Source: a virus
IMG/VR virus record: IMGVR_UViG_3300042564_002254
Coordinates: 1-58,119 of that record
DNA: 58,119 bases
Strand: one strand, 5' to 3'
The translations under genes were made by a program, and so were the position numbers. The notes beneath the pieces were generated by a model. The model had not been told where the DNA came from. It did no database searches and saw nothing but the letters and a program-made list of their open reading frames with translations. This document shows, in pieces, positions 1 through 58,119 of the stretch (positions are counted from its first letter, which is position 1; each line of letters begins with the position of its first letter).

Positions 1-2
1 GT

Positions 3-602
3 CGTATGGGAGAGATGGCAAGACTAATCTCTAAACAGGGTGTAGCACCAGTAATCGTGGATTTTGTTTGTCCTACAGACTTAACTCGTGCAGCATTTGG
101 TAAGCCAGATATTTTAATTTTTATGGATACAATTGCTGAGGGTCGTTTTGACGATACAAATAAAATGTTTGAGCGTCCAGATGAAGCCGATTTTTATTTT
201 ACTAATCACGAACAAAATGCTGAAGAAAAGGCATCTCGTATTATTAAAAAGTTTGGGCTACACGATTGGTCTGCGCCTACAACTCTTATGCTGGGTAGGT
301 ATCAGCCTTGGCACGAGGGCCACCACGCCCTTTATAAGGAGGCTGGCAAGAGAACTGACCAAGTACTTCTTGGAGTCCGCAATACCTACAATACAAGCGA
401 AAAGGATCCACTTAAGTTTGATCAGGTAAAAGAATATATTGCCAAGGATGAATTTATGGATGGTGCATTAGTACTAAGACTACCTAACATTACCAACATT
501 GTATATGGTCGTGATGTAGGATATAAAATTGAGCAAGTAGACTTGGGGGCAGATATCCATGCTATTTCTGCTACGCAAAAGCGTAAGGAAATGGGTATAT
601 GA
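3..602 (+). CDS. APS kinase-like / nucleotidyltransferase fusion, C-terminal part
   Basis: The frame is open to the left edge, so the protein starts before the window. The first ~85 residues (MGEMARLISKQGV, then a DFVCPTD loop) look like the C-terminal part of an adenylylsulfate kinase. The second half opens with GRYQPWHEGHHAL, the GRFxPxHxGH signature of the HIGH-type nucleotidyltransferases (NadM/cytidylyltransferase fold), and ends with SATQKRKEMGI, an ISxTxxR-like end. Established: APS kinase makes PAPS, the sulfate donor of sulfotransferases, and one such enzyme is encoded at 31.3-32.0 kb. The next gene, DUF2061, is often a neighbour of APS kinase genes and overlaps this stop (ATGA). The substrate of the nucleotidyltransferase half cannot be told from sequence. 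Confidence 0.75.
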   Translation, partial: RMGEMARLISKQGVAPVIVDFVCPTDLTRAAFGKPDILIFMDTIAEGRFDDTNKMFERPDEADFYFTNHEQNAEEKASRIIKKFGLHDWSAPTTLMLGRYQPWHEGHHALYKEAGKRTDQVLLGVRNTYNTSEKDPLKFDQVKEYIAKDEFMDGALVLRLPNITNIVYGRDVGYKIEQVDLGADIHAISATQKRKEMGI

Positions 603-802
603 ATGTAACCAAACAAAGATCAGCATTAAAAGCAATTACTTGGCGTATAATTGGAACAGCAGACACATTTGCTATTGCTTGGCTTATAACCAAAGAGCCA
701 GTAACAGCAGGGGCAATTGCAAGTTTTGAGGTATTAACTAAAACAATTCTTTATTACTTCCATGAGCGTGGTTGGAATAAAATTAAATGGGGGAGAAAAT
801 AA
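599..802 (+). CDS. DUF2061 small membrane protein
   Basis: 67 residues with the DUF2061 pattern KQRSALKAITWRIIGTADTF, then a hydrophobic stretch and ILYYFHERGWNKIKWG. It has two predicted membrane segments (about residues 15-33 and 38-52). The start overlaps the stop of the APS kinase fusion by four bases, so the two are probably translationally coupled. The family is of unknown function but is recurrently linked to sulfate-activation genes, which fits this context. Confidence 0.85.
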   Translation: MNVTKQRSALKAITWRIIGTADTFAIAWLITKEPVTAGAIASFEVLTKTILYYFHERGWNKIKWGRK

Positions 803-1209
803 TGTATGAATACTATGTAAGAAAAGTAGAGAATGTTGTAGATGGAGATACCATTGATGTTCTTATTGATTTAGGGTTTGATATTCTGTTTCAATCCCGT
901 GTGAGATTGGCTGGCATTGATACTCCTGAGTCACGCACAAAGGACCTTGCTGAAAAGACACTTGGACTTGAATCTAAAGAGTATCTAAAGAAGCACATAA
1001 AGGATGCTAAGTCTGTTATTATTAAAACTGAAAAGATGGACTCGTCTGAAAAGTATGGCCGTATTCTTGGTTGGCTGTATGTTAATGGAGACACTGAATC
1101 TGTTAACGATAAAATGATCAATGATGGCTATGCGTGGGGATATATGGGAGACACAAAGGTCAAAGATTTTGAGGCTTTGAAGAAGGCAAGAGCAAAGTCA
1201 GGTAAGTAA
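802..1209 (+). CDS. Staphylococcal-nuclease-like thermonuclease
   Basis: 135 residues with the SNase pattern: VVDGDTIDVLIDLGF near the N-terminus, RVRLAGIDTPE carrying the catalytic Arg, Asp, Thr and Glu, and SEKYGRILGWLYV carrying the second Arg. The ATG at 802 follows a GGGAG ribosome-binding site and overlaps the previous stop (TAATG), so it is preferred over the in-frame ATG at 787. There is no signal peptide, so it acts in the cytoplasm: host DNA degradation or nucleotide recycling are plausible roles. Confidence 0.9.
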   Translation: MYEYYVRKVENVVDGDTIDVLIDLGFDILFQSRVRLAGIDTPESRTKDLAEKTLGLESKEYLKKHIKDAKSVIIKTEKMDSSEKYGRILGWLYVNGDTESVNDKMINDGYAWGYMGDTKVKDFEALKKARAKSGK

Positions 1210-1430
1210 TGGATATCAAGAAGCAAGCACTTCTAGATCATCTGCTAAATCAAGGAGCCATTCAGATGGCTGATATTGACTATGAAGGAAATGTACTTTA
1301 TAGTATTACTGATAAGTTGCAGCAGGTTCATCCAGATTTATATGCAGAACTAAAAGAGCAGTATGAAGACCATATGTTTAAACTAATCAAGAAAGGTCCT
1401 TCTACAATGAACTGGAGAATCAATGTCTGA
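1209..1430 (+). CDS. Hypothetical protein, paralogue of the next gene
   Basis: 73 residues. The stretch LLDHLLNQGAIQMADIDYEG with the following YSITDKL and hydrophobic-DLYAEL aligns without gaps to residues ~8-50 of the next protein (ELILSGALEVSGVDIDTGEM, then FTDKL and PELFKDM). It starts on the last base of the nuclease stop. No known family recognised; probably a small cytosolic helical protein. Confidence 0.7.
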   Translation: MDIKKQALLDHLLNQGAIQMADIDYEGNVLYSITDKLQQVHPDLYAELKEQYEDHMFKLIKKGPSTMNWRINV

Positions 1431-1755
1431 AGCAGGGGATAGAATTGAAGAGTTAATCTTAAGTGGAGCACTTGAGGTTTCTGGGGTAGATATTGATACT
1501 GGTGAGATGCTTTACAATTTTACAGATAAACTAAAAGATGTTAGTCCTGAACTATTTAAAGATATGTCTGATTATATTTCTACAGAAACAATGTTTTTAT
1601 GGGCTGAGGGGTTTTTAGACATAGATGTAACTGAAAAAAATCCTATGGTTAATATTACCAAAAAAGCATTAGATGATGAAGAAATATCAAAACTAAGCAA
1701 AGAAAACCAGAGAACTCTAAAAGAAATAATTAGAATTATTCTTTCAGATAGGTAG
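1423..1755 (+). CDS. Hypothetical protein, longer paralogue of the preceding gene
   Basis: 110 residues. The N-terminal half is a diverged copy of the preceding 73-residue protein; the C-terminal ~50 residues are a charged helical extension. It overlaps the previous gene by 8 bases. The pair looks like a tandem duplication followed by extension. Function unknown. Confidence 0.7.
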   Translation: MSEAGDRIEELILSGALEVSGVDIDTGEMLYNFTDKLKDVSPELFKDMSDYISTETMFLWAEGFLDIDVTEKNPMVNITKKALDDEEISKLSKENQRTLKEIIRIILSDR

Positions 1756-1776
1756 TATAATTGTTCTGGAGGAACT

Positions 1777-2196
1777 ATGGAATATTTTTTAGGCTCAGTT
1801 TTAACTATGATAGCAATGTTTATAACAACACGCTTAATTTCTTTTGAAAAGAAAACAGTAAAAGATAATCCTTTTAGGTATAGTCAAAGCCATATACACG
1901 AAACAATATCTCCATTAATCCCAGATTTAGTATTTTATAAAAAAGAAATACTTAGGCAATCTAGCAAGCACGAAGAAAAAACAAATATTAAGGTTGTTAT
2001 TTTTGACAACAAGGCTTATTTTGTTAAGGATGGAACCTTCTATTGTGCAGAAATGCACGGTACAGAGATAGACGGAGCCAATGCAACTCTAGTTGACACA
2101 ATGGGTATGGATAAGGTACAATTAGATAAGATGCTGTTTATAATGGATCAACTTAGAGATGGGAAGAAAAATGATAGTGGGGATTCAAGGAACTAG
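1777..2196 (+). CDS. Membrane-anchored hypothetical protein
   Basis: 139 residues with an N-terminal membrane segment (about residues 4-22) followed by a soluble domain. A -10 box (TATAAT at about 1756) and a strong GGAGG ribosome-binding site precede the ATG, so it may head its own transcript. Function not recognised. Confidence 0.7.
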   Translation: MEYFLGSVLTMIAMFITTRLISFEKKTVKDNPFRYSQSHIHETISPLIPDLVFYKKEILRQSSKHEEKTNIKVVIFDNKAYFVKDGTFYCAEMHGTEIDGANATLVDTMGMDKVQLDKMLFIMDQLRDGKKNDSGDSRN

Positions 2197-2521
2197 TGGT
2201 TTTGATGACTACCAGGTTTTTCTTAGAGCCATGGCAGTAACGATGTCTTCCTTAAAAGAAGATGATCCGTATTTTTATCTTTACTCTGCAGGACCAGCAA
2301 ACATTAACTCAATGGCTATGGAGTTTGCCAATCTCTCAGAAAGAGGCCTTAAGGCTCGTGGCAAAAGCATTAAGTACAAGCCTGTACCACCTTGGTGGAT
2401 TACAGAAAACATTTTAGACATAAACTACTTTGCCTTTTTAAGTAAAGAAAGAGAACAGGTTTCTAAACTTGTTGATGAAGCAAAAAATAATAATGTCGAA
2501 TACGGCATTTTCCGATACTAA
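2171..2521 (+). CDS. SLOG/YspA-like Rossmann protein (tentative)
   Basis: 116 residues from the ATG at 2171, preceded by GGGAAG. It begins MIVGIQGTSGFDDYQVF and continues with YLYSAGPANINSMAMEFA, the layout of DUF2493/SLOG proteins (GSRxFxDY then a SGGAxGxD-like loop), but the second motif is degenerate. It overlaps the upstream gene by 26 bases in another frame. SLOG proteins bind nucleotides; the assignment is weak. Confidence 0.5.
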   Translation: MIVGIQGTSGFDDYQVFLRAMAVTMSSLKEDDPYFYLYSAGPANINSMAMEFANLSERGLKARGKSIKYKPVPPWWITENILDINYFAFLSKEREQVSKLVDEAKNNNVEYGIFRY

Positions 2522-2534
2522 CAGAAAGAACAAA

Positions 2535-2744
2535 ATGCAAATTAAATCATTAGAACAAATGGAAACAATTGTAAAAAGCAATAAGGCTTTGATGTGGGAC
2601 GGTTGGACAGTAGTAAACTCTTATCCTTCTGAGAAGGGTAGAACAGCCCCACAAGGGGCATTCGTGGATGGTAAATGGCATCTACAGCGTCGTTTTGTAC
2701 CTTCTAAGAGTGGATGGGATATACCAGACAAGTTTGTGAGTTAA
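2535..2744 (+). CDS. Hypothetical protein
   Basis: 69 residues; the ATG at 2535 has an AGAAAG site 7 bases upstream, so it is preferred over the in-frame ATG at 2493. The tail (WTVVNSYPSEKGRTAPQGAF, then WHLQRRFVPSKSGWDIPDKF) is aromatic and basic. It ends one base before whiB. Function unknown. Confidence 0.65.
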   Translation: MQIKSLEQMETIVKSNKALMWDGWTVVNSYPSEKGRTAPQGAFVDGKWHLQRRFVPSKSGWDIPDKFVS

Positions 2745-2745
2745 T

Positions 2746-3030
2746 ATGCCAAAGCACGAATGGAAAGATGATGCTTTGTGTTTAGATTATGATACAAATA
2801 TATTCTTTGAAAAGTATGAAGATGATGAACTATTAAGACCTGCAGTAGACAAACTTTGTTCTATGTGTCCAGTGTCTAAGATGTGCTTTGCTGTTGGAGT
2901 CTCACAAAAAGAGTGGGGTATCTGGGGTGGAGTTTATCTTGAAGGTGGGCAAATATCTAAAGAGTTTTCTAAGCATAAGTCTAAATCAGACTGGGCAAAT
3001 ACTTGGCAAAGATTAACAACGGAGCAATAA
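2746..3030 (+). CDS. whiB: WhiB-family iron-sulfur transcription factor
   Basis: 94 residues with the four cluster cysteines C12, C38, C41 and C47 (C-x2-C-x5-C) followed by the GIWGGV turn that defines WhiB proteins, and a short basic tail. Established: WhiB-like proteins are found only in actinobacteria and their phages, hold a 4Fe-4S cluster and bind region 4 of the principal sigma factor, changing -35 recognition. This gene therefore marks the host group and is a candidate for reprogramming host RNA polymerase at the atypical promoters seen from 17 to 27 kb (inference). Confidence 0.95.
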   Translation: MPKHEWKDDALCLDYDTNIFFEKYEDDELLRPAVDKLCSMCPVSKMCFAVGVSQKEWGIWGGVYLEGGQISKEFSKHKSKSDWANTWQRLTTEQ

Positions 3031-3031
3031 A

Positions 3032-3268
3032 ATGTATACAGATTCAATGAGACGAGCATTTCGTTCACTTAGAGGGCCAAAAGGTTTTCAACTTCAGATA
3101 GTTGATCACGATAATTTCTTAACAGTAAAAGCAAGTGAAAAAGAATTTATGAGTCTTTCTGGAGAAGAAAGAAAACAGGCTGTAGAATATATGATTCGTG
3201 CAAAAAAAGCACTAGAAGATAACGGAGCAATAGTTTTATTAGTCAGAGAAGGCGGTAAAGAGTTATGA
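3032..3268 (+). CDS. Hypothetical protein
   Basis: 78 residues, mixed alpha/beta character, no recognised motif. It lies one base after the whiB stop and overlaps the next gene (ATGA), so it belongs to the whiB operon. Confidence 0.65.
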   Translation: MYTDSMRRAFRSLRGPKGFQLQIVDHDNFLTVKASEKEFMSLSGEERKQAVEYMIRAKKALEDNGAIVLLVREGGKEL

Positions 3269-3690
3269 TTGAATTAGTTGCATTTTCTATTTTTACTATT
3301 TTCTTTTTTATGTTAATATTTAAAAATGTTACATTAAACATAAAACTATCTGAAAGTAGAATGGAAGTTATAAGGGCGCACTTAGATAAAACAATAATAT
3401 CTGAAAAGTTAGTAGAGGTATCTGAGAAAAAAAATAAACTAGATGACCCATCATCAGAGGCATTTCTAAAATTTGTCTCAGATTCTAGAGACTGGGCTTA
3501 CCAATATATAGATGAGGTTCAGGAGTCTTTAAATAAGTTTATTACTGATATTGAGCCTGAGATAGCATATTTTGACGAATATGGGGTTGTAGGAACAGCA
3601 TATCCACATTATTACTCTATGAAGAAAATTTCTGAGTCATACAAAGAATTAAAGAAAGTAATGCCAGAACACTATGATAGAATAGAGTAA
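3265..3690 (+). CDS. Membrane-anchored coiled-coil protein
   Basis: 141 residues: N-terminal membrane segment (about 2-20), then a helical, probably coiled-coil stretch and an acidic soluble domain. Overlaps the previous gene by four bases. Function unknown. Confidence 0.65.
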   Translation: MIELVAFSIFTIFFFMLIFKNVTLNIKLSESRMEVIRAHLDKTIISEKLVEVSEKKNKLDDPSSEAFLKFVSDSRDWAYQYIDEVQESLNKFITDIEPEIAYFDEYGVVGTAYPHYYSMKKISESYKELKKVMPEHYDRIE

Positions 3691-3692
3691 TA

Positions 3693-3842
3693 ATGATATT
3701 TAAAAATAGAAAAAATCTCAACCTGCTTATATGCGAAGAAGAATTTTGTGAAGACGAAAGCACACAGATATGGGCGAGTAGTGAAAGTAAGATTGTAGAT
3801 CTTTGTGATTTACATTATAGTCAAGCGAGGGGTATGAAATGA
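3693..3842 (+). CDS. Zinc-finger-like microprotein
   Basis: 49 residues starting MIFKNRKNLNLLICEEEFC. C14, C19, C38 and H41 form a C-x4-C ... C-x2-H pattern, likely a single zinc site. It follows the previous stop after two bases and its stop overlaps the next ATG. Confidence 0.6.
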   Translation: MIFKNRKNLNLLICEEEFCEDESTQIWASSESKIVDLCDLHYSQARGMK

Positions 3843-3997
3843 AAGACATTTTATTATCAACACTAACAGGTTTTGGGTGTGGCATTGTATTTGCTGCATT
3901 CAAATTGCCAGTACCAGCACCACCAGTTTTTGCGGGAGTCGCAGGAATTATTGGTCTATGGATTGGCTTTACAGTACTAACAAAAATAATATCCTAG
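3839..3997 (+). CDS. XapX-domain membrane protein
   Basis: 52 residues: LTGFGCGIVFAAFKLPVPAP, then FAGVAGIIGLWIG. The central PxPxPP turn between two hydrophobic segments is typical of XapX (DUF1427) proteins. It overlaps the upstream microprotein and is followed after 10 bases by the holin-like gene, suggesting a small membrane-protein operon. Confidence 0.75.
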   Translation: MKDILLSTLTGFGCGIVFAAFKLPVPAPPVFAGVAGIIGLWIGFTVLTKIIS

Positions 3998-4007
3998 GAG
4001 GAAAATT

Positions 4008-4316
4008 ATGAATGAACAAATTAAAGCAGTACTAGCGTCATACGGAAGATCAGTTCTTGGAGCAGCAACAGCGTTGTATGCATCTGGAGTTACAGATCCA
4101 CAGACATTGGCATACTCACTACTTGGTGCACTCGTGCCCGTGATTTTGAGAGCAGCCAATCCATCAGACACAGCGTTTGGCAGAATGCCATCTGTAGAAG
4201 ATGTAGATAAGGCAGTTAAGTCTGCTAAGGTAGTAAAGAAGGCTGCAAAGAAGGCTCCTGCAAAGAAGTCTACTCGTGGCGGTGGCGGTTCAAAGCCTCA
4301 CACAAACACTCTATAA
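4008..4316 (+). CDS. Holin-like membrane protein with lysine-rich tail
   Basis: 102 residues behind a near-perfect TAGGAGG ribosome-binding site. Two hydrophobic segments (about 13-28 and 32-50) are followed by a histone-H1-like tail rich in AKK and PAKK. Two membrane spans and a charged C-terminus fit a class II holin, but no diagnostic motif is visible; it could instead be a structural or membrane-anchored DNA-binding protein. A terminator follows directly. Confidence 0.45.
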   Translation: MNEQIKAVLASYGRSVLGAATALYASGVTDPQTLAYSLLGALVPVILRAANPSDTAFGRMPSVEDVDKAVKSAKVVKKAAKKAPAKKSTRGGGGSKPHTNTL

Positions 4317-4332
4317 TCTATAGAATAAGATT

Positions 4333-4365
4333 AGCAGGCTTGTTACTTGACAGGCCTGCTTTTCT
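4333..4365 (+). terminator. Terminator hairpin after the holin-like gene
   Basis: Inverted repeat AGCAGGC (4333-4339) / GCCTGCT (4354-4360) with a 14-base loop, followed by TTTCT. It overlaps the hsp20 promoter, so one DNA segment ends one operon and starts the next. Confidence 0.75.
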
Positions 4366-4375
4366 ATGCTATAAT
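4347..4375 (+). promoter_or_regulatory. Consensus housekeeping promoter for hsp20
   Basis: TTGACA (4347-4352), exactly 17 bases, TATAAT (4370-4375). It is the best consensus sigma-A/sigma-70 promoter in the window. The -35 box sits in the loop of the upstream terminator hairpin. Confidence 0.85.
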
Positions 4376-4430
4376 ATTTATACCTGCCCAATAGGGGGGA
4401 ATTAACTTATTCGCTTGAAAGGGGAATAAA

Positions 4431-4847
4431 ATGGTAACAAAGTATGCTATGGATCTATTCAATGATCCTTTTTTTATTGGCTTTAACAGAGAGTTAAATC
4501 GCCTAAACACTGCACATAAAACAAACTCACAATCATATCCTCCATATGATCTTATCAAACTAGATGAAGATACATATAAGATTTCACTGGCTGTTGCTGG
4601 GTTTTCTAAGGAAGATATTGATGTGTCCGTAGACAATGGAACACTCATTATTAAGGGTGATATTGTTGAGGTTACAGATGCAGAAGTAGTTCATAAGGGT
4701 ATCGCAGGAAGAAAGTTCGTAAGATCTTTTGCCTTGGGAGAGTATATGGAAGTAACTTCTGCAGAACTAAAGGATGGCATGCTACATGTTCATGTAGTAC
4801 GAATTGTTCCTGAAGACAAGAAGCCTAAATCTATTAAAATTAAGTAG
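4431..4847 (+). CDS. hsp20: Hsp20/alpha-crystallin small heat-shock protein
   Basis: 138 residues. YDLIKLDEDTYKISLAVAGF starts the alpha-crystallin domain; KEDIDVSVDNGTLIIKGDI and FALGEYMEVTSAELKDGMLH match the family, and the C-terminus ends in an I-x-I/K tail (KSIKIK). It has its own strong promoter and an AAGGGG ribosome-binding site. Such chaperones are also known from other large phages, where they may aid virion protein folding. Confidence 0.95.
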   Translation: MVTKYAMDLFNDPFFIGFNRELNRLNTAHKTNSQSYPPYDLIKLDEDTYKISLAVAGFSKEDIDVSVDNGTLIIKGDIVEVTDAEVVHKGIAGRKFVRSFALGEYMEVTSAELKDGMLHVHVVRIVPEDKKPKSIKIK

Positions 4848-4859
4848 TATAATAGATAA

Positions 4860-4974
4860 CATTCCGCTATGAGACTTTAAAAGGTTTTACAACGGATGCT
4901 CTTATGAGAAGAGAGTTAGCAGGAGTTGAACCTTCGTGGCTAATAGACCTGAGCAGTCGTCTATAAACTGCTCA
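4860..4974 (+). ncRNA. Structured RNA with a probable H-type pseudoknot, upstream of pstS
   Basis: A -10 box TATAAT (4848-4853) puts the start near 4860. Downstream: CTCTT/AAGAG hairpin (about 4898-4913), TTAGC-AGG / CCT...GCTAA hairpin (about 4916-4943), then ATAGAC (4943-4948) / GTCTAT (4959-4964), whose loop TGAGCAGT (4950-4957) pairs with ACTGCTCA (4967-4974). The last two helices form either a pseudoknot or mutually exclusive hairpins. No open frame spans the segment. It could be a free small RNA or a cis-regulatory leader; the family is not recognised. Confidence 0.5.
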
Positions 4975-5036
4975 TTATTCATCTAAAGTTCCTTATTTGT
5001 TTACCACTTATAACAAAACTTTATAGAATTGTTAGA

Positions 5037-5048
5037 TATACTATAACT
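5037..5048 (+). promoter_or_regulatory. Leaderless pstS promoter
   Basis: TATACT (5037-5042) lies six bases before the pstS ATG at 5049, so the transcript would begin at the start codon. No recognisable -35 box stands 17 bases upstream, which suggests activator dependence, possibly by host phosphate control (inference). Confidence 0.6.
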
Positions 5049-6083
5049 ATGAAACTTAAACTATCGCTCATCGCAGCACTCGCTGCGTCATTTATTTTTA
5101 TTCCATCAGCATCCGCTTCAGATCAAATTACTGGTAGTGGATCTTCCTTTATAGCAAACTACCTTGACGCATGTCGTATCACTTATGCAAAATCAACAGG
5201 AAATACAGTAACATATTCATCACTTGGATCTGGGGCAGGAAGAAACCAACTGTCCAATAAAATAATAAATTTTGCTGGTAGTGATACTCCATTTGCTTCA
5301 GGTGAGCAACAACCAGAGGGATATGTTTATGTGCCATTCATTGCTGGCCCAATTGCAATAATGTACCGTCTTGATGGATACAATAAGCCAATACAACTCA
5401 GTAAGCCTACACTTGCTAAAATTTTTGCGGGACAGATAACAAAATGGAACCATAAAGAAATAGTTAAAGACAATACTATCAAAAACATAAAGCCAAAGAT
5501 TCCATCTACACCATTAAAAATTGCATTTAGAGCAGATGGGTCAGGAACCTCTCAAATATTTACTGAGTATTTTAATGCGGTGAATCCTAATATTTGGAAA
5601 AAGCCAGGAAATAAAGATTTTAAGGCTGCATTCCCAGGAACAATTCCAATAACAGCACAAGCAGGATCAGGATCTCACGGTGTTGTAATGCTTACAAGAC
5701 AGATGAATGGTGTAATAACATACGCAGAATTATCTTATGCGTCTGGTTTAAAGGTTGCTTTGATAGAAAACTCAGCAGGGAAATTTATAAAACCAAGCGC
5801 AAAGTCAGCATCTCAATTTCTTAGTAATTTCCAGCGGGGAGATAACGGGATTATTAATGCTAATTATAATAACCCAAACCCATTAGCATATAACCTATCT
5901 GCCTTTAGTTATATCATAGCCTTTAAAGAAAAAACTCCTAAAAATACTGCAGTTAAAGAGTTCCTATCCTTTTCAATAGCAAATTGTACAAAGGATGCAG
6001 TTAGGCTAGGATATGCACCACTGTCTGGTCCTGCACTAATCCTTGCTAGAGAAAAAATATCTGAGATAAGTTCTGGAAATTAA
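5049..6083 (+). CDS. pstS: PstS-like phosphate-binding protein
   Basis: 344 residues with a clear signal peptide (LSLIAALAASFIFIPSASAS). Phosphate-site motifs follow: ITGSGSSF, SSLGSGAGR, FAGSDTPF and FRADGSGTSQIF. Established: PstS captures phosphate for the PstCAB transporter; phages, notably marine cyanophages, carry pstS to keep phosphate uptake going in starved hosts. No lipobox cysteine follows the signal peptide, so release or another form of retention is likely. Transcription appears leaderless. A second structured RNA begins just after the stop. Confidence 0.95.
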   Translation: MKLKLSLIAALAASFIFIPSASASDQITGSGSSFIANYLDACRITYAKSTGNTVTYSSLGSGAGRNQLSNKIINFAGSDTPFASGEQQPEGYVYVPFIAGPIAIMYRLDGYNKPIQLSKPTLAKIFAGQITKWNHKEIVKDNTIKNIKPKIPSTPLKIAFRADGSGTSQIFTEYFNAVNPNIWKKPGNKDFKAAFPGTIPITAQAGSGSHGVVMLTRQMNGVITYAELSYASGLKVALIENSAGKFIKPSAKSASQFLSNFQRGDNGIINANYNNPNPLAYNLSAFSYIIAFKEKTPKNTAVKEFLSFSIANCTKDAVRLGYAPLSGPALILAREKISEISSGN

Positions 6084-6099
6084 CTGATATAATATTATA

Positions 6100-6183
6100 G
6101 TCCCACACAGGACCTTAGTGATGGATTAGTTACCCATTGGATAGAGACCGTGGCGCAAGTCAGGTGAATTGCCTGTGTGGGAC
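6100..6183 (+). ncRNA. 84-nt structured RNA closed by a 12-bp stem
   Basis: GTCCCACACAGG (6100-6111) is perfectly complementary to CCTGTGTGGGAC (6172-6183). Internal helices are suggested by ACCT/AGGT, ATGG/CCAT and GAC/GTC, giving a multibranched shape. A TATAAT at 6088-6093 would start transcription at about 6100, the first base of the stem, so this looks like an independent RNA gene. It is not a tRNA: there is no anticodon or T-arm. The next gene has its own -10 box at 6198. Confidence 0.55.
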
Positions 6184-6210
6184 CTAACATTTGGCGGTAT
6201 AATAATATCA

Positions 6211-6477
6211 ATGACTGACAAAGAGTTGGAAAGTTATAATAAGCAGCAGTATAAGAAGATGCTTGCTAAGATAAAAGAGGATTCTGGCTGCGTAGACTGT
6301 GGTATCGGCAACCATATTATTTTAGATTTTGACCACATAAGAGACAAGAAATATAATGTATCAAGGATGATCCACGATGGGTTTTCTTGGAAGGCTATAA
6401 AGAAAGAAATTGAAAAGTGTGAGGTGGTTTGTGCCAACTGCCACAGGATCAGGACTCATAATAGGCTTGCTGGTTAA
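6211..6477 (+). CDS. HNH endonuclease
   Basis: 88 residues from the ATG at 6211, seven bases after TATAAT (6198-6203). A CVDCG zinc knuckle, ILDFDHIRDKKYNVSRMI and VVCANCHRIRTH form a compact HNH domain (D-H ... N-C-H) with two CxxC pairs. It is a typical free-standing phage HNH enzyme, either homing-type or involved in DNA processing. Confidence 0.9.
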   Translation: MTDKELESYNKQQYKKMLAKIKEDSGCVDCGIGNHIILDFDHIRDKKYNVSRMIHDGFSWKAIKKEIEKCEVVCANCHRIRTHNRLAG

Positions 6478-6494
6478 TATGATATACTAATATA

Positions 6495-6818
6495 ATGATA
6501 GATGATTCAATGATGCCAACAAGCACTTACCAAGGCTGCGACTGTGAGACCTGCAAAGAACTTAATGTAGACTGCCCAGACTGCCCAATATGCTCTTCAG
6601 AGACCGACTCAGAGGTTGCTATGGCTATGTATGACTCATCAATTGGAAAGGCTGACCCGTGCTGGGAAGGTTATGTACAAAGAGGTATGAAGCCAGGAGC
6701 AGATGGTAACCCAGTTCCTAATTGTGTGCCAGTCACAAAATCTTTGTTTACTTCAATAAGAGAAGATGCAAAAGATTATTCAAAAGATACACGAATTACT
6801 AGTTTATTTAAGGACTAA
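6495..6818 (+). CDS. Cys-rich protein with PCWEGY motif
   Basis: 107 residues. Eight Cys lie between residues 15 and 35 (CDCETCKELNVDCPDCPIC), then a DPCWEGYVQRGMKPGADGNP region with VPNCVP, a module often seen at the ends of phage structural or prohead proteins. Here it is a stand-alone small protein. It starts six bases after a TATACT box (leaderless). Confidence 0.6.
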   Translation: MIDDSMMPTSTYQGCDCETCKELNVDCPDCPICSSETDSEVAMAMYDSSIGKADPCWEGYVQRGMKPGADGNPVPNCVPVTKSLFTSIREDAKDYSKDTRITSLFKD

Positions 6819-6820
6819 TT

Positions 6821-6949
6821 ATGCCAAAGAAAAAAGCAACAGCCTTTAATCCAATTCAGATCAAAGATGGATGGATCGTAAGATTATATAAAGATGGTCG
6901 CATCAAGTCTAAAATTGCACCATACGAAGTAAAGCATCCTAAGAAATAA
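6821..6949 (+). CDS. Small basic hypothetical protein
   Basis: 42 residues, lysine-rich (MPKKKATAFNPIQIKDGWIV), with one short beta-rich core. It starts two bases after the previous stop and ends just before the convergent tRNA-Arg. Function unknown. Confidence 0.55.
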   Translation: MPKKKATAFNPIQIKDGWIVRLYKDGRIKSKIAPYEVKHPKK

Positions 6950-6951
6950 AG

Positions 6952-7023
6952 CATCCCTGGTAGGATTCGAACCTACGACCTACACCTTAGAAGGGTGTCA
7001 CTCTTCCACTGAGTTACAGAGAT
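6952..7023 (-). tRNA. tRNA-Arg (UCU)
   Basis: Cloverleaf on the minus strand: acceptor ATCTCTG/CAGGGAT, anticodon stem ACACC/GGTGT with loop CTTCTAA (anticodon TCT), T-arm GTAGG-TTCGAAT-CCTAC. No CCA is encoded. It decodes AGA, a codon frequent in this AT-rich genome. Confidence 0.9.
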
Positions 7024-7027
7024 ATTG

Positions 7028-7101
7028 TACACCAGGTAGGACTTGAACCTACGATAGCCGAATTATGAGTTCGGTGCCTTAACCAACTTGGCTACTGGTG
7101 C
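7028..7101 (-). tRNA. tRNA-Met (CAU)
   Basis: Minus strand: acceptor GCACCAG/CTGGTGT, anticodon stem CCGAA/TTCGG with loop CTCATAA (anticodon CAT), T-arm GTAGG-TTCAAGT-CCTAC. It could be elongator Met or a lysidine-modified Ile tRNA; the sequence alone does not decide. It lies four bases upstream of tRNA-Arg in the direction of transcription. Confidence 0.88.
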
Positions 7102-7107
7102 TAGTCC

Positions 7108-7251
7108 TTATTTAATTAATAATCCAAAAAGAATTCCAATAACAAAAGAAAGCAATCCCACTGTCCAGTGATAATATGTTTTCATATGTTCTTTAATAAT
7201 ATATCTTTTTAAATCTTTTGATATTTGCTTTAAATCATCAGGATGTACCAT
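7108..7251 (-). CDS. Single-span membrane microprotein
   Basis: 47 residues: a charged helix (MVHPDDLKQISKDLKRYIIK) followed by one membrane segment (about 29-46). Function unknown; the tRNA-Met starts 7 bases downstream. Confidence 0.6.
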   Translation of the reverse strand: MVHPDDLKQISKDLKRYIIKEHMKTYYHWTVGLLSFVIGILFGLLIK

Positions 7252-7268
7252 AAAATAAACCTGCCTTT

Positions 7269-7430
7269 CTACGGATTAATTACTGACAATGCTCCAGAAA
7301 TTATTTGTTGCCTTATAAATTCCTGCTTACGCTCAAATTTTGATAGATGAGTTTTATCTTGTATTCTTTTCTTATTCTTATTTGCTCTTTTGATTTTATG
7401 CTGAGATACTTTATTATTTGATTTTTTCAT
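7269..7430 (-). CDS. Small basic protein
   Basis: 53 residues, 16 of them Lys or Arg (MKKSNNKVSQHKIKRANKNK start). TATGAT is six bases before the ATG, so it is probably leaderless. Likely nucleic-acid binding; no family recognised. Confidence 0.6.
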   Translation of the reverse strand: MKKSNNKVSQHKIKRANKNKKRIQDKTHLSKFERKQEFIRQQIISGALSVINP

Positions 7431-7461
7431 ATACTAATCATACCATTCTCTATAGTGTAAG

Positions 7462-7911
7462 TCAATTCTTTTTACCGTCCCAAGTTCCTATCTTTGTTGT
7501 AGGAATATTATGATCTTCCCACAACTTTATTACATTTGGATTATCATCTACAGCGTGAACAACATCCCATAGTTTAGTTATCTTATTAAGCATATCTTTC
7601 TTTGCTTCATAGTCTGGCCTGTTGTCATCATCTGCCCTCATAAATAGTCCGTGGGATCTAATGTTATTTTTTGCAAGCCACATAGAGGTTAGACCACGAT
7701 ATTTTTCTTTACGAGAGGTAACCACTAAGATTGAGCGCTGATCTGAGACAGCATTGTTTAACATTTCTACTACCTCTATGTTTGGCAGGGCATCTATAGA
7801 AGCCTCATGAAAGGCATCGTAGTCCCTATTAGAGCCACGAACAAGGTGTAGATAGGGATCTACATTGGCAAGGGTTCCATCTACATCAAATATGTATGCT
7901 GGAGGCTTAAT
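7462..7911 (-). CDS. HAD phosphatase, polynucleotide-kinase 3'-phosphatase-like
   Basis: About 149 residues. YIFDVDGTLANVDP carries the two catalytic Asp, ILVVTSRKEKYRGLT the second motif, and VVHAVDDNPNVI the C-terminal acidic motif; FMRADDDNRPDYEAKK matches the PNK 3'-phosphatase subfamily of T4 PseT type. Such enzymes repair RNA or DNA 3' ends or act in nucleotide salvage. The frame has no ATG/GTG/TTG before the FDVDGT motif; the best start is an ATT (7911) overlapping the stop of the upstream membrane microprotein (ATTAA), with AAGG upstream. An ATG exists only at residue ~49, after the catalytic motif. Confidence 0.8.
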   Translation of the reverse strand: MKPPAYIFDVDGTLANVDPYLHLVRGSNRDYDAFHEASIDALPNIEVVEMLNNAVSDQRSILVVTSRKEKYRGLTSMWLAKNNIRSHGLFMRADDDNRPDYEAKKDMLNKITKLWDVVHAVDDNPNVIKLWEDHNIPTTKIGTWDGKKN

Positions 7912-7996
7912 CTTGATTAACCTTATATGTCATAATAAAATAACACGCTACATAGCCTGCAATAAAAGCAGGGATTATTAATAATAAATTAATCAT
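7907..7996 (-). CDS. Membrane microprotein upstream of the HAD gene
   Basis: 29 residues: MINLLLIIPAFIAGYVACYF then a short polar tail. One membrane span. It overlaps the upstream gene (ATGA) and, through its stop, the unusual ATT start of the HAD gene. Confidence 0.5.
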   Translation of the reverse strand: MINLLLIIPAFIAGYVACYFIMTYKVNQD

Positions 7997-8166
7997 TCAA
8001 AGTCCACCATTCTTTCCATTAGTTTAGTCATATAGTTATCTTTCCCTCTTGCTATATGTGCAGCAGCAAGACGCATACCTAGTGCATTTGTTACTGCTGG
8101 TTCAATAGGAAGGGCTTCAATCTCCCTTGCTATTTCTTCTCTTAGTGCCATTTCGTCTATGCTCAT
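7993..8166 (-). CDS. Small hypothetical protein
   Basis: 57 residues, helical, beginning MSIDEMALREEIAREIEALP. TATAAT stands six bases before the ATG, so a leaderless transcript is expected and this gene would head the operon that includes the HAD enzyme. Confidence 0.65.
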   Translation of the reverse strand: MSIDEMALREEIAREIEALPIEPAVTNALGMRLAAAHIARGKDNYMTKLMERMVDFE

Positions 8167-8202
8167 ATATCCATTATACCTTTTTAAACGCTATCTGTCA
8201 AG

Positions 8203-8274
8203 TAGCCCCAACGGGAATCGAACCCGTCTTTACGCCGTGAAAGGGCGTTGTCCTAACCGATAGACGATAGGGCC
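8203..8274 (-). tRNA. tRNA-Glu (UUC)
   Basis: Minus strand: acceptor GGCCCTA/TGGGGCT, anticodon stem CGCC/GGCG around CTTTCAC (anticodon TTC), T-arm ACGGG-TTCGATT-CCCGT. No encoded CCA. Confidence 0.92.
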
Positions 8275-8279
8275 AATTA

Positions 8280-8516
8280 TTATAAATCTATTTCGTAGTA
8301 TGTTCCCCACCAAGAATAAGGCTTATTTAGATAATGCCAAACCTTACTATGAAATTTAAAACGGTATCCAAAGTTTTCTTGATCTTGTAAGGCAAATGCT
8401 TTAACTACACTGTTGCCAGCAATCTCACCACATAGATTACCTATCCATCTAAGAGGAAGTATCTTTGTTCTCTGGTGCTTGGTAATCTTTTTGAGGTACC
8501 CATCTGATTTTGCCAT
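8280..8516 (-). CDS. Hypothetical protein
   Basis: 78 residues, basic N-terminus and an aromatic C-terminus (WHYLNKPYSWWGTYYEIDL). Overlaps the next upstream gene in another frame. Function unknown. Confidence 0.6.
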   Translation of the reverse strand: MAKSDGYLKKITKHQRTKILPLRWIGNLCGEIAGNSVVKAFALQDQENFGYRFKFHSKVWHYLNKPYSWWGTYYEIDL

Positions 8517-8580
8517 CTACATAAATCCTTTCATATCCTAATGCTTTCCAGTCCATTCGCATAATTTTTGGTTCTTTCAT
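8449..8580 (-). CDS. Small hypothetical protein
   Basis: 43 residues (MKEPKIMRMDWKALGYERIY start). TATTAT lies seven bases before the ATG. It overlaps the 78-residue gene by 68 bases in another frame, so at least one of the two boundaries may be wrong. Confidence 0.5.
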   Translation of the reverse strand: MKEPKIMRMDWKALGYERIYVDGKIRWVPQKDYQAPENKDTSS

Positions 8581-8635
8581 ATATTCTATAATACACCAAT
8601 AAGCATCAAAAGTCAACCACTGGTATAATCATAAT

Positions 8636-9325
8636 ATGAACTTTGTATATTTGTGTAGGCCTGGAAGCAATGAAGAGTTAAGGTACTCAATAAGATCAGT
8701 TGTAAAAAACACAGATAATCCTAATATCTGGATTGTTGGAGGAAAGCCTTCTTGGTATGTTGGAAATTATATAAAATCTGATCAAAGCCAAGACAAATAT
8801 GAAAATGTGGTAAACAGTTTAAACACTATTGTTAATTGCAAAAGGATACCAGAAGATTTTGTACTGATGAATGATGACTTCTATATCATCAAGCCAATAA
8901 ATAAGATCAACACATATCACGGTGGAAGTTTTCAAAAAAAGGTAGAAATATTTACAGACAATGCAAAAAGTTCTTATTATACTTCATTACTTATTAATAC
9001 AAATAATATTTTAAAAGATGCTGGAATTGAAAACCCGCTTGATTATGCAATTCATGTGCCCATTGAATTAAATAAACAAAAACTATCTACAGTTATTCAA
9101 TCAAAAGTTTCAATCAGAACAATGTATGGAAACTTGTTTGATATTGGTGGAACAGAGGTAGATGATGTAAAATTTCATAGAATGGCAACCAGAAAATGGA
9201 CAAAAAGTCCAGATCTAAATACTATGGATTTTGAATATTTGTCTACAGGTGATGAATCATTTCCAGAAGTTTATGAATATATTTTAAAGGATATGTTTAG
9301 TGAGCCATCTCAGTTTGAAAAATAA
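8636..9325 (+). CDS. Stealth-like glycosyltransferase / sugar-phosphotransferase
   Basis: 229 residues. ELRYSIRSVVKNTDNPNIWI with VGGKPSWYVGN followed by DFVLMNDDFYIIKPI matches the conserved CR1/CR2 parts of Stealth-type polysaccharide phosphotransferases and related phage glycosyltransferases; the NDDF pair would bind the metal-nucleotide. The gene is isolated on the plus strand, with TATAAT six bases before the ATG (leaderless). A role in modifying host surface glycans or virion proteins is possible. Confidence 0.65.
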   Translation: MNFVYLCRPGSNEELRYSIRSVVKNTDNPNIWIVGGKPSWYVGNYIKSDQSQDKYENVVNSLNTIVNCKRIPEDFVLMNDDFYIIKPINKINTYHGGSFQKKVEIFTDNAKSSYYTSLLINTNNILKDAGIENPLDYAIHVPIELNKQKLSTVIQSKVSIRTMYGNLFDIGGTEVDDVKFHRMATRKWTKSPDLNTMDFEYLSTGDESFPEVYEYILKDMFSEPSQFEK

Positions 9326-9326
9326 A

Positions 9327-9434
9327 CTATAATTTTTTAGTGCACCATATTTTATAGTCACTCATAGTCTGATGATAGTCCCAAAACAAAGGATCCTTGT
9401 AGTGCATTTCACACTTTTCACATTCATTCTTCAT
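9327..9434 (-). CDS. Zinc-binding microprotein
   Basis: 35 residues with CEKC near the N-terminus (MKNECEKCEMHYKDPLFWDY) and a later Cys. The start overlaps the upstream stop (ATGA). Confidence 0.5.
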   Translation of the reverse strand: MKNECEKCEMHYKDPLFWDYHQTMSDYKIWCTKKL

Positions 9435-9565
9435 TGTCTATGCCGTTTCTTATTGCCAAACTTAGACTTAACATCAGCCCTAGCCTGATTAACTATGGCC
9501 TTCGTAATGTCTTCAACAGTAAACTCTTGATCAAAGGTTTGTTCAGTATCCACCAGTGCACTCAT
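9431..9565 (-). CDS. Small hypothetical protein
   Basis: 44 residues, acidic first half and basic C-terminus (KKRHRQ). It belongs to a chain of overlapping small minus-strand genes running from 10.03 to 9.33 kb. Confidence 0.55.
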   Translation of the reverse strand: MSALVDTEQTFDQEFTVEDITKAIVNQARADVKSKFGNKKRHRQ

Positions 9566-9749
9566 TTCTTGTATGGTATAAACGGATTTTGGTCATTGTC
9601 TTTTTATTCGGGGCATATAATTCTTCACCACAGCAAGCAGTCTTAAGGTACCACTCCTTAGCAAAGAAGTCATACACTAAACCCTTAGCGTTAGCATACT
9701 TCTTGGCTACAAAGGTTTGGAATGGATCAGGAATCTCCATGTTAATCAT
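9543..9749 (-). CDS. Small hypothetical protein
   Basis: 68 residues starting MINMEIPDPFQTFVAKKYAN at 9749, where the ATG overlaps the stop of the membrane protein upstream; the more distal start at 9773 is less likely. Contains CC and a later C. Function unknown. Confidence 0.6.
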   Translation of the reverse strand: MINMEIPDPFQTFVAKKYANAKGLVYDFFAKEWYLKTACCGEELYAPNKKTMTKIRLYHTRNECTGGY

Positions 9750-10026
9750 TGCGGTCCCAGACCAACTTGGCAAAACTCCTCCAAGATAACTTTTCTGAAT
9801 CTAAAGCCTTCCAGTGTCTATGTGATTGAACATATACTGCTGCATATGCGAGAGCAGAGAATATAAACCCATACTGTTTAGTAGCAACAGCATAAACTAT
9901 CCACAAAGTTTCATTGAATAAAAGAATGTACCAGCCAAGAAAATTTTTACGGCCAACAAAAAATATACCTGAGACTCCTATGACGGCAAGCACCCATGAG
10001 GCATAGTTTTCCATAAATTGGTTCAT
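9742..10026 (-). CDS. PnuC-like membrane protein
   Basis: 94 residues with three hydrophobic segments; GWYILLFNETLWIVYAVATK followed by QYGFIFSALAYAAVYVQSHR resembles the repeat unit of PnuC nicotinamide-riboside/NMN transporters, here as a short version common in actinophages. TATACT six bases before the ATG indicates a leaderless transcript. A link to NAD salvage is possible but unproven. Confidence 0.6.
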   Translation of the reverse strand: MNQFMENYASWVLAVIGVSGIFFVGRKNFLGWYILLFNETLWIVYAVATKQYGFIFSALAYAAVYVQSHRHWKALDSEKLSWRSFAKLVWDRND

Positions 10027-10053
10027 ATATCCAGTATACCTTAAAGTCAGGGT

Positions 10054-10284
10054 TTAGTCAATTTGCTTGCCCTTGGTCTTTACCCAAGTGCCTATTTTAT
10101 TTATCTTTACTTTTTCTCTTAATATTTCTGCAAAATCAGTACCTATTTCAGATCCAAGGTACTCTTCGCCTGTTTCCAGGTCAACTAACTTCCATTTTCC
10201 AGGGGATTTAGTATGAATAATTAAATCAACTGGCTTATCAAATGACTCAGCCTCTGAACCATCATTAAGTATTCTCTTGGTCAT
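10054..10284 (-). CDS. Hypothetical protein
   Basis: 76 residues, predicted beta-rich (GKWKLVDLETGEEYLGSEIG). Follows the zinc-binding gene directly in the same operon. Function unknown. Confidence 0.6.
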   Translation of the reverse strand: MTKRILNDGSEAESFDKPVDLIIHTKSPGKWKLVDLETGEEYLGSEIGTDFAEILREKVKINKIGTWVKTKGKQID

Positions 10285-10410
10285 CTATGATACAAGGCCC
10301 ATAGAAAGGTGCTGGAAACAAACATCAGCGACAACATAGTCAGCGTGATCTACAACGACATCGTAATGTGTCGCTTCTTTATCGCAAAAAAAGCACTTAT
10401 GTTTTTCCAT
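10285..10410 (-). CDS. Zinc-finger microprotein
   Basis: 41 residues: C6-x2-C9 and C31-x2-H34 form one probable zinc site. TATAAT lies six bases before the ATG (leaderless). Confidence 0.65.
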   Translation of the reverse strand: MEKHKCFFCDKEATHYDVVVDHADYVVADVCFQHLSMGLVS

Positions 10411-10442
10411 ATATCGATTATATCATAGTTCAAATTAACGAT

Positions 10443-11129
10443 TTAGCAGTTGTCTCCGCTAGAGATAGTCCGATCACTATCAAAACTATCATAACAAATG
10501 CCATAAAGTGTATGTCTTATGCCAGAAGTTACAGGGGTAACTTTATGAGTAAATTCTTTTGTTATTGGTATATTGACAAGCATTCCAGGTTCTGGCTTAA
10601 TAATGATGTCTGGCTTATATTTAAATAGCAATTCTCCTCCAACAAAATCATTATTTAAATATAAAGACCACGCCCCTGTTAGTCCATCATCTATTTGCCC
10701 TGGGTTCCCTTTTTCATGATGCCACTCAAATGCACCATACTTATCAACCCCTTCTTTAAATGGCCAAAAAGATTGAAGGGTTGTGTTTTTTAATAAATGA
10801 TCTGGCAAAGCCATTGAGAGTCTATCTAATAGACCACCATCTTGCCAAAATATGGGGTCTTTGTGCTGTTCATCTTTATCTGTTGGGAATACTGCACTTA
10901 GACTTAGATCGATTCCTCTTGTAGGACACACGGTTCCTTGTGGATGAATATCGTGTTTTATACCAATAAATTTGTTTCTTATTGAAGGTGATCGAGAGGT
11001 TATATACCAGCCATTAGGCTCATCGCAATGTTTCCTTAATTCGGCGGACTCTTCTTCAGTTAAAAAATTAGGTATGTACCAAAGATCTTTGTCTAAGTAC
11101 ACTTTTTGGCTTTCGATAAGTTCTTTCAT
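10443..11129 (-). CDS. 2OG-Fe(II) oxygenase, prolyl-4-hydroxylase-like (no. 1)
   Basis: 228 residues with the double-stranded beta-helix signature WSLYLNNDFVGGELLF, distal iron ligand H195 and 2-oxoglutarate Arg R205 (SGIRHTLYG). The usual HxD is HxE here (H137-H-E139 in EWHHEKGN), an allowed but rarer carboxylate. TATAAT is seven bases before the ATG. It is isolated from the main array at 48.7-56.6 kb and adjoins a luciferase-like monooxygenase. Substrate unknown. Confidence 0.85.
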   Translation of the reverse strand: MKELIESQKVYLDKDLWYIPNFLTEEESAELRKHCDEPNGWYITSRSPSIRNKFIGIKHDIHPQGTVCPTRGIDLSLSAVFPTDKDEQHKDPIFWQDGGLLDRLSMALPDHLLKNTTLQSFWPFKEGVDKYGAFEWHHEKGNPGQIDDGLTGAWSLYLNNDFVGGELLFKYKPDIIIKPEPGMLVNIPITKEFTHKVTPVTSGIRHTLYGICYDSFDSDRTISSGDNC

Positions 11130-11142
11130 ATTTATAATTATA

Positions 11143-11844
11143 TCACAAAAGGTTTTCGTTTAATTTCATATTTTTTACCTCTTCAAATACCTTTAGCGCT
11201 AAATCAAAAAGTTCATCTCCGTTTACATGAATCATAATATTATTATATCCATTTTCTTTTATATGTTTAATTATTGTTCTAAATGATTCAATGTCACGAA
11301 CAATAAAAAATAATATCTTTGTTTTATCTGAAGTATCAAGCGTACCACTTACCAGTCTGCCATAATTAACAATATTTGCATCTGCAAGACTGTCCATATT
11401 TGGGCAAATGCTATCTTTCATTCCAGAAACATATGTATAGGGCTTTTTTACATCCCAGTCTTTAAACTTTTCAAGGTAGGAACAAAAAAACTTTTTTCTA
11501 TCCTCAAAGGATGTGGAATCATTAACATCTGAAAAGACTCCTCCAAAAGACTCTTCCCCATCAGTTAAACCAGGAACAAAATTAATTCTAACCCTGTCTT
11601 CTTGTATCAGGTCTAATGATTTTGAAATTGCCAATAGATACTGAGGAGAAATAGTATATGGCCGAACTGCAACCAGATACTTTAACTTTTGATTTGTTTT
11701 AAGAGATCTCGCTATTCTAGTAAACGGATCTGGAACTCCCACGGCGTAAGGTAGAAGCCATCCATAAAACCCAGAATCTTCAAGTAAGTCTGATATATAT
11801 CCTAAATCTTTGTCGGTATGGCGACCAAACCAATATACATTCAT
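11143..11844 (-). CDS. Luciferase-like (FMN-dependent) monooxygenase
   Basis: 233 residues. RIARSLKTNQKLKYLVAVRP, the LAISKSLDLIQEDRVRINFV region and PGLTDGEESFGG match the TIM-barrel core of alkanesulfonate monooxygenase-type proteins (SsuD/LLM). It is shorter than the usual ~340-380 residues, so part of the barrel may be trimmed. Established: these flavin enzymes oxidise sulfonates, aldehydes or amines. A phage copy is unusual; desulfonation to free sulfite would fit the sulfur theme (APS kinase, sulfotransferase), but that is inference. TATAAT six bases before the ATG. Confidence 0.75.
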   Translation of the reverse strand: MNVYWFGRHTDKDLGYISDLLEDSGFYGWLLPYAVGVPDPFTRIARSLKTNQKLKYLVAVRPYTISPQYLLAISKSLDLIQEDRVRINFVPGLTDGEESFGGVFSDVNDSTSFEDRKKFFCSYLEKFKDWDVKKPYTYVSGMKDSICPNMDSLADANIVNYGRLVSGTLDTSDKTKILFFIVRDIESFRTIIKHIKENGYNNIMIHVNGDELFDLALKVFEEVKNMKLNENLL

Positions 11845-11932
11845 AATATGATTATACCAGTCGGCGCAAAAAAGTCTTTAAAGTTCGGCGCAAAATAGAG
11901 GCCATTAAACCACCTTATGCCCTACACGGGCA

Positions 11933-12037
11933 CTATGGTTTACAAACCTTCATATGCTTGTATAGACTTTCGTGAGCAAAGCCTACCCTAAAGTCCCATT
12001 CTTTCTTACAGACAGGACACACTATTGTTCTACTCAT
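11933..12037 (-). CDS. C2HC zinc-finger microprotein
   Basis: 34 residues MSRTIVCPVCKKEWDF..., with CPVC, then H and C in HMKVC: a classic single zinc finger. Its start overlaps the upstream gene. Confidence 0.65.
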   Translation of the reverse strand: MSRTIVCPVCKKEWDFRVGFAHESLYKHMKVCKP

Positions 12038-12278
12038 CCATACCCTTTTCCCAGATTAGTCCACATTTTGTACACATAATTCCTGGCTCTCGCATATACC
12101 AAGTATGGTTGCAGGAACCTACAGTTGGTTTTCGTTTTTCTCTAGATGTGCCATTTTTTAATTGTTGTCTAAAAACACCATTTGGATCGTGAATATGACA
12201 TTTATCTACAGTACGCCATTTCTCAACTTTAAAAGAACAGGGCTTACCCTGTTTAGTTAGTGAACTACATTGTCTCAT
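12030..12278 (-). CDS. Double zinc-binding protein
   Basis: 82 residues. The N-terminal part RQCSSLTKQGKPCSF ... CHIHD is a Cys/His cluster often seen in phage proteins; the C-terminal part CNHTW ... CTKCG is a second possible site. Overlaps both neighbours by a few bases. Confidence 0.65.
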   Translation of the reverse strand: MRQCSSLTKQGKPCSFKVEKWRTVDKCHIHDPNGVFRQQLKNGTSREKRKPTVGSCNHTWYMREPGIMCTKCGLIWEKGMDE

Positions 12279-12418
12279 AGTTTGGCTACATACTGAGCAG
12301 CCATCTTCAAACCTTTAACCAAACCATCGTGGTAGTCCTGGTTCTTAATAACCCTAGTAGTATCCCAAACACGGTAGGATTCCTTGTTTAATAACTCTGA
12401 GATTTCTTCATTAGTCAT
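12275..12418 (-). CDS. Small hypothetical protein
   Basis: 47 residues (MTNEEISELLNKESYRVWDT start), helical. TATACT six bases upstream of the ATG (leaderless); its stop overlaps the next ATG. Confidence 0.6.
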   Translation of the reverse strand: MTNEEISELLNKESYRVWDTTRVIKNQDYHDGLVKGLKMAAQYVAKL

Positions 12419-12466
12419 ATATCAAGTATATCCAATTTTGGCGGGGATGTCAAGTATAATGAGTCT

Positions 12467-12787
12467 ATGGATGAAGCAGTACTATACATACTATATAACC
12501 CTATACATAAGGCTGTCAAGGTAGGTATATCAGACATATCAGGAAGAAGGTTTGCAAGCCATAGGACCAAGGGTTGGATACTGATTAAGTATTGGCATTT
12601 TTTCGAACGGGATATGGCAAGAAGAGTCGAATCAGTAGTACTAAAAACACTAAGGGAAAGATATGGTTACTTTCTGGATAAGGCGGATATGCCTCAAAGC
12701 GGATATACAGAGACCTTTGATGCTTCAAAGATAACCCGTAGGGCCTTGATCCGTATGGTCAATAAGGCTATAAGGGATGTATCGTAA
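12467..12787 (+). CDS. GIY-YIG-like (T5orf172/MUG113-type) protein
   Basis: 106 residues. VLYILYNPIHKAVKVGIS, R28, H32 and GW, then a conserved E with VVLKTLRERYG fit the small GIY-YIG-like domain found in phage T5orf172/MUG113 proteins. TATAAT six bases upstream. Nicking nuclease or homing-type cargo are the likely roles; it is the only plus-strand gene between 9.4 and 27 kb. Confidence 0.6.
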   Translation: MDEAVLYILYNPIHKAVKVGISDISGRRFASHRTKGWILIKYWHFFERDMARRVESVVLKTLRERYGYFLDKADMPQSGYTETFDASKITRRALIRMVNKAIRDVS

Positions 12788-12807
12788 TCTTTATATACCG
12801 TGGTTTT

Positions 12808-12948
12808 TTACTTAAAGAAGTCTATACCTATATACCACTTAAAAAGATACAGGCCAATTTCCCATTCGTGTTTGATCGGATACCCCCAGTTAGCAACATA
12901 GATACCGATTGCATAGTTAGAGGTCATCTTGCCATAGTGTAGTTTCAT
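12808..12948 (-). CDS. Small hypothetical protein
   Basis: 46 residues, aromatic (MKLHYGKMTSNYAIGIYVAN start, ends KWYIGIDFFK). TATGAT six bases before the ATG. Function unknown. Confidence 0.5.
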   Translation of the reverse strand: MKLHYGKMTSNYAIGIYVANWGYPIKHEWEIGLYLFKWYIGIDFFK

Positions 12949-13383
12949 ATACCCATCATATCACATAGTTATCCACAGGTCAATATGATGGTTTGGTATA
13001 GTTATCCACAGGTTTATCCACATATATTTCTTACTGATAATATTATTAGACACCGTAGAAGTGGAGTGAAGTGGAGGATAGTGGAGTATAGAGCGTTTTT
13101 AAAGAGGGCTTCGTAATCTTTCTGACGGCCAAACCTCCTATCCCCAAACCTTATATCCCCCTTATACCACATATCCACATATCTGTCAAACCTTTGTATA
13201 CAGGGTTTGGGCATTATATACCAAACCTTTGTATTTGTCAAGCCCATTTGCTGTACAAAACCCTATATAATTTTGTCCGAATTTGCTCAGAAAATAAAGA
13301 AAACCTTTATAAAAATATATAAAGGTTTGATAAAGTTTTAGAAATCAGGAAATAATTTATAGTGGTTTGTTATAGTGTATATA
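12949..13383. other. Repeat-rich, probably noncoding region with three DnaA-box-like sites
   Basis: TTATCCACA occurs at 12969-12977, 13002-13010 and 13014-13022. Variants of CAAACCTTTGTAT recur on both strands, and CGTAATCTTTCT is shared with other intergenic regions. A minus-strand promoter TTGACA-N17-TATAAT lies at about 13215-13243. A perfect 11-bp hairpin (13301-13311 / 13318-13328) is followed on the minus strand by a T-rich run and may terminate transcription. I see no convincing gene. Confidence 0.55.
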
Positions 13384-13644
13384 CTATAGGGGATTGGGGG
13401 TTTCATCTTGATCCCCTGGCAAAATCGCCTGGTACGGGGAAAAATTTTCGCCCATCGTAATCTTATTTTCAGAAATGTCATCCGACGTTTTTGGGCGGGG
13501 AGGGAAGAAACACTTAAGAGTAACAACACTATACAACATACCACATAGAGCACCCATTGCTTTATCAAACCCTATAGATTCATGTTCTTCATCGTGTCGA
13601 TGTGAAGGGTTTTGATACATCTTTGCAAAGTGGTGTGGGGCCAT
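13384..13644 (-). CDS. Small hypothetical protein (uncertain)
   Basis: 86 residues from the ATG at 13644 (MAPHHFAKMYQNPSHRHDEE). A promoter TTGTCA-N17-TATAAT ends six bases before this ATG, so it looks leaderless. The C-terminal third is encoded by sequence shared with intergenic repeats (GGGGAAAA ... ATCGTAATCTTATTTT), so the true end is doubtful. Confidence 0.45.
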   Translation of the reverse strand: MAPHHFAKMYQNPSHRHDEEHESIGFDKAMGALCGMLYSVVTLKCFFPPRPKTSDDISENKITMGENFSPYQAILPGDQDETPNPL

Positions 13645-13683
13645 GTCTTTATTATACACCTGATATGAAGGTTTGACAAACAA

Positions 13684-13877
13684 GGTTTGATATGGTATAA
13701 GGTTTGGTACGGGGAAAAGAATTTGTCCTTCGTAATCTAGTTCTGGGGAAAATAAAGGTTTGATCGTAATCTTATTCTAAAGAAGGTTTTGTACCAAATG
13801 TCTGGTTTGATATGATTTGACGTGCCACGTCCCCAACCCCAGGCTTTTGTCAAGCCCAGGGATTAGAAATAAGATAG
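13684..13877. other. Intergenic repeat region
   Basis: No gene seen. It holds two copies of the GGGGAAAA ... CGTAATCT motif (about 13709-13736 and 13734-13765) and several AAGGTTTG/GGTTTGATATG repeats like those at 13.2 kb. Confidence 0.5.
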
Positions 13878-14183
13878 TTACTCTGCTGCTGCAGCCCCAG
13901 GATTTTTCTTGTTGTAAGCAAAAACCAAGATTGCTCCTAGCGATTGTTCCTCTAACTCATCAACCTCAGCCTCAGTAATCTCTAATAGATTAAACATCAT
14001 ATCAATGCTTTCCTCAATATACTGTTCACCTAGTGGGGTTAGGTCTTTTACCAAACCTTCTGCCACATAGTATGCCATTGGTACACCAATGTCATTGTAA
14101 TCCATAAAGGCACTAAAACTTTCATCCTCTCGGAAGTCAATCCATAGTTGACCTAGTACACCTGTTTTATCTGCGAAGTCCAT
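13878..14183 (-). CDS. Hypothetical acidic protein
   Basis: 101 residues, acidic and helical in the second half (LLEITEAEVDELEEQSLGAI), with an alanine-rich end. It overlaps the next upstream gene by 17 bases. Function unknown. Confidence 0.65.
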   Translation of the reverse strand: MDFADKTGVLGQLWIDFREDESFSAFMDYNDIGVPMAYYVAEGLVKDLTPLGEQYIEESIDMMFNLLEITEAEVDELEEQSLGAILVFAYNKKNPGAAAAE

Positions 14184-14406
14184 TTACGGGTCCTTTCATC
14201 TCTAACATAAGTTTATCATACTCTTCCATTGCTGTCAAACTCAAAACCTCTAATCTGTGATAGTTTATAAGTGGTAGGTTTCTTACCATATAATATCCTA
14301 CGCGTTCTAAGTCTACCGCAAAATCTTGTGTAAGGAGTCTGCCTAACTGTTCTGCTGTTTTTGTTTCTTTATTATTGGTTGCCGTTCGTCTTATTGAATA
14401 AGCCAT
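14167..14406 (-). CDS. Hypothetical protein
   Basis: 79 residues, helical. A GAGGAG ribosome-binding site and a promoter TTGCGC-N17-TACAAT (about 14424-14452) precede it, so it begins a transcript with a normal leader. Confidence 0.65.
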   Translation of the reverse strand: MAYSIRRTATNNKETKTAEQLGRLLTQDFAVDLERVGYYMVRNLPLINYHRLEVLSLTAMEEYDKLMLEMKGPVNGLRR

Positions 14407-14501
14407 AGTCGTCTCCTCTATTCCATTGTATCAAAAAAGTAGGGGGAGCGCAAGTCTACGAAAACCTGCGCCCCACCCTGTTAATCTAAGGGACCCATTC
14501 C

Positions 14502-14858
14502 TTAGATCTGCTCAACTAAACTTGGTAGATAAGCGTCCATAAATTTATCAAAGGGCACAGAGACCTTATCAGTAACAGTATTAGTAGTAAAGTCGATGAG
14601 GACTGTTGTTTCTCCTAGGTCCAGCCCATTACCGTCAATTGCATAGATTCCAAAGCCTGTCTCATCCAAGATCGAATCTTGCATAAGATAACTAATAATC
14701 ATACGGGTACCATATGCAGAATCATTTAGCCGTGGCTTTGAATGCTGCAGGGCCATTGCTAGGTCCCGCTGCCATTCAGTCTCACCCCAATGGCTATAGA
14801 GAACTACTCTAGGGCCCTTCTCACTGTCTTGAAATACAAAGTTAATCCGTGCTCCCAT
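14502..14858 (-). CDS. Hypothetical protein
   Basis: 118 residues from MGARINFVFQDSEKGPRVVL at 14858, chosen because the ATG overlaps the previous stop (TAATG) and follows GGGAGAAG. Beta-rich; repeated hydrophobic strands and an acidic end (FDKFMDAYLPSLVEQI). Function unknown. Confidence 0.65.
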   Translation of the reverse strand: MGARINFVFQDSEKGPRVVLYSHWGETEWQRDLAMALQHSKPRLNDSAYGTRMIISYLMQDSILDETGFGIYAIDGNGLDLGETTVLIDFTTNTVTDKVSVPFDKFMDAYLPSLVEQI

Positions 14859-15016
14859 TACTCTTCTCCCTCTACATAGTCCAATACAACAACTGACATA
14901 TCTGCCCAAATTTCTTTGGACAATTGAACTTCATCTTCTTTTAAATCACTAAACATAACGAAGTTCATATGGGCTCCACTAGGTTCGTGAATAAGTTCTA
15001 CTGTGTATTCGTTCAT
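14858..15016 (-). CDS. Small acidic hypothetical protein
   Basis: 52 residues (MNEYTVELIHEPSGAHMNFV start), predicted alpha/beta. Its start touches the stop of the gene upstream and its stop overlaps the next start. Confidence 0.6.
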   Translation of the reverse strand: MNEYTVELIHEPSGAHMNFVMFSDLKEDEVQLSKEIWADMSVVVLDYVEGEE

Positions 15017-15462
15017 TATCGTAAGTCCACCCAAGTTCTACCTAGTAGTTCAGGGTCTATCTCTTCATCATCTTCTACTTCATTTGTTGGGTTGTCTTTC
15101 ATTATTGTCTCCTCGCAGTTGTGGGTTTCTTCTTCATCAAGTATATCACCGCATAAATCACAAGTCAAGTCAGGCTCTCCAACCATAATCTGAATAGTGG
15201 TATTTTCGGGGAATGGAACTTCAGTAATAAAATAACCAATCCTATTAACAAAGGACCAGCCATTCCATACATAGGTGCCACCGTCGTCTCCGTCCCCATA
15301 GGTCCAGATATGATTAGGGTGTGCTTTCTTTACAAACTCTACCTCTGCTCCATATGTCTCAAACATATGGCCATCAAAGGATGAGTTCTTATCTATATTA
15401 TTAGGGATAGGTTTGTAGGTATCAAACCATTCATCAAAGTCTATCTCAATAAAGTTATCCAT
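15016..15462 (-). CDS. Hypothetical protein with C-terminal zinc motif
   Basis: 148 residues from MDNFIEIDFDEWFDTYKPI at 15462, where the ATG overlaps the preceding stop. NHIWTYGDGDDGGTYVWNGW followed by FVNRIGYFITEVPF is a pattern seen in many phage hypothetical proteins; CDLCGD ... HNCE suggests a zinc site. The C-terminus is very acidic. Confidence 0.65.
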   Translation of the reverse strand: MDNFIEIDFDEWFDTYKPIPNNIDKNSSFDGHMFETYGAEVEFVKKAHPNHIWTYGDGDDGGTYVWNGWSFVNRIGYFITEVPFPENTTIQIMVGEPDLTCDLCGDILDEEETHNCEETIMKDNPTNEVEDDEEIDPELLGRTWVDLR

Positions 15463-15697
15463 TAGCCTTAGTCCTATCACTGATAGCAAACGCTAATTGA
15501 TATGTAAGGGCGTATACTTCTACAAAAGCGTCTAAGCGGCCTTCAAGGTACTCATACTCTTCTCCCCGCAAAGCCTCTGACAACTTTGTCTCAGCCTCAT
15601 ACATAAGGTTCTTAAGTTCTCCGTGTAGGATGTCAGTTCCTGACTCTCCCATATCAATTAGTTTCTGTAGTCTTGGGTCTAGTGTTGTATTCATCAT
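15455..15697 (-). CDS. Hypothetical helical protein
   Basis: 80 residues, helical and acidic. TACAAT ends six bases before the ATG at 15697, consistent with an internal leaderless start. Confidence 0.6.
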   Translation of the reverse strand: MMNTTLDPRLQKLIDMGESGTDILHGELKNLMYEAETKLSEALRGEEYEYLEGRLDAFVEVYALTYQLAFAISDRTKANG

Positions 15698-15699
15698 AG

Positions 15700-15903
15700 T
15701 TATATTGTAGCCTCTAGCACTGACAAAAAGTGGTAGCAGGCAAGAATCTGTCCAGTAGTGGAAACATCTTCTAACTCTAAGTCCTTGTACTCATCACAGT
15801 CAAGGTCATCATAGAAGCCCATTTGCTTCTGTAGTTCCTCAGAGTCTTGCTCCAAGGATAGCAGGTGTAGTTTAATATATTCGTGAAATGTGTTTAGGTC
15901 CAT
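15700..15903 (-). CDS. Hypothetical protein
   Basis: 67 residues from MDLNTFHEYIKLHLLSLEQD at 15903; TATAAT is seven bases upstream, so this start is preferred over an in-frame one at 15939. Acidic helical protein of unknown function. Confidence 0.6.
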   Translation of the reverse strand: MDLNTFHEYIKLHLLSLEQDSEELQKQMGFYDDLDCDEYKDLELEDVSTTGQILACYHFLSVLEATI

Positions 15904-15907
15904 AGTA

Positions 15908-16114
15908 TTAATTATACGGGTTCGTGTTGATTTTGACAACTCCCCTTGATGTGAAACTAATCACACTTGGCTGTACCATTGGCTCCTGAGCAGTACGAGT
16001 TACAAAGGTTTGGTAATCGCAGGTACAGGCGGGATCGAAGGAAGGCTCAACAGATGTAGTAATCTCTATAAGAGCATCACACCCTGTACAAACATAACTA
16101 TACTTGGTCCACAT
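15908..16114 (-). CDS. Zinc-ribbon-like hypothetical protein
   Basis: 68 residues; CTGC near the start and CTC about 20 residues later form a probable zinc knuckle. AAGGAG lies ten bases before the ATG at 16114 (an ATG at 16123 is too close to it). Confidence 0.55.
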   Translation of the reverse strand: MWTKYSYVCTGCDALIEITTSVEPSFDPACTCDYQTFVTRTAQEPMVQPSVISFTSRGVVKINTNPYN

Positions 16115-16289
16115 TATGAACATACTCCTTTGCCCACTCAGGCGCTTCGCCTTCTACCCAATCTAATTCAACATCTAAGTCTCCACCACCTTCAGGCCAG
16201 CCAGTTGTGACTACTAATTCTGTTCCATCCTCAAAGAAGATTTGCTCAACAATTGAGCGGTATGTGATTTCACGAGATTCAATGTTCAT
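16098..16289 (-). CDS. Hypothetical acidic protein
   Basis: 63 residues, beta then acidic helix (DVELDWVEGEAPEWAKEYV). Part of a run of overlapping small genes from 17.26 to 15.9 kb. Confidence 0.6.
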   Translation of the reverse strand: MNIESREITYRSIVEQIFFEDGTELVVTTGWPEGGGDLDVELDWVEGEAPEWAKEYVHNVDQV

Positions 16290-16495
16290 TAGTCCTCTAT
16301 GTATTCTACTGAGATGTTGCCCATTACTTCATCATACTTTACCATAGTATCTATGTCCTCAGCAAATCGAGCCATTAGATAATCTACTTTATCTTCCGTG
16401 CTCATATCAGGTGGACCGTATAGTTCAAACCCTATATCATTAGACATTGCATCATCTATATCAATGGTTTGTTCAATACTGATTCTAACTTTCAT
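16289..16495 (-). CDS. Hypothetical acidic protein
   Basis: 68 residues (MKVRISIEQTIDIDDAMSND start). Start and stop each touch a neighbour. Function unknown. Confidence 0.6.
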   Translation of the reverse strand: MKVRISIEQTIDIDDAMSNDIGFELYGPPDMSTEDKVDYLMARFAEDIDTMVKYDEVMGNISVEYIED

Positions 16496-16656
16496 TCAAA
16501 GTGCCCCTCTGCCATTAGTCCTTCAAGTAGGTCTTTAGTTTTCCACAGGCTATTCCATAAGAATTGATCGTTCTCAGGATTAGTGGTCTTTAGCACGGAA
16601 GCCAAAGACTGAATCATATCATCAGCATCTACCTCTTCATATCCTACTAATGGCAT
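16492..16656 (-). CDS. Small acidic hypothetical protein
   Basis: 54 residues (MPLVGYEEVDADDMIQSLAS start), helical; ATGA overlap with the following gene. Function unknown. Confidence 0.6.
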   Translation of the reverse strand: MPLVGYEEVDADDMIQSLASVLKTTNPENDQFLWNSLWKTKDLLEGLMAEGHFE

Positions 16657-16808
16657 TAGCCTACCTCTATCCCTGCGTAATGTGCGATAGTATTAAGAGT
16701 AGTGTGGATATGGCAGTCGCAAGCCTCTCCACCCATATTTTCCTCAAACTCTAAGTGAGAGTAATTGCTTTCATATATTTCATTGATTAGGTCGTCAATG
16801 GTATTCAT
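16656..16808 (-). CDS. Small acidic protein with Cys/His cluster
   Basis: 50 residues with CDCHIH (residues ~30-35), a possible metal site, and an acidic N-terminus. Overlaps the preceding gene by four bases. Confidence 0.6.
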   Translation of the reverse strand: MNTIDDLINEIYESNYSHLEFEENMGGEACDCHIHTTLNTIAHYAGIEVG

Positions 16809-17047
16809 TTGGTATGCCACTCACCTAATTCAGGGATAAACACATTTTCCTCTATATCCCATTGAGCGTCATCCCAACTAAGTTCATCAGTCATAATTTT
16901 ACCGATTTCATCTATGAAGGTTTGCATAACGGCTTCTGCGTGGTGTCTATTCTTAGCCTTGATATTTGTAATAGAGATAGCAAGGTCGCAAGAATAGTAA
17001 TCTGCATACATTTCAGGGTTTTCTATTTGGTCTGTTTCTAGGGTCAT
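16805..17047 (-). CDS. Hypothetical acidic protein
   Basis: 80 residues; SCDLAISITNIKAKNRHHAE then a helical acidic end. ATGA overlap with the upstream gene. Function unknown. Confidence 0.6.
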   Translation of the reverse strand: MTLETDQIENPEMYADYYSCDLAISITNIKAKNRHHAEAVMQTFIDEIGKIMTDELSWDDAQWDIEENVFIPELGEWHTK

Positions 17048-17262
17048 ACATATTCCTTTTCGTAGGCTGGGTGGGATGTTACTACTAATTCTAGCATTTC
17101 GTCAGGGTATCTGTCAAGTACCCAATTAAGAGCCTGTCCAGCAGTCTTAAAGTCAGAGGCAGTGGTACTAGTACCATAACCATTAATGGTTGCTTCCCAG
17201 CAGTCAATACCACCAGGTGAGACGGAGTAGTTCATTTCATATATTGCCACTTGTTTTGTCAT
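17044..17262 (-). CDS. Hypothetical protein, first gene of a small-gene operon
   Basis: 72 residues. TATAAT (17269-17274) is six bases before the ATG and the atypical TTGTCA box (17286-17291) lies 11 bases further up, so this gene starts a leaderless transcript that continues through at least seven overlapping genes. Function unknown. Confidence 0.65.
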   Translation of the reverse strand: MTKQVAIYEMNYSVSPGGIDCWEATINGYGTSTTASDFKTAGQALNWVLDRYPDEMLELVVTSHPAYEKEYV

Positions 17263-17440
17263 ATCTTAATTATAGCCTAGGGGTCTGACAAATGGAAGGT
17301 TTGGGGAAAAAATATTGCCTATCGTAAAGAAATTTTGGGAAAAATATCACCCTATCGTAAAGTTATTTTAGCAGAAATGTTTTGTGATATAGGTCACAGC
17401 CGACGTCCGAAATTTTTATGCATTGCATTTTTATTTATTG
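17263..17440 (-). promoter_or_regulatory. Intergenic regulatory module 1
   Basis: Transcribed right to left. Promoter TTGTCA (17286-17291), 11 bases, TATAAT (17269-17274). Upstream are two CTATCGTAAAG motifs (17317-17358), a CRP/GlxR-like palindrome TGTGA-TATAGG-TCACA (17383-17398), and a GCCGACGTCC element right after it. Confidence 0.65.
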
Positions 17441-17514
17441 CGATCCGTACGGGACTTGAACCCGTGACCTCTACCGTGACAGGGTAGCGAACTAACCAAC
17501 TATTCTAACGGACC
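17441..17514 (-). tRNA. tRNA-Asp (GUC)
   Basis: Minus strand: acceptor GGTCCGT/ACGGATC, anticodon stem CTACC/GGTAG around CTGTCAC (anticodon GTC), T-arm ACGGG-TTCAAGT-CCCGT. No encoded CCA. It lies just downstream of the DUF932 gene and may be processed from its transcript. Confidence 0.92.
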
Positions 17515-17519
17515 AAATG

Positions 17520-17543
17520 GTGAGCAGTTTTTATTCTTACTCA
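17520..17543 (-). repeat. Recurrent intergenic stem-loop, copy a
   Basis: TGAGCA ... TACTCA stem (six pairs with one wobble) and an A-rich loop when read on the minus strand, between DUF932 and tRNA-Asp. Related hairpins occur at 18762-18784, 19306-19328, 19558-19580 and 20101-20123, each after a minus-strand stop codon. No U-tract follows, so processing or pausing is as likely as termination. Confidence 0.55.
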
Positions 17544-17567
17544 GGAATCTTTATTTAGTTTTTTTTA

Positions 17568-18581
17568 TTATGCGTTAGTTAATTCACGCACAATCTTTAG
17601 TAAGCGATTTTTTTCTGCTGTGATAGCAGGGTCAAATCCGCTTGCGCTTGCAAGGATAGATTCGTTAGAACCACCACGAGCAGAGCGGTGCCAGTCAAGG
17701 CGCTCAGTAAGTGCATTAAACGCACCCCACGCATTACCAGCAATCATTCCGTTAAACTCGCCTGTGTAAATGTCGTTGATAACATCAACCTTGTTTTCCC
17801 ACTTCTTGAATGCACCCTTAGAATCCTTTTCAGGCTTTGGGTATGCAGCAAGAATAATGTCGTTAAACATCTTAGCAGAAACTTCCTGTTGAATCATAGC
17901 GTTAGCCATAACATCAAAAGAATCCATATACTTATGAGCAAGACCAAGAGTCTCACGAGCAACTTGAATCTTACCTTGTGCAGTCTGTGTATGGCGAATC
18001 TTGAAAGATTGCTTGATGCCATTTTTCTTGCGTGTAGTATTAAGTGCAAGATTGAGAGTGTTAGCGCACACAACACGAACGGGTGTTATGCTTGCTTGAA
18101 TAGCGATTGAGCCATCGTGTGATGTGTTGATAAGTAGATAAGTCTTAACCTTATCAGCAACGCCAGTAGGGTCAAGAACTGTTTCACGCTCTAGGGCTAG
18201 TGCACCGAATACAACACGACCGCCCTTGATTGAACCAGCAGTCTCCCAACGACCACCACCGTCAAGAATATTATCACCGAATGAAAATAAATCTTCATTC
18301 TGCATTGGGTGATAACGCTCACCAACGACACCAAGAATGTCGGTCTGTGTGTTATCTGTAGGATTAGTACGCAAGACATATTGATATGCCTTGTCGCTTG
18401 TTAGATGTGAGGGAGTTTCCAAATCCTCTAAGCGAACATTCCAACCGTTAAGGCTTGCAGCCTGTAGCATTTCTGCTGTTGTTTTTTCCTCGGTGAATAC
18501 TGTTCCCAATCCGTGCCAAGCAGGTTCACGGAATGATGCGAATGAGGTTTTGCCGTTTTGTGTTTCTAAATCGTGAGCCAC
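17568..18581 (-). CDS. DUF932 phage/plasmid-like protein
   Basis: 337 residues: PAWHGLGTVFTEEKTTAEML at the N-terminus and QNEDLFSFGDNILDGGGRWE with the ARVVCANTLNLAL-like segment VRVVCANTLNLALNTTRKK are hallmarks of DUF932/TIGR03299 proteins. Full family length. The family is common on phages and plasmids of actinobacteria and is thought to act in replication or DNA metabolism, though its activity is unproven. Its promoter is of the atypical TGTCA-N11-TATACT class. Confidence 0.92.
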   Translation of the reverse strand: MAHDLETQNGKTSFASFREPAWHGLGTVFTEEKTTAEMLQAASLNGWNVRLEDLETPSHLTSDKAYQYVLRTNPTDNTQTDILGVVGERYHPMQNEDLFSFGDNILDGGGRWETAGSIKGGRVVFGALALERETVLDPTGVADKVKTYLLINTSHDGSIAIQASITPVRVVCANTLNLALNTTRKKNGIKQSFKIRHTQTAQGKIQVARETLGLAHKYMDSFDVMANAMIQQEVSAKMFNDIILAAYPKPEKDSKGAFKKWENKVDVINDIYTGEFNGMIAGNAWGAFNALTERLDWHRSARGGSNESILASASGFDPAITAEKNRLLKIVRELTNA

Positions 18582-18804
18582 GATATTCCTTCTTTCTGTT
18601 GTGTTGATATTTCAAGTATAGCAGGACTGACTGACATATGCAAATCGGTATAGTTAATCATAGACAAATTGGACATTTCATAAAAGATCACCCCTAGACT
18701 ACGGCGTGTCGATTTGACAATGACTGGTCGGCGGGACGTCCAAAAATTTGAGGGAATTTATTGAGCAGTTTAGCGATATGCTCAGATCTGTTAGTAGCCC
18801 CCTA
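18582..18804 (-). promoter_or_regulatory. Intergenic regulatory module 2 (DUF932 promoter)
   Basis: Atypical promoter ATGTCA (18632-18637), 11 bases, TATACT (18615-18620). Further up are GGCGTGTCG (about 18703), a GGGACGTCC element (18733-18741) and the stem-loop TGAGCA/TGCTCA (18762-18767 / 18779-18784) after the next gene's stop. There is no CRP-like palindrome here. Confidence 0.6.
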
Positions 18805-19242
18805 CTAAATATCTACTCTGTCCACACTGGATGATGAGTAAATTACTCCTTCAGGTTCTGATATAGAATCAAAATCAATTTCGTGAATTAAATTAATTGC
18901 TGACTCTTCATCTCGTGCATTGACTGTAATTGAATATAGAACTGTGACTTCCAATTCAAATTCTTTTGTTAACTCAAAACCGCAAATGTCTGCAATTTCT
19001 TGTCCTTCTGATTGATTAATGGTTCCATTTTCTAATGCTTCTAAGGTCCACTCTTGCATTTCATTACGCATACGGTTGCGCTCTGCAGACTCATCAGTGG
19101 AGCGAATAACTGTGTTGGCGTGTGCCGATTGCAATTGCTTTACATATTCCTCAAGTCGTGCAACATTTAGAGTTGCCTTAGCAAGAGAATCACGAAGAAA
19201 CTCTTCTGTTGCGTGTTCTACTGTGTTTGTTGTTTGGTCCAT
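18805..19242 (-). CDS. Coiled-coil hypothetical protein
   Basis: 145 residues: a helical N-terminal half (LAKATLNVARLEEYVKQLQS) that should form a coiled coil, then a small acidic alpha/beta domain. It has its own atypical promoter. Function unknown. Confidence 0.65.
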   Translation of the reverse strand: MDQTTNTVEHATEEFLRDSLAKATLNVARLEEYVKQLQSAHANTVIRSTDESAERNRMRNEMQEWTLEALENGTINQSEGQEIADICGFELTKEFELEVTVLYSITVNARDEESAINLIHEIDFDSISEPEGVIYSSSSVDRVDI

Positions 19243-19373
19243 TGGGGGCCTCTTTCTGTTTGTTGGTTTAATTTAATTATACTGGTTACCACTGACAAAT
19301 TTAGGTGAGCAGTTTATACACTTACTCAGGTGATAGAGAGGCAGGATCCTTCGTCTGGAACCCCTCTAATTAT
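19243..19373 (-). promoter_or_regulatory. Intergenic regulatory module 3
   Basis: Promoter TTGTCA (19293-19298), 11 bases, TATAAT (19276-19281) for the coiled-coil gene. The stem-loop 19306-19328 stands between this promoter and the next gene's stop. Confidence 0.6.
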
Positions 19374-19526
19374 TTACTTAGAGAATGTATAGGTATAGGC
19401 TAGGTGCTGAGACTTATACTTAGCAATCTTATTTGCAGTTGCTACAAGTGTGTGTGCTTTTACGGCGTTCTTGTCTGCAAATTGTAGAATAGTTTTCTTG
19501 CCTTGTGTGATAGTGAAGTTGTACAT
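19374..19526 (-). CDS. Small basic hypothetical protein
   Basis: 50 residues (MYNFTITQGKKTILQFADKN start), mixed alpha/beta, basic. No -10 box directly upstream; probably read through from the gene at 20042. A stem-loop (19558-19580) precedes it. Confidence 0.6.
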   Translation of the reverse strand: MYNFTITQGKKTILQFADKNAVKAHTLVATANKIAKYKSQHLAYTYTFSK

Positions 19527-19616
19527 TTTAATTCCATTTCTGTTTCGTAGGTTTGTGTGAGCAGTTTTATATCATACTCAGGATAGTTAGGAGAGACTCT
19601 GAGCCTCCTGCCCTAA

Positions 19617-20042
19617 TTATAGGTAGCGAGCCACCGCATTGTAGGTGGAAGTATTTACTACTTCCTCATCTGTCATCTTGAGGATACGAATTGCGTTAGC
19701 AATTTCCTCTTTCTGACTTTCATATTCGTGTCTGTGTAGAACTACGAAATCCTTAGTTGGCTCTGTTGGCAGTTCCTTTTCTGATACTGCTAGGTCAAAG
19801 TCAATGTTTAGGTTGTTGTTCCAAGAACGATATGAAGTGCGGAAGTTGGTTGCCTTCTTGATGTTTGCTACCGCATAGTCAATAAGTTCCTTTTTCCACT
19901 TCTCATAAGCCTTCTGATACTTTGCTTCATTTGCTTCTTGTGAAGTCCAATCAACTTCTAGTTTAGCAAGTGCGCCTTCTAGTGCCTTGATTACCTTTGG
20001 TGTTGCGATTTTAACTGAGATTGCTTTACCTCTTGTTGCCAT
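19617..20042 (-). CDS. Hypothetical protein
   Basis: 141 residues, helical and Lys-rich, with a central WKKELIDYAVANIKKATNFR. The distribution of charge suggests a soluble helical bundle. It has its own promoter at 20076-20098. Function unknown. Confidence 0.65.
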   Translation of the reverse strand: MATRGKAISVKIATPKVIKALEGALAKLEVDWTSQEANEAKYQKAYEKWKKELIDYAVANIKKATNFRTSYRSWNNNLNIDFDLAVSEKELPTEPTKDFVVLHRHEYESQKEEIANAIRILKMTDEEVVNTSTYNAVARYL

Positions 20043-20139
20043 TGGGTTTCTCTTTTCTTTTGTGGGTTAGTTTCTATTATAGGGGGTGGGTCTGACAAGT
20101 TGAGCCTTTTTAATTCTTGCTCAGGAATAAGTAATTAGA
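20043..20139 (-). promoter_or_regulatory. Intergenic regulatory module 4
   Basis: Promoter TTGTCA (20093-20098), 11 bases, TATAAT (20076-20081), directly preceded by the stem-loop TGAGC/GCTCA (20101-20123) that follows the next gene. Confidence 0.65.
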
Positions 20140-20307
20140 TTACTTTGCTGTCCAAGTTGTCCAGCGTGTGTTGCCATTTACATCTAACTTAACACGAACT
20201 GTTTCGCCTGTCTTGCTAGGTGCGATTTCCAAGATAGTGCCTGTTACCTTTGACTTCTGTGAAGTGTAGAGGTCTCCGACCTTATATGTTGCGGTTGCTA
20301 CTGTCAT
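20140..20307 (-). CDS. Small beta-barrel-like hypothetical protein
   Basis: 55 residues: YKVGDLYTSQKSKVTGTILE, then TGETVRVKLDVNGNTRWTTW, the look of a small SH3/OB-type barrel that may bind nucleic acid. A standard-spaced promoter lies at 20353-20381. Confidence 0.6.
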   Translation of the reverse strand: MTVATATYKVGDLYTSQKSKVTGTILEIAPSKTGETVRVKLDVNGNTRWTTWTAK

Positions 20308-20587
20308 TTGTTTCTCTTTTCTGTTTGTTGGGCTGGTTTGCCTTATGTATTAAGTATAGCAAAAAATCTAAGAAATAACAAATCCATTTCCAAATAATCT
20401 CAAAATGTGAGACATTATCTATGTGATTTGAGTCACTAGGTTTTGTGCGTATAATACAATTTTAGCAGAAAAATCTCAAAAATACAAATCCTGCCTCAAA
20501 ACCTGGGGGTAATAAAGATCATATCGTAAACCCTGCGTGTCGGCTTGACAAATAGGGGTGAGGCCGACGTCCCGTTTTTCCAGGGAT
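20308..20587 (-). promoter_or_regulatory. Intergenic regulatory module 5
   Basis: Promoter TTGTTA (20376-20381), 17 bases, TATACT (20353-20358). Upstream: CRP-like TGTGA-TTTGAG-TCACT (20422-20437), an ATCGTAAA motif (about 20524), GCGTGTCGG and GCCGACGTCCC elements (about 20537-20575), and an imperfect DnaA-box-like TTATCCACT at 20588. No gene seen in the 280 bases. Confidence 0.6.
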
Positions 20588-20656
20588 TTATCCACTCCCA
20601 CCTAAAATAGAAATCATTACTATTAGTATCATTAGTAAATAGAACCAAGGACTCAT
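20588..20656 (-). CDS. Membrane micropeptide
   Basis: 22 residues: MSPWFYLLMILIVMISILGG plus two. One membrane span. Its ATG directly follows the GP88 stop. Small but cleanly placed; it could be a toxin-like or regulatory peptide, or chance. Confidence 0.4.
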   Translation of the reverse strand: MSPWFYLLMILIVMISILGGSG

Positions 20657-21391
20657 TTACTTTTTACTCGCAGAGAAAAGAATATCACTCTTAGAGTATA
20701 CACATAACTTACAAGAAACGCAAGCGCTACCCTTAGTAGAGATAAGGGGAATTTGTTTATTATTCTCAGGACACTTAGCAGCAGGTCGCCCGATCATTTC
20801 TTTCATATCTGCTTGACCTATAGCAAAGTTCTTAGCAAGATAAGCAAGGCGAACACCTTGATTAATTTTTAAGTCAACACCAATTTTTACATTCTCACTA
20901 TCAGTGCTAAAGTAAAGAGACAAGTTAGGAATATCCTTAAGAATAAGAGCAGCGGACTTTACGCGGGTATATACCCAGAATTGAACATCCGAATGCTTAT
21001 CAATAACTACTTTCCAGGCATATGTATAAGTATCATTAAAGAAATCTCCGTCCCAGTGGATACGGAATAACATCGGTGCGTCTTTCTTGATACAGTCAGC
21101 CTTGAAATCAGAAATCATCTCATTAAGTAAGCGGACCATAGTTTCGCCGTCTGCGTCTTTAAGCAAGGACCAATTGTGTAGCAGATTAACTTTTACTGAG
21201 GGGAATACTTTTTCAAGTTTTCCTGCGTAGCAAACGCTTTCACAAACACTAGTGGCACCAGGGCACGAGAAAGCCTTTCCAGCAGGTAGGCCGAATGTAT
21301 TTGCGATTGCTGCTTGCTTTCCATTTTTTGTGACAAGGTTAGCCACCTTTCTATCATTAGATCTTTTTAGTTTAAGTGTATTAGTAGTCAA
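20657..21391 (-). CDS. GP88-family phage protein
   Basis: 244 residues. NTFGLPAGKAFSCPGATSVC, then ESVCYAGKLEKVFPSV, and the C-terminal CVSCKLC cluster match the GP88 family first named from mycobacteriophages. HWDGDFFNDTY and the distribution of Cys suggest a metal-binding fold. Function is unknown; the family is typical of actinophages, supporting the host call. It overlaps the upstream gene by 11 bases. Confidence 0.85.
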   Translation of the reverse strand: MTTNTLKLKRSNDRKVANLVTKNGKQAAIANTFGLPAGKAFSCPGATSVCESVCYAGKLEKVFPSVKVNLLHNWSLLKDADGETMVRLLNEMISDFKADCIKKDAPMLFRIHWDGDFFNDTYTYAWKVVIDKHSDVQFWVYTRVKSAALILKDIPNLSLYFSTDSENVKIGVDLKINQGVRLAYLAKNFAIGQADMKEMIGRPAAKCPENNKQIPLISTKGSACVSCKLCVYSKSDILFSASKK

Positions 21392-21560
21392 GGCCTAGAC
21401 TCATTTCTAGAGCAATGTCCTCATTATAGGTAGCGGACATTTCTTCTAGTAAGCAATGAGTACATTTTTCTTCATATGCGTCAACGGCATTTTCTTGACA
21501 AGAGGGGCAAGTTGTTGAGTAGTACTCATCAAACATTTCATCTTCATACATATTGGCCAT
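21381..21560 (-). CDS. Zinc-ribbon protein
   Basis: 59 residues from MANMYEDEMFDEYYSTTCPS at 21560, behind AGGAG, with CPSC and CTHC pairs: a four-cysteine zinc ribbon. Its start overlaps the previous stop (TAATG). An atypical promoter ATGTCA-N11-TAGAAT (21603-21608 / 21586-21591) sits inside the upstream gene. Confidence 0.7.
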   Translation of the reverse strand: MANMYEDEMFDEYYSTTCPSCQENAVDAYEEKCTHCLLEEMSATYNEDIALEMSLGLDY

Positions 21561-21706
21561 TAGGGGGTCTCCTTTGTTTTCTTTAATTCTATCAGTTGGG
21601 ACTGACATTTCCTACGGTTGTAGGCTTTCTTTGAAGGCACGGCAGAGGCGGCATTAGAGCGTCTTAACTCCATTAGCCTGCGTAGTTCCTCATTTGTTTT
21701 CTTCAT
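21560..21706 (-). CDS. Small basic protein
   Basis: 48 residues (MKKTNEELRRLMELRRSNAA start), strongly basic and helical; probably nucleic-acid binding. TAGTAT six bases before the ATG (leaderless). Confidence 0.6.
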   Translation of the reverse strand: MKKTNEELRRLMELRRSNAASAVPSKKAYNRRKCQSQLIELKKTKETP

Positions 21707-21926
21707 ATAGCAATACTAACACACATCTGATAAAAATGTCAAATCTAACTCGTGTGATTAAAATCACAAAAAATTTTCCAGCGCCCAGGATCGGGGAAAA
21801 GAAAATAAATCATCTTAAAGATATTTTATAGGGGTTACTGGTGAGTATCCCCAAGTTATCCACAGACACGCCCGACCGCGACGTCCAAAAATTGCAGATT
21901 TTTATTTCTGCAATCTTGGTTTTTAT
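21707..21926 (-). promoter_or_regulatory. Intergenic regulatory module 6
   Basis: Promoter TTGACA (21737-21742), 18 bases, TAGTAT (21713-21718). CRP-like TGTGA-TTAAAA-TCACA (21753-21768) is centred about 55 bases upstream of the expected start. Then a DnaA-box-like TTATCCACA (21856-21864) joined to the GACACGCCC...GACGTC element (21865-21885), and a terminator hairpin ATTGCAGA/TCTGCAAT (21891-21914) followed on the minus strand by TTTTT. Confidence 0.7.
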
Positions 21927-22016
21927 TTATTCTTTTTCTATTTCGTCTAATAATTCCCAAAGTACTGGTTCTAATTCTAACGCTACTGCGTTTAATTTTT
22001 CTTGTAGTGTTTTCAT
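21927..22016 (-). CDS. Acidic micropeptide
   Basis: 29 residues MKTLQEKLNAVALELEPVLW plus an acidic end; one amphipathic helix. It follows the 64-residue gene directly and precedes a terminator. Confidence 0.45.
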   Translation of the reverse strand: MKTLQEKLNAVALELEPVLWELLDEIEKE

Positions 22017-22211
22017 TTATTTAACCAACCCTTCGAACCATTGAGAGAATCCACCATTAAAGAAAACTTCCTCACCTTTGTGATTAGTAAGCGTTGCACT
22101 TACTAATTCGGTTTCGTCGTTAACTTCTAGAATCTCTTTAACAAGATAAGTTTCGTTATTGGAAATAAATATTTTTCCAACATTGATTTTATTAATTAGT
22201 GATAGTGACAT
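22017..22211 (-). CDS. Small hypothetical protein
   Basis: 64 residues, SH3-like beta pattern (VGKIFISNNETYLVKEILEV then LTNHKGEEVFF). TAATG overlap with the upstream gene. The pattern resembles the 80-residue protein at 22.7 kb. Confidence 0.6.
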   Translation of the reverse strand: MSLSLINKINVGKIFISNNETYLVKEILEVNDETELVSATLTNHKGEEVFFNGGFSQWFEGLVK

Positions 22212-22357
22212 TAGTTTTCTTCTTTCATTAGTAGGTATGAGTTGTTTAGTGGGCGAGAATTGTTAGAGAACATAGCCTCTACCATAGCCTTATTTTTTTC
22301 TGATTGAGCAATTCTTTTTTCTTGTTGCTCTTTAAGAATTCTATCAAAGGTACTCAT
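22211..22357 (-). CDS. Small helical hypothetical protein
   Basis: 48 residues (MSTFDRILKEQQEKRIAQSE start), a charged helix. Overlaps both neighbours by the TAATG mode. Confidence 0.55.
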   Translation of the reverse strand: MSTFDRILKEQQEKRIAQSEKNKAMVEAMFSNNSRPLNNSYLLMKEEN

Positions 22358-22464
22358 TAGTCAAAGTATCCAAATTCTCCTATACAAGAACCACAGATAC
22401 CTGAAAATTCTTGTTCGTGTTTTTCGCAATAAGCGACTTTCTTTTTTTCATTAGTGTTAGTCAT
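22357..22464 (-). CDS. Zinc-finger microprotein
   Basis: 35 residues with C13-x2-H16 and C24-x2-C27. First gene after regulatory module 7. Confidence 0.6.
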   Translation of the reverse strand: MTNTNEKKKVAYCEKHEQEFSGICGSCIGEFGYFD

Positions 22465-22673
22465 TTTTGACCTAACCTTTCTTAGTGAGAGTTTCTCACT
22501 TTCTTTATACTGAAAGTCTACCACGCAGGGCTGACAAATAGCCAGCGTGTCGAGTGGTCTGACTAGTCAAAGATTTGTGATAAACATCACATAAGTTATC
22601 CACAGGCTGTGGGCGACACGCCCGACCGCGACGTCGCATTTTTATTCGGGGAAGTGAATAAAAATACTTTTAA
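22465..22673 (-). promoter_or_regulatory. Intergenic regulatory module 7
   Basis: Atypical promoter TTGTCA (22532-22537), 11 bases, TAGACT (22515-22520). CRP-like TGTGA-TAAACA-TCACA (22576-22591), DnaA-box-like TTATCCACA (22596-22604), GACACGCCC...GACGTC element (22615-22635), and a hairpin ATTTTTATTC/GAATAAAAAT (22638-22665) after the next gene's stop. Confidence 0.7.
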
Positions 22674-22916
22674 CTATTCCTCATAGTCAATAAAAACATA
22701 CAACGGAATCAAATCAGTATAAGCATACTGAGTAAATTCTTTTTCACCAAATTCGTTTTGAGTTTCTACATCATAGTTATCTCCAGTAGAATCACTTATG
22801 ATAGAAATAACCTGAACGATATCGTTGTCAATTTTTATTAGATCATCAATCATTAACTGACCTGGTGTTATATTGTCAGCGTGTAAAAGTTCCATATCTA
22901 ACATTGTATCAGACAT
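22674..22916 (-). CDS. Hypothetical protein
   Basis: 80 residues, beta-rich (ITPGQLMIDDLIKIDNDIVQ), acidic. Likely a small barrel. Function unknown. Confidence 0.6.
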   Translation of the reverse strand: MSDTMLDMELLHADNITPGQLMIDDLIKIDNDIVQVISIISDSTGDNYDVETQNEFGEKEFTQYAYTDLIPLYVFIDYEE

Positions 22917-23012
22917 TTAGTTCTCACAATCCGAGCATATGATATCGCCATCAAATAAGTGATAGCCTGTTTCCTCATCTACCTCTATTTTACAACTCCA
23001 ACACTTTAGCAT
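22917..23012 (-). CDS. Zinc-ribbon microprotein
   Basis: 31 residues: CWSC at the N-terminus and CSDC at the C-terminus, a minimal four-cysteine zinc ribbon. It overlaps the upstream stop. Confidence 0.65.
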   Translation of the reverse strand: MLKCWSCKIEVDEETGYHLFDGDIICSDCEN

Positions 23013-23299
23013 TATTCCTCATCTCCATACTCATCTGCTGGGTCAATGAACCAAGATAAGTGGTGCTGCTCAACAATTGCCCAAGCGGGTGCAGTAGTGC
23101 GACCTTTATAGGTTATGCCTTCTGGAAGTGCAATTGGCGTATCGCTTTCTTCTGCATACATAGCATCAATAGCATCAATGCAAGGTTGTACCATAGAAAG
23201 TGGTACGGGCGGATAGTGATTACCTTGCAAGTGATACGCTATCTGAGTTTCTAAATCTAATACTGAGTCTGCTAATCCAATTACTGTTACGCTTCCCAT
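23012..23299 (-). CDS. Hypothetical protein
   Basis: 95 residues, helical N-terminal half and an acidic end (WFIDPADEYGDEE). Function unknown. Confidence 0.6.
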   Translation of the reverse strand: MGSVTVIGLADSVLDLETQIAYHLQGNHYPPVPLSMVQPCIDAIDAMYAEESDTPIALPEGITYKGRTTAPAWAIVEQHHLSWFIDPADEYGDEE

Positions 23300-23518
23300 T
23301 TACTTACCCCCTACAATTCCTGAGCGATACAATATTTTTGTATGCATCTTGCCTGACGGCTCTGATAAATTAACTGTTCGGTATTCATTAGCAAATCCGT
23401 GGTCAATAAACTTTTGATAAACTTCCACGGCAGATAAAGCATCAGCATAGCGACCAACCCAATTAGGCTTATTCTCGCTATCGTTAGTAGTAGTTACTGA
23501 GTATAGGTATTCGTTCAT
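23300..23518 (-). CDS. Hypothetical protein
   Basis: 72 residues (MNEYLYSVTTTNDSENKPNW start), alpha/beta. It abuts the preceding gene. Function unknown. Confidence 0.6.
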   Translation of the reverse strand: MNEYLYSVTTTNDSENKPNWVGRYADALSAVEVYQKFIDHGFANEYRTVNLSEPSGKMHTKILYRSGIVGGK

Positions 23519-23661
23519 TAGTTAGCCTCTTTCGTAGTAAATAGTGCGCCTTCATTAAGTAAGCCCACTTCCAAGTTAAATAGTTCATCAGGTGTAGCAG
23601 ACTCCAAGTCTACCCACCCTGCGCCTTCGTTGTCAATTCTAAAAATCTCTATGTATCCCAT
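23518..23661 (-). CDS. Small acidic hypothetical protein
   Basis: 47 residues (MGYIEIFRIDNEGAGWVDLE start). TAATG overlaps on both sides. Function unknown. Confidence 0.55.
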   Translation of the reverse strand: MGYIEIFRIDNEGAGWVDLESATPDELFNLEVGLLNEGALFTTKEAN

Positions 23662-23864
23662 TAGTTTTCTACCTTTACTGCTACTGTGCGACATACTGTC
23701 TTTCCAAAGTTATTAGGGCGCACTTCTACCAAATAACTTTCGCAACCCTGATACCATACGGCTTTAGGGTGTATCTCTGCTGAGATAATTTCTCCAGTTA
23801 AAGTATTGGAGCGATACTGTGTTCCTACTAGTAGGTGTTCTATTGTATAGACATTTGCTGACAT
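23661..23864 (-). CDS. Hypothetical protein
   Basis: 67 residues, beta-rich. First gene of a five-gene overlapping run, downstream of module 8. Function unknown. Confidence 0.6.
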   Translation of the reverse strand: MSANVYTIEHLLVGTQYRSNTLTGEIISAEIHPKAVWYQGCESYLVEVRPNNFGKTVCRTVAVKVEN

Positions 23865-24150
23865 TTGCCAACCTCTTTCTTTTTGTTGATAATTCTATCC
23901 TACCATAGGGGTCTGACATTTCTGCTAGACACGCCCAAAGTAAATAGACTTTCTTTTTCCTTACTATGTAAGTCTAGCCTATTAGACAGAAAATATCAAC
24001 TTACTAGCCAGTAAATCCAAATAGTGAGACGCTCAACCTATGTGATAAATCTCACAACACTAAGCCTGTGGATAAATCTGTGGGCGACACGCCCGACCGC
24101 GACGTCCCAAAAAATTGGAAGCAGTTTTAAATCTTGCTTAGGATTTTTAT
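23865..24150 (-). promoter_or_regulatory. Intergenic regulatory module 8
   Basis: Atypical promoter ATGTCA (23914-23919), 11 bases, TAGGAT (23897-23902). CRP-like TGTGA-TAAATC-TCACA (24041-24056), a reversed DnaA-box-like TGTGGATAA (24067-24075), the GACACGCCC...GACGTC element (24086-24106), and a terminator AAGCA/TGCTT (24119-24139) followed on the minus strand by a T-run. The CRP-like site is far (~160 bases) from this promoter. Confidence 0.65.
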
Positions 24151-24303
24151 TTATTTTTTAAGTCGTTCAGTTCGCAAAGCAACTGACAGTCTGCGAATTT
24201 CTTTTTCTAATTTAACATTGCGTTGCCAAAATGCGATCATCATTCCAACAGAACCAGCAAGAGCAATTACAATTGCGATTAGTGTTCCAGTATCTAAAAT
24301 CAT
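24151..24303 (-). CDS. Single-span membrane protein
   Basis: 50 residues: one membrane helix (about 5-25) followed by a basic coiled helix (LEKEIRRLSVALRTERLKK). Its ATG overlaps the preceding gene. Small spanin- or holin-like possibilities cannot be separated. Confidence 0.6.
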   Translation of the reverse strand: MILDTGTLIAIVIALAGSVGMMIAFWQRNVKLEKEIRRLSVALRTERLKK

Positions 24304-24500
24304 TACACACCCGCCAATTCTTTATAGCAAGCAATAGCAAATTTAGTTGCGTCAAATCTTGGATTATCCGTTTCGAACATTAGAGAAAATTCATCTACCA
24401 AATCAGCAAATAGCATTTCCCCTTGTTCGTCAAAAACAGAGGTAGCAAAATAATTGCTAAGAATTTCAGCAGTGGCAACATAGTCTTTACGGGTCATCAT
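24303..24500 (-). CDS. Hypothetical protein
   Basis: 65 residues, helical and acidic. Overlaps neighbours on both sides. Function unknown. Confidence 0.6.
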   Translation of the reverse strand: MMTRKDYVATAEILSNYFATSVFDEQGEMLFADLVDEFSLMFETDNPRFDATKFAIACYKELAGV

Positions 24501-24706
24501 TATGCGACCACCTTTAGAATTGCATAAGAACCATTTTTATTTATGTCCTCAATTACTGGAGTTAATGCAGGCACTAACAGTTCCTTGAGCATACCTTCAA
24601 GCATTGCAATTTGTGAGAGTTCATCTAGTTGCAAGAATCGTTGAGAAATTGGATGGGTTTCATCAAATTCGGTTACGAAGTTTAGAGAGTGATTTACTTT
24701 TATCAT
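24500..24706 (-). CDS. Hypothetical protein
   Basis: 68 residues (MIKVNHSLNFVTEFDETHPI start), helical. Function unknown. Confidence 0.6.
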   Translation of the reverse strand: MIKVNHSLNFVTEFDETHPISQRFLQLDELSQIAMLEGMLKELLVPALTPVIEDINKNGSYAILKVVA

Positions 24707-24725
24707 TTATTTTATTTCCTATTCT

Positions 24726-24923
24726 TTAGTTTGAGTTTGTTAGTAAGCGAGTGCCACGAATTGTGCCACTTAGACCGAGAGTATCGCAAGCGATTTTTAC
24801 AGATACGCCAACAGGTAATTGAGTTGGGTAAGTTGATACGAATTGAGCAACCGCACCTTTAGAGGCAAGGTTGATTTTTTTAGTAGAACCATTAAAGGTT
24901 TCTAGTGTTACAGTGTAAGTCAT
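24726..24923 (-). CDS. Hypothetical protein
   Basis: 65 residues from MTYTVTLETFNGSTKKINLA at 24923, with GGAAG upstream; the in-frame start at 24941 lacks a ribosome-binding site. Beta-rich, basic. Confidence 0.6.
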   Translation of the reverse strand: MTYTVTLETFNGSTKKINLASKGAVAQFVSTYPTQLPVGVSVKIACDTLGLSGTIRGTRLLTNSN

Positions 24924-24986
24924 TTTTAGACTTCCTTTCATTTTTAAGTGATAAGACTATCCTACCACTAGGGGCTGACATTTTAG
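24924..24986 (-). promoter_or_regulatory. Atypical promoter (module 9a)
   Basis: ATGTCA (24976-24981), 11 bases, TAGGAT (24959-24964), serving the 65-residue gene. The structured RNA copy C ends just upstream of it. Confidence 0.65.
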
Positions 24987-25046
24987 GGCATTTATTCGCT
25001 AGGCTCAATGTGATACTGGTCACATTTATTTGCTAGGCTCACTACC
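24987..25046 (-). ncRNA. Modular structured RNA, copy C
   Basis: Read on the minus strand: GGTA stem, TGAGC, CTAG stem, CAAATAAA, hairpin TGTGA-CCAGTA-TCACA (25009-25024), TGAGC, CTAG stem, CGAATAAA, TGCC stem. The two internal loops (TGAGC facing CRAATAA) are the same as in copies A and B at 26.9-27.1 kb while the stems differ in sequence yet still pair. A promoter TTGACT-N17-TAGTAT (25102-25107 / 25079-25084) would start about 26 bases upstream. Confidence 0.6.
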
Positions 25047-25186
25047 TTATTAGTCATTATTTAATTGTTATAGTAGCAATACTAGCAGACCAAACCCAAA
25101 AAGTCAAGGCGACACGCCGTATAATTAATGTGATTTGCGTCACACGGGACGTCAAAAAATCGCAGTTTTTATTCTGCGATCTTTTT
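25047..25186 (-). promoter_or_regulatory. Intergenic regulatory module 9b
   Basis: Promoter TTGACT (25102-25107), 17 bases, TAGTAT (25079-25084), reading into RNA copy C. CRP-like TGTGA-TTTGCG-TCACA (25129-25144) between GACACGCC (about 25111) and GGGACGTC (about 25146). Terminator ATCGCAG/CTGCGAT (25159-25180) followed on the minus strand by TTTTTT. Confidence 0.7.
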
Positions 25187-25354
25187 TTATTTATTTATTT
25201 TTTTGTATAAGAAATCCCAAGCCTTACGGCATAAAAGAATTGACTTACAGTTATCACAACAGATAACTCCGTGAGGGTTTAACTCAAGGTCATAGATGTC
25301 TATGCTAGTGCTAACCGCACCGCATACTGATTTAATTGATACAAAAGTACTCAT
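25187..25354 (-). CDS. Zinc-binding hypothetical protein
   Basis: 55 residues with CCDNC and a further C (VICCDNCKSILLC), probably one zinc site. Ends before a strong terminator; overlaps the upstream gene by four bases. Confidence 0.6.
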   Translation of the reverse strand: MSTFVSIKSVCGAVSTSIDIYDLELNPHGVICCDNCKSILLCRKAWDFLYKKINK

Positions 25355-25473
25355 TTAGTGTAACTACCTTTCTTAATTGCCTCATCTAGCATTTTTGCTA
25401 AATCAGGGTGAATTCCTAATGCTGGATTTTCCCAGTAGGTTTCTAATTCTAATTTTTCTACAAAATCTTTCAT
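25351..25473 (-). CDS. Small hypothetical protein
   Basis: 40 residues (MKDFVEKLELETYWENPALG start), helical. Function unknown. Confidence 0.55.
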   Translation of the reverse strand: MKDFVEKLELETYWENPALGIHPDLAKMLDEAIKKGSYTK

Positions 25474-25478
25474 TAGTA

Positions 25479-25724
25479 CTACTCCCAACTTCTAGTAGTG
25501 GCATACACTACGCTATTGCGTGGAGTGTATTCTATTTCTACTAGATTAGTTTCTAGTATTGTACCTGTTAAGGCTACGAGGTCTAAGTAATTGTTAGCCT
25601 CAATTTCTGAGTTAAAGATAACTCCTAGACAAGTGCTAAACTCTTTCATTAGAGGATAGCGTGGGTTAGTATCTAACTCCACACGATAGGATAACTTGTA
25701 TCCTTTTACTTTTAGTGAATTCAT
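25479..25724 (-). CDS. Hypothetical protein
   Basis: 81 residues, beta-rich, starting MNSLKVKGYKLSYRVELDTN. First gene downstream of module 10. Confidence 0.6.
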   Translation of the reverse strand: MNSLKVKGYKLSYRVELDTNPRYPLMKEFSTCLGVIFNSEIEANNYLDLVALTGTILETNLVEIEYTPRNSVVYATTRSWE

Positions 25725-25906
25725 TGTGAATTCCTTTCTTTATCAAGAACCTTTCTTGATTTTCTTTATACTAGTATTCTAGCAGGGGGTACTGACATTT
25801 AGGGGTGTTTTTCGGGCGTGTCGGAAAAGTATTTTTGTGATACTAATCACATAGGTTATCCACAAGTTATCCACAGGCACGTCCCATTTTTGCAGGGGAA
25901 TTAAAT
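25725..25906 (-). promoter_or_regulatory. Intergenic regulatory module 10
   Basis: Atypical promoter ATGTCA (25793-25798), 11 bases, TAGAAT (25776-25781). GGGCGTGTCGG (about 25814), CRP-like TGTGA-TACTAA-TCACA (25836-25851), and two DnaA-box-like TTATCCACA in tandem (25856-25864, 25867-25875). Confidence 0.7.
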
Positions 25907-26005
25907 TTATTCTTTTACGAATAAATAAAATCCACTTGCTAAACAGATCATAGAGAACCAGAATAGTGCGTTACCACTTACAAAAAATGTTTCATAGAAA
26001 TTCAT
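25907..26005 (-). CDS. Membrane microprotein
   Basis: 32 residues MNFYETFFVSGNALFWFSMI plus a hydrophobic end; one membrane span. TAATG overlap with the gene upstream. Confidence 0.5.
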   Translation of the reverse strand: MNFYETFFVSGNALFWFSMICLASGFYLFVKE

Positions 26006-26142
26006 TATGAATAAATCCTTTCTCCGTAGTATTCGTCAAAATCTTTTATAGTCATTAGACCTTTATACTCATTACAGAAACCACAAAACTTGGTTTCGCT
26101 AGAATAGATTTTTTCACAAAAGCAACAAATTAGTTTAGTCAT
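26005..26142 (-). CDS. Zinc-ribbon microprotein
   Basis: 45 residues with CCFC and CGFC pairs: a four-cysteine zinc ribbon. Overlaps both neighbours. Confidence 0.65.
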   Translation of the reverse strand: MTKLICCFCEKIYSSETKFCGFCNEYKGLMTIKDFDEYYGERIYS

Positions 26143-26324
26143 TAGTTAGACACTTTCCAATCTGTCCACATAGGTAGACGCTCAGGGTCGGTATCGTTAT
26201 ACCAACGCTCTATATTCTGCTCACAATTTTGGCAGAAAGTAAATTGCTCATCTCCTACATTAGAGATAGCAGATTTCATAGGGTTATGCTCAACGCATTT
26301 TGTTATTTCATTTAGTGTTATCAT
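26142..26324 (-). CDS. Zinc-binding hypothetical protein
   Basis: 60 residues from MITLNEITKCVEHNPMKSAI; C10-x2-H13 and CQNC form a probable zinc site. AGAAAGG lies upstream of the ATG at 26324. Confidence 0.6.
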   Translation of the reverse strand: MITLNEITKCVEHNPMKSAISNVGDEQFTFCQNCEQNIERWYNDTDPERLPMWTDWKVSN

Positions 26325-26383
26325 TTTTGACAACCTTTCTTTTTTTATTAGTTAATTTTATTTTATTAAGTTTTTTTATTTTA

Positions 26384-26554
26384 TTAGCAGTAGCAATACT
26401 CGTTATCGCAAGCGCAAGAGCGTTGCTCTGGAAGTGGTAAGCACATTACGCAGGTTTCCCACGCTGTAACTCTTTCACACTTAGAGCATTTTACATATCC
26501 TAAGTATTCGTTCATTAGAGGGCTATTACCCTGCTCAAATATTCTGTTAGTCAT
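26384..26554 (-). CDS. Cys-rich zinc-binding protein
   Basis: 56 residues with nine cysteines (CSKC, CVMC, CAC, CYC), probably two zinc sites. First gene left of the divergent region. Confidence 0.6.
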   Translation of the reverse strand: MTNRIFEQGNSPLMNEYLGYVKCSKCERVTAWETCVMCLPLPEQRSCACDNEYCYC

Positions 26555-26832
26555 TTCTGACTCCTTTCTAGTTTAATCACTTTGATTAACTTTCTTTATA
26601 CTGTAAGTGTAGCAGGGGGGTCTGACATTTAGTAGGGTATAAAAGGTATAAATCGGACATTGTGATGCGTATCACATATGATACAAGTCACATTGAGGGG
26701 GTGCGCTGAGCAGGGCTTATGTAGCAGGTTATCCACAGGTTATCCACAGGCACGTGCTATGTGATGCATATCACACACGACACGCCTATAGGGTGCTTGA
26801 CTTTTAGGGGTAGATGTGTTATTATACTAGTA
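26555..26832. promoter_or_regulatory. Divergent control region and candidate replication origin
   Basis: Left: atypical minus-strand promoter ATGTCA (26623-26628), 11 bases, TACACT (26606-26611). Middle: CRP-like TGTGA-TGCGTA-TCACA (26661-26676), a weaker TATGA-TACAAG-TCACA (26677-26692), two DnaA-box-like TTATCCACA (26729-26737, 26740-26748) and CRP-like TGTGA-TGCATA-TCACA (26760-26775). Right: plus-strand promoter TTGACT (26797-26802), 17 bases, TATTAT (26820-26825). Almost all genes to the left for 14 kb run minus; those to the right run plus. DnaA boxes at a strand switch suggest an origin. Confidence 0.6.
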
Positions 26833-26857
26833 TAAGAAAAATTAAATAGAGATAAAA

Positions 26858-26917
26858 GGTTATGAGCCTACCAAATAAGATAACGAATTGTTATATGAGC
26901 GTAGCGAATAAGTAACC
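26858..26917 (+). ncRNA. Modular structured RNA, copy A
   Basis: Order: GGTTA stem (26858-26862), TGAGC, CTAC stem, CAAATAAG, hairpin ATAAC-GAATT-GTTAT (26880-26894), TGAGC (26896-26900), GTAG stem, CGAATAAG, TAACC stem (26913-26917). Two identical internal loops, TGAGC facing CRAATAAG, in opposite orientation. It lies about 26 bases into the plus-strand transcript. Confidence 0.6.
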
Positions 26918-27026
26918 TAAATCACATATCCCACGCTCCACATAGTGAGACTACTGGTTAGTATACTAGACAGTACGGGAAATGTATGTTAGTATTACTA
27001 CATACAAAAAATTAAATAATAGAAAT

Positions 27027-27102
27027 CCTAGTTGAGCCTCTGAGCCTACCAAATAAACCGATTATCGGGTGAGCGTAGCAAATAAGAGCAAATAACACTA
27101 GG
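27027..27102 (+). ncRNA. Modular structured RNA, copy B (three-loop version)
   Basis: CCTAGT stem (27027-27032), TGAGC, CT, TGAGC, CTAC stem, CAAATAA, hairpin CCGA-TTA-TCGG (27058-27068), TGAGC (27070-27074), GTAG stem, CAAATAAG, AG, CAAATAA, ACTAGG stem (27097-27102). Compared with copy A, one extra TGAGC/CAAATAA loop is inserted and the outer and hairpin stems are rewritten but still pair. It precedes the first plus-strand small genes. Confidence 0.6.
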
Positions 27103-27154
27103 CAACAAAAAAGGTATCAAATAGATATCGCATTAAAAGAAAGGTTCACTAAAT

Positions 27155-27334
27155 ATGAACACTATATATAACGAAATAGCAGAAGAGTTTGGCTCATCTG
27201 CACTATCAGTAAATAACCCTACTAACTATGCATTGACACTACGCCAATGCGCTATTCTAAACGATAAGTATGGGTTTGATAAGGCTAAGGTTATCGTTGA
27301 GCGATATATGGCATTATCTAAGGTAGGTAAGTAA
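27155..27334 (+). CDS. Small hypothetical protein
   Basis: 59 residues (MNTIYNEIAEEFGSSALSVN start), helical. GAAAGG ribosome-binding site. First gene after the two RNAs. Confidence 0.55.
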   Translation: MNTIYNEIAEEFGSSALSVNNPTNYALTLRQCAILNDKYGFDKAKVIVERYMALSKVGK

Positions 27335-27336
27335 AT

Positions 27337-27456
27337 ATGAATCCATTTACATCAATAATTGATTGGCTAGATGAGAATGCAGACTATGCCCCTATAGGTG
27401 CATTCATAGGGTTAGGTATAGCCATAGCCCTAGCCTTTATTTTCGGGGGTAACTAA
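27337..27456 (+). CDS. Membrane microprotein
   Basis: 39 residues: polar N-terminus then one membrane span (IGAFIGLGIAIALAFIFGG). Its stop overlaps the next ATG. Confidence 0.55.
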   Translation: MNPFTSIIDWLDENADYAPIGAFIGLGIAIALAFIFGGN

Positions 27457-27548
27457 TGAGCCTACCTATTATACTAATAGCCTTGTCAGTGCTAGGCACT
27501 ATACTAGTCCTTATCCCTACCATACTAGATAAGGATAGTGAATACTAA
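27456..27548 (+). CDS. Membrane micropr​otein
   Basis: 30 residues: one hydrophobic helix (LPIILIALSVLGTILVLIP) and an acidic tail. TAATG coupling to the preceding gene. Confidence 0.5.
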   Translation: MSLPIILIALSVLGTILVLIPTILDKDSEY

Positions 27549-27549
27549 T

Positions 27550-27654
27550 ATGCACATATATCTATGCTCACAATGTAGCACCCTTGCGGTAGTTACACAA
27601 AAAGGAAAACAAATAACTATTAACCCCTGCTTATGCACAAAAGAAAAGAGATAA
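27550..27654 (+). CDS. Zinc-binding microprotein
   Basis: 34 residues with CSQC and CLC (MHIYLCSQCSTLAVVTQKGK start). One probable zinc site. Confidence 0.5.
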   Translation: MHIYLCSQCSTLAVVTQKGKQITINPCLCTKEKR

Positions 27655-27658
27655 ATAA

Positions 27659-27859
27659 ATGAAATGCCAAGTTATAAACTGCAAATCAACAGAGTTAGTC
27701 TATAGTGGAACAGATGCCTTTATGTTAGGCATTAACACAGAGACCTATTGCTATAAGTGCGCTAATGCTTATGCACAAATAGATAGAGTTATGTCTAAGG
27801 TAAGACAAGATTACCTAGACTCACTCACACCCGTATCAACACTTACTACATCTGACTAG
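27659..27859 (+). CDS. Zinc-binding hypothetical protein
   Basis: 66 residues with C3, C8 and a later CYKC; probably one zinc site followed by a helix. Function unknown. Confidence 0.6.
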   Translation: MKCQVINCKSTELVYSGTDAFMLGINTETYCYKCANAYAQIDRVMSKVRQDYLDSLTPVSTLTTSD

Positions 27860-27866
27860 GAGATAA

Positions 27867-28157
27867 ATGTTTGATTGGTTTACAAATCCGTTTAGTGTAT
27901 TCTTTGATTGGTTAGGATATTTTCTAATCTTTGGTGCCGTAGTTACTATGGTGCTAGTTATTGGTGCAGTAGTCGCAATTCCTTTAGGACTAAAACTATT
28001 AGGTGTTGCATTTGCTAAAACTATAGTAATAGAAACATCTAAAGTATTAAAAGATTTAGGTATTGCTAATATAGACCTAAAACAACAAAAAGAAACTAAG
28101 CAAATGAAAGCGTATCTAGATCGCAAGGTGACCCCTATACTTACAAAAGTTAGTTAG
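27867..28157 (+). CDS. Membrane protein
   Basis: 96 residues: amphipathic aromatic N-terminus, two membrane segments (about 17-52) and a basic helical tail. An AGGAG ribosome-binding site precedes the ATG. Last gene of the plus-strand micro-operon. Confidence 0.6.
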   Translation: MFDWFTNPFSVFFDWLGYFLIFGAVVTMVLVIGAVVAIPLGLKLLGVAFAKTIVIETSKVLKDLGIANIDLKQQKETKQMKAYLDRKVTPILTKVS

Positions 28158-28397
28158 CCTCACCCAGTGATATTTATTAGGTGGGTGCCAGTATTAAGAT
28201 AAAAAATATTGGTACCTCCTAGTAAATAAAAATAAACTAGCATTAATTTGACATAAATAAAACAAGATCGCTTATGTGCTCACTATATTTTTATCCTGCA
28301 CTATTTAAAATACTGCATCATACATCTGAACAAAATATTCAGATTTTAGGCTATTTGAATTTACAAAATTTTTCAGATTTTGCTGTATAATGAATTC
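28158..28397 (+). other. Intergenic region with two hairpins and a leaderless promoter
   Basis: CACCCA/TGGGTG and CCAGTATT/AATATTGG hairpins (about 28161-28215) follow the membrane-protein gene and may end its transcript, although no U-tract is present. TATAAT at about 28386-28391 lies six bases before the next ATG. Nothing else recognised. Confidence 0.5.
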
Positions 28398-28586
28398 ATG
28401 GGAATATTAGAGAATCTAGAAAAAGCCTGGGATCCAGAATTCCAGTTTGAATCAAACCCTATACCAGAAACAGACAATATCGGCAGAGAAATGTTTTGGG
28501 AAGATTTGGGTAGACCAACAGAAGACTCATCCTTGGCTGTAAAATTATTTTCAGAAACCTGCTGCGCTGACTGTTCTTGCAAATAA
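28398..28586 (+). CDS. Small acidic protein with C-terminal Cys cluster
   Basis: 62 residues from the ATG at 28398; ends CCADCSCK, a possible metal or thioester-type site. TATAAT lies six bases upstream. Convergent with the next gene. Function unknown. Confidence 0.55.
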   Translation: MGILENLEKAWDPEFQFESNPIPETDNIGREMFWEDLGRPTEDSSLAVKLFSETCCADCSCK

Positions 28587-28592
28587 GGTTTG

Positions 28593-28793
28593 TTACCACT
28601 TATCGATAGGACACTTTGCATCTTGAAGCGTTGTCTTTAGTTTCATAAAGCATCCACACTTTCTGCATTTTGCAAGGGACTTCTTAAACCACTCACACCC
28701 ATTACATATTTTTAAGCGGGACTCAATTAGTTCACGATCTGATCTTGGTTGATTAGGATCAAATAAGTCAATAAACCTAACATCATCTGACAT
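28593..28793 (-). CDS. DUF6171-like zinc protein
   Basis: 66 residues with ICNGCEWF, CRKCGCFMKLKTTLQDAKCP and a terminal W. The last 40 residues are closely related to the protein at 37868-38107, so the genome holds two copies of this phage zinc module (CxxC...CxxCxC...C). Function unknown. Confidence 0.75.
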   Translation of the reverse strand: MSDDVRFIDLFDPNQPRSDRELIESRLKICNGCEWFKKSLAKCRKCGCFMKLKTTLQDAKCPIDKW

Positions 28794-28802
28794 ATTTAAA
28801 TA

Positions 28803-29699
28803 CTAAGCAATAATTTCTTTTTGCTTCAATAGGTCATAAATATTTGACATCATAAAACTAAGGCTTGGCTGGCTTTGTTCAATTTGCATCTTGATATCTT
28901 CTTCTCTTAAACCAGCCTGAAGGCCTAAAGCCAAGTTGTCCGCATTGATGCTATCTAACATAATCTTTACTGCTTCTTCTTTTGTCATATTTTTATCCTT
29001 TTCTTTATATCCAATTGTATCATAAACTCGTCTTTTTGCCAAATTGAACTGGTCTATAGAGGCATCGCTATATATCGCTTTTCTATTTTTTTCCAGGGCA
29101 GAGATAATGGTAGTCCCTGTTCCACCAAAGATATCTGCTACAGTATCACCCTCTTTAGAAAAAGCCTCTATAAGAGTATCTGATATTTCTTTTGGAAAAC
29201 CATCGTAAACAAATGCCGAATCCTGATATTTGGAGACATCGGTAAAAATCCAAGGCTGATCTATAACTAAACTATTTAGCCCAGGCACAGGATATTGAAA
29301 ATTTTTATCTTTACGTATCTGTAAAATAAGGTTTGCCATATATTGATTCTTAATTGCTAAATCCACTTTGCCGAAATGCCACATAATAATCTTATCAATA
29401 AAAAGGTTTGTATTTTTTATAATATCTGCAATACCTAAAATACCATCGTGGCAGTTTGGAATAATAAGAAGAATGTTTCCATCATTCTTGAGGGCATCTT
29501 CCATATTCTTAAGATATTTAATCATAGACTGACTAAACTCTTCTTGGTCTCTTAAATTATGTATTTGAAGGTTTGAGTCACCACCGTATTCGTTGTTATT
29601 TGTCATTTTAAAATACGGCGGGTGAATTAAAAAAAGATCTACGCTTTTTGGCGAAAGAAACACATCCCTAGCATCCTTATTATAAAACTCTACTTCCAC
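28803..29699 (-). CDS. DNA methyltransferase (beta-class N6A/N4C type)
   Basis: 298 residues. The catalytic motif is H26-P-P-Y29 (variant of D/N/SPPY) and precedes the SAM-binding motif D189-I-F-G-G-T-G-T-T, the order typical of beta-class enzymes. A ~75-residue helical tail follows (MTKEEAVKIMLDSINADNLA). No restriction endonuclease is adjacent, so it is an orphan modification enzyme, perhaps against host restriction. Its start overlaps the DHH-like gene upstream. Confidence 0.85.
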   Translation of the reverse strand: MEVEFYNKDARDVFLSPKSVDLFLIHPPYFKMTNNNEYGGDSNLQIHNLRDQEEFSQSMIKYLKNMEDALKNDGNILLIIPNCHDGILGIADIIKNTNLFIDKIIMWHFGKVDLAIKNQYMANLILQIRKDKNFQYPVPGLNSLVIDQPWIFTDVSKYQDSAFVYDGFPKEISDTLIEAFSKEGDTVADIFGGTGTTIISALEKNRKAIYSDASIDQFNLAKRRVYDTIGYKEKDKNMTKEEAVKIMLDSINADNLALGLQAGLREEDIKMQIEQSQPSLSFMMSNIYDLLKQKEIIA

Positions 29700-30460
29700 T
29701 CTATCTCCTGATCATATGTAACGCTATACTCGCCACCAAAGATTTCAGCATATGAGATTATATCTTTATTATATCTTAATACGGTGTTTAAACCTACTTT
29801 GTCTGACATATACTTACTACCCTGGACTAGTGGCTCAAAACTCATCTCCTGGCCTTCTAGGGCCTTATTAAGGGTATCTATGTATCTTTCCTTGCCGTAT
29901 CTTTTAGATACAAATGCTTGGTCTACATATTCAAATCTTGCATCTCTATCGTTATCCCGTGCAATGTCCGAATTGTCTGTTATGTACTTTACTGCAGGAT
30001 GATCCATCCGTGTAGACCAATTTCGCATGTTGTCGCTGTACTTCTCCATATTCTTTAGAGTTGAATCAGCGAAAGCCATGCGTATAAGGTCAGAGTCGGA
30101 GGTTTGAACCTCTGTTGCGAAACTTATCAAAAAAGCGGTTGCATATGGAAACTTGTCAGTATATGTCGTCACGCCGAAGTGTACATTCGGATTAAACGAC
30201 TCGACTGACATATTATCGTCGAGTAAGCGCATATGATTTCCGAGAGATACATACTCTTGTCGATTCATATCGCAGTCGACAAACAAACATTCTTCTGGAT
30301 TGATCCCGTCGGCGAGACACAAGATGTTCTTATCATATGATCCTACTATTTTCGAACCGTTAAAACGCTCTATTAATTTTGCGGTCATAAAGCCATCCAT
30401 ATCGGGGGAGATAATTAAATTCTTAGAATGCTCAAGAGTCTCAAGTATAGAATCTATCAT
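29690..30460 (-). CDS. DHH-phosphoesterase-like protein
   Basis: 256 residues. NLIISPDMDGFMTAKLIERF resembles the first motif of DHH/RecJ phosphoesterases (S-x-D-x-D-G), and ECLFVDCDMNRQEYVSLGNH could be the second metal site, but a DHH triplet is not present. The DNA of this gene is richer in CpG (TCGA, GTCGAC, CGTC) than its neighbours, hinting at a different origin. It overlaps the methyltransferase and the zinc-like gene upstream, so the three form one operon. Confidence 0.5.
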   Translation of the reverse strand: MIDSILETLEHSKNLIISPDMDGFMTAKLIERFNGSKIVGSYDKNILCLADGINPEECLFVDCDMNRQEYVSLGNHMRLLDDNMSVESFNPNVHFGVTTYTDKFPYATAFLISFATEVQTSDSDLIRMAFADSTLKNMEKYSDNMRNWSTRMDHPAVKYITDNSDIARDNDRDARFEYVDQAFVSKRYGKERYIDTLNKALEGQEMSFEPLVQGSKYMSDKVGLNTVLRYNKDIISYAEIFGGEYSVTYDQEIEWK

Positions 30461-30690
30461 GTCTGTCTTCCCTCCATCATCTTTCTAATTCTATCCGAAA
30501 GGACAGACAAGTCAAGTTCGAACTCTTTACTATATTTTTTAATTTCGTCCAAAGTTGCAAGCATATAGTATTCTTTAGTATATTCTCTATGGTTAAGATA
30601 GTTATTCATATCTTTAAAGGGTATGTGTGGACCATCGCACATCCAGGTAGTTATGCAAAAGGGGCAACCATCAAAGTTATCGTTTATCAT
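30457..30690 (-). CDS. Hypothetical protein with Cys motif
   Basis: 77 residues: CPFC and a further C (DGCPFCITTWMCDG) at the N-terminus, then a helical part. Overlaps both neighbours. The Cys cluster may bind a metal. Confidence 0.6.
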   Translation of the reverse strand: MINDNFDGCPFCITTWMCDGPHIPFKDMNNYLNHREYTKEYYMLATLDEIKKYSKEFELDLSVLSDRIRKMMEGRQT

Positions 30691-31271
30691 AAAAATTCTA
30701 CATTACCTATGTACTGAATTGGAAGTACGTCAATTATTAGATGAACTCTGTTTTCATTGCTACTATTTTCCACTGAATGATATTTTCTATTGTTTAACTC
30801 GTACAAAGTAGATGACTCCAATTGAAAAACCTCTCGTTCAACTGTAAATGTACATTCTTTATTTGTTAAAATAGGTATGTGAAACCTTCTTGACACATAC
30901 AAAAGGTCTGATCTGTCTTTGTGTGTTCTTATTCTGCTGTTTGGCAACAGATTTATAACTTCCGACCTTATTACTTTTCCTACCACAAGTTCTTCAAGTT
31001 TTTTATATATATTTTTTATTTCATCATTGGCTTCTTTTGTTTTAAAGTTGTTCGGTGAAGTTGAATTTATTTTATCTTTTAAGTTCCACTCATAATCAAG
31101 TTCTTTTAATTGATACATAAAGGTTTTTTCGTGCGATTGGAACTTTTCTTGTCTAGATGTATCTATTAACCACTCTTCAACATATTCTGTTATTTCTTTT
31201 TTTATACTATCAACAAAAACAAAACCAAAGTTGTTTATTCTCCAAGGGTTTTCTTTGCTAAACTCTGTCAT
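30687..31271 (-). CDS. Aspartyl/asparaginyl beta-hydroxylase-like 2OG oxygenase (no. 2)
   Basis: 194 residues. H117-K-D119 in RTHKDRSD, RFHIPILTNKECTFTV, distal H165 in KYHSVENSS, and R175 in NRVHLIIDV match the AspH family (PF05118), which hydroxylates Asp or Asn residues or small molecules. The core family length is present. It overlaps the sulfotransferase upstream by four bases, so hydroxylation followed by sulfation of the same target is conceivable (inference). Confidence 0.88.
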   Translation of the reverse strand: MTEFSKENPWRINNFGFVFVDSIKKEITEYVEEWLIDTSRQEKFQSHEKTFMYQLKELDYEWNLKDKINSTSPNNFKTKEANDEIKNIYKKLEELVVGKVIRSEVINLLPNSRIRTHKDRSDLLYVSRRFHIPILTNKECTFTVEREVFQLESSTLYELNNRKYHSVENSSNENRVHLIIDVLPIQYIGNVEFL

Positions 31272-31972
31272 TTCATTTTCTCCTTTAAAGTATTATATAC
31301 CTCTATATCAATTTCATTTATTTCGTATATTTTATCATAATATTTATTATAAAGTTCTAAGTCAGTCTCTACGGATTCATTTGCTTTTTTGTTGTAGCCA
31401 ATTGTGTCATTATTATTTAATCCATAAATGCTAAAAACTTTTTTGTACAGATCTGGATCTTCAAAAAATAAAACAGTTATATTATTTTTATTAATACTTT
31501 CTACAACAGAATCTTTACTTATTTTTTTTGTAATTAGATACCAGTTAGAAGAAACATGCTTTTCTATTCTATTTGTATTTTTGTTATATTCATCAATATC
31601 AATATCCGATGTTAAAAAATAGGACTGCTGGTTGGATAAAACATTTATAAAATTTTTGTTTGTTAAAAAAAACATAAAGGCTTCATCAATACTCATATAG
31701 TTATAAAAATGTTCCCAAATATACTTCATATAACTAAAAGATCTTTCTACTGGATCTCTTAATATTGTAAATGTTTTTGAGGCATAAGGTGTTGGGGTAA
31801 GACCATAATGTCCAGAAATATAGTCTTTGTTTTTAAATTCTTGTAATTCTATGTTTACTTTGTGAGTTGATAAAAAGGTTTTTTGGTTTTTTTCAGAATG
31901 AGGCAAAACGATATCTCTAATAAAGACTCCAGATGTTCTTGGAATATGGAGAAAATATATGGCTGTTTTCAT
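31268..31972 (-). CDS. Sulfotransferase family protein
   Basis: 234 residues. FLHIPRTSGVFIRDIV is the 5'-phosphosulfate-binding loop (P11-R-T-S-G15) and ILRDPVERSFSYMKYIW the 3'-phosphate-binding motif (R72 ... S80). Established: these enzymes move sulfate from PAPS to sugars or tyrosine. With the APS kinase fusion at the left edge, the phage encodes both donor synthesis and transfer. It heads the minus-strand operon at 32.0-28.6 kb. Confidence 0.85.
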   Translation of the reverse strand: MKTAIYFLHIPRTSGVFIRDIVLPHSEKNQKTFLSTHKVNIELQEFKNKDYISGHYGLTPTPYASKTFTILRDPVERSFSYMKYIWEHFYNYMSIDEAFMFFLTNKNFINVLSNQQSYFLTSDIDIDEYNKNTNRIEKHVSSNWYLITKKISKDSVVESINKNNITVLFFEDPDLYKKVFSIYGLNNNDTIGYNKKANESVETDLELYNKYYDKIYEINEIDIEVYNTLKEKMK

Positions 31973-32004
31973 TTTTTGAATATACCCCTTATAATAATAT
32001 AGTT

Positions 32005-32277
32005 ATGACAATCCAAGACTGGGCTTCCCTTATCGTAGCCATACTTACAATTGTATCATCTATAGCCTTTGGAATCAAGTGGCTTGTTAAACACTATTTA
32101 GCCGAACTTAAGCCGAATTCTGGATCATCAATGAAAGACCAAATTTCAAGACTAGAACTTCGTATCAATGAAGCAGATGTCAGTCGTAGCGCAATGAAAG
32201 AAGATCATAAAGTTATGAAAGCCAAACTAGATCATATGTACGATATATTAATTGAATATATTGCCAAATCCAAATAA
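32005..32277 (+). CDS. Membrane-anchored coiled-coil protein (DUF2746-like)
   Basis: 90 residues from MTIQDWASLIVAILTIVSSI: one membrane span (about 6-28) and a C-terminal coiled coil (ISRLELRINEADVSRSAMKE). This layout is common for actinophage DUF2746-type proteins near lysis or tail genes. TATAAT lies nine bases before the ATG. Confidence 0.6.
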   Translation: MTIQDWASLIVAILTIVSSIAFGIKWLVKHYLAELKPNSGSSMKDQISRLELRINEADVSRSAMKEDHKVMKAKLDHMYDILIEYIAKSK

Positions 32278-32547
32278 CTCTATATACTATATATAAGATA
32301 TCTTGTAAATACAAACCTTAAAGATAGTTCTTTTTTCTTATATATTTTAAGTATACACTATCCGACATCCTGACTATTAAGACTTATTATGACAAAACGG
32401 ACATTACCTATTATAACAATTTTATAACTTTAAATATCACTGTCCGAATTGTACTGATATGATATACTTTAATCTGACTAGTACTCTGGTTTGTCTCTCA
32501 TACCCACCAGCCTGAGTACTAGTCTTTTTTTATGGTATAATCACATT
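32278..32547 (+). promoter_or_regulatory. Fibre-operon control region with strong terminator hairpin
   Basis: ATGACA-N17-TATAAC (about 32388-32416) and a TATACT box (about 32463-32468) stand upstream of a perfect 11-bp hairpin GACTAGTACTC (32476-32486) / GAGTACTAGTC (32514-32524) followed by seven T. TATAAT then lies six bases before the next ATG. Transcripts from the upstream promoters would stop at the hairpin unless antiterminated. Confidence 0.65.
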
Positions 32548-32928
32548 ATGAATCTTTGTTCACCTGAGATATTTGGAGCAGATCCTGCTCGAATCAAATG
32601 GAATATAGTTAGAGGAGATACCTCTCCGCTTCGTATTGAATTTTTAGAAGATGATGAAGTAACATATTTTGATACCTCTGATTGGACCTTTGAGGCTACT
32701 ACTTATGATCCTCAGTCTGACACTCTTGATTCCCTGGAAGTTACGGCAGGAGAGGGATATGTAGATATTATGGCTCCAGCCTGTATTACTAAATACTGGG
32801 GTACTGGATTTAAGTCAGTTGTAACAGAATTAACATTTGACCTTCAAGTAACTATTGATGGAGAAACAATTTGGACACCTTTGATTGGAACCATCTCTGT
32901 AATTGGAGATATTACAGGTAGCCTATAA
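32548..32928 (+). CDS. BppU-N-like baseplate/fibre adaptor, paralogue 1
   Basis: 126 residues from MNLCSPEIFGADPARIKWNI. The pattern I-x-RGDT-x6-L ... W-F-E-A ... and a final IGTISVIGDITGSL is shared with the proteins at 35231 and 43394 and resembles the N-terminal domain of lactococcal BppU adaptor proteins. It probably links receptor-binding fibres to the tail tip. Confidence 0.65.
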   Translation: MNLCSPEIFGADPARIKWNIVRGDTSPLRIEFLEDDEVTYFDTSDWTFEATTYDPQSDTLDSLEVTAGEGYVDIMAPACITKYWGTGFKSVVTELTFDLQVTIDGETIWTPLIGTISVIGDITGSL

Positions 32929-33014
32929 TGGCGGTAGTTAAAGTTACAACTCCAAGACCTGAGTTGCCACCAGTAATTAGAATCAAGAATAAAATATTCA
33001 AAATAAATAAGTGA
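32928..33014 (+). CDS. Basic micropeptide
   Basis: 28 residues MAVVKVTTPRPELPPVIRIK plus a basic end. TAATG coupling to the preceding gene. Proline-rich core. May be a small tail component or not functional. Confidence 0.4.
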   Translation: MAVVKVTTPRPELPPVIRIKNKIFKINK

Positions 33015-33026
33015 TATAATTTAGGC

Positions 33027-33308
33027 ATGACTTTACACGCCCACACAACACTTAGCAATACAACTGCTACTCGTTTATCTCCAAACGGAGTACACTCTGG
33101 AATGGATATTACAATTCAAAACATACACGAATCTGCTTACGTATACGTCGGCGGAGAAGATGTCTCTGCCTCTGTTTATGGATATCGCATTGCTCCAGGC
33201 GCAGCATTTTCTATTGAACTACCTGGACAAGATGCGCTTTATGCAATTTCAAATGTTAACAGTTCAAAGGTTGCAATTCTACAGACTGGTTTAGAGACAG
33301 GTAACTAA
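33027..33308 (+). CDS. Small virion-type beta protein
   Basis: 93 residues, beta-rich, resembling small phage structural proteins (SPNGVHSGMDITIQNIHESA, then YVYVGGEDVS). TATAAT six bases upstream; its stop overlaps the collagen-like fibre start. Function inferred from context. Confidence 0.55.
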   Translation: MTLHAHTTLSNTTATRLSPNGVHSGMDITIQNIHESAYVYVGGEDVSASVYGYRIAPGAAFSIELPGQDALYAISNVNSSKVAILQTGLETGN

Positions 33309-34471
33309 TGGCACGGTTTTCTACAACAGGTGGTAGCGGAGAAGGTACACCAGGTGCCCCAGGAGCAGATGGCGCAGACGGCGCAGATGGAGCGGATGCT
33401 CTTTGGAATTTTACTGGTGAATGGGTAAACGGAATTGACTATGCTGCTGGATCTGTAGTTGAATTTCAAGGATCTACCTACTATCATCCTACTGGCCAAT
33501 TTTCATCATACGCTCCACCAACAAATGGGTGGCTTTTAGTATCTGCTAAAGGTGCAGACGGATCAGATGGTGCCGATGGTTCTGACGGTACGAATGGAAC
33601 AGATTTTGGAATTTATTATTTAGGAAACTATAATGCATCAAGTGGATATGTAACAGACATTGCAGTAGTAAGAGGATCAGATGGACAACTATATCTTGCT
33701 AAAGCAAGCGGACAACTTGAGGATCCAGTTGGTAACTCTATAGAATGGGAAGTTTGGATTCCAAAGGGTGCAGATGGCTCAGCAGCAGACACTGGACAAA
33801 TTACATTTAACGGTGTATATATTATGGGTGCTGGTACAGGATCTGGTGACGGTGCTGGTAATGGAACTATTAAATTACTGCCAGATGTGGCTTTAGTACA
33901 AAATCAATATCATGAAGATCAGTATTTAATAATTGATCCAACATCACCAAACCATATTCATATTCGTGCAGGAGGAGTTCAAGATGCTTCTACTGCAGAT
34001 CTGTTTATTGGAGCAGAAAGAACTGGAGTACAGGTAAGTGATGGCTCTGGTAATGTAATTATTAGATCAAAAAATCCAGATCGAGTAGACATTTACGCAA
34101 ACTCTAATCAGGCAAGCAACACGGAATTCATGGTTGCAACAGGTGCAAATATTCTTGTTGGTGACACTGTTCATTTGTACACAGGAGGAGATAATTTTGT
34201 AGTAACGGCAGTTACACAAGAATATCCTTACGCAGGTTTAATGACAGTTGTTGCTGACGGTCTATCTTTTGTAACTGGAGAATCTTATACATTCTCTAGA
34301 AATATGGGTGAGGATAGATGGATGTTCCAACCTAATGGAGTTACATTCCCTGACAATACCGTTCAGACTACTGCTTTTGTAGGGGGAGCAACAGGAACAT
34401 TTGAAACTCCAGATAGTAAATTAGTTACAGTTACTAATGGAATCATTACATCTATAGACCCACTGACTTAA
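33308..34471 (+). CDS. Collagen-like tail fibre protein
   Basis: 387 residues. GXY triplets lie at about residues 11-35 (GTPGAPGADGADGADGADA) and 80-98 (GADGSDGADGSDGTNGTD), with Pro in the Y position (X-Pro-Gly) early on. Between them is a chitin/carbohydrate-binding-like module (WVNGIDYAAGSVVEFQGSTY). The C-terminal half is beta-rich with a phage-fibre-type segment (GVTFPDNTVQTTAF). A trimeric fibre that touches the host surface is the likely role. X-Pro-Gly sites are the standard substrate of prolyl-4-hydroxylases. Confidence 0.85.
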   Translation: MARFSTTGGSGEGTPGAPGADGADGADGADALWNFTGEWVNGIDYAAGSVVEFQGSTYYHPTGQFSSYAPPTNGWLLVSAKGADGSDGADGSDGTNGTDFGIYYLGNYNASSGYVTDIAVVRGSDGQLYLAKASGQLEDPVGNSIEWEVWIPKGADGSAADTGQITFNGVYIMGAGTGSGDGAGNGTIKLLPDVALVQNQYHEDQYLIIDPTSPNHIHIRAGGVQDASTADLFIGAERTGVQVSDGSGNVIIRSKNPDRVDIYANSNQASNTEFMVATGANILVGDTVHLYTGGDNFVVTAVTQEYPYAGLMTVVADGLSFVTGESYTFSRNMGEDRWMFQPNGVTFPDNTVQTTAFVGGATGTFETPDSKLVTVTNGIITSIDPLT

Positions 34472-34491
34472 TACCGTGAGATAATAGCGAT

Positions 34492-35223
34492 ATGGCTGCT
34501 TCTAAATCTATGGACTTTCCAGGTGCAAAAAAATCTTCCTATGCTGCACAAGTAGAGCAAAGTCAAGCATCCCCATACCAAGAAAATACATTATCATTTC
34601 TTCCAGTTCCTGGACCAACGGGACCACAAGGACCAGCAGGCAAAAACGGTATAGATGGAAAAGAAGGACCTCAAGGACCAGAAGGAAAACCAGGTCCCAA
34701 AGGATCTGCAGGACCAAATGGAAAAGATGGGATAAGTTCTTTATCGTCTTCAGGTCAGCAAGCGGGATGGGCTTCATATACAAACGATATTACAAAACCA
34801 ACCAAACTTGGTATATCTCAAGGAGATGATGGATGGGTCACTCTTTTATTAGATACAAAAGATAAAATCCAGAATGAAACATATCTACCTAAAGGCTGTA
34901 CCAGTCTTTGGAATAGCCATCAAAGAGCCCTAAACTTCCACGGGATAAAGCAAGGCTCCCAAGTATTCATAACATACAACTTTGAGTTAACTACCTATAC
35001 CTCTAATACTGAGGTTTGGCTAAGAACCTACTTTGCAAGCAAAGATAAAGAGTTTGTGCAGTTAGTAGGATCTTTTAAATATCAGAATGTTTACAATCTT
35101 TCTATAACCCAGCAGATTTTTATAGAAGATCAGGCTATGTGGGGTAATGGGGCTGTACCACAGATTAGAACAGACTTTGACGCTTCCGTAATTTTCAATT
35201 CTGTATATGTCAGCGTGGTATAA
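34492..35223 (+). CDS. Collagen-like adhesin
   Basis: 243 residues with about 13 consecutive GXY triplets (residues ~40-80; GPTGPQGPAGKNGIDGKE, then GPQGPEGKPGPKG) followed by a ~160-residue beta-rich globular head. GATAAT is six bases before the ATG and its stop codon overlaps the -10 box of the next gene. Likely trimeric fibre. Confidence 0.85.
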   Translation: MAASKSMDFPGAKKSSYAAQVEQSQASPYQENTLSFLPVPGPTGPQGPAGKNGIDGKEGPQGPEGKPGPKGSAGPNGKDGISSLSSSGQQAGWASYTNDITKPTKLGISQGDDGWVTLLLDTKDKIQNETYLPKGCTSLWNSHQRALNFHGIKQGSQVFITYNFELTTYTSNTEVWLRTYFASKDKEFVQLVGSFKYQNVYNLSITQQIFIEDQAMWGNGAVPQIRTDFDASVIFNSVYVSVV

Positions 35224-35230
35224 TAAAACT

Positions 35231-35605
35231 ATGGCATTTCCAGGAGAACTAAATATAAATTATTATAAGGGTGATACCCACGAGTTTAAGGTATACCCTC
35301 AAAAGACTGATGGATCTATTTTTCAATTAGATGACTATAGTAATGCAAGGTTTAAAATTGCAGAAGTAAGAGGAGCAGCAGGACTTGCAGATCAAATTAC
35401 TGGAAGTGCAATAATCTCAACAGATGGAACATATATTACTTGCGCTATCACTCCAGCAAATGGAGCACTTATGGACCCAGACATAACATATGTTTATGAT
35501 ATTCAAATTTATGCTGCAGGAGCAGGAACTTATGATAAAGTCTTTACACTTTTAACTGGCTCTATATCTGTAACAGATGACGTAACCCAGGGTACTGGAA
35601 GTTAA
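35231..35605 (+). CDS. BppU-N-like adaptor, paralogue 2
   Basis: 124 residues from MAFPGELNINYYKGDTHEFK; shares the KGDT opening and the LLTGSISVTDDVTQG close with the 32.5 and 43.4 kb proteins. TATAAT, overlapping the stop of the preceding gene, lies six bases before the ATG at 35231. Confidence 0.65.
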   Translation: MAFPGELNINYYKGDTHEFKVYPQKTDGSIFQLDDYSNARFKIAEVRGAAGLADQITGSAIISTDGTYITCAITPANGALMDPDITYVYDIQIYAAGAGTYDKVFTLLTGSISVTDDVTQGTGS

Positions 35606-36192
35606 TGACAAACATATTTGTATCTTCTGATGACGTTAAAGTAATTGGTGGTACAGCCAATGTTAATGTAGAAGTTGATTTTGGACCACAAGGAGATAGA
35701 GGTGGAATTTTTCTTGTAGGAAACGGACATCCAAATACAGTATCACATTCTGTTACATTGCAACTACTTGACCTTTATATAAATGTTCAGGCAACAGATG
35801 ATGATTATATGGGTCTTTATCAATACGTAAATGTTTCTGGTGTTAACACTTGGGTTTTAACTGGACCATTAATAAAAGATAAATTTAGCGTTATAAGAAA
35901 TGTTGCTTTTACAGATGGCCAGACCACAAGCGAGGTAGATTTTAGAGTATCTAATATTGCACCACAAAGTCTTGTTGGTGGTCTAACAGCAGAAGACTTT
36001 AATGTTCAGTGTACATTTTCTGACCCAGGAAATCCTATTGCACACTCTATTACAATCAAGCCTTTAGAATTTGAATCAGGAACTGGAGATTTAATGCTTC
36101 CAGTTGATATAAATGCCGTTGAATTTTCAGGAGGAAGTTGGGTTAATCTAAATAGAACAGTTTCTATTCATTTCCTAATTACGGTGGTATAA
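35605..36192 (+). CDS. Fibre/tail structural protein
   Basis: 195 residues, beta-rich, with one collagen-like GPQGDRG segment near residue 28. Overlaps the preceding stop (TAATG). Probably a fibre shaft or base component. Confidence 0.6.
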   Translation: MTNIFVSSDDVKVIGGTANVNVEVDFGPQGDRGGIFLVGNGHPNTVSHSVTLQLLDLYINVQATDDDYMGLYQYVNVSGVNTWVLTGPLIKDKFSVIRNVAFTDGQTTSEVDFRVSNIAPQSLVGGLTAEDFNVQCTFSDPGNPIAHSITIKPLEFESGTGDLMLPVDINAVEFSGGSWVNLNRTVSIHFLITVV

Positions 36193-36211
36193 TCTAAGAT
36201 GGTGATATGTA

Positions 36212-37624
36212 ATGGCTGCTGAATATATTGATAATACGGAAATTGGTTCTGGTATATACCCAACCAAGATACCTGGCTATGAAGATGCAGCCGACATTCA
36301 AGCGGCCTTAAGGCTTTACCACTATGGATCAACAACAATTCCTACAGAAAACACTCTCGGAACAGCAAGTGGAATTAACACAAAATCAATAGCAGGACAT
36401 TTTAAAGCCATAGATAACACCATTCAAACACTTGCAACAACCGCCTATGTTACAAACGCAATTGCTGGAGTTACAGACGAGTATGCTCAACTTGCTGGAA
36501 CAGGAATTGATTGGAATGCAGGGGCAAACAGGTTCGACCTTGACTATTTGTCAACAGTTATTGAAAAAACATCTAATTTTACTTTAGAAGCATCTAATGT
36601 TGGAAATACAATTCTTTTATCTACTTCTTCAACAATTGCCCTTACAGTCCCAGCAAATTCTGCCATTGCTTTGCCAATTGGTTATAAGGTTGATTTAATT
36701 GAAGTCGGTTCAGGAAGAACGACATTTACTCCAGGATCTGGCGTAACAATAAATAGCAAAAATGCACAAATGTATATTGACTCACAATATGGCAAAGCAA
36801 CACTTTTAAAGATTGCAGAAAATTCTTGGATTGCGTATGGAGATATATATGAAGGTGCTTCTACACCAACACCAACTCCCACTCCAGTAGCACCTACTCC
36901 AGTAGCACCTACTCCTGTAGCGCCTGTCCCTGTAGCACCTACGCCAGTAGCACCTACGCCAGTAGCGCCTACGCCTGTAGCGCCTGTCCCTGTAGCACCT
37001 ACACCTGTAGCACCTACACCTGTAGCACCTACACCTGTAGCACCTACACCTGTAGCACCTACACCTGTAGCACCTGCTCCTGTAGCACCTGCTTTTGCAA
37101 TAACAAGTACTTCCTCAACAACAAGTTCTGTAACATACTCTTGGGCTAACGCCCCAGCAGGAACTGTAAATTATAGTATTTTCTATGTTTATGATGATGA
37201 TACTCAATCTTCTGTAACTACTACATCATCATCATCTGCTACATTTAGTGGTCTTTCTTCAAGCACAACTTATGGAGTTTATGTTTCAGCAAGAAACTCA
37301 GATGGCACAACCTTGGCAAGCGCTTCTGCATCTATTACAACTCTTTCACCAACACCTACACCTGTAGCGCCTACTCCTGTAGCACCTACTCCTGTAGCGC
37401 CTGTCCCTGTAGCACCTACTCCAGTAGCACCTACTCCAGTAGCACCTACTCCAGTAGCACCTACTCCAGTAGCACCTACTCCAGTAGCGCCTGTCCCTGT
37501 AGCACCTACTCCAGTAGCACCTACACCTGTAGCACCTACTCCTACAGCAAATTGTGGACCATACCCATCAGGATATGCTCCAGGAGAGTGCATATGTGTA
37601 GGATCAATGTGGACTTGTTTTTAG
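36212..37624 (+). CDS. Fibre protein with TPVAP repeats and an FN3-type domain
   Basis: 470 residues. An N-terminal fibre domain (~215 residues, with a segment VDLIEVGSGRTTFTPGSGV shared with the 46.5 kb fibre) leads into 14 TPVAP/VPVAP pentads, then a fibronectin-III-like domain (FAITSTSSTTSSVTYSWANA ... ARNSDGTTLASASASIT), then 12 more pentads and a Cys-containing tip (CGPYPSGYAPGECICVGSMW). The pentads have AP, TP and VP dipeptides, the kind of sites hydroxylated and O-glycosylated in plant arabinogalactan proteins. A GGTGAT ribosome-binding site precedes the ATG. Confidence 0.8.
   Translation: MAAEYIDNTEIGSGIYPTKIPGYEDAADIQAALRLYHYGSTTIPTENTLGTASGINTKSIAGHFKAIDNTIQTLATTAYVTNAIAGVTDEYAQLAGTGIDWNAGANRFDLDYLSTVIEKTSNFTLEASNVGNTILLSTSSTIALTVPANSAIALPIGYKVDLIEVGSGRTTFTPGSGVTINSKNAQMYIDSQYGKATLLKIAENSWIAYGDIYEGASTPTPTPTPVAPTPVAPTPVAPVPVAPTPVAPTPVAPTPVAPVPVAPTPVAPTPVAPTPVAPTPVAPTPVAPAPVAPAFAITSTSSTTSSVTYSWANAPAGTVNYSIFYVYDDDTQSSVTTTSSSSATFSGLSSSTTYGVYVSARNSDGTTLASASASITTLSPTPTPVAPTPVAPTPVAPVPVAPTPVAPTPVAPTPVAPTPVAPTPVAPVPVAPTPVAPTPVAPTPTANCGPYPSGYAPGECICVGSMWTCF
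36863..37090 (+). repeat. 15-bp tandem repeat, block 1 (TPVAP pentads)
   Basis: About 14 in-frame copies of a 15-bp unit such as CCTACTCCAGTAGCA, with synonymous drift (ACT/ACA/ACG) and GTC for the VPVAP variant. The drift suggests expansion followed by point mutation, and slippage could change fibre length. Confidence 0.9.
37349..37551 (+). repeat. 15-bp tandem repeat, block 2 (TPVAP pentads)
   Basis: About 12 copies of the same unit, flanking the FN3-like domain on its other side. The second block is more homogeneous than the first, so it may be younger. Confidence 0.9.
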
Positions 37625-37664
37625 TTGATAACTTGTGCTATAATTAATAAAAATAGGAGGCATT

Positions 37665-37856
37665 ATGTCAGAAGTTAGATTTGCAATTGTAGTTGATGGA
37701 GAAGTCGCGGGTACATTTAGTTTAGATTCAAATAGTACAGATTCTACAGCCACTGGACTGATTGCAGCATTAAAATCAGATCCAAAAATTATTGAAGATG
37801 AAACAAACTCTGTAAAAAGAGGCTGGACCCATAATGGAACAAGTTTTGTAGAATAA
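37665..37856 (+). CDS. Small hypothetical protein
   Basis: 63 residues (MSEVRFAIVVDGEVAGTFSL start), beta-rich, resembling small phage chaperone- or head-type proteins. TATAAT is about 24 bases and AGGAGG about 7 bases upstream. Function unknown. Confidence 0.6.
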   Translation: MSEVRFAIVVDGEVAGTFSLDSNSTDSTATGLIAALKSDPKIIEDETNSVKRGWTHNGTSFVE

Positions 37857-37867
37857 GATAACTAAAA

Positions 37868-38107
37868 ATGTCAGAAGTTCTTAGTCCTTGGCAGCAATGG
37901 AAAAAAAATCTTGGAGAAGCCAGGCCTTGGGATATAGCAAACCCTAATACAGAATGGGCAGATGAAGAAAAAGCAGAAGATAGATTTTCTATTTGCAAAG
38001 CATGTCCAGAATTGATTAAACTAACTACGCAGTGTAAAAAGTGTGGGTGTTTTATGAAAGTAAAAACAAAATTAGATTTGGCAACATGCCCTATAGGAAA
38101 ATGGTAG
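37868..38107 (+). CDS. DUF6171-like zinc protein, second copy
   Basis: 79 residues; ICKACPELIKLTTQCKKCGC with FMKVKTKLDLATCPIGKW matches the C-terminal part of the 28.6 kb protein. A longer N-terminal region (WQQWKKNLGEARPWDIAN) precedes it. Immediately followed by a 2OG oxygenase. Confidence 0.78.
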   Translation: MSEVLSPWQQWKKNLGEARPWDIANPNTEWADEEKAEDRFSICKACPELIKLTTQCKKCGCFMKVKTKLDLATCPIGKW

Positions 38108-38110
38108 ACA

Positions 38111-38710
38111 ATGAACAAAGAAGAAATAGCACCAGGAATAGTTGTTTATAGTAATGTAATACCAAATTCAGAAAACTTATATAAAGAAATTGAAGAAGGC
38201 ATCAATTCTGCAAAAATAGAATGGCAGGGTGCATCTGTAAAAGAAGCAGATAATGTTAGGATTAACAACGAAACAAGAAACACCTTAACAATAGGGATAC
38301 CATATTTAGCGAAAATAGACAAAGAATTATCAACAAACTTTGTTGAAGAGTTTAACAAAAATTTAAATAATTTATTTTTTGAACATTTTGATTTAATTGA
38401 AAAAGACTATTTATCTTTTTATGGAATAAACTCAAATTGGCACGATCAATATGGAATTTTAAAATATGGTAAAGGACAGTTTTTTACTAATCATATAGAT
38501 GATCACCCAGACTATCATAGAAGAGTTTCTACTTTATATTACATGAACGATGACTATGTTGGTGGAGAAATAAACTTTCCTAGATTTAATTTAAGCATAA
38601 AGCCAATGTCAAATCAAATGATTATATTTCCTTCAACATATGTTTATAATCACTCAGTATCTCCAGTAATTGAAGGAGAAAGATACGCAGTAGTTAGTTG
38701 GATGCGATGA
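38111..38710 (+). CDS. 2OG-Fe(II) oxygenase, prolyl-4-hydroxylase-like (no. 3)
   Basis: 199 residues. Iron ligands H128-I-D130 and H181; 2OG-binding R191. The core signature YYMNDDYVGGEINFP is shared with the array at 48.7-56.6 kb. It starts 3 bases after the zinc protein and overlaps the next oxygenase, so hydroxylation genes sit directly between the fibre genes and the sugar genes. Confidence 0.93.
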   Translation: MNKEEIAPGIVVYSNVIPNSENLYKEIEEGINSAKIEWQGASVKEADNVRINNETRNTLTIGIPYLAKIDKELSTNFVEEFNKNLNNLFFEHFDLIEKDYLSFYGINSNWHDQYGILKYGKGQFFTNHIDDHPDYHRRVSTLYYMNDDYVGGEINFPRFNLSIKPMSNQMIIFPSTYVYNHSVSPVIEGERYAVVSWMR

Positions 38711-39279
38711 AAGAGCCACAATTAATAAATAGTTTATTAAATGCTGAAGATTATACAAGACTGCTTGAGTCTTTAGACAATCCTAAAAGTTTTGGTTTTG
38801 ATCCTGGATTTAGTAGGTACTGCATTGGAGACTTTGATCTTCCAATTCTTGGTGAATTAGCAGATAAACTAGTAGACACTGCAAGACAAGTATTTGATAG
38901 TGAATCTTTAATGCCAACATATACCCTATTTGCACATTATGAAGGACAAAACCCTACCCCAAGTCTTTACAAACATAAAGATGACAATGCATGCACATAT
39001 ACTCTTGATATGTGTGTTTATCAGAATAATCCGTGGGATTTGTGGGTAGAAGACAAAAACTATTGTCTTTATCCTAACCAGGCATTGGCATACTACGGCA
39101 ATGATCAATTACATTGGCGTGAAGAATTTCCTAACCCAGAGACGAATCATGTTGCTATGATTTTCTTTCATTTTGCAGAGCCAGATCATTGGTGGTTTAC
39201 CAAGGGCGCAGAATATCTTCAGGTAGTCAGAGGGCAAATTACAGAAGAGCAGTGGGGGCTCAATTATGGCAACAAATAA
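38707..39279 (+). CDS. Divergent 2OG-oxygenase-like protein (no. 4)
   Basis: 190 residues from the ATG at 38707, overlapping the previous stop (ATGA). PSLYKHKDDNACTYTLDMCV gives H90-K-D92; distal His candidates are H136 (QLHWREEF), H148 and H155 in NHVAMIFFHFAEPDHWWF. It lacks the NDDYxGGE core, so it belongs to another 2OG subfamily also found in phages. Substrate unknown. Confidence 0.7.
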   Translation: MKEPQLINSLLNAEDYTRLLESLDNPKSFGFDPGFSRYCIGDFDLPILGELADKLVDTARQVFDSESLMPTYTLFAHYEGQNPTPSLYKHKDDNACTYTLDMCVYQNNPWDLWVEDKNYCLYPNQALAYYGNDQLHWREEFPNPETNHVAMIFFHFAEPDHWWFTKGAEYLQVVRGQITEEQWGLNYGNK

Positions 39280-40303
39280 GATATTTTTCCAACACTGGAA
39301 TCCTTGCGGATTAATAAATCAGGTAATGAGTCTAGAGTTAGCAGTGGGTCTCTCACATGAAACAAATGCAACTGTTGTAGTTCATAATGCAAGCAACAAG
39401 GGTGATCATTTATTTGATTTTAGGGCTGTTCCAATTCACACTCCTTCTAGATTTCATAACAATCAAAGAGAAGGATTTACAAATCCAGATCAGTTTCCAC
39501 ACCTATTAGAATTATTAGACTTTGATTCAAACTTAATTGTAATTGATCAAAAAATAGACAACTTTAAGCAGGAAGAAGTGGTTATAGAGGACATATTAAA
39601 TAACTACTACTACAGCAATAGCACAAAAATAACAGAAAATGAGTTAGCATTTGCTGAGGGCAGACAAAGATTGCCACTAGATAGACCAATACATCTAAAA
39701 GGAACATTGGGCTGGTACTCAAGATTTTTCTATAACAGAAGCCCTGAACTAGATAAGGTATTGTCCTCAGTTAGGTTTAAGAAAGAATACACAGACCTGG
39801 CTAAGAAGATATCTAACTCTTTAGGCACATTTCAAGGTATGCATTTAAGACTAACTGACCATGTGCACATGTTTGAAACCACTCAAGAAATGTTTGAGTC
39901 TTGGATCAGTAACTTTGAGCAAAACAACTTGCCAATAGTTTTGTCAACAGATGAACCAGGTCATAAAATGGTTGAAGACAATAAGCATAGATTTATGCTA
40001 TTAGATGAATACATTGTTAACAACTTTGCAGAAGACTTTAAGTCCTTACAATTTCAGGATGAAGTAGTTTTTGGTTTAATCTGTAATTTAGTTATGCATG
40101 ATTCAGAAACTTTTGTTGGCACATCAGGAAGCACCTATACTGCATACATCCATAGAAATAGAAATCAAACTCGTAATGAAACTTGGGATTTCTTTGATAA
40201 TCCAGAAACAACAGAAGGCCATCCATACTCTTGGAATGGTCATCCACTAAACCCTGGCAGAAAAATGTGGTGGAGAGAATGGAAGGAGTCAAGATTATCA
40301 TGA
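39266..40303 (+). CDS. GDP-fucose O-fucosyltransferase-like glycosyltransferase
   Basis: 345 residues. GLINQVMSLELAVGLSHETN near the N-terminus, GMHLRLTDHVHM (~residue 190, the donor-binding HxR), VLSTDEPGHK and FVGTSGSTYTAYIHRNRN near the end are the three conserved regions of protein O-fucosyltransferases (PF10250). Overlaps the preceding oxygenase and the GDP-mannose 3,5-epimerase that follows. The donor is probably a GDP-hexose; the acceptor could be a hydroxylated fibre residue (inference). Confidence 0.78.
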   Translation: MATNKIFFQHWNPCGLINQVMSLELAVGLSHETNATVVVHNASNKGDHLFDFRAVPIHTPSRFHNNQREGFTNPDQFPHLLELLDFDSNLIVIDQKIDNFKQEEVVIEDILNNYYYSNSTKITENELAFAEGRQRLPLDRPIHLKGTLGWYSRFFYNRSPELDKVLSSVRFKKEYTDLAKKISNSLGTFQGMHLRLTDHVHMFETTQEMFESWISNFEQNNLPIVLSTDEPGHKMVEDNKHRFMLLDEYIVNNFAEDFKSLQFQDEVVFGLICNLVMHDSETFVGTSGSTYTAYIHRNRNQTRNETWDFFDNPETTEGHPYSWNGHPLNPGRKMWWREWKESRLS

Positions 40304-41322
40304 AGACAGCATTAGTCTTAGGAGCAGGTGGTTTTATTGGAAGCCATATGGTAAAGCGTTTAAAGTCTGAAGGATACTGGGTTCGTGGAGTAGACCTAAA
40401 ACATCCAGACTTTTCTGAAACACAAGCAGATGAATTTATTGAAAGAGATCTGTCAGTATACGACAACATGGAAAAGGTTGTTCAGTTTAAGGGTTATGCT
40501 GGTAATTTTTATTCAGAGATACCATATAAATTAATTACATCATTTGACGAAATATATCAGTTTGCTGCAGACATGGGTGGTGCTGGATATATTTTTACTG
40601 GAGATAACGATTCCCAGATTATGGAAAACTCAGCATTAATTAATTTAAACTTACTTAGAGCACAATCAAGACTAAACAAAAAATACGAGATTAACAAGAC
40701 CAAGATATTCTACTCAAGTTCAGCATGTATGTATCCCGATTACAAACAACTAGAAACCAATAATCCTGGACTCAAAGAATCAGATGCGTACCCTGCAGAT
40801 CCCGATAGCGAATATGGTTGGGAAAAACTGTTTAGCGAAAGACTATTTCTAGCATTTAACAAGAACAACAAGATACCAGTTGCAATAGCAAGATATCATA
40901 ACATCTTTGGGCCAGAAGGAACATGGGATGGTGGTAAAGAAAAAGCACCTGCAGCAATGTGTAGAAAAGTTATTCAGGCAACAGATTCTATAGAAATTTG
41001 GGGCGACGGTGAACAAACTCGTTCATTCTTGTTTATTGATGAATGCATAGATGCAACCAAAAAACTTATGGAATCAGACTTTACGGGACCAATCAATATT
41101 GGCTCTGAAGAAATGGTAACAATAAACCAGTTAGTAGACACAGCCTGCTCTATTGAAGGAAAGTCTTTAAAGAAAAATCATATTTCAGGACCATTGGGTG
41201 TTCGTGGAAGAAACTCAAACAATGATTTAATCAGAGAAAAACTACAGTGGGACTATTCTCTGCCATTGCAAAACGGTATAGAAAAAACCTACAATTGGAT
41301 TAAAAGTCAAATAAATGGATAA
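40300..41322 (+). CDS. gme: GDP-mannose 3,5-epimerase-like SDR
   Basis: 340 residues. NAD-binding GAGGFIG at residues 8-14, FAADMGGAGYIFTGDND, SSSACMYPDYKQL, active-site Tyr/Lys in SEYGWEKL, NIFGPEGTWDGGKEKAPAAM, IEIWGDGEQTRSFLFIDEC and GPLGVRGRNSNN all match GDP-mannose 3',5'-epimerase, which makes GDP-L-galactose or GDP-L-gulose. In plants this feeds cell-wall L-galactose. Here it lies between two GDP-sugar-type transferases, which likely use its product. Confidence 0.93.
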   Translation: MKTALVLGAGGFIGSHMVKRLKSEGYWVRGVDLKHPDFSETQADEFIERDLSVYDNMEKVVQFKGYAGNFYSEIPYKLITSFDEIYQFAADMGGAGYIFTGDNDSQIMENSALINLNLLRAQSRLNKKYEINKTKIFYSSSACMYPDYKQLETNNPGLKESDAYPADPDSEYGWEKLFSERLFLAFNKNNKIPVAIARYHNIFGPEGTWDGGKEKAPAAMCRKVIQATDSIEIWGDGEQTRSFLFIDECIDATKKLMESDFTGPINIGSEEMVTINQLVDTACSIEGKSLKKNHISGPLGVRGRNSNNDLIREKLQWDYSLPLQNGIEKTYNWIKSQING

Positions 41323-42154
41323 GGCTGAAGTTGTAAGAGAAGTTTTTTTGCAAGATGGCATTGGAGCACAACTATGGAGAAAACTATTCTGCATGTCTTA
41401 TGCAAAATACCACAACCTTCTTTTTGAAGACAGTCCAATTACAGATTTTTTAATTCATGAATCTGACAAAGTTTACAGCGAAGAAGAAAAGGTTAAATTC
41501 ATAGATAAGTTTAATACAATATTAAGTAACCCTTGGAAAGATATAGACTTTTCTAACAAAGACAGTTTTGTTCTTTGTGATAAAGTTGGCTTAGGATACG
41601 AAATATTGTACAAAAATGCAGGAGTAATAGATCAGCCATGGACATTCTTAGATGTTGCCAAAGAATTTAGCACTATAGAAAAAACAGAAAACAATGTAGT
41701 GATTCATATAAGAAGAGGCAATGTTCTTCCAGAAAATCCAAGATGGGTAGAAGAATCTGTTTATGTAGACATGTTGCAACGACTTCCAGACTTTTTAAAA
41801 AAACTAAATATTGTTCCAGACAGAGTAATAATTTTAACAGATGCTCCAGATTCAAACAAAAAGTTTAAGCCTATAAATCAAAATCAATTAGATAAATGGA
41901 GACAACCTCATTTACACAAAGACGAAAACGATTCTTTTGACACAATGTCTATAAACTTTAAATTACTTAGGGATGCATATCCAGGTATTGAAATTTTAAA
42001 TAATCTAGATACCTATACAGCATTTACTATGATGGTAATGGCAAAAGTTTTAATAACTGGTAGATCTGCCTTCAGCGAATCTGCGGGTCTACTATCAAAA
42101 AACACTGTTTTGTCAGTTAATAACTATCGCAGTTTTTTTGAAAGTATGCAATAA
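41315..42154 (+). CDS. Fucosyltransferase-like enzyme (GT11/NodZ type)
   Basis: 279 residues. VFLQDGIGAQLWRKLFCMSY is the Gx-GNQ-type N-terminal loop; VVIHIRRGNV is the HxRRG donor-binding motif of alpha-1,2/alpha-1,6 fucosyltransferases (usual D replaced by N), and ITGRSAFSESAGLLS the C-terminal conserved block. Completes a three-gene sugar cassette. A terminator follows. Confidence 0.78.
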   Translation: MDKAEVVREVFLQDGIGAQLWRKLFCMSYAKYHNLLFEDSPITDFLIHESDKVYSEEEKVKFIDKFNTILSNPWKDIDFSNKDSFVLCDKVGLGYEILYKNAGVIDQPWTFLDVAKEFSTIEKTENNVVIHIRRGNVLPENPRWVEESVYVDMLQRLPDFLKKLNIVPDRVIILTDAPDSNKKFKPINQNQLDKWRQPHLHKDENDSFDTMSINFKLLRDAYPGIEILNNLDTYTAFTMMVMAKVLITGRSAFSESAGLLSKNTVLSVNNYRSFFESMQ

Positions 42155-42158
42155 AATA

Positions 42159-42182
42159 CCCCCAAGGATTTCTCCAAGGGGG
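42159..42182. terminator. Bidirectional terminator
   Basis: CCCCC (42159-42163) / GGGGG (42178-42182) closes a hairpin with internal AAGG/CTCC pairing, placed between convergent genes and flanked by A- and T-rich runs on each strand. Confidence 0.8.
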
Positions 42183-42197
42183 CATTATTTTTATTTA

Positions 42198-42761
42198 TTA
42201 TTTAGGAAATTTAGCCATCCAGGTTTTAGTTCTTGGAGTGATGCCCTTCCATGAGGACCAGTCTTCTCCACCATTTGTCATATAATATGCAATCTCTGCA
42301 TTTTTGACGGGATTAAATAGTTCAGCATTTGACTCAAGATCAAACTTAGTTCTACGATCAGGACCAAGGTTGTCAATCATATTGATTTGGAACATACCAT
42401 AAGACGAGTCCCCAGTCTTGTGATTGCCATTAAAAGCCAATGGTCGCCCATTAGACTCCTTTTTAGCCACTGCCCAAGCAACTACAAGGTCTTTACCCTT
42501 GAAGCCTACTAAGGACAGGAGTTCCTTTAGTTCTAAATCAGTTAGAGAAGTCTTATTCTCAAAACTCTCTAGTTTTTTTTCCTTAGAAACCAAAAAAACC
42601 TCTTTCGAGGCGGTATCTATTGTCTGAGCCTGTTCAAGGCTAAGATTGTTCTTCGTATCAAGACCTGAATCAGCATTGGCTCCGTTCGACAAAACAGTTA
42701 CTAATGCTACGATACTGAGTGTGCTAATGATCTCTTTGTTTCTTTCGATAAATTTAATCAT
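42198..42761 (-). CDS. Secreted lysozyme-like protein
   Basis: 187 residues from MIKFIERNKEIISTLSIVAL, behind AAGGAGGAAACT. A signal-type hydrophobic segment ends in an ANADS site; a spacer region follows, and then a lysozyme/transglycosylase-like domain (VVAWAVAKKESNGRPLAFNG, DSSYGMFQINMIDNLGPDRR) with the catalytic Glu in KES. Only minus-strand gene within the fibre region. Either a lysin or a virion-associated wall hydrolase. Confidence 0.8.
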   Translation of the reverse strand: MIKFIERNKEIISTLSIVALVTVLSNGANADSGLDTKNNLSLEQAQTIDTASKEVFLVSKEKKLESFENKTSLTDLELKELLSLVGFKGKDLVVAWAVAKKESNGRPLAFNGNHKTGDSSYGMFQINMIDNLGPDRRTKFDLESNAELFNPVKNAEIAYYMTNGGEDWSSWKGITPRTKTWMAKFPK

Positions 42762-42862
42762 AGTTTCCTCCTTAGAAAACAATAACACCCTGGTAGGTGT
42801 CTATACCAAGTATAACATGATTTTGGGCCAAAAGTCAAATTTGGGTGTATAATTATTTTATT

Positions 42863-43381
42863 ATGACTACATATGATTTTTCTACTGCTGGAATTCAATA
42901 TCCCCTGGAAACATCACCAGTAAACGTACACGGAGACTTCAAGAAATTAGCAGAATCCCTTGATGCAATTCTACCAGCATATGGAGTATCATATTTTCAG
43001 ATTAATGTAAAAAATAATAGCGGGGCTGCAATAAATGCTGGAGTACCAGTATATGCAACAGGGTATTCAACAAAAACCACAATAGCAAAAGCACTTCCAT
43101 CTACATCATCTCCAATACTTGGACTATTAAAAAACAATACGGGAAATGGTTCTGATGGAGTAGTTGTTGTTGCTGGAGTTATGGAAGGGTTAAATACTTC
43201 AAGTTTCGTTGCAGGAGAGGTTTTATATGTTGGAGAGTCTGGAGGCCTAACAAATGTTAGACCAGCAGGAGGATCTGCAGCAGTTGGTATTTGTGCATAT
43301 GCAAACAATACAAACGGAATCGTAATAGTAGAGGCAAAAGGCAACGGTACCTGGGGATCACTCAGAGACGGTTTGTCGTGA
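42863..43381 (+). CDS. Virion structural protein (DUF2190-like)
   Basis: 172 residues from MTTYDFSTAGIQYPLETSPV. GAAINAGVPVYATGYSTKTT and the Gly/Val-rich repeats with PILGLLKNNTGNGSDGVVVV resemble DUF2190-type decoration or fibre proteins. TATAAT (42848-42853) is nine bases before the ATG. Confidence 0.65.
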   Translation: MTTYDFSTAGIQYPLETSPVNVHGDFKKLAESLDAILPAYGVSYFQINVKNNSGAAINAGVPVYATGYSTKTTIAKALPSTSSPILGLLKNNTGNGSDGVVVVAGVMEGLNTSSFVAGEVLYVGESGGLTNVRPAGGSAAVGICAYANNTNGIVIVEAKGNGTWGSLRDGLS

Positions 43382-43393
43382 TATAATAAACAA

Positions 43394-43810
43394 ATGGCAA
43401 CTCTAAGAGGATCTCAAACATCATACGACATAGGAAATAAACCTCCTACAGTTATTTGGACTGTGGTTCGTGGAGATACATCTGGGTTTAAGGTTTATGT
43501 AACTGATGATGCTAAAGAGCCTTTGGTTTTAAAAGGCGAGGGATCTGAGTGGGACATTGCTATGAAAATTAAAAGACCAACCCTTGCAAAAGATAAAGGC
43601 ATTATTACAGATGCAGCAACCCTGGTTTTAAATTTATATCCAGTTGCAGATGAAGATGACCTTGTTGGTGAATTTACAGTTTGGCTTACAGCAGAAGAAT
43701 CAGTTCAACTTGAAACAGGAGACATCTTTGATATTCAGGTATCAGACCCAACAAGAGTTTGGACAGTTGCTCAGGGTAGCATGAAGATTCTTGAAGATGT
43801 AACAGATTAA
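43394..43810 (+). CDS. BppU-N-like adaptor, paralogue 3
   Basis: 138 residues. VIWTVVRGDTSGFKVYVTDD ... GSEWDIAMKIKRP ... VAQGSMKILEDVTD: the clearest of the three BppU-N-like copies. TATAAT six bases before the ATG (leaderless). Probably anchors the following fibres. Confidence 0.7.
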   Translation: MATLRGSQTSYDIGNKPPTVIWTVVRGDTSGFKVYVTDDAKEPLVLKGEGSEWDIAMKIKRPTLAKDKGIITDAATLVLNLYPVADEDDLVGEFTVWLTAEESVQLETGDIFDIQVSDPTRVWTVAQGSMKILEDVTD

Positions 43811-44034
43811 TGGCCACAGCATTAATACTTGATGAATTAAAAAACAAAACAGAGCGAATCTTTTTAGTAGATTACGCAGAAGTTAAAGTAGAAGACTTCA
43901 CAAGAAAAACAGTTATAACTGAGGTATTGCCGTTTAGAGTTAAATTTAGTGCAATACAGATTCAGGCTATTGGTTCAGGTAACACCCCAGCAATTCCTCT
44001 ACAGGTTATTGGGTACAGCAACTATATTCTTTAA
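43810..44034 (+). CDS. Small fibre-operon protein
   Basis: 74 residues, beta-rich. TAATG coupling to the adaptor gene, matching the adaptor/partner pair at 35.2-36.2 kb. Function unknown. Confidence 0.55.
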   Translation: MATALILDELKNKTERIFLVDYAEVKVEDFTRKTVITEVLPFRVKFSAIQIQAIGSGNTPAIPLQVIGYSNYIL

Positions 44035-44067
44035 TTAGATTAATTAAAAGGGTGATATAATCTCTAT

Positions 44068-44514
44068 ATGGCTAAAATATCAATTTCAAATGTAAAGAGT
44101 CTATTTCAAACAGGTGATAGACCTACTCAAGAAAATTATGTAGATCTAATTGATACCCTTTCTGCTCAGGCAACAGACCTGGGATCAGCGGGTAACAATG
44201 AAAACACAATCACTGGTATTGAGAACTTAACTGTTATTGATAGTTTTGATGCTACGGTTTGGCGTATGGTGAAGTATATTGTTTCAATATCAAAAACTTC
44301 AGCAGGTGACAACAAGTTCTACGCAACTGAAATGACAATTCTTGTTGACGGTACAGATGTATCAGTCAGCGAGTATGGAACAATCGACAATGATGGGAAT
44401 ATTGGCACCATTGATGTCTCTCGCACTGGAAATACCGTGGCTTTAACAGTCACTCCAGACCCTGCGATCAGGCCAGTCACTGTACGTTACGCACGTATGG
44501 GACTTAAGGCATAA
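44068..44514 (+). CDS. Fibre protein with shared C-terminal domain
   Basis: 148 residues. VKSLFQTGDRPTQENYVDLI is a tail-fibre N-terminal motif; the last ~90 residues (FYATEMTILVDGTDVSVSEY ...) match the C-terminal domain of the 44.5 kb fibre. TATAAT six bases before the ATG. Confidence 0.7.
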   Translation: MAKISISNVKSLFQTGDRPTQENYVDLIDTLSAQATDLGSAGNNENTITGIENLTVIDSFDATVWRMVKYIVSISKTSAGDNKFYATEMTILVDGTDVSVSEYGTIDNDGNIGTIDVSRTGNTVALTVTPDPAIRPVTVRYARMGLKA

Positions 44515-44530
44515 CTAAGGAGATATAAAA

Positions 44531-45955
44531 ATGGCAACAAATAATAAAGATTTTAAAGTAAAGCACGGGCTGATTGTTGAGGGTGCACAAGGTACAATTA
44601 ACAACCAGACAATTCTTACAGAAGCAGACGGAGATGCATACATCCTCGGCCTGGTAGGTGGATCAACACTTATCACATCTGTTGACACAGATGATTTCAC
44701 AGTAACCGCTGGACTACTTACAGTAGCAGCAGGTTCAGACATTGCAAGAGATGGCGATATCACTACAGCAATTGATGCACTTGATACAGACGATATTGAA
44801 GAAGGTTCAACAAACCTTTACTATACAGATACTCGTGCTCGTGGAGCAATCACTGCAGGAACTGGTATTGATTACAATTCAGCAACTGGCTACATTGATG
44901 CAAATCTTGGAACAGGACTTGGACTTGATGGTTCAAGTCAAATTGAAATTAATCGTACAACAGTAGATACTTGGTACGATGCATCAGGTGCTGCAGCAGC
45001 AGCACAGGCAGCAGCAGAAGCATATGCAGATGGTCTTGCAGGCAACTATGATCCAGCAGGAACAGCAGCCGCTGAGGTTGCAGCCCTTGTTAATGGTGCT
45101 CCAGAACTTTTGGATACACTTAACGAACTTGCAGAAGCAATTAACGATGATGCTTCATTTGCCTCAACAATTGCAACATCAATTGGAGAAAAGCAAGACA
45201 CATTAACTGCAGGAGACAACATCAATATTACAGGAGCAACAATTTCTGTAACTGGTCTTGATTCAGCAGACATTTCAGACTTTAACACTGCAGCACTTTC
45301 TGCAACAGCATCAGCATACGATGCAACTGGAACAGCACAAGGCATTGTTGATGCACTTGATACAGACGATATTGAAGAAGGTTTAGCAAACCAGTACTTC
45401 ACAGATGTTCGTGCTAAGACTTCAGCAGCACAACTTTTGACTGGTGCAACTCTTGATAATATCACTATCACAGGTGACGAAAATGGTCTTACTATTACCG
45501 CAGAAAACGGTGTAGCAGATTCTGATACTGATGATCTTGATGAAGGTACAACAAACCTTTACTTCCAGGATTCTCGTGCAGTAGATGCTCTTGAAGCAGT
45601 TGTTCCAAACTTTACAGCAGTTGAGATTAACTCAGTTGCTAAGCAGGTAGCAGCAACAGTTTCAGTAGCAACAGCAAGCCAAGTAACAGCATACGAGTTC
45701 CTTGGAACAGAGTATCGCTCAGCGAAGTTCTTAGTAAAGACAGCACAAGGCTCACACACAGATGTTGCAGAAGTTCTCCTAACTATGGATTCTTCAAACA
45801 ACATCTCAATTACAGAATATGCAATGGTCGGAACTAATGGTTCCCTAATGACAATAACAGCAGACTATGTGTCAGTTGGAACGACTGTAAGACTTCGTGT
45901 AACAACTGCCAACAATACCTCAGTGGTAACTGTTGTCGGAACATTGCTTGCATAA
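44531..45955 (+). CDS. Long tail fibre, cyanophage-type repeats
   Basis: 474 residues. DTDDIEEGSTNLYYTDTRAR and two further copies (DDIEEGLANQYFTDVRAK; DDLDEGTTNLYFQDSRAV) are the repeat known from T4-like cyanophage fibres; GAPELLDTLNELAEAINDDA is another phage-fibre repeat. The C-terminal ~100 residues share a domain with the preceding protein. Confidence 0.85.
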   Translation: MATNNKDFKVKHGLIVEGAQGTINNQTILTEADGDAYILGLVGGSTLITSVDTDDFTVTAGLLTVAAGSDIARDGDITTAIDALDTDDIEEGSTNLYYTDTRARGAITAGTGIDYNSATGYIDANLGTGLGLDGSSQIEINRTTVDTWYDASGAAAAAQAAAEAYADGLAGNYDPAGTAAAEVAALVNGAPELLDTLNELAEAINDDASFASTIATSIGEKQDTLTAGDNINITGATISVTGLDSADISDFNTAALSATASAYDATGTAQGIVDALDTDDIEEGLANQYFTDVRAKTSAAQLLTGATLDNITITGDENGLTITAENGVADSDTDDLDEGTTNLYFQDSRAVDALEAVVPNFTAVEINSVAKQVAATVSVATASQVTAYEFLGTEYRSAKFLVKTAQGSHTDVAEVLLTMDSSNNISITEYAMVGTNGSLMTITADYVSVGTTVRLRVTTANNTSVVTVVGTLLA

Positions 45956-45990
45956 TAAAAAATAAAAATAGTTGGAAGAGGGAGCAGTAA

Positions 45991-46446
45991 ATGACAACAG
46001 CAGATAAAGACTTCAGGGTCAAGAATGGATTAGTCGTAGCAAACGGCGGTACATTTGGAAATGCAGTAACAGTAGGAGCCCCAACTCTTGCAGAGCATGC
46101 AACAACCAAGGAGTATGTGGATTCTGTAGCAGGATCTATGTCTGTAGGAGCAACTGCTCCCGCTTCACCAACTAATGGAACACAGTGGTTAGACACTGCA
46201 ACAAACAGAGTTAATTTTTATTACGATGGTTCTTGGTATACCCAAGCAACTATTGATGATACAAATAACTTACCACAGCACATTCACGATACAGCAATTG
46301 ATGGAACTGGTTTCATAGTATCTCAGTTCTACGATGGCGCAACATTTAACAGCCCACAGGGTGCAGGTTTAGATGCAGGTGGACCAGACACAACAGTTTG
46401 GACAGTTGTATTTGATGGCGGTAGTGTAGTAGATAACTTCAATTAA
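45991..46446 (+). CDS. Fibre/baseplate protein
   Basis: 151 residues: KDFRVKNGLVVANGGTFGNA N-terminal fibre motif, then SPTNGTQWLDTATNRVNFYY with DGSWYTQATID, common in tail-tip proteins. GGGAG ribosome-binding site. Confidence 0.7.
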   Translation: MTTADKDFRVKNGLVVANGGTFGNAVTVGAPTLAEHATTKEYVDSVAGSMSVGATAPASPTNGTQWLDTATNRVNFYYDGSWYTQATIDDTNNLPQHIHDTAIDGTGFIVSQFYDGATFNSPQGAGLDAGGPDTTVWTVVFDGGSVVDNFN

Positions 46447-46503
46447 AAAATAGGGGTTATAATAAGATAGTAAATGGGCAGCACCCATAAGGAGAAATAA
46501 AAT

Positions 46504-47784
46504 ATGGCAACAAGAATGCAACAGCGCAGAGGAACTGCACAGCAGTGGACTACTGCAAACCCAACACTTGGAGCAGGTGAAATTGGATTTGAGACCGACA
46601 CAAATAAATTTAAAATTGGTAATGGATCTTCAAACTGGGCTGCACTATCATATTTTGCTAACACAGCAGGCCTTGAAGCACTCCTTAATGACGGCGCACC
46701 TGCAGCACTAAATACTCTTAATGAAATCGCAGCAGCAATTAATGATGACCCAGCGTTTTTTACAACAATTGCAACTAATCTAAGTACACACGAATCAGAC
46801 ACATCTGTTCACGGGATTGCAGATACATCAGTCCTTGCAACTTTCTCATATGTCACAGACGCAATTGCTTCAGTTACAGGTGAGTATTCAGACCTTGCTG
46901 GAACAGGACTTGCTTGGAACTCAGGAACAAACTCACTTGAAATTGATAACACAGTAGCAACAGAAACTTATGCAGATGGAGCAGTAACAACACATAACTC
47001 AGCAACAGCAAATGTTCATGGAATTGCAGATACATCAATCCTTGCAACTACAACAAATGTGTCGACTGCTCAAACAGCAGCAGAAACAACAGCATCTGGA
47101 TATGTTACAACACATAACTCAGCAACAACAAATGTTCATGGAATTGCAGATACTAGCATACTAGTTACAACAACTGGAACACAAACTTTAACAAATAAAA
47201 CAATTACATCTCCTGTAGGACTTGCAAAGGCAGATGTAGGACTTGGAAATGTTGACAACACAGCAGATGCATCAAAGCCAGTATCTACAGCACAGGCTAC
47301 AGCGATTCAAACTGCTAAAACAGAAGCAATTGCAGATGCAACATCTCAGGTAAATGCAATTCTTGCAGGTGCTCCAGCAGCCCTTAACACACTTGATGAA
47401 CTTGCTGCAGCCCTTGGGGATGATGCAAACTTTGCTTCAACAGTAACAACTAGTCTTGGATTAAAGGTAGATTCTTTAACACCTATTACTCAAAAGACTG
47501 CCTCATACACACTTTCAACATTAAATCACAGAGATGATTTAATTGAAATGGGATCGGCTTCAGCACTTACATTAACAATTCCTCTAAATGCAACAATTGC
47601 ATACCCAGTTGGAACATCTATAGATATTCTTCAAACTGGAGCGGGACAAGTAACAATTGCTGGAACAGCAGGAGTAACAGTAAATGCAACACCAGGATTA
47701 AAGTTAAGAACTCAGTGGTCATCTTGTACTCTGTTTAAGAGAGCAGAAAACACTTGGGTTGTCTACGGCGATCTAACAGCGTAA
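46504..47784 (+). CDS. Tail fibre with hyaluronidase-like N-terminus
   Basis: 426 residues. ATRMQQRRGTAQQWTTANPT and LGAGEIGFETDTNKFKIGNG are the N-terminal module of many phage fibres (major tropism determinant/hyaluronidase-like). Three VHGIADTSIL repeats follow, and an SASALTLTIPLNATIAYPVG-type C-terminal domain related to part of the 36.2 kb fibre. GGAG upstream. Confidence 0.85.
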   Translation: MATRMQQRRGTAQQWTTANPTLGAGEIGFETDTNKFKIGNGSSNWAALSYFANTAGLEALLNDGAPAALNTLNEIAAAINDDPAFFTTIATNLSTHESDTSVHGIADTSVLATFSYVTDAIASVTGEYSDLAGTGLAWNSGTNSLEIDNTVATETYADGAVTTHNSATANVHGIADTSILATTTNVSTAQTAAETTASGYVTTHNSATTNVHGIADTSILVTTTGTQTLTNKTITSPVGLAKADVGLGNVDNTADASKPVSTAQATAIQTAKTEAIADATSQVNAILAGAPAALNTLDELAAALGDDANFASTVTTSLGLKVDSLTPITQKTASYTLSTLNHRDDLIEMGSASALTLTIPLNATIAYPVGTSIDILQTGAGQVTIAGTAGVTVNATPGLKLRTQWSSCTLFKRAENTWVVYGDLTA

Positions 47785-47815
47785 TAAAAATTCAATAAGA
47801 AATTAGGAGATACAA

Positions 47816-48625
47816 ATGGCAGCAGGTAAAAAAGCAGGTAAGAAGTCTCAAGCGTCTAACGACTTTCTAGAGCCATTAGCACCAACAAGCGTATCTGCTA
47901 CAAACGTAGGTACTGGTAGAGCATTTAATAATGGCTCAGCAACAGTTACCTTTTCTTTACCAGCACTTTCTCCTGCAGCCACATCCTTTACAGTAACTTC
48001 AAGCCCAGGGGGATTCACAGCCACTGGTGCCAGTTCACCACTTACAGTAACTGGTCTTCAGTCAAATACAGCATATACATTTACAGCAACAGCAACAAAT
48101 GCTGCAGGAACATCTGCTGCATCATCTGCCTCAGCATCAATTACTGCAACAACAGTTCCAGCAACACCTTCAGCACCAACCGTAACCACACAGGTTAACC
48201 AGGACAATGTTTCTTGGTCTGCCCCAGCAAACGGTGGTTCTGCAATTACTGGCTACACCTGGGCATCTTCTGATGCAAAGGGTGCAACAGTGGGTTCAGG
48301 AACTATAAGCGTTGCAGTTACTCAAGAAGGAGGAACTGCTCAGACATATACAGTTTATGCAACAAATGCTAATGGAAATTCTTTAACTTCAGCAGCCTCT
48401 AACTCTGTTACCACTACTCCTCCGTTCTTCCCACCGTTCTTCCCACCATTCTTCCCGTTCTTCCCACCATTCTTCCCACCATTCTTCCCGTTCTTCCCGT
48501 TCTTCCCACCGTTCTTCCCACCATTCTTCCCGTTCTTCCCACCATTCTTCCCACCATTCTTCCCACCATTCTTCCCACCATACTTCGCCCCACCTACATT
48601 CTCTGGCGCGATGGCATTCTTCTAA
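47816..48625 (+). CDS. FN3 protein with Phe-Pro repeat tail
   Basis: 269 residues. A basic start, two fibronectin-III-like domains (about 22-110 and 115-200), then about 55 residues of almost pure PPFF/PFFP repeats ending in PPYFAPPTFSGAMAFF. The FN3 domains probably sit on the virion; the aromatic proline repeat may be an extended, sticky rod. It is the last fibre gene before the oxygenase array. Confidence 0.82.
   Translation: MAAGKKAGKKSQASNDFLEPLAPTSVSATNVGTGRAFNNGSATVTFSLPALSPAATSFTVTSSPGGFTATGASSPLTVTGLQSNTAYTFTATATNAAGTSAASSASASITATTVPATPSAPTVTTQVNQDNVSWSAPANGGSAITGYTWASSDAKGATVGSGTISVAVTQEGGTAQTYTVYATNANGNSLTSAASNSVTTTPPFFPPFFPPFFPFFPPFFPPFFPFFPFFPPFFPPFFPFFPPFFPPFFPPFFPPYFAPPTFSGAMAFF
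48418..48588 (+). repeat. PPFF-encoding tandem repeat
   Basis: About 14 units of the 12-bp CCACCATTCTTC / 9-bp CCGTTCTTC type, with CCA and CCG alternating. Strong pyrimidine bias on the plus strand, so it could also form unusual DNA structure. Confidence 0.85.
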
Positions 48626-48727
48626 AAACAAACATATAAATATTTATGTTTAAATTTAAAAGATATGTGATTTATTTTGATGTGATATACTTAGGGTTAA
48701 GTTGTTTATATCAAGATAAGGATAAAG

Positions 48728-49441
48728 ATGTCGGTATATGATGAAAATTCAAATCCTTGGTTTACTAAGGATAGATCAGAAACTGCTATAAATAGATTTC
48801 CAACTAGGACAATAGAGGATAGTATTGTAGTTGAAAACCCAGCACTAGGGATAAATCTATATAGAAATGTTTTTTCAAAAGAAGATTCAGAAAGATATAT
48901 AAACACTCTTGAATCAAATCTTGATGGCACTAAAAAATATAAATGGTCAGAGGCTACAGTTACAAATTCTCCTAATCCAATTAAAAAAGCAAGAGACTGT
49001 GTAGATTTTAAATATAAACAAGAAAATCTTGGACCAAGAGATCAAGACAACTCTGAACTAATCGATTTACACGAAGAAATATATCAAAAACTTAAATACT
49101 GTGTAGACGATTACGCAAAATATTGGGGAATAAATGTTGTTTATTATGAAGCCTTTAATTTTGTAAAATATGAAGGAGAAGGAAAACATTTTAATATACA
49201 CGCAGACCACGGACCAGCCTATAACTGTACAGTTTCTGCTGTAATTTATATTAATGATGACTATGAAGGCGGAGAAATAAAATTTCCAAGACTTGATGGA
49301 TATGTTCACACTCCTAAAGTTGGGGATATTCTTCTTTGCCCATCTAATTATATTTATGAGCATGCTTCTTTGCCAATGAAATCAGGGGCAAAATATTGTG
49401 TTGTTGTAATGACTGATATAAATGAGTTAGGACACAAGTAG
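48728..49441 (+). CDS. 2OG-Fe(II) oxygenase, array member 1 (no. 5)
   Basis: 237 residues. Iron ligands H158-A-D160 and H212, 2OG-binding K222, core YINDDYEGGEIKFP. The EAFNFVKYE and YNCTVS segments are shared with the 50.2 kb paralogue, its closest relative here. A GGATAAAG ribosome-binding site precedes the ATG, and a -10-like TATACT (about 48688) may start the array transcript. Confidence 0.93.
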   Translation: MSVYDENSNPWFTKDRSETAINRFPTRTIEDSIVVENPALGINLYRNVFSKEDSERYINTLESNLDGTKKYKWSEATVTNSPNPIKKARDCVDFKYKQENLGPRDQDNSELIDLHEEIYQKLKYCVDDYAKYWGINVVYYEAFNFVKYEGEGKHFNIHADHGPAYNCTVSAVIYINDDYEGGEIKFPRLDGYVHTPKVGDILLCPSNYIYEHASLPMKSGAKYCVVVMTDINELGHK

Positions 49442-50217
49442 TGACTACAAAAAGTAATAAAATTATATTTAAACCACTTAGGCCATGGCTAAATAAAAAT
49501 AGCGTTAATGTTCCTGTTCCAACACAAAAAGAAACTCCAGGTTGGTATAAGGATGCAGACAGGTTTGCAAAGATGCCAAACGGAGAATACTACAAAGCAC
49601 CAAAAGAAGTTTGTCCATTTCCTAAAGAAGGAACCGTAGACGACTATGGAAGAATCCCTACATGGAAAGCCTGTCCAGCAATAATGGATGCATTTATAAC
49701 TGGCTACGTTTTTAAAACTCCTTGCGATTTAACATTTACTAAAAATAGTTCAGGGTATTTAGATGTTAAGGTTGAGAACCCAATGTATACAGAATTTTGT
49801 ATGCCAAGACCACCAATGCCACAGTTTGAACACCCTAAAGGATACTATAAACACCACTTTGCTTGGATGGCAGACTGGGGAATGAAACTACCAGAAGGCT
49901 ATAGCGCTTTGTTTATGACACCAATGAATAGATTTGACCTCCCATTTATAAATACAACTGGTGTTGTTGATTCTGATAAAGTTCATCTTCTTGGCAGTTT
50001 CCCATTTTTTATTGCAGATGGTTGGGAGGGAACACTCCCAGAAGGAACTCCATACCTACAAGTTCTTCCATTTAAAAGAGAAAATTGGGAGCACAAAATA
50101 GAAGATCTTGATCAGTCTACTGCCTACAACGAATTAATAGAAAATAGAAAGTTTTATAGACAGCCTGACGGCGGTGTATATAAAAATAAAGTATGGTCAA
50201 GAAGAGAATATAAATAG
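49441..50217 (+). CDS. DUF6065-like protein
   Basis: 258 residues with a GTG start overlapping the previous stop. WKACPAIMDAFITGYVFKTP, YSALFMTPMNRFDLPFINTT, GVVDSDK and LQVLPFKRENWEHKI resemble DUF6065-type and related phage proteins also found next to 2OG oxygenases. Beta-rich; function unknown, but its place inside the array suggests a partner or substrate role. Confidence 0.6.
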   Translation: MTTKSNKIIFKPLRPWLNKNSVNVPVPTQKETPGWYKDADRFAKMPNGEYYKAPKEVCPFPKEGTVDDYGRIPTWKACPAIMDAFITGYVFKTPCDLTFTKNSSGYLDVKVENPMYTEFCMPRPPMPQFEHPKGYYKHHFAWMADWGMKLPEGYSALFMTPMNRFDLPFINTTGVVDSDKVHLLGSFPFFIADGWEGTLPEGTPYLQVLPFKRENWEHKIEDLDQSTAYNELIENRKFYRQPDGGVYKNKVWSRREYK

Positions 50218-50225
50218 GAGATAAA

Positions 50226-50909
50226 ATGCAAACATGGACAGAAAAAGTAAATCTAGGCAATGGAATAGTTTGCTATAGAGGAGTAATTAAAAAAGAGTTT
50301 GATGTTATTAATAGACTTGAAAACGCCCTTGGATCAGTTGCTTTATATGGAGAGTTATCCCCAGAGGGTAATAGATACCACTGGATGCCAGCGTATGTTG
50401 GATATCAAAAACTTATGCCAGAATATAGGGACTGCGTAGACTTTAAATTTAAAAAAACAGACATAGAGCAAGACCCTAGCGAAGAATCTCTAAAGTTGCA
50501 GGCTATTTGGCAAGATGTATATGATGCTCAGTTTGCAGCAGTGGAAGACTACAGAAGAGATCATAGCATTATGCCGTTAAAGTATTGGGAAGCATTTAAC
50601 TTTATAAAGTATGGTCCAGGACAACACTTTAAAGAGCATCACGATCACGGCTTTTCATATAATTGTACAGTTTCTCTTGTCGCATATGTCAATGATGATT
50701 ACGAAGGTGGGGAATTGTACTTTAGGCTACAAGACCTAAATATAAAAGCACAGGCTGGAGACTTGTATATTTTTCCATCAAACTTTATGTATCCTCATCA
50801 GGCTATGCCAGTTACTTCGGGAACTAAATATTCAATTGTTACAATGTTAGATTACAGCAAAAAGTTTCATACCCCAGATATGTATGATCCAAAATGGGAT
50901 AATGAATAG
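50226..50909 (+). CDS. 2OG-Fe(II) oxygenase, array member 2 (no. 6)
   Basis: 227 residues. H138-H-D140, distal H191, K201; core YVNDDYEGGELYF. Close paralogue of the 48.7 kb enzyme (shared YRDCVDFKFK and EAFNFIKYG). AGGAG upstream; stop overlaps the GTG start of the next gene. Confidence 0.93.
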   Translation: MQTWTEKVNLGNGIVCYRGVIKKEFDVINRLENALGSVALYGELSPEGNRYHWMPAYVGYQKLMPEYRDCVDFKFKKTDIEQDPSEESLKLQAIWQDVYDAQFAAVEDYRRDHSIMPLKYWEAFNFIKYGPGQHFKEHHDHGFSYNCTVSLVAYVNDDYEGGELYFRLQDLNIKAQAGDLYIFPSNFMYPHQAMPVTSGTKYSIVTMLDYSKKFHTPDMYDPKWDNE

Positions 50910-51637
50910 TGTTTAAAATATCGGCTGAAAAATCTCATGGTGCTTTATTTAATATTGCTCCGATGTCTATAAAAAGAGAGTGGATGGATGCAACTTCCGA
51001 AGGTCACGCTTATAGATGTTTTCCAGTAACACAGTCAAATGTGGTTGGATGGAGTCTTTCCTGTATTGAAGATATAGAGTTTATTTGGGATGGTGTAAAT
51101 GATCAAACTGCAGAACATATTGAAATTATTAAAGCACCAGAAGGATCCTATGGAGGAAGAGGTCAATCATCTATAAGTTTTAATACTGGATTAATATTTA
51201 GAACTGAACAAAATGTTAGTATATTTACTATTAATCCAGTTAATTATTTTAGCAATGATTTTGAAACAATGTCAAACATCGTCAGTACATCTTTTTATGA
51301 CAATCCTCTTCCATTAGCAATCAAAGCAAAATCACCTAACAAAAACATTATTATTAAAGCGGGAACTCCGCTTGCAACAATAGTTCCTATTTCTCTTTCA
51401 GATTTAAACAATACATCAATAGAAGTTGTTGATTATAAAGATGAAGATAGAAAAAGAGTAGATGCGAATATATCTTATGGAGATGCAGCACAAGTGATAA
51501 ATTCTGCTGGAAAGTGGACAGACTGGTATAGAGATGCTGTAAACGAAAAAGGAGAAACTCTGGGTGAGCACGAAGTTAGGGTTTTAAAGTTATCGGTAGA
51601 AGATAATACAAAAAATAAACAGAATGGTATAATATAA
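50909..51637 (+). CDS. DUF6065 family protein
   Basis: 242 residues from a GTG. RCFPVTQSNVVGWSLSCIED, SSISFNTGLIFRTEQNVSIF, VSTSFYDNPLPLAIKAKSPN and IKAGTPLATIVPISL match DUF6065. The family often travels with 2OG oxygenases and capsular or glycan genes, but its function is unknown. Paired with the related gene at 49.4 kb, each follows one oxygenase of the same subtype, which suggests a duplicated two-gene unit. Confidence 0.75.
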   Translation: MFKISAEKSHGALFNIAPMSIKREWMDATSEGHAYRCFPVTQSNVVGWSLSCIEDIEFIWDGVNDQTAEHIEIIKAPEGSYGGRGQSSISFNTGLIFRTEQNVSIFTINPVNYFSNDFETMSNIVSTSFYDNPLPLAIKAKSPNKNIIIKAGTPLATIVPISLSDLNNTSIEVVDYKDEDRKRVDANISYGDAAQVINSAGKWTDWYRDAVNEKGETLGEHEVRVLKLSVEDNTKNKQNGII

Positions 51638-51639
51638 TT

Positions 51640-52311
51640 ATGAATAATGCAGACAACGTTGTAATAAGAAAGCCATCAATGACACCTTCTGGATGGTTTG
51701 GTAATGGTAAAGAAAATATTGTCGAGTTAGAAAATTTTATGACTCAAGAAGAATTAGAATTGCTTGACAAAGCAGCAAGAACTTTGACTGTGTGGGATCA
51801 AACACAAAGCCACGTAAATGAAAATGGAACAGTTGTCTATGATGCTGGATTTTGGAAAGACAGAGTGGCTAGTGCTCCATCTTTAAACCAAAACGATCCA
51901 AGAATAGTTCCAGTAATTTCTGGTCTAGTCGAAAGATTAAAACCAATTGTAGAAGAGTTTTTTCAAGTCAAAGCACAACCTACAGGACAAACAATTGTTA
52001 AGTGGCTTCCAGGTCAACTACAGAGGCCTCACGCAGACAAAGAACTTCATGAAGGTCCAGATGCTGGAAAGCCAAATGATTTCCCTCAGTATGATATCGC
52101 AAGTTTGTTTTATATTAATGATGACTATGAAGGAGGAGAGTTGTACTTTCCTTTACAAAAAGTTCAGTTTAAACCAAAGCGTGGAGCAGCATACTTTTTC
52201 CCAGGGGATAAGGAATATATTCACGGAGTAACAGAGATAACTAGTGGGCTCAGGTATACCTGCCCATTCTTTTGGGAAATATTAAAGCACACAGGAGATA
52301 GACAGCCATGA
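51640..52311 (+). CDS. 2OG-Fe(II) oxygenase, array member 3 (no. 7)
   Basis: 223 residues. H131-A-D133, H195, R205; core YINDDYEGGELYFP. The longer loop after HAD (KELHEGPDAGKPNDFPQY) is distinctive. TATAAT six bases before the ATG gives an internal leaderless start within the array. Confidence 0.93.
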   Translation: MNNADNVVIRKPSMTPSGWFGNGKENIVELENFMTQEELELLDKAARTLTVWDQTQSHVNENGTVVYDAGFWKDRVASAPSLNQNDPRIVPVISGLVERLKPIVEEFFQVKAQPTGQTIVKWLPGQLQRPHADKELHEGPDAGKPNDFPQYDIASLFYINDDYEGGELYFPLQKVQFKPKRGAAYFFPGDKEYIHGVTEITSGLRYTCPFFWEILKHTGDRQP

Positions 52312-53174
52312 TAAATTCTGATCTAAATCCAGTTGAGGTTTACCCTAAGATATTTGTTTATAAAAATGTTTTTAAAGATATTAATGCTACATATTCTCAA
52401 CTAAAGGAATCTAACGGAGAAGATGATGGATTGTTTAGTCCTTGGACAAAATGGTCTCATTTTGGAGAATATCTAAATCCTACATTTACAGATCATCCAC
52501 ACAGATTAAGCGTTGACTACCTTGAGAAAATAGAAACAAAAACAGAAAAAGAAGAACTACAAAGACTCGCAATCCTTGAACTTTTTAAGAATTTTCATTT
52601 AGTTACTGAAGACTATGCTTCACGTAATAGTGTAGACCTTGACAAAACAAAAACGGTATTGTCAAATGATGGCAAAACTAAAGAAGAGTGGCAAATGACT
52701 GGACCATCTATAGCAAGATATAGAACAGACATTGATGACCCAATTGCAATGACATATCATTCAGACTATATTAGAGAGCCTATCATTAGTCCAGGATACA
52801 AGTTTGCTATAACAGCCCTTGCTTATTTTAATGATGATTATGAGGGTGGAGAGATTGATTTTATTGTAAATGGAGAGGCATATAAGTATAAGCCAGAGGC
52901 TGGAGACTTTCTTGTTTTCCCTTCTGGGCACCCTGAAATACTAAAAAATGGAGACAGTGTATATCTTCATGGAGTAATGCCAGCAACAGGAGCAAGTAAA
53001 TACCTTTCTAGGATGTATTGGATGAAGTATTCTGTAGGAGATCCTGAGTGGTTTGAAAAAGAAAAAGAGTTTGGTAAAGATGTTTGGGCAGAAATGCAAC
53101 CAGACATTATGCAAAAATTTAGAGATGAAAATCCTAACAAAAGTAATGCTGACAAAGAAAGAAGGATAAAATGA
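52308..53174 (+). CDS. 2OG-Fe(II) oxygenase, array member 4 (no. 8)
   Basis: 288 residues, the largest of the array. H151-S-D153, H221, K231; core YFNDDYEGGEIDF. An extra N-terminal part (HFGEYLNPTFTDHPHRLS) and a basic C-terminus. ATGA overlaps on both sides. Confidence 0.92.
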   Translation: MINSDLNPVEVYPKIFVYKNVFKDINATYSQLKESNGEDDGLFSPWTKWSHFGEYLNPTFTDHPHRLSVDYLEKIETKTEKEELQRLAILELFKNFHLVTEDYASRNSVDLDKTKTVLSNDGKTKEEWQMTGPSIARYRTDIDDPIAMTYHSDYIREPIISPGYKFAITALAYFNDDYEGGEIDFIVNGEAYKYKPEAGDFLVFPSGHPEILKNGDSVYLHGVMPATGASKYLSRMYWMKYSVGDPEWFEKEKEFGKDVWAEMQPDIMQKFRDENPNKSNADKERRIK

Positions 53175-53926
53175 ATCTAAATAATAAAAAAAGAATAACA
53201 AAAGATATAGTTGTTTATGAAAACTTTATTAGTGATGAAGAGTGTAAAAAAATGATTCAAGCACTTGATGCTCAAGCAGAAAGTGAAAAGTTGTCCTGGA
53301 TGCCTATATCATTTTATGAGTCATACTCTTCTGTCCTTCCACAAGATAACGATCAAGAGGTGCTTGATGCTGGATTATCTCCAACTATTTTTTCAGACAT
53401 TGAAAAAGCAATGCCAGAAGCAATTGCTTCAGTTCACGACCTTGATCCAAAAACAATTTGTAAAATTGGATATCACACACAAAAGTGGGAGCCTGGAGCA
53501 TATGCAAGAATACACTCAGACAACACAGATGCTGAAGGAAAGTCTGGAGCATTTACAAGAAGCAGATATGCTGGATTCCTTTACTTAAATGATGACTTTG
53601 AGGGCGGACTATTAAAGTTCCCAGGACAAGAAATAGAGATTCAGCCAAAGGTTGGAATGCTTGCCGTATTTGACGGGGGATTTAGCAATATGCACGAAGT
53701 AACTTTGATTGAAAGTGGAGTAAGATACACCATCGGATCTTTCTGGGATGATCGTGAAGAGGATGCTTACCCACAAGAATTAAGAGATGCTTGGGCTGCA
53801 GAAATGAAAGCAACAAGAGCCCAGCAAGAGATTGAAAGAGCAGAGTGGCAAGACTTGTTAAAAGAAGGATACAAGTTAGATAAAGACGGAAATAAATACA
53901 AGATAGAAGATGTTGATAATGATTGA
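53171..53926 (+). CDS. 2OG-Fe(II) oxygenase, array member 5 (no. 9)
   Basis: 251 residues. H115-S-D117, H175, R185; core YLNDDFEGGLLKFP. A ~50-residue charged helical tail (EMKATRAQQEIERAEWQDLL) follows the catalytic domain and could mediate dimers or substrate contact. Confidence 0.92.
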   Translation: MNLNNKKRITKDIVVYENFISDEECKKMIQALDAQAESEKLSWMPISFYESYSSVLPQDNDQEVLDAGLSPTIFSDIEKAMPEAIASVHDLDPKTICKIGYHTQKWEPGAYARIHSDNTDAEGKSGAFTRSRYAGFLYLNDDFEGGLLKFPGQEIEIQPKVGMLAVFDGGFSNMHEVTLIESGVRYTIGSFWDDREEDAYPQELRDAWAAEMKATRAQQEIERAEWQDLLKEGYKLDKDGNKYKIEDVDND

Positions 53927-54578
53927 TTCTTTTAAAAAACAATTAAAAGAAAGCGGATACTCTTTTGAAGAAATTACCTCAGAACTAATATCGGTTGAAA
54001 ACTTTTTGTCAAAAGATCAGTTAAATACTCTAAACAGTATTATAGATAGTACATCGCAAGAAGATTGGGAAGTAGAATACCACGCTAACTTAAAAACATT
54101 TTGTATGAAAAAATTTGGAAGAGATGATGTAGAAAACCTTGTTGCTGAAGGTAAGTTTGAAATTACACAAAACTGGAAAGATAAAAATTTTAATATATCT
54201 AATCATGAAATATACCATCCAATGTATGAGGTTTTAAATTCAATGGTAATTGACTCAGACTCAACATTACATTTAAGTGGACTTGCAACAATTCAAAGAA
54301 TGCAGCCAGGCGTAGAGTTAAAATCACACACAGATCAAAACACAGACCCCTCTATTAAATATGCTACAATTGTATATATAAATGATGACTATTTAGAGGG
54401 TGAACTATTTTTCCCAAATTTGGATATAAAGTTAAAGCCCAAGCCAGGAACAATGTTGTTTTTTCCAGGGAATAAAGAGTATGAGCATGGAGTAAACTAT
54501 GTAGCAGAAGGACCAACAAGATATGTTCTTGTAGGTTTTATAAAAGACAAAGATCATTATGAAAACAATAGGTACTAG
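53919..54578 (+). CDS. 2OG-Fe(II) oxygenase, array member 6 (no. 10)
   Basis: 219 residues from MIDSFKKQLKESGYSFEEIT at 53919, overlapping the preceding stop. H137-T-D139, H190, R201; core YINDDYLEGELFFP (GG replaced by EG). Confidence 0.92.
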   Translation: MIDSFKKQLKESGYSFEEITSELISVENFLSKDQLNTLNSIIDSTSQEDWEVEYHANLKTFCMKKFGRDDVENLVAEGKFEITQNWKDKNFNISNHEIYHPMYEVLNSMVIDSDSTLHLSGLATIQRMQPGVELKSHTDQNTDPSIKYATIVYINDDYLEGELFFPNLDIKLKPKPGTMLFFPGNKEYEHGVNYVAEGPTRYVLVGFIKDKDHYENNRY

Positions 54579-54588
54579 GAGGAGTTAA

Positions 54589-55323
54589 ATGAATAAAGAA
54601 ATATTAGACCCAAAGGTTTATTACTATACAGATGCAATAGATAATTTTGATAAGTTTCAGTCAACACTAAAGGAGTTAGACTACCTTGATTCAAACAATG
54701 AAACTGGGGTAAATGTTTGGAACCCTTGGACATCATCTAATGATAAAAGTTTTATTTATGGCGAAACAAAGACATTTGATATTAATGCAATAAACAAGTT
54801 TGAAGGAGAAGTAGGAGAAAAAAGCAAGTATATTTATGATTCAATAATGAATACTTTGTATAATGTTTGCAAAGACTATGCTACATCTATTGGAGATTTT
54901 GATGAACCAAGAATTTTCCCAACCTTTAATATAAAAAAATATAACACTGGAACAGGTATGGGTGCACACTTTGATCAATTAGACGGAGACAAAACTTTGA
55001 GATACTCTCTCGTAATGTATCTAAATGATGACTGCGAAGGGGGAGAAATCTCTTTTCAATTAAAGGATTATGATGGTGGATGGACAAGTTCTGATGGATT
55101 CTCTAAAGGATCTGCACCAGCAGTAGACTTAGACTATGATATATCTGTAGCAAATAAAGCAATTGATTTTGGACTAAAACCAAAAGCAAATAGCGTTATC
55201 ATATTCCCAGCATTTCCTCCATACTTTCATACAGCACATATTGTGAAGTCTGGTTTTAAATATATGGTTCCTGCACACTGGATTCATAATGGAATGGATC
55301 TTAACAAATCTCAGGGGATGTAA
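54589..55323 (+). CDS. 2OG-Fe(II) oxygenase, array member 7 (no. 11)
   Basis: 244 residues. H127-F-D129, distal H214 or H217, K224; core YLNDDCEGGEISF. A ~35-residue insert (KDYDGGWTSSDGFSKGSAPA) widens the loop after the core. AGGAGG ribosome-binding site. Confidence 0.9.
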   Translation: MNKEILDPKVYYYTDAIDNFDKFQSTLKELDYLDSNNETGVNVWNPWTSSNDKSFIYGETKTFDINAINKFEGEVGEKSKYIYDSIMNTLYNVCKDYATSIGDFDEPRIFPTFNIKKYNTGTGMGAHFDQLDGDKTLRYSLVMYLNDDCEGGEISFQLKDYDGGWTSSDGFSKGSAPAVDLDYDISVANKAIDFGLKPKANSVIIFPAFPPYFHTAHIVKSGFKYMVPAHWIHNGMDLNKSQGM

Positions 55324-55986
55324 GTGAAAACAGCAATAGTTACAGGTGCCAGTAAAGGCGTTGGCTATGCCACTGTAAAACTTTTATCTGAAAACGGATA
55401 CAAGGTTATTGCTGTTTCTAGAGATTTGTCTAAAGTTATTAATTTAGTTTCTGATAATGTTGAAGTTTATAGACTGGACATAACTAGCGCTGATGAGATT
55501 AAAAGGTTTCACGAAAAGTATAGTGACATAACTCTTGACTTGCTTGTTAATAATGCAGGAGGAGGATCAGGTCCTACTCATATAATTAATGAAACAATGG
55601 ATAACTTTAGAATAGCGTATGATATAAATGTATCTGGTCCAATGTATCTTTCACAACTATTTGTTCCTTCTATGAAAAAGTCAGAATCTCCTACAATTAT
55701 TTTTATTAGTTCTTTGGGTGGAAAGTTTCCATATAGATCAGGAGGAAACTATACTAACGCTAAAAGAGGTATGATGGCTCTTGTAGATACTATGAGATTA
55801 GAGTTTCCAGAATATGGAATTAAGATTACTGAAATTTGTCCAGGTACAATAGATACACAAGAAGAAAAAAAGAATGCTGCATTAACAGCAGAAGATATGG
55901 CAGAGTGCATTAGGTGGGTATCTGAGTTACCAAAGCATGTAAATATAAATCACATAGAGGTAAACCACATACTTAGTGGTAAATAA
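55324..55986 (+). CDS. Short-chain dehydrogenase/reductase
   Basis: 220 residues from a GTG directly after the previous stop. NAD(P) loop TGASKGVG, NNAG, catalytic Ser in FISSLGG and Y-T-N-A-K: a complete classical SDR. It could oxidise or reduce a sugar or a hydroxylated side chain; no specific substrate can be read off. Confidence 0.9.
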   Translation: MKTAIVTGASKGVGYATVKLLSENGYKVIAVSRDLSKVINLVSDNVEVYRLDITSADEIKRFHEKYSDITLDLLVNNAGGGSGPTHIINETMDNFRIAYDINVSGPMYLSQLFVPSMKKSESPTIIFISSLGGKFPYRSGGNYTNAKRGMMALVDTMRLEFPEYGIKITEICPGTIDTQEEKKNAALTAEDMAECIRWVSELPKHVNINHIEVNHILSGK

Positions 55987-55997
55987 TTTGGAGAAAT

Positions 55998-56564
55998 ATG
56001 AAAATAAATAAACTTTATGATGATGTATATGAAGTAGAAGAATTTTTAACAGAGCAAGAACTTGCCGATGTTTATACTATAATCAACAATACTCCAGAAG
56101 AAGATTGGTTTGATGAAGCAGCAAGGGATGAAAATAAAACTCCAGATTTTTGGTATGGAAAAAACCTATACTTTAAATCAACAAATGTTTTTGATTTAAT
56201 AAACGATAAGATGAGAAATCTTTTTGAGTCCTATTCTTACTATCCTGAAAAGACACATTTGCAAAGATATAAAAAAGGTGACTTTATTAAACACCACGCA
56301 GACCAGTGGATTCCAGATTTGCCATACTACATAGGATATGGATTTTGTTTGTATTATAATGATGACTATTTAGGCGGGGAGTTAGATTATCCAGATCTAA
56401 AAATTACAATTAAACCAAAAGCAAATGCATTATATATACACGGGGGGCACATAGTCCACGGCTCTCTGCCAGTCCTAGATGATACAATAAGATACTTCTC
56501 TACTGTTTTTATACGTGGAACAGAGGATTCTCCAACAAGACTAAAGAAAGAGTTATTTAAATGA
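55998..56564 (+). CDS. 2OG-Fe(II) oxygenase, array member 8 (no. 12)
   Basis: 188 residues, the shortest P4H-like copy. H100-A-D102, H154, R165; core YYNDDYLGGELDYP. GGAG upstream; overlaps the FkbM-like gene. Confidence 0.93.
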   Translation: MKINKLYDDVYEVEEFLTEQELADVYTIINNTPEEDWFDEAARDENKTPDFWYGKNLYFKSTNVFDLINDKMRNLFESYSYYPEKTHLQRYKKGDFIKHHADQWIPDLPYYIGYGFCLYYNDDYLGGELDYPDLKITIKPKANALYIHGGHIVHGSLPVLDDTIRYFSTVFIRGTEDSPTRLKKELFK

Positions 56565-57142
56565 TACATAACATAACACAGCAAGAACAGTTTGTAATTG
56601 ATATTTTAGATAAAAAGAAAAATGGATATTATGTAGAGTTGGGTGCAGCACACTATAGCAATGGTAATAACACTTTTTCGTTAGAGCAAGACTATGACTG
56701 GACTGGGGTTTCATTTGAAATAGTTGAGTCTATGAGAGATGAATTTAATTCTAATAGAAAAAACCCTTGTATGGGTGATGCTCTTGCCTTTAACTATGTA
56801 GACTACTTTGAAAAAAACAACTTTCCAAAACAAATTGACTATCTACAATTAGACATAGATGCTGGTTATGATAATTACGGTAGGCCAGTTGGAAATAGTC
56901 ATTGGACACTTCAAGGATTAATAGCAGTTCCACTAAACACGTATAGATTTACTTTAATTACTTTTGAGCACGATGCAAATATGTATTGGAGAAATGATTC
57001 AATTAGAGATGCACAAAGAGAAATCTTGGATTCTTTTGGATACTCTTTAGTTCACAGATCTTTTCACGAAGATTGGTGGGTTGACTCAAATGTTATTGGT
57101 CACGGAGACTACAGAAAATACCTACACTGGCAAACATTGTAA
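56561..57142 (+). CDS. FkbM-like methyltransferase
   Basis: 193 residues. GYYVELGAAHYSNGNNTFSL, DYDWTGVSFEIVESMRDEFN, NPCMGDAL and IDYLQLDIDAGYDN match the SAM-dependent FkbM-type core. ATGA overlap with the last oxygenase. FkbM enzymes O-methylate sugars or polyketides, so it may finish glycan decoration. Confidence 0.75.
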   Translation: MIHNITQQEQFVIDILDKKKNGYYVELGAAHYSNGNNTFSLEQDYDWTGVSFEIVESMRDEFNSNRKNPCMGDALAFNYVDYFEKNNFPKQIDYLQLDIDAGYDNYGRPVGNSHWTLQGLIAVPLNTYRFTLITFEHDANMYWRNDSIRDAQREILDSFGYSLVHRSFHEDWWVDSNVIGHGDYRKYLHWQTL

Positions 57143-57168
57143 ACTAACTGTAAATAACAACTTTAGGG

Positions 57169-57201
57169 AGAGTTTTGCTTTTTATAAAACTCTGCTATAA
57201 T
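57169..57201 (+). promoter_or_regulatory. Hairpin and promoter before the ribonucleotide reductase
   Basis: AGAGTTTT (57169-57176) / AAAACTCT (57186-57193) forms a hairpin ending the array; TATAAT (57196-57201) right after it is a -10 box for the reductase, with a weak TTGCTT (57175-57180) as possible -35. Confidence 0.6.
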
Positions 57202-57238
57202 TAACACTTAATCCGTTTTTGAAAGGACGATACACATT

Positions 57239-58119
57239 ATGTCAGATTTTTTTAGTTTTAAACTTCCAGAGGACTTCGTAGAAAAGTACAAGAACCAAGC
57301 AAGCCCATTTGGGTTTAAAGATGCAGCAGAAAATTCACTTGGAGAAATTACTTTTATTCGTACTTACTCAAGAATGAAGGAAGATGGAACCAAAGAGAGA
57401 TGGCATGAGGTTTGTCGTCGTGTAATCGAGGGTATGTATTCAGTTCAAAAGAATCACGCTAAAGAAAACCGCCTACCGTGGAATGACTACAAGGCTCAGA
57501 AGTCAGCACAAGAAGCATTCCAAAGAATGTTTGAATTAAAGTGGACACCACCAGGCCGAGGTATGTGGGCATTTGGAACTCCTATGACTATGGAGAAGAA
57601 GAACTCAGCAGCACTACAAAACTGTGCAATGGTATCAACAAAGGACCTTGATAAGAATGATCCAGGAGCCTTGTTTGCTTGGGTTATGGATGCATTGATG
57701 CTTGGCATTGGTGTAGGGTTTGATACAGTTGGACAGGATAAGAATTTTTCAATCTACACCCCAACAGAACCAGAAGAGATCTTTGAAATCCCAGACACTC
57801 GTGAAGGTTGGGTAGAATCAGTTAGACTTCTGATCAATTCATATTTAAGAGCAAACCAGAGTATTCAGAAATTTAACTATGATTTGATCAGACCCCTAGG
57901 AGCCCCTATCAAGGGCTTTGGAGGCGTTGCATCAGGACCTGCACCTCTTATCAAGTTGCACGACCAGATAGACCGTGTAATCGGCTCCAGAGGCGGAGAA
58001 ACACTAGATTCTCGTGCCATTGTAGACTTAGTAAACCTTATTGGTACTTGCGTTGTATCAGGCAATGTTCGTAGATCAGCAACTCTTGCTTTGGGTAATG
58101 CAGGGGATGAAACATTTAT
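57239..58119 (+). CDS. nrdJ: Class II (adenosylcobalamin-type) ribonucleotide reductase, N-terminal part
   Basis: At least 293 residues, cut by the window end. TPPGRGMWAFGTPMTMEKKN, ALQNCAMVSTKD (first redox Cys), DALMLGIGVGFD, and IGTCVVSGNVRRSATLALGN match the NrdJ catalytic subunit; it lacks an N-terminal ATP cone. GAAAGGACG precedes the ATG. It supplies deoxynucleotides for phage replication independent of oxygen but needs cobalamin from the host. Confidence 0.93.
   Translation, partial: MSDFFSFKLPEDFVEKYKNQASPFGFKDAAENSLGEITFIRTYSRMKEDGTKERWHEVCRRVIEGMYSVQKNHAKENRLPWNDYKAQKSAQEAFQRMFELKWTPPGRGMWAFGTPMTMEKKNSAALQNCAMVSTKDLDKNDPGALFAWVMDALMLGIGVGFDTVGQDKNFSIYTPTEPEEIFEIPDTREGWVESVRLLINSYLRANQSIQKFNYDLIRPLGAPIKGFGGVASGPAPLIKLHDQIDRVIGSRGGETLDSRAIVDLVNLIGTCVVSGNVRRSATLALGNAGDETF

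Follow-up and report, generated by a model that had tools for sequence, protein, structure and literature searches.

Plant hydroxyproline-rich glycoproteins are proline-repeat rods modified by several prolyl 4-hydroxylase (P4H) isoforms. In viruses, 4-hydroxyproline in viral proteins has been proposed for the P4H of the Chlorella virus PBCV-1 (vCPH, PDB 5c5t) (Eriksson 1999, as cited in PMC9301287), and the viral use of P4Hs has been termed cryptic (PMC9301287). Among phages, T4-like cyanophages typically carry one to five 2OG genes (PMC3037559), and cyanophage S-SCSM1 carries 24 (PMC9602691). In aquatic phages the numerous 2OG oxygenases are mostly classed as metabolic, and a specific, testable substrate encoded next to them would make the question of their role concrete. 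Large phage 2OG sets are thus already known; the link to proline repeats that we describe here appears to be new, the literature searched giving no report that connects phage P4Hs with proline-rich fibres. We propose, at a probability of roughly 64%, that an array of Fe(II)/2OG enzymes in a phage consists of active prolyl hydroxylases, or closely related peptidyl ones, and that these modify proline-rich proteins of the phage's own virion post-translationally.

The DNA analysed, hereafter the window, is the 58 kb IMG/VR record IMGVR_UViG_3300042564_002254, positions 1 to 58,119. Eleven genes lie across 48728-56564, eight of which Pfam and PHROG profiles identify as 2OG-Fe(II) oxygenases:

48728-49441, + strand: A1, 2OG oxygenase at the head of the array (PF13640, E 8e-9)
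49441-50217, + strand: interleaved non-2OG gene (phrog_7084, E 4e-33)
50226-50909, + strand: A2, 2OG oxygenase (PF13640, E 1.5e-14)
50909-51637, + strand: interleaved non-2OG gene, DUF6065/phrog_7084 (PF19541, E 9e-27; phrog_7084, E 2e-9)
51640-52311, + strand: A3, 2OG oxygenase (PF13640, E 1e-7), iron ligands invariant
52308-53174, + strand: A4, 2OG oxygenase (PF13640, E 2e-7), iron ligands invariant
53171-53926, + strand: A5, 2OG oxygenase (PF13640, E 5e-8), iron ligands invariant
53910-54578, + strand: A6, 2OG oxygenase (PF13640, E 4e-11), iron ligands invariant
54589-55323, + strand: A7, 2OG oxygenase (PF13640, E 4e-8), iron ligands invariant
55324-55986, + strand: interleaved short-chain dehydrogenase/reductase, SDR (PF00106, E 1e-39)
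55998-56564, + strand: A8, 2OG oxygenase at the end of the array (PF13640, 23.4 bits; phrog_61), ligands invariant in 11 sequences

The sequence-only reading had called these eight genes a tandem array of 2OG oxygenases. The assignment stands for all of them, seven passing the PF13640 cut-off and A8, which falls just short of it (23.4 versus 27 bits), also fitting phrog_61 'oxygenase' and the array profile; strict contiguity does not, as two phrog_7084-like genes and one SDR gene are interleaved. We discarded the predicted structure of the phrog_7084 gene at 49441-50217 as a guide to function, since the model was too poor and gave only weak dUTPase-like fold matches, and a haloarchaeal virus relative of phrog_7084 is without an annotated 2OG neighbour. 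The array found no megablast match among phage isolates, and promoter and terminator scans returned fewer sites than in shuffled sequence.

Alignment confirms the catalytic residues read from the window alone: all eight array enzymes carry HxD, a distal His and, shortly before a conserved Tyr, the basic 2OG-binding residue (Lys or Arg). Loss of the iron ligands would have undermined the assignment, and they are kept both in the array and across approximately 470 orthologues, in which the only departure from invariance at the four active-site positions is a single gap at one site (in A1, H158, D160, H212 and K222 are invariant in 75 sequences). Median dN/dS against the window copy ranges from 0.04 (A2) to 0.22 (A4), with A1 at 0.06, and pairwise identities among the array enzymes are mostly 20-40%. 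Most of 134 related viral loci share this array and its gene order, with A1-A7 in unchanged order in most, although array composition differs among contigs. In a quick maximum-likelihood tree, A1 and A2 share one well-supported clade, and each array member forms a group with its orthologues on distant contigs and not with its array neighbours, which indicates that the duplications are older than those phages. The tree, the low dN/dS and the low identities together uphold the earlier view of an old, maintained expansion.

The fold of A2, the array enzyme that was modelled, points to protein hydroxylation. Its AlphaFold model (pLDDT 87.8) is a double-stranded beta-helix like that of prolyl hydroxylases, and its best Foldseek matches in the PDB are the Pseudomonas putida P4H (solved with EF-Tu), the chlorella-virus collagen prolyl hydroxylase and an algal P4H with a (Ser-Pro)5 peptide, followed by PHD-type enzymes, with lysyl hydroxylases ranking lower; query-normalised TM-scores are moderate, at 0.5-0.6. 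A profile built from ten window enzymes places the Bacillus anthracis P4H first, with prolyl 3-hydroxylase 1 also at the top. Fold and active site thus support the description of these enzymes as prolyl-4-hydroxylase-like, and fold and neighbourhood suggest a predicted prolyl 4-hydroxylase activity (peptidyl Pro, C4). Published proposals for cyanophage 2OG genes (PMC3037559) would instead have such enzymes modulate host metabolism through 2OG consumption, or repair nucleic acids. We regard this explanation as very improbable for the array: 2OG consumption would give no reason to keep eight lineages under strong purifying selection next to proline-repeat genes, and the matches are to protein hydroxylases and not to the AlkB family, the single exception in the ten-enzyme profile search being a weak match to AlkB homologue 8 (E 1e-4).

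Four further genes bring the count to the twelve 2OG-type enzymes originally claimed:

10443-11129, - strand: B10, 2OG-like, with HxE replacing HxD (PF13640, 26.4 bits)
30687-31271, - strand: B30, Asp/Asn beta-hydroxylase-like, of a different family (PF05118, E 1.6e-11)
38111-38710, + strand: B38a, 2OG oxygenase with a clean PF13640 match (E 3e-17), just 3' of the second proline-repeat gene described below
38698-39279, + strand: B38b, divergent 2OG-like, without a Pfam match, homologous to a cyanophage S-SCSM1 protein

That total holds if "type" is taken loosely; on a stricter definition B10 has the HxE motif (HHE, with Glu at the second iron ligand, versus HQD in one orthologue), B30 belongs to another family and B38b lacks a Pfam match. 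B38b resembles the N-terminal half of an annotated S-SCSM1 2OG protein (E 1e-11), the C-terminal half of which matches A2 and B38a.

Only two open reading frames in the window are proline-rich, and each lies just upstream of 2OG genes:

47816-48625, + strand: fn3-type protein (fn3, E 2e-8) whose C-terminal (PPFF/PFF)n tract starts at about 48419; candidate substrate
36212-37624, + strand: fn3 tail-type protein (matches to fn3 and tail PHROG) that bears two (VAPTP/VAPVP)n tracts; the other candidate substrate

The first gene ends 103 bases before A1, and 0.5 kb separates the second from the enzyme gene at 38111. The C-terminal part of the PPFF protein holds 28 Pro and 32 Phe. Proline codons are mixed (CCA, CCG and CCT) in the window and in 104 tracts, which, as a consistency check on tracts chosen by amino-acid pattern, marks the tract as a feature of the protein. 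Relatives of the PPFF protein have fn3 domains, and some of them also a weak Hint-like domain at the C-terminus; in the window its gene comes after the tail-fibre genes; the protein is probably a virion fibre or rod. A tblastn search of its fn3 part against isolates gave no match. The neighbours of the enzymes carry PPFF and VAPTP repeats and not collagen-type Gly-X-Y; the collagen-like tail PHROG matches 34492-35223 alone, away from the enzymes. O-fucosyltransferase-like and sugar epimerase genes are present at 39-42 kb.

Where a related locus extends far enough upstream, A1 usually has the PPFF gene as its neighbour, directly or one short gene away. To guard against circularity, we selected viral contigs on no criterion other than the PPFF DNA motif. 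Sixty PPFF genes had 4 kb or more of downstream sequence, and 49 of them are followed within 4 kb by a same-strand 2OG gene; the corresponding rate for ordinary genes in ten whole contigs is 15.7% (nominal binomial p 2e-29; permutation within the ten contigs, p 1e-4). The association is directional: among 44 PPFF genes with at least 1.5 kb on both flanks, 28 have a 2OG gene downstream and 1 has one upstream. PF13640 occurs in 34/34 PPFF contigs, about 10 of which came from searches with 2OG or phrog_7084 queries and the rest (about two thirds) without such bias, versus 3/27 PPFF-free contigs chosen for (PT)n repeats (nominal p 5e-14). As the contigs share ancestry, these p-values are nominal and overstate independence. 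PPFF genes without a nearby 2OG gene number 11/60 in the sample and 5/17 in whole contigs, and every PPFF contig tested has a 2OG gene elsewhere. Within the whole collection of cellular genomes, PPFF gave 17 matches, several of them short tracts that look like chance and have no 2OG gene nearby; genuine PPFF genes with 2OG neighbours occur on the MAG contigs L257, L261 and L269, which are probably phage sequence.

The association extends to some proline-rich proteins and not to others. In whole contigs, a 2OG gene follows six of seven genes with other neutral proline repeats (TPPV, VTP, PTP, PSPP) versus one of seven encoding acidic Pro/Glu-rich proteins. General proline richness was rejected as the signal, since generic (PT)n phage proteins are linked to 2OG genes in only 5 of 54 cases and PF13640 is rare in the (PT)n contigs. 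These comparisons bear on the idea that 2OG genes are horizontal cargo that piles up 3' of tail fibres at a hot spot without functional coupling. Fibre regions are recombination hot spots, and the variable composition of the array would agree with such accumulation; against it stand the largely kept A1-A7 order, the low dN/dS, the acidic proline-rich genes without a link and the near absence of 2OG genes from (PT)n-selected viral contigs, and we give cargo hardly any weight.

The repeat pattern also covaries with the enzyme. Single-P units make up 17-62% of repeats beside an A1-like first enzyme versus 0-5% beside an A3-like one (nominal p 8e-9): mixed P/PP repeats pair with A1-type first enzymes and pure PP repeats with A3-type, the pure-PP pattern amounting to two enzyme clades, with about 30% identity between them, and not to sixteen independent cases. 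This specificity is informative about another possible role, in which translation is reprogrammed through hydroxylation of host proteins such as EF-Tu or ribosomal proteins, the fibre neighbourhood being just a site for late-expressed cargo. The closest solved relatives do include bacterial P4Hs that act on EF-Tu, yet a host target requires neither a directional link nor covariation with the repeat, and the link is specific to proline-repeat genes in both the contig comparison and the neutral-versus-acidic comparison; we consider host proteins quite unlikely targets. The suggestion that virion fibre proteins are the likely targets is backed by this systematic genomic association with proline-rich, fibre-like genes.

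Our model builds on the computed enzyme family, intact active sites, P4H-like fold of A2, purifying selection, gene order, directional association and repeat-enzyme covariation. From these we infer that the proline-repeat proteins would be virion fibres and their repeats the substrates, with Pro as the putative hydroxylated residue. The (PPFF)n rod of the upstream fn3 protein would be the main substrate of the array, and the second enzyme set at 38.1 kb would serve the (VAPTP)n fibre. Hydroxylation may stiffen or solubilise the extended rod, or ready it for glycosylation, and the diverged paralogues may differ in the Pro positions or sequence contexts that they recognise, both in the repeat and in adjacent fibre proteins. 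The data fit a separate target for each enzyme, as the sequence-only reading suggested, no better than several enzymes working at different positions of a single repeat. Eight enzymes for one or two visible proline-rich proteins exceed what the model needs, which counts against it. In an alternative reading the enzymes act in tail-fibre domains on side chains other than Pro (Lys, Asn, Asp, Phe, Tyr or Arg), and the proline repeat accompanies them as a structural element without being the substrate. In its favour are the number of enzymes together with several fibre genes, the Asp/Asn-hydroxylase-like paralogue B30, and the return of LH3 and a mimivirus lysyl hydroxylase by the fold search with A2. 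The nearest structural and profile matches are, however, chiefly prolyl enzymes, and the link persists over differing fibre architectures that have the proline repeat in common; we judge this alternative unlikely, though deserving of some weight. As for prolyl hydroxylation of the phage's own fibres, a wider version of it, possible but one we lean against, is a dedicated fibre-maturation system in tailed phages, in which specialised prolyl hydroxylases each read their own position or context of a co-encoded repeat, producing hydroxyproline-rich rods, maybe glycosylated by neighbouring glycosyltransferases, with repeat and enzymes co-evolving.

The phage itself probably infects Actinobacteria, judging by its gene content. 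The window encodes WhiB, an actinobacterial marker used in assigning freshwater actinophages (PMC6802176); whiB is found in 13 of 34 related contigs; the DUF932 and GP88 proteins have their best isolate matches in Streptomyces and Mycobacterium phages (51-56% identity); and psbA occurs in none of the 34 related contigs tested. We therefore dropped the cyanophage origin that had been assumed at the outset, and with it the cyanophage setting implied by the sequence-only reading. Cyanophage auxiliary metabolic genes are defined by carriage on a cyanophage, which on this evidence does not describe the array. A putative freshwater origin is compatible with the literature on such phages. If our reading is correct, hydroxylation of fibre rods would be general in a large group of actinophages, and perhaps in cyanophages, with consequences for fibre structure, adsorption and the annotation of aquatic viromes.

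The locus shares features with several known systems and matches none of them fully. With PBCV-1 it has in common a virus-encoded P4H fold, vCPH being the second-best structural match of A2, but PBCV-1 infects a eukaryotic alga, and here eight diverged copies lie in a tailed phage beside PPFF rather than collagen-like repeats. The 2OG oxygenases of T4-like cyanophages belong to the same superfamily and likewise occur in many low-identity copies, partly clustered near tail-fibre genes (in S-SCSM1, 2OG genes flank a short tail fibre with Pro-/Arg-rich RQPR/APFNFR repeats, one case and not a test); they differ in phage group and host type, were earlier read as metabolic, and have best identities to A2 below 60% with partial coverage. 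The EF-Tu-modifying P4Hs of bacteria (P. putida, 4iw3; B. anthracis, 5v7y) are alike in fold and active site and differ in having a host housekeeping target; we know of no repeat-protein neighbour for them. A phage that hydroxylates its own fibres would be doing much what animals do with collagen. To the plant system the likeness lies in the idea of proline-repeat rods modified by P4Hs, transposed here to a phage, a PPFF repeat and a possible glycosylation.

The array's 2OG oxygenases match phrog_3531, phrog_2297 and phrog_274, families named ferrochelatase or DNA endonuclease despite matching 2OG oxygenases, and these names, which phage annotations repeat, look misassigned or derived from fused proteins. 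Other genes in the window include the following:

2761-2934, WhiB-like regulator gene
5049-6083, gene for a phosphate-binding protein (PstS-like)
39266-42154, O-fucosyltransferase-like protein, nucleotide-sugar epimerase and one more protein, just behind the 38 kb pair of 2OG genes
49441-50217, gene for a phrog_7084 protein, placed among the array's oxygenase genes
56561-57142, protein of 193 aa, directly behind A8, the last array gene

The WhiB-like regulator marks Actinobacteria as probably the host group of this phage. The sugar genes have a possible role in fibre glycosylation; inspected by eye, the third protein of this group also appears fucosyltransferase-like. The phrog_7084 protein, relatives of which occur in haloarchaeal tailed viruses, shows weak dUTPase-like fold matches, and no significant Pfam match was found for the 193 aa protein.

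In related contigs, three fibres carrying the PPFF tract have a weak Hint/intein-like C-terminal domain that terminates in HN-K:

L172 6071-7390, PPFF fibre
L213 3043-5559, PPFF fibre
L239 3566-6478, PPFF fibre

In L036, L037, L076, L077 and others, a Cys-rich tip (for example, YCWQACPSCC) immediately follows the PPFF tract of the PPFF protein. Cyanophage S-SCSM1 (L251) encodes a repeat-bearing fibre situated between groups of 2OG genes:

L251 7084-8349, short tail fibre with a long RQPR/APFNFR repeat insert
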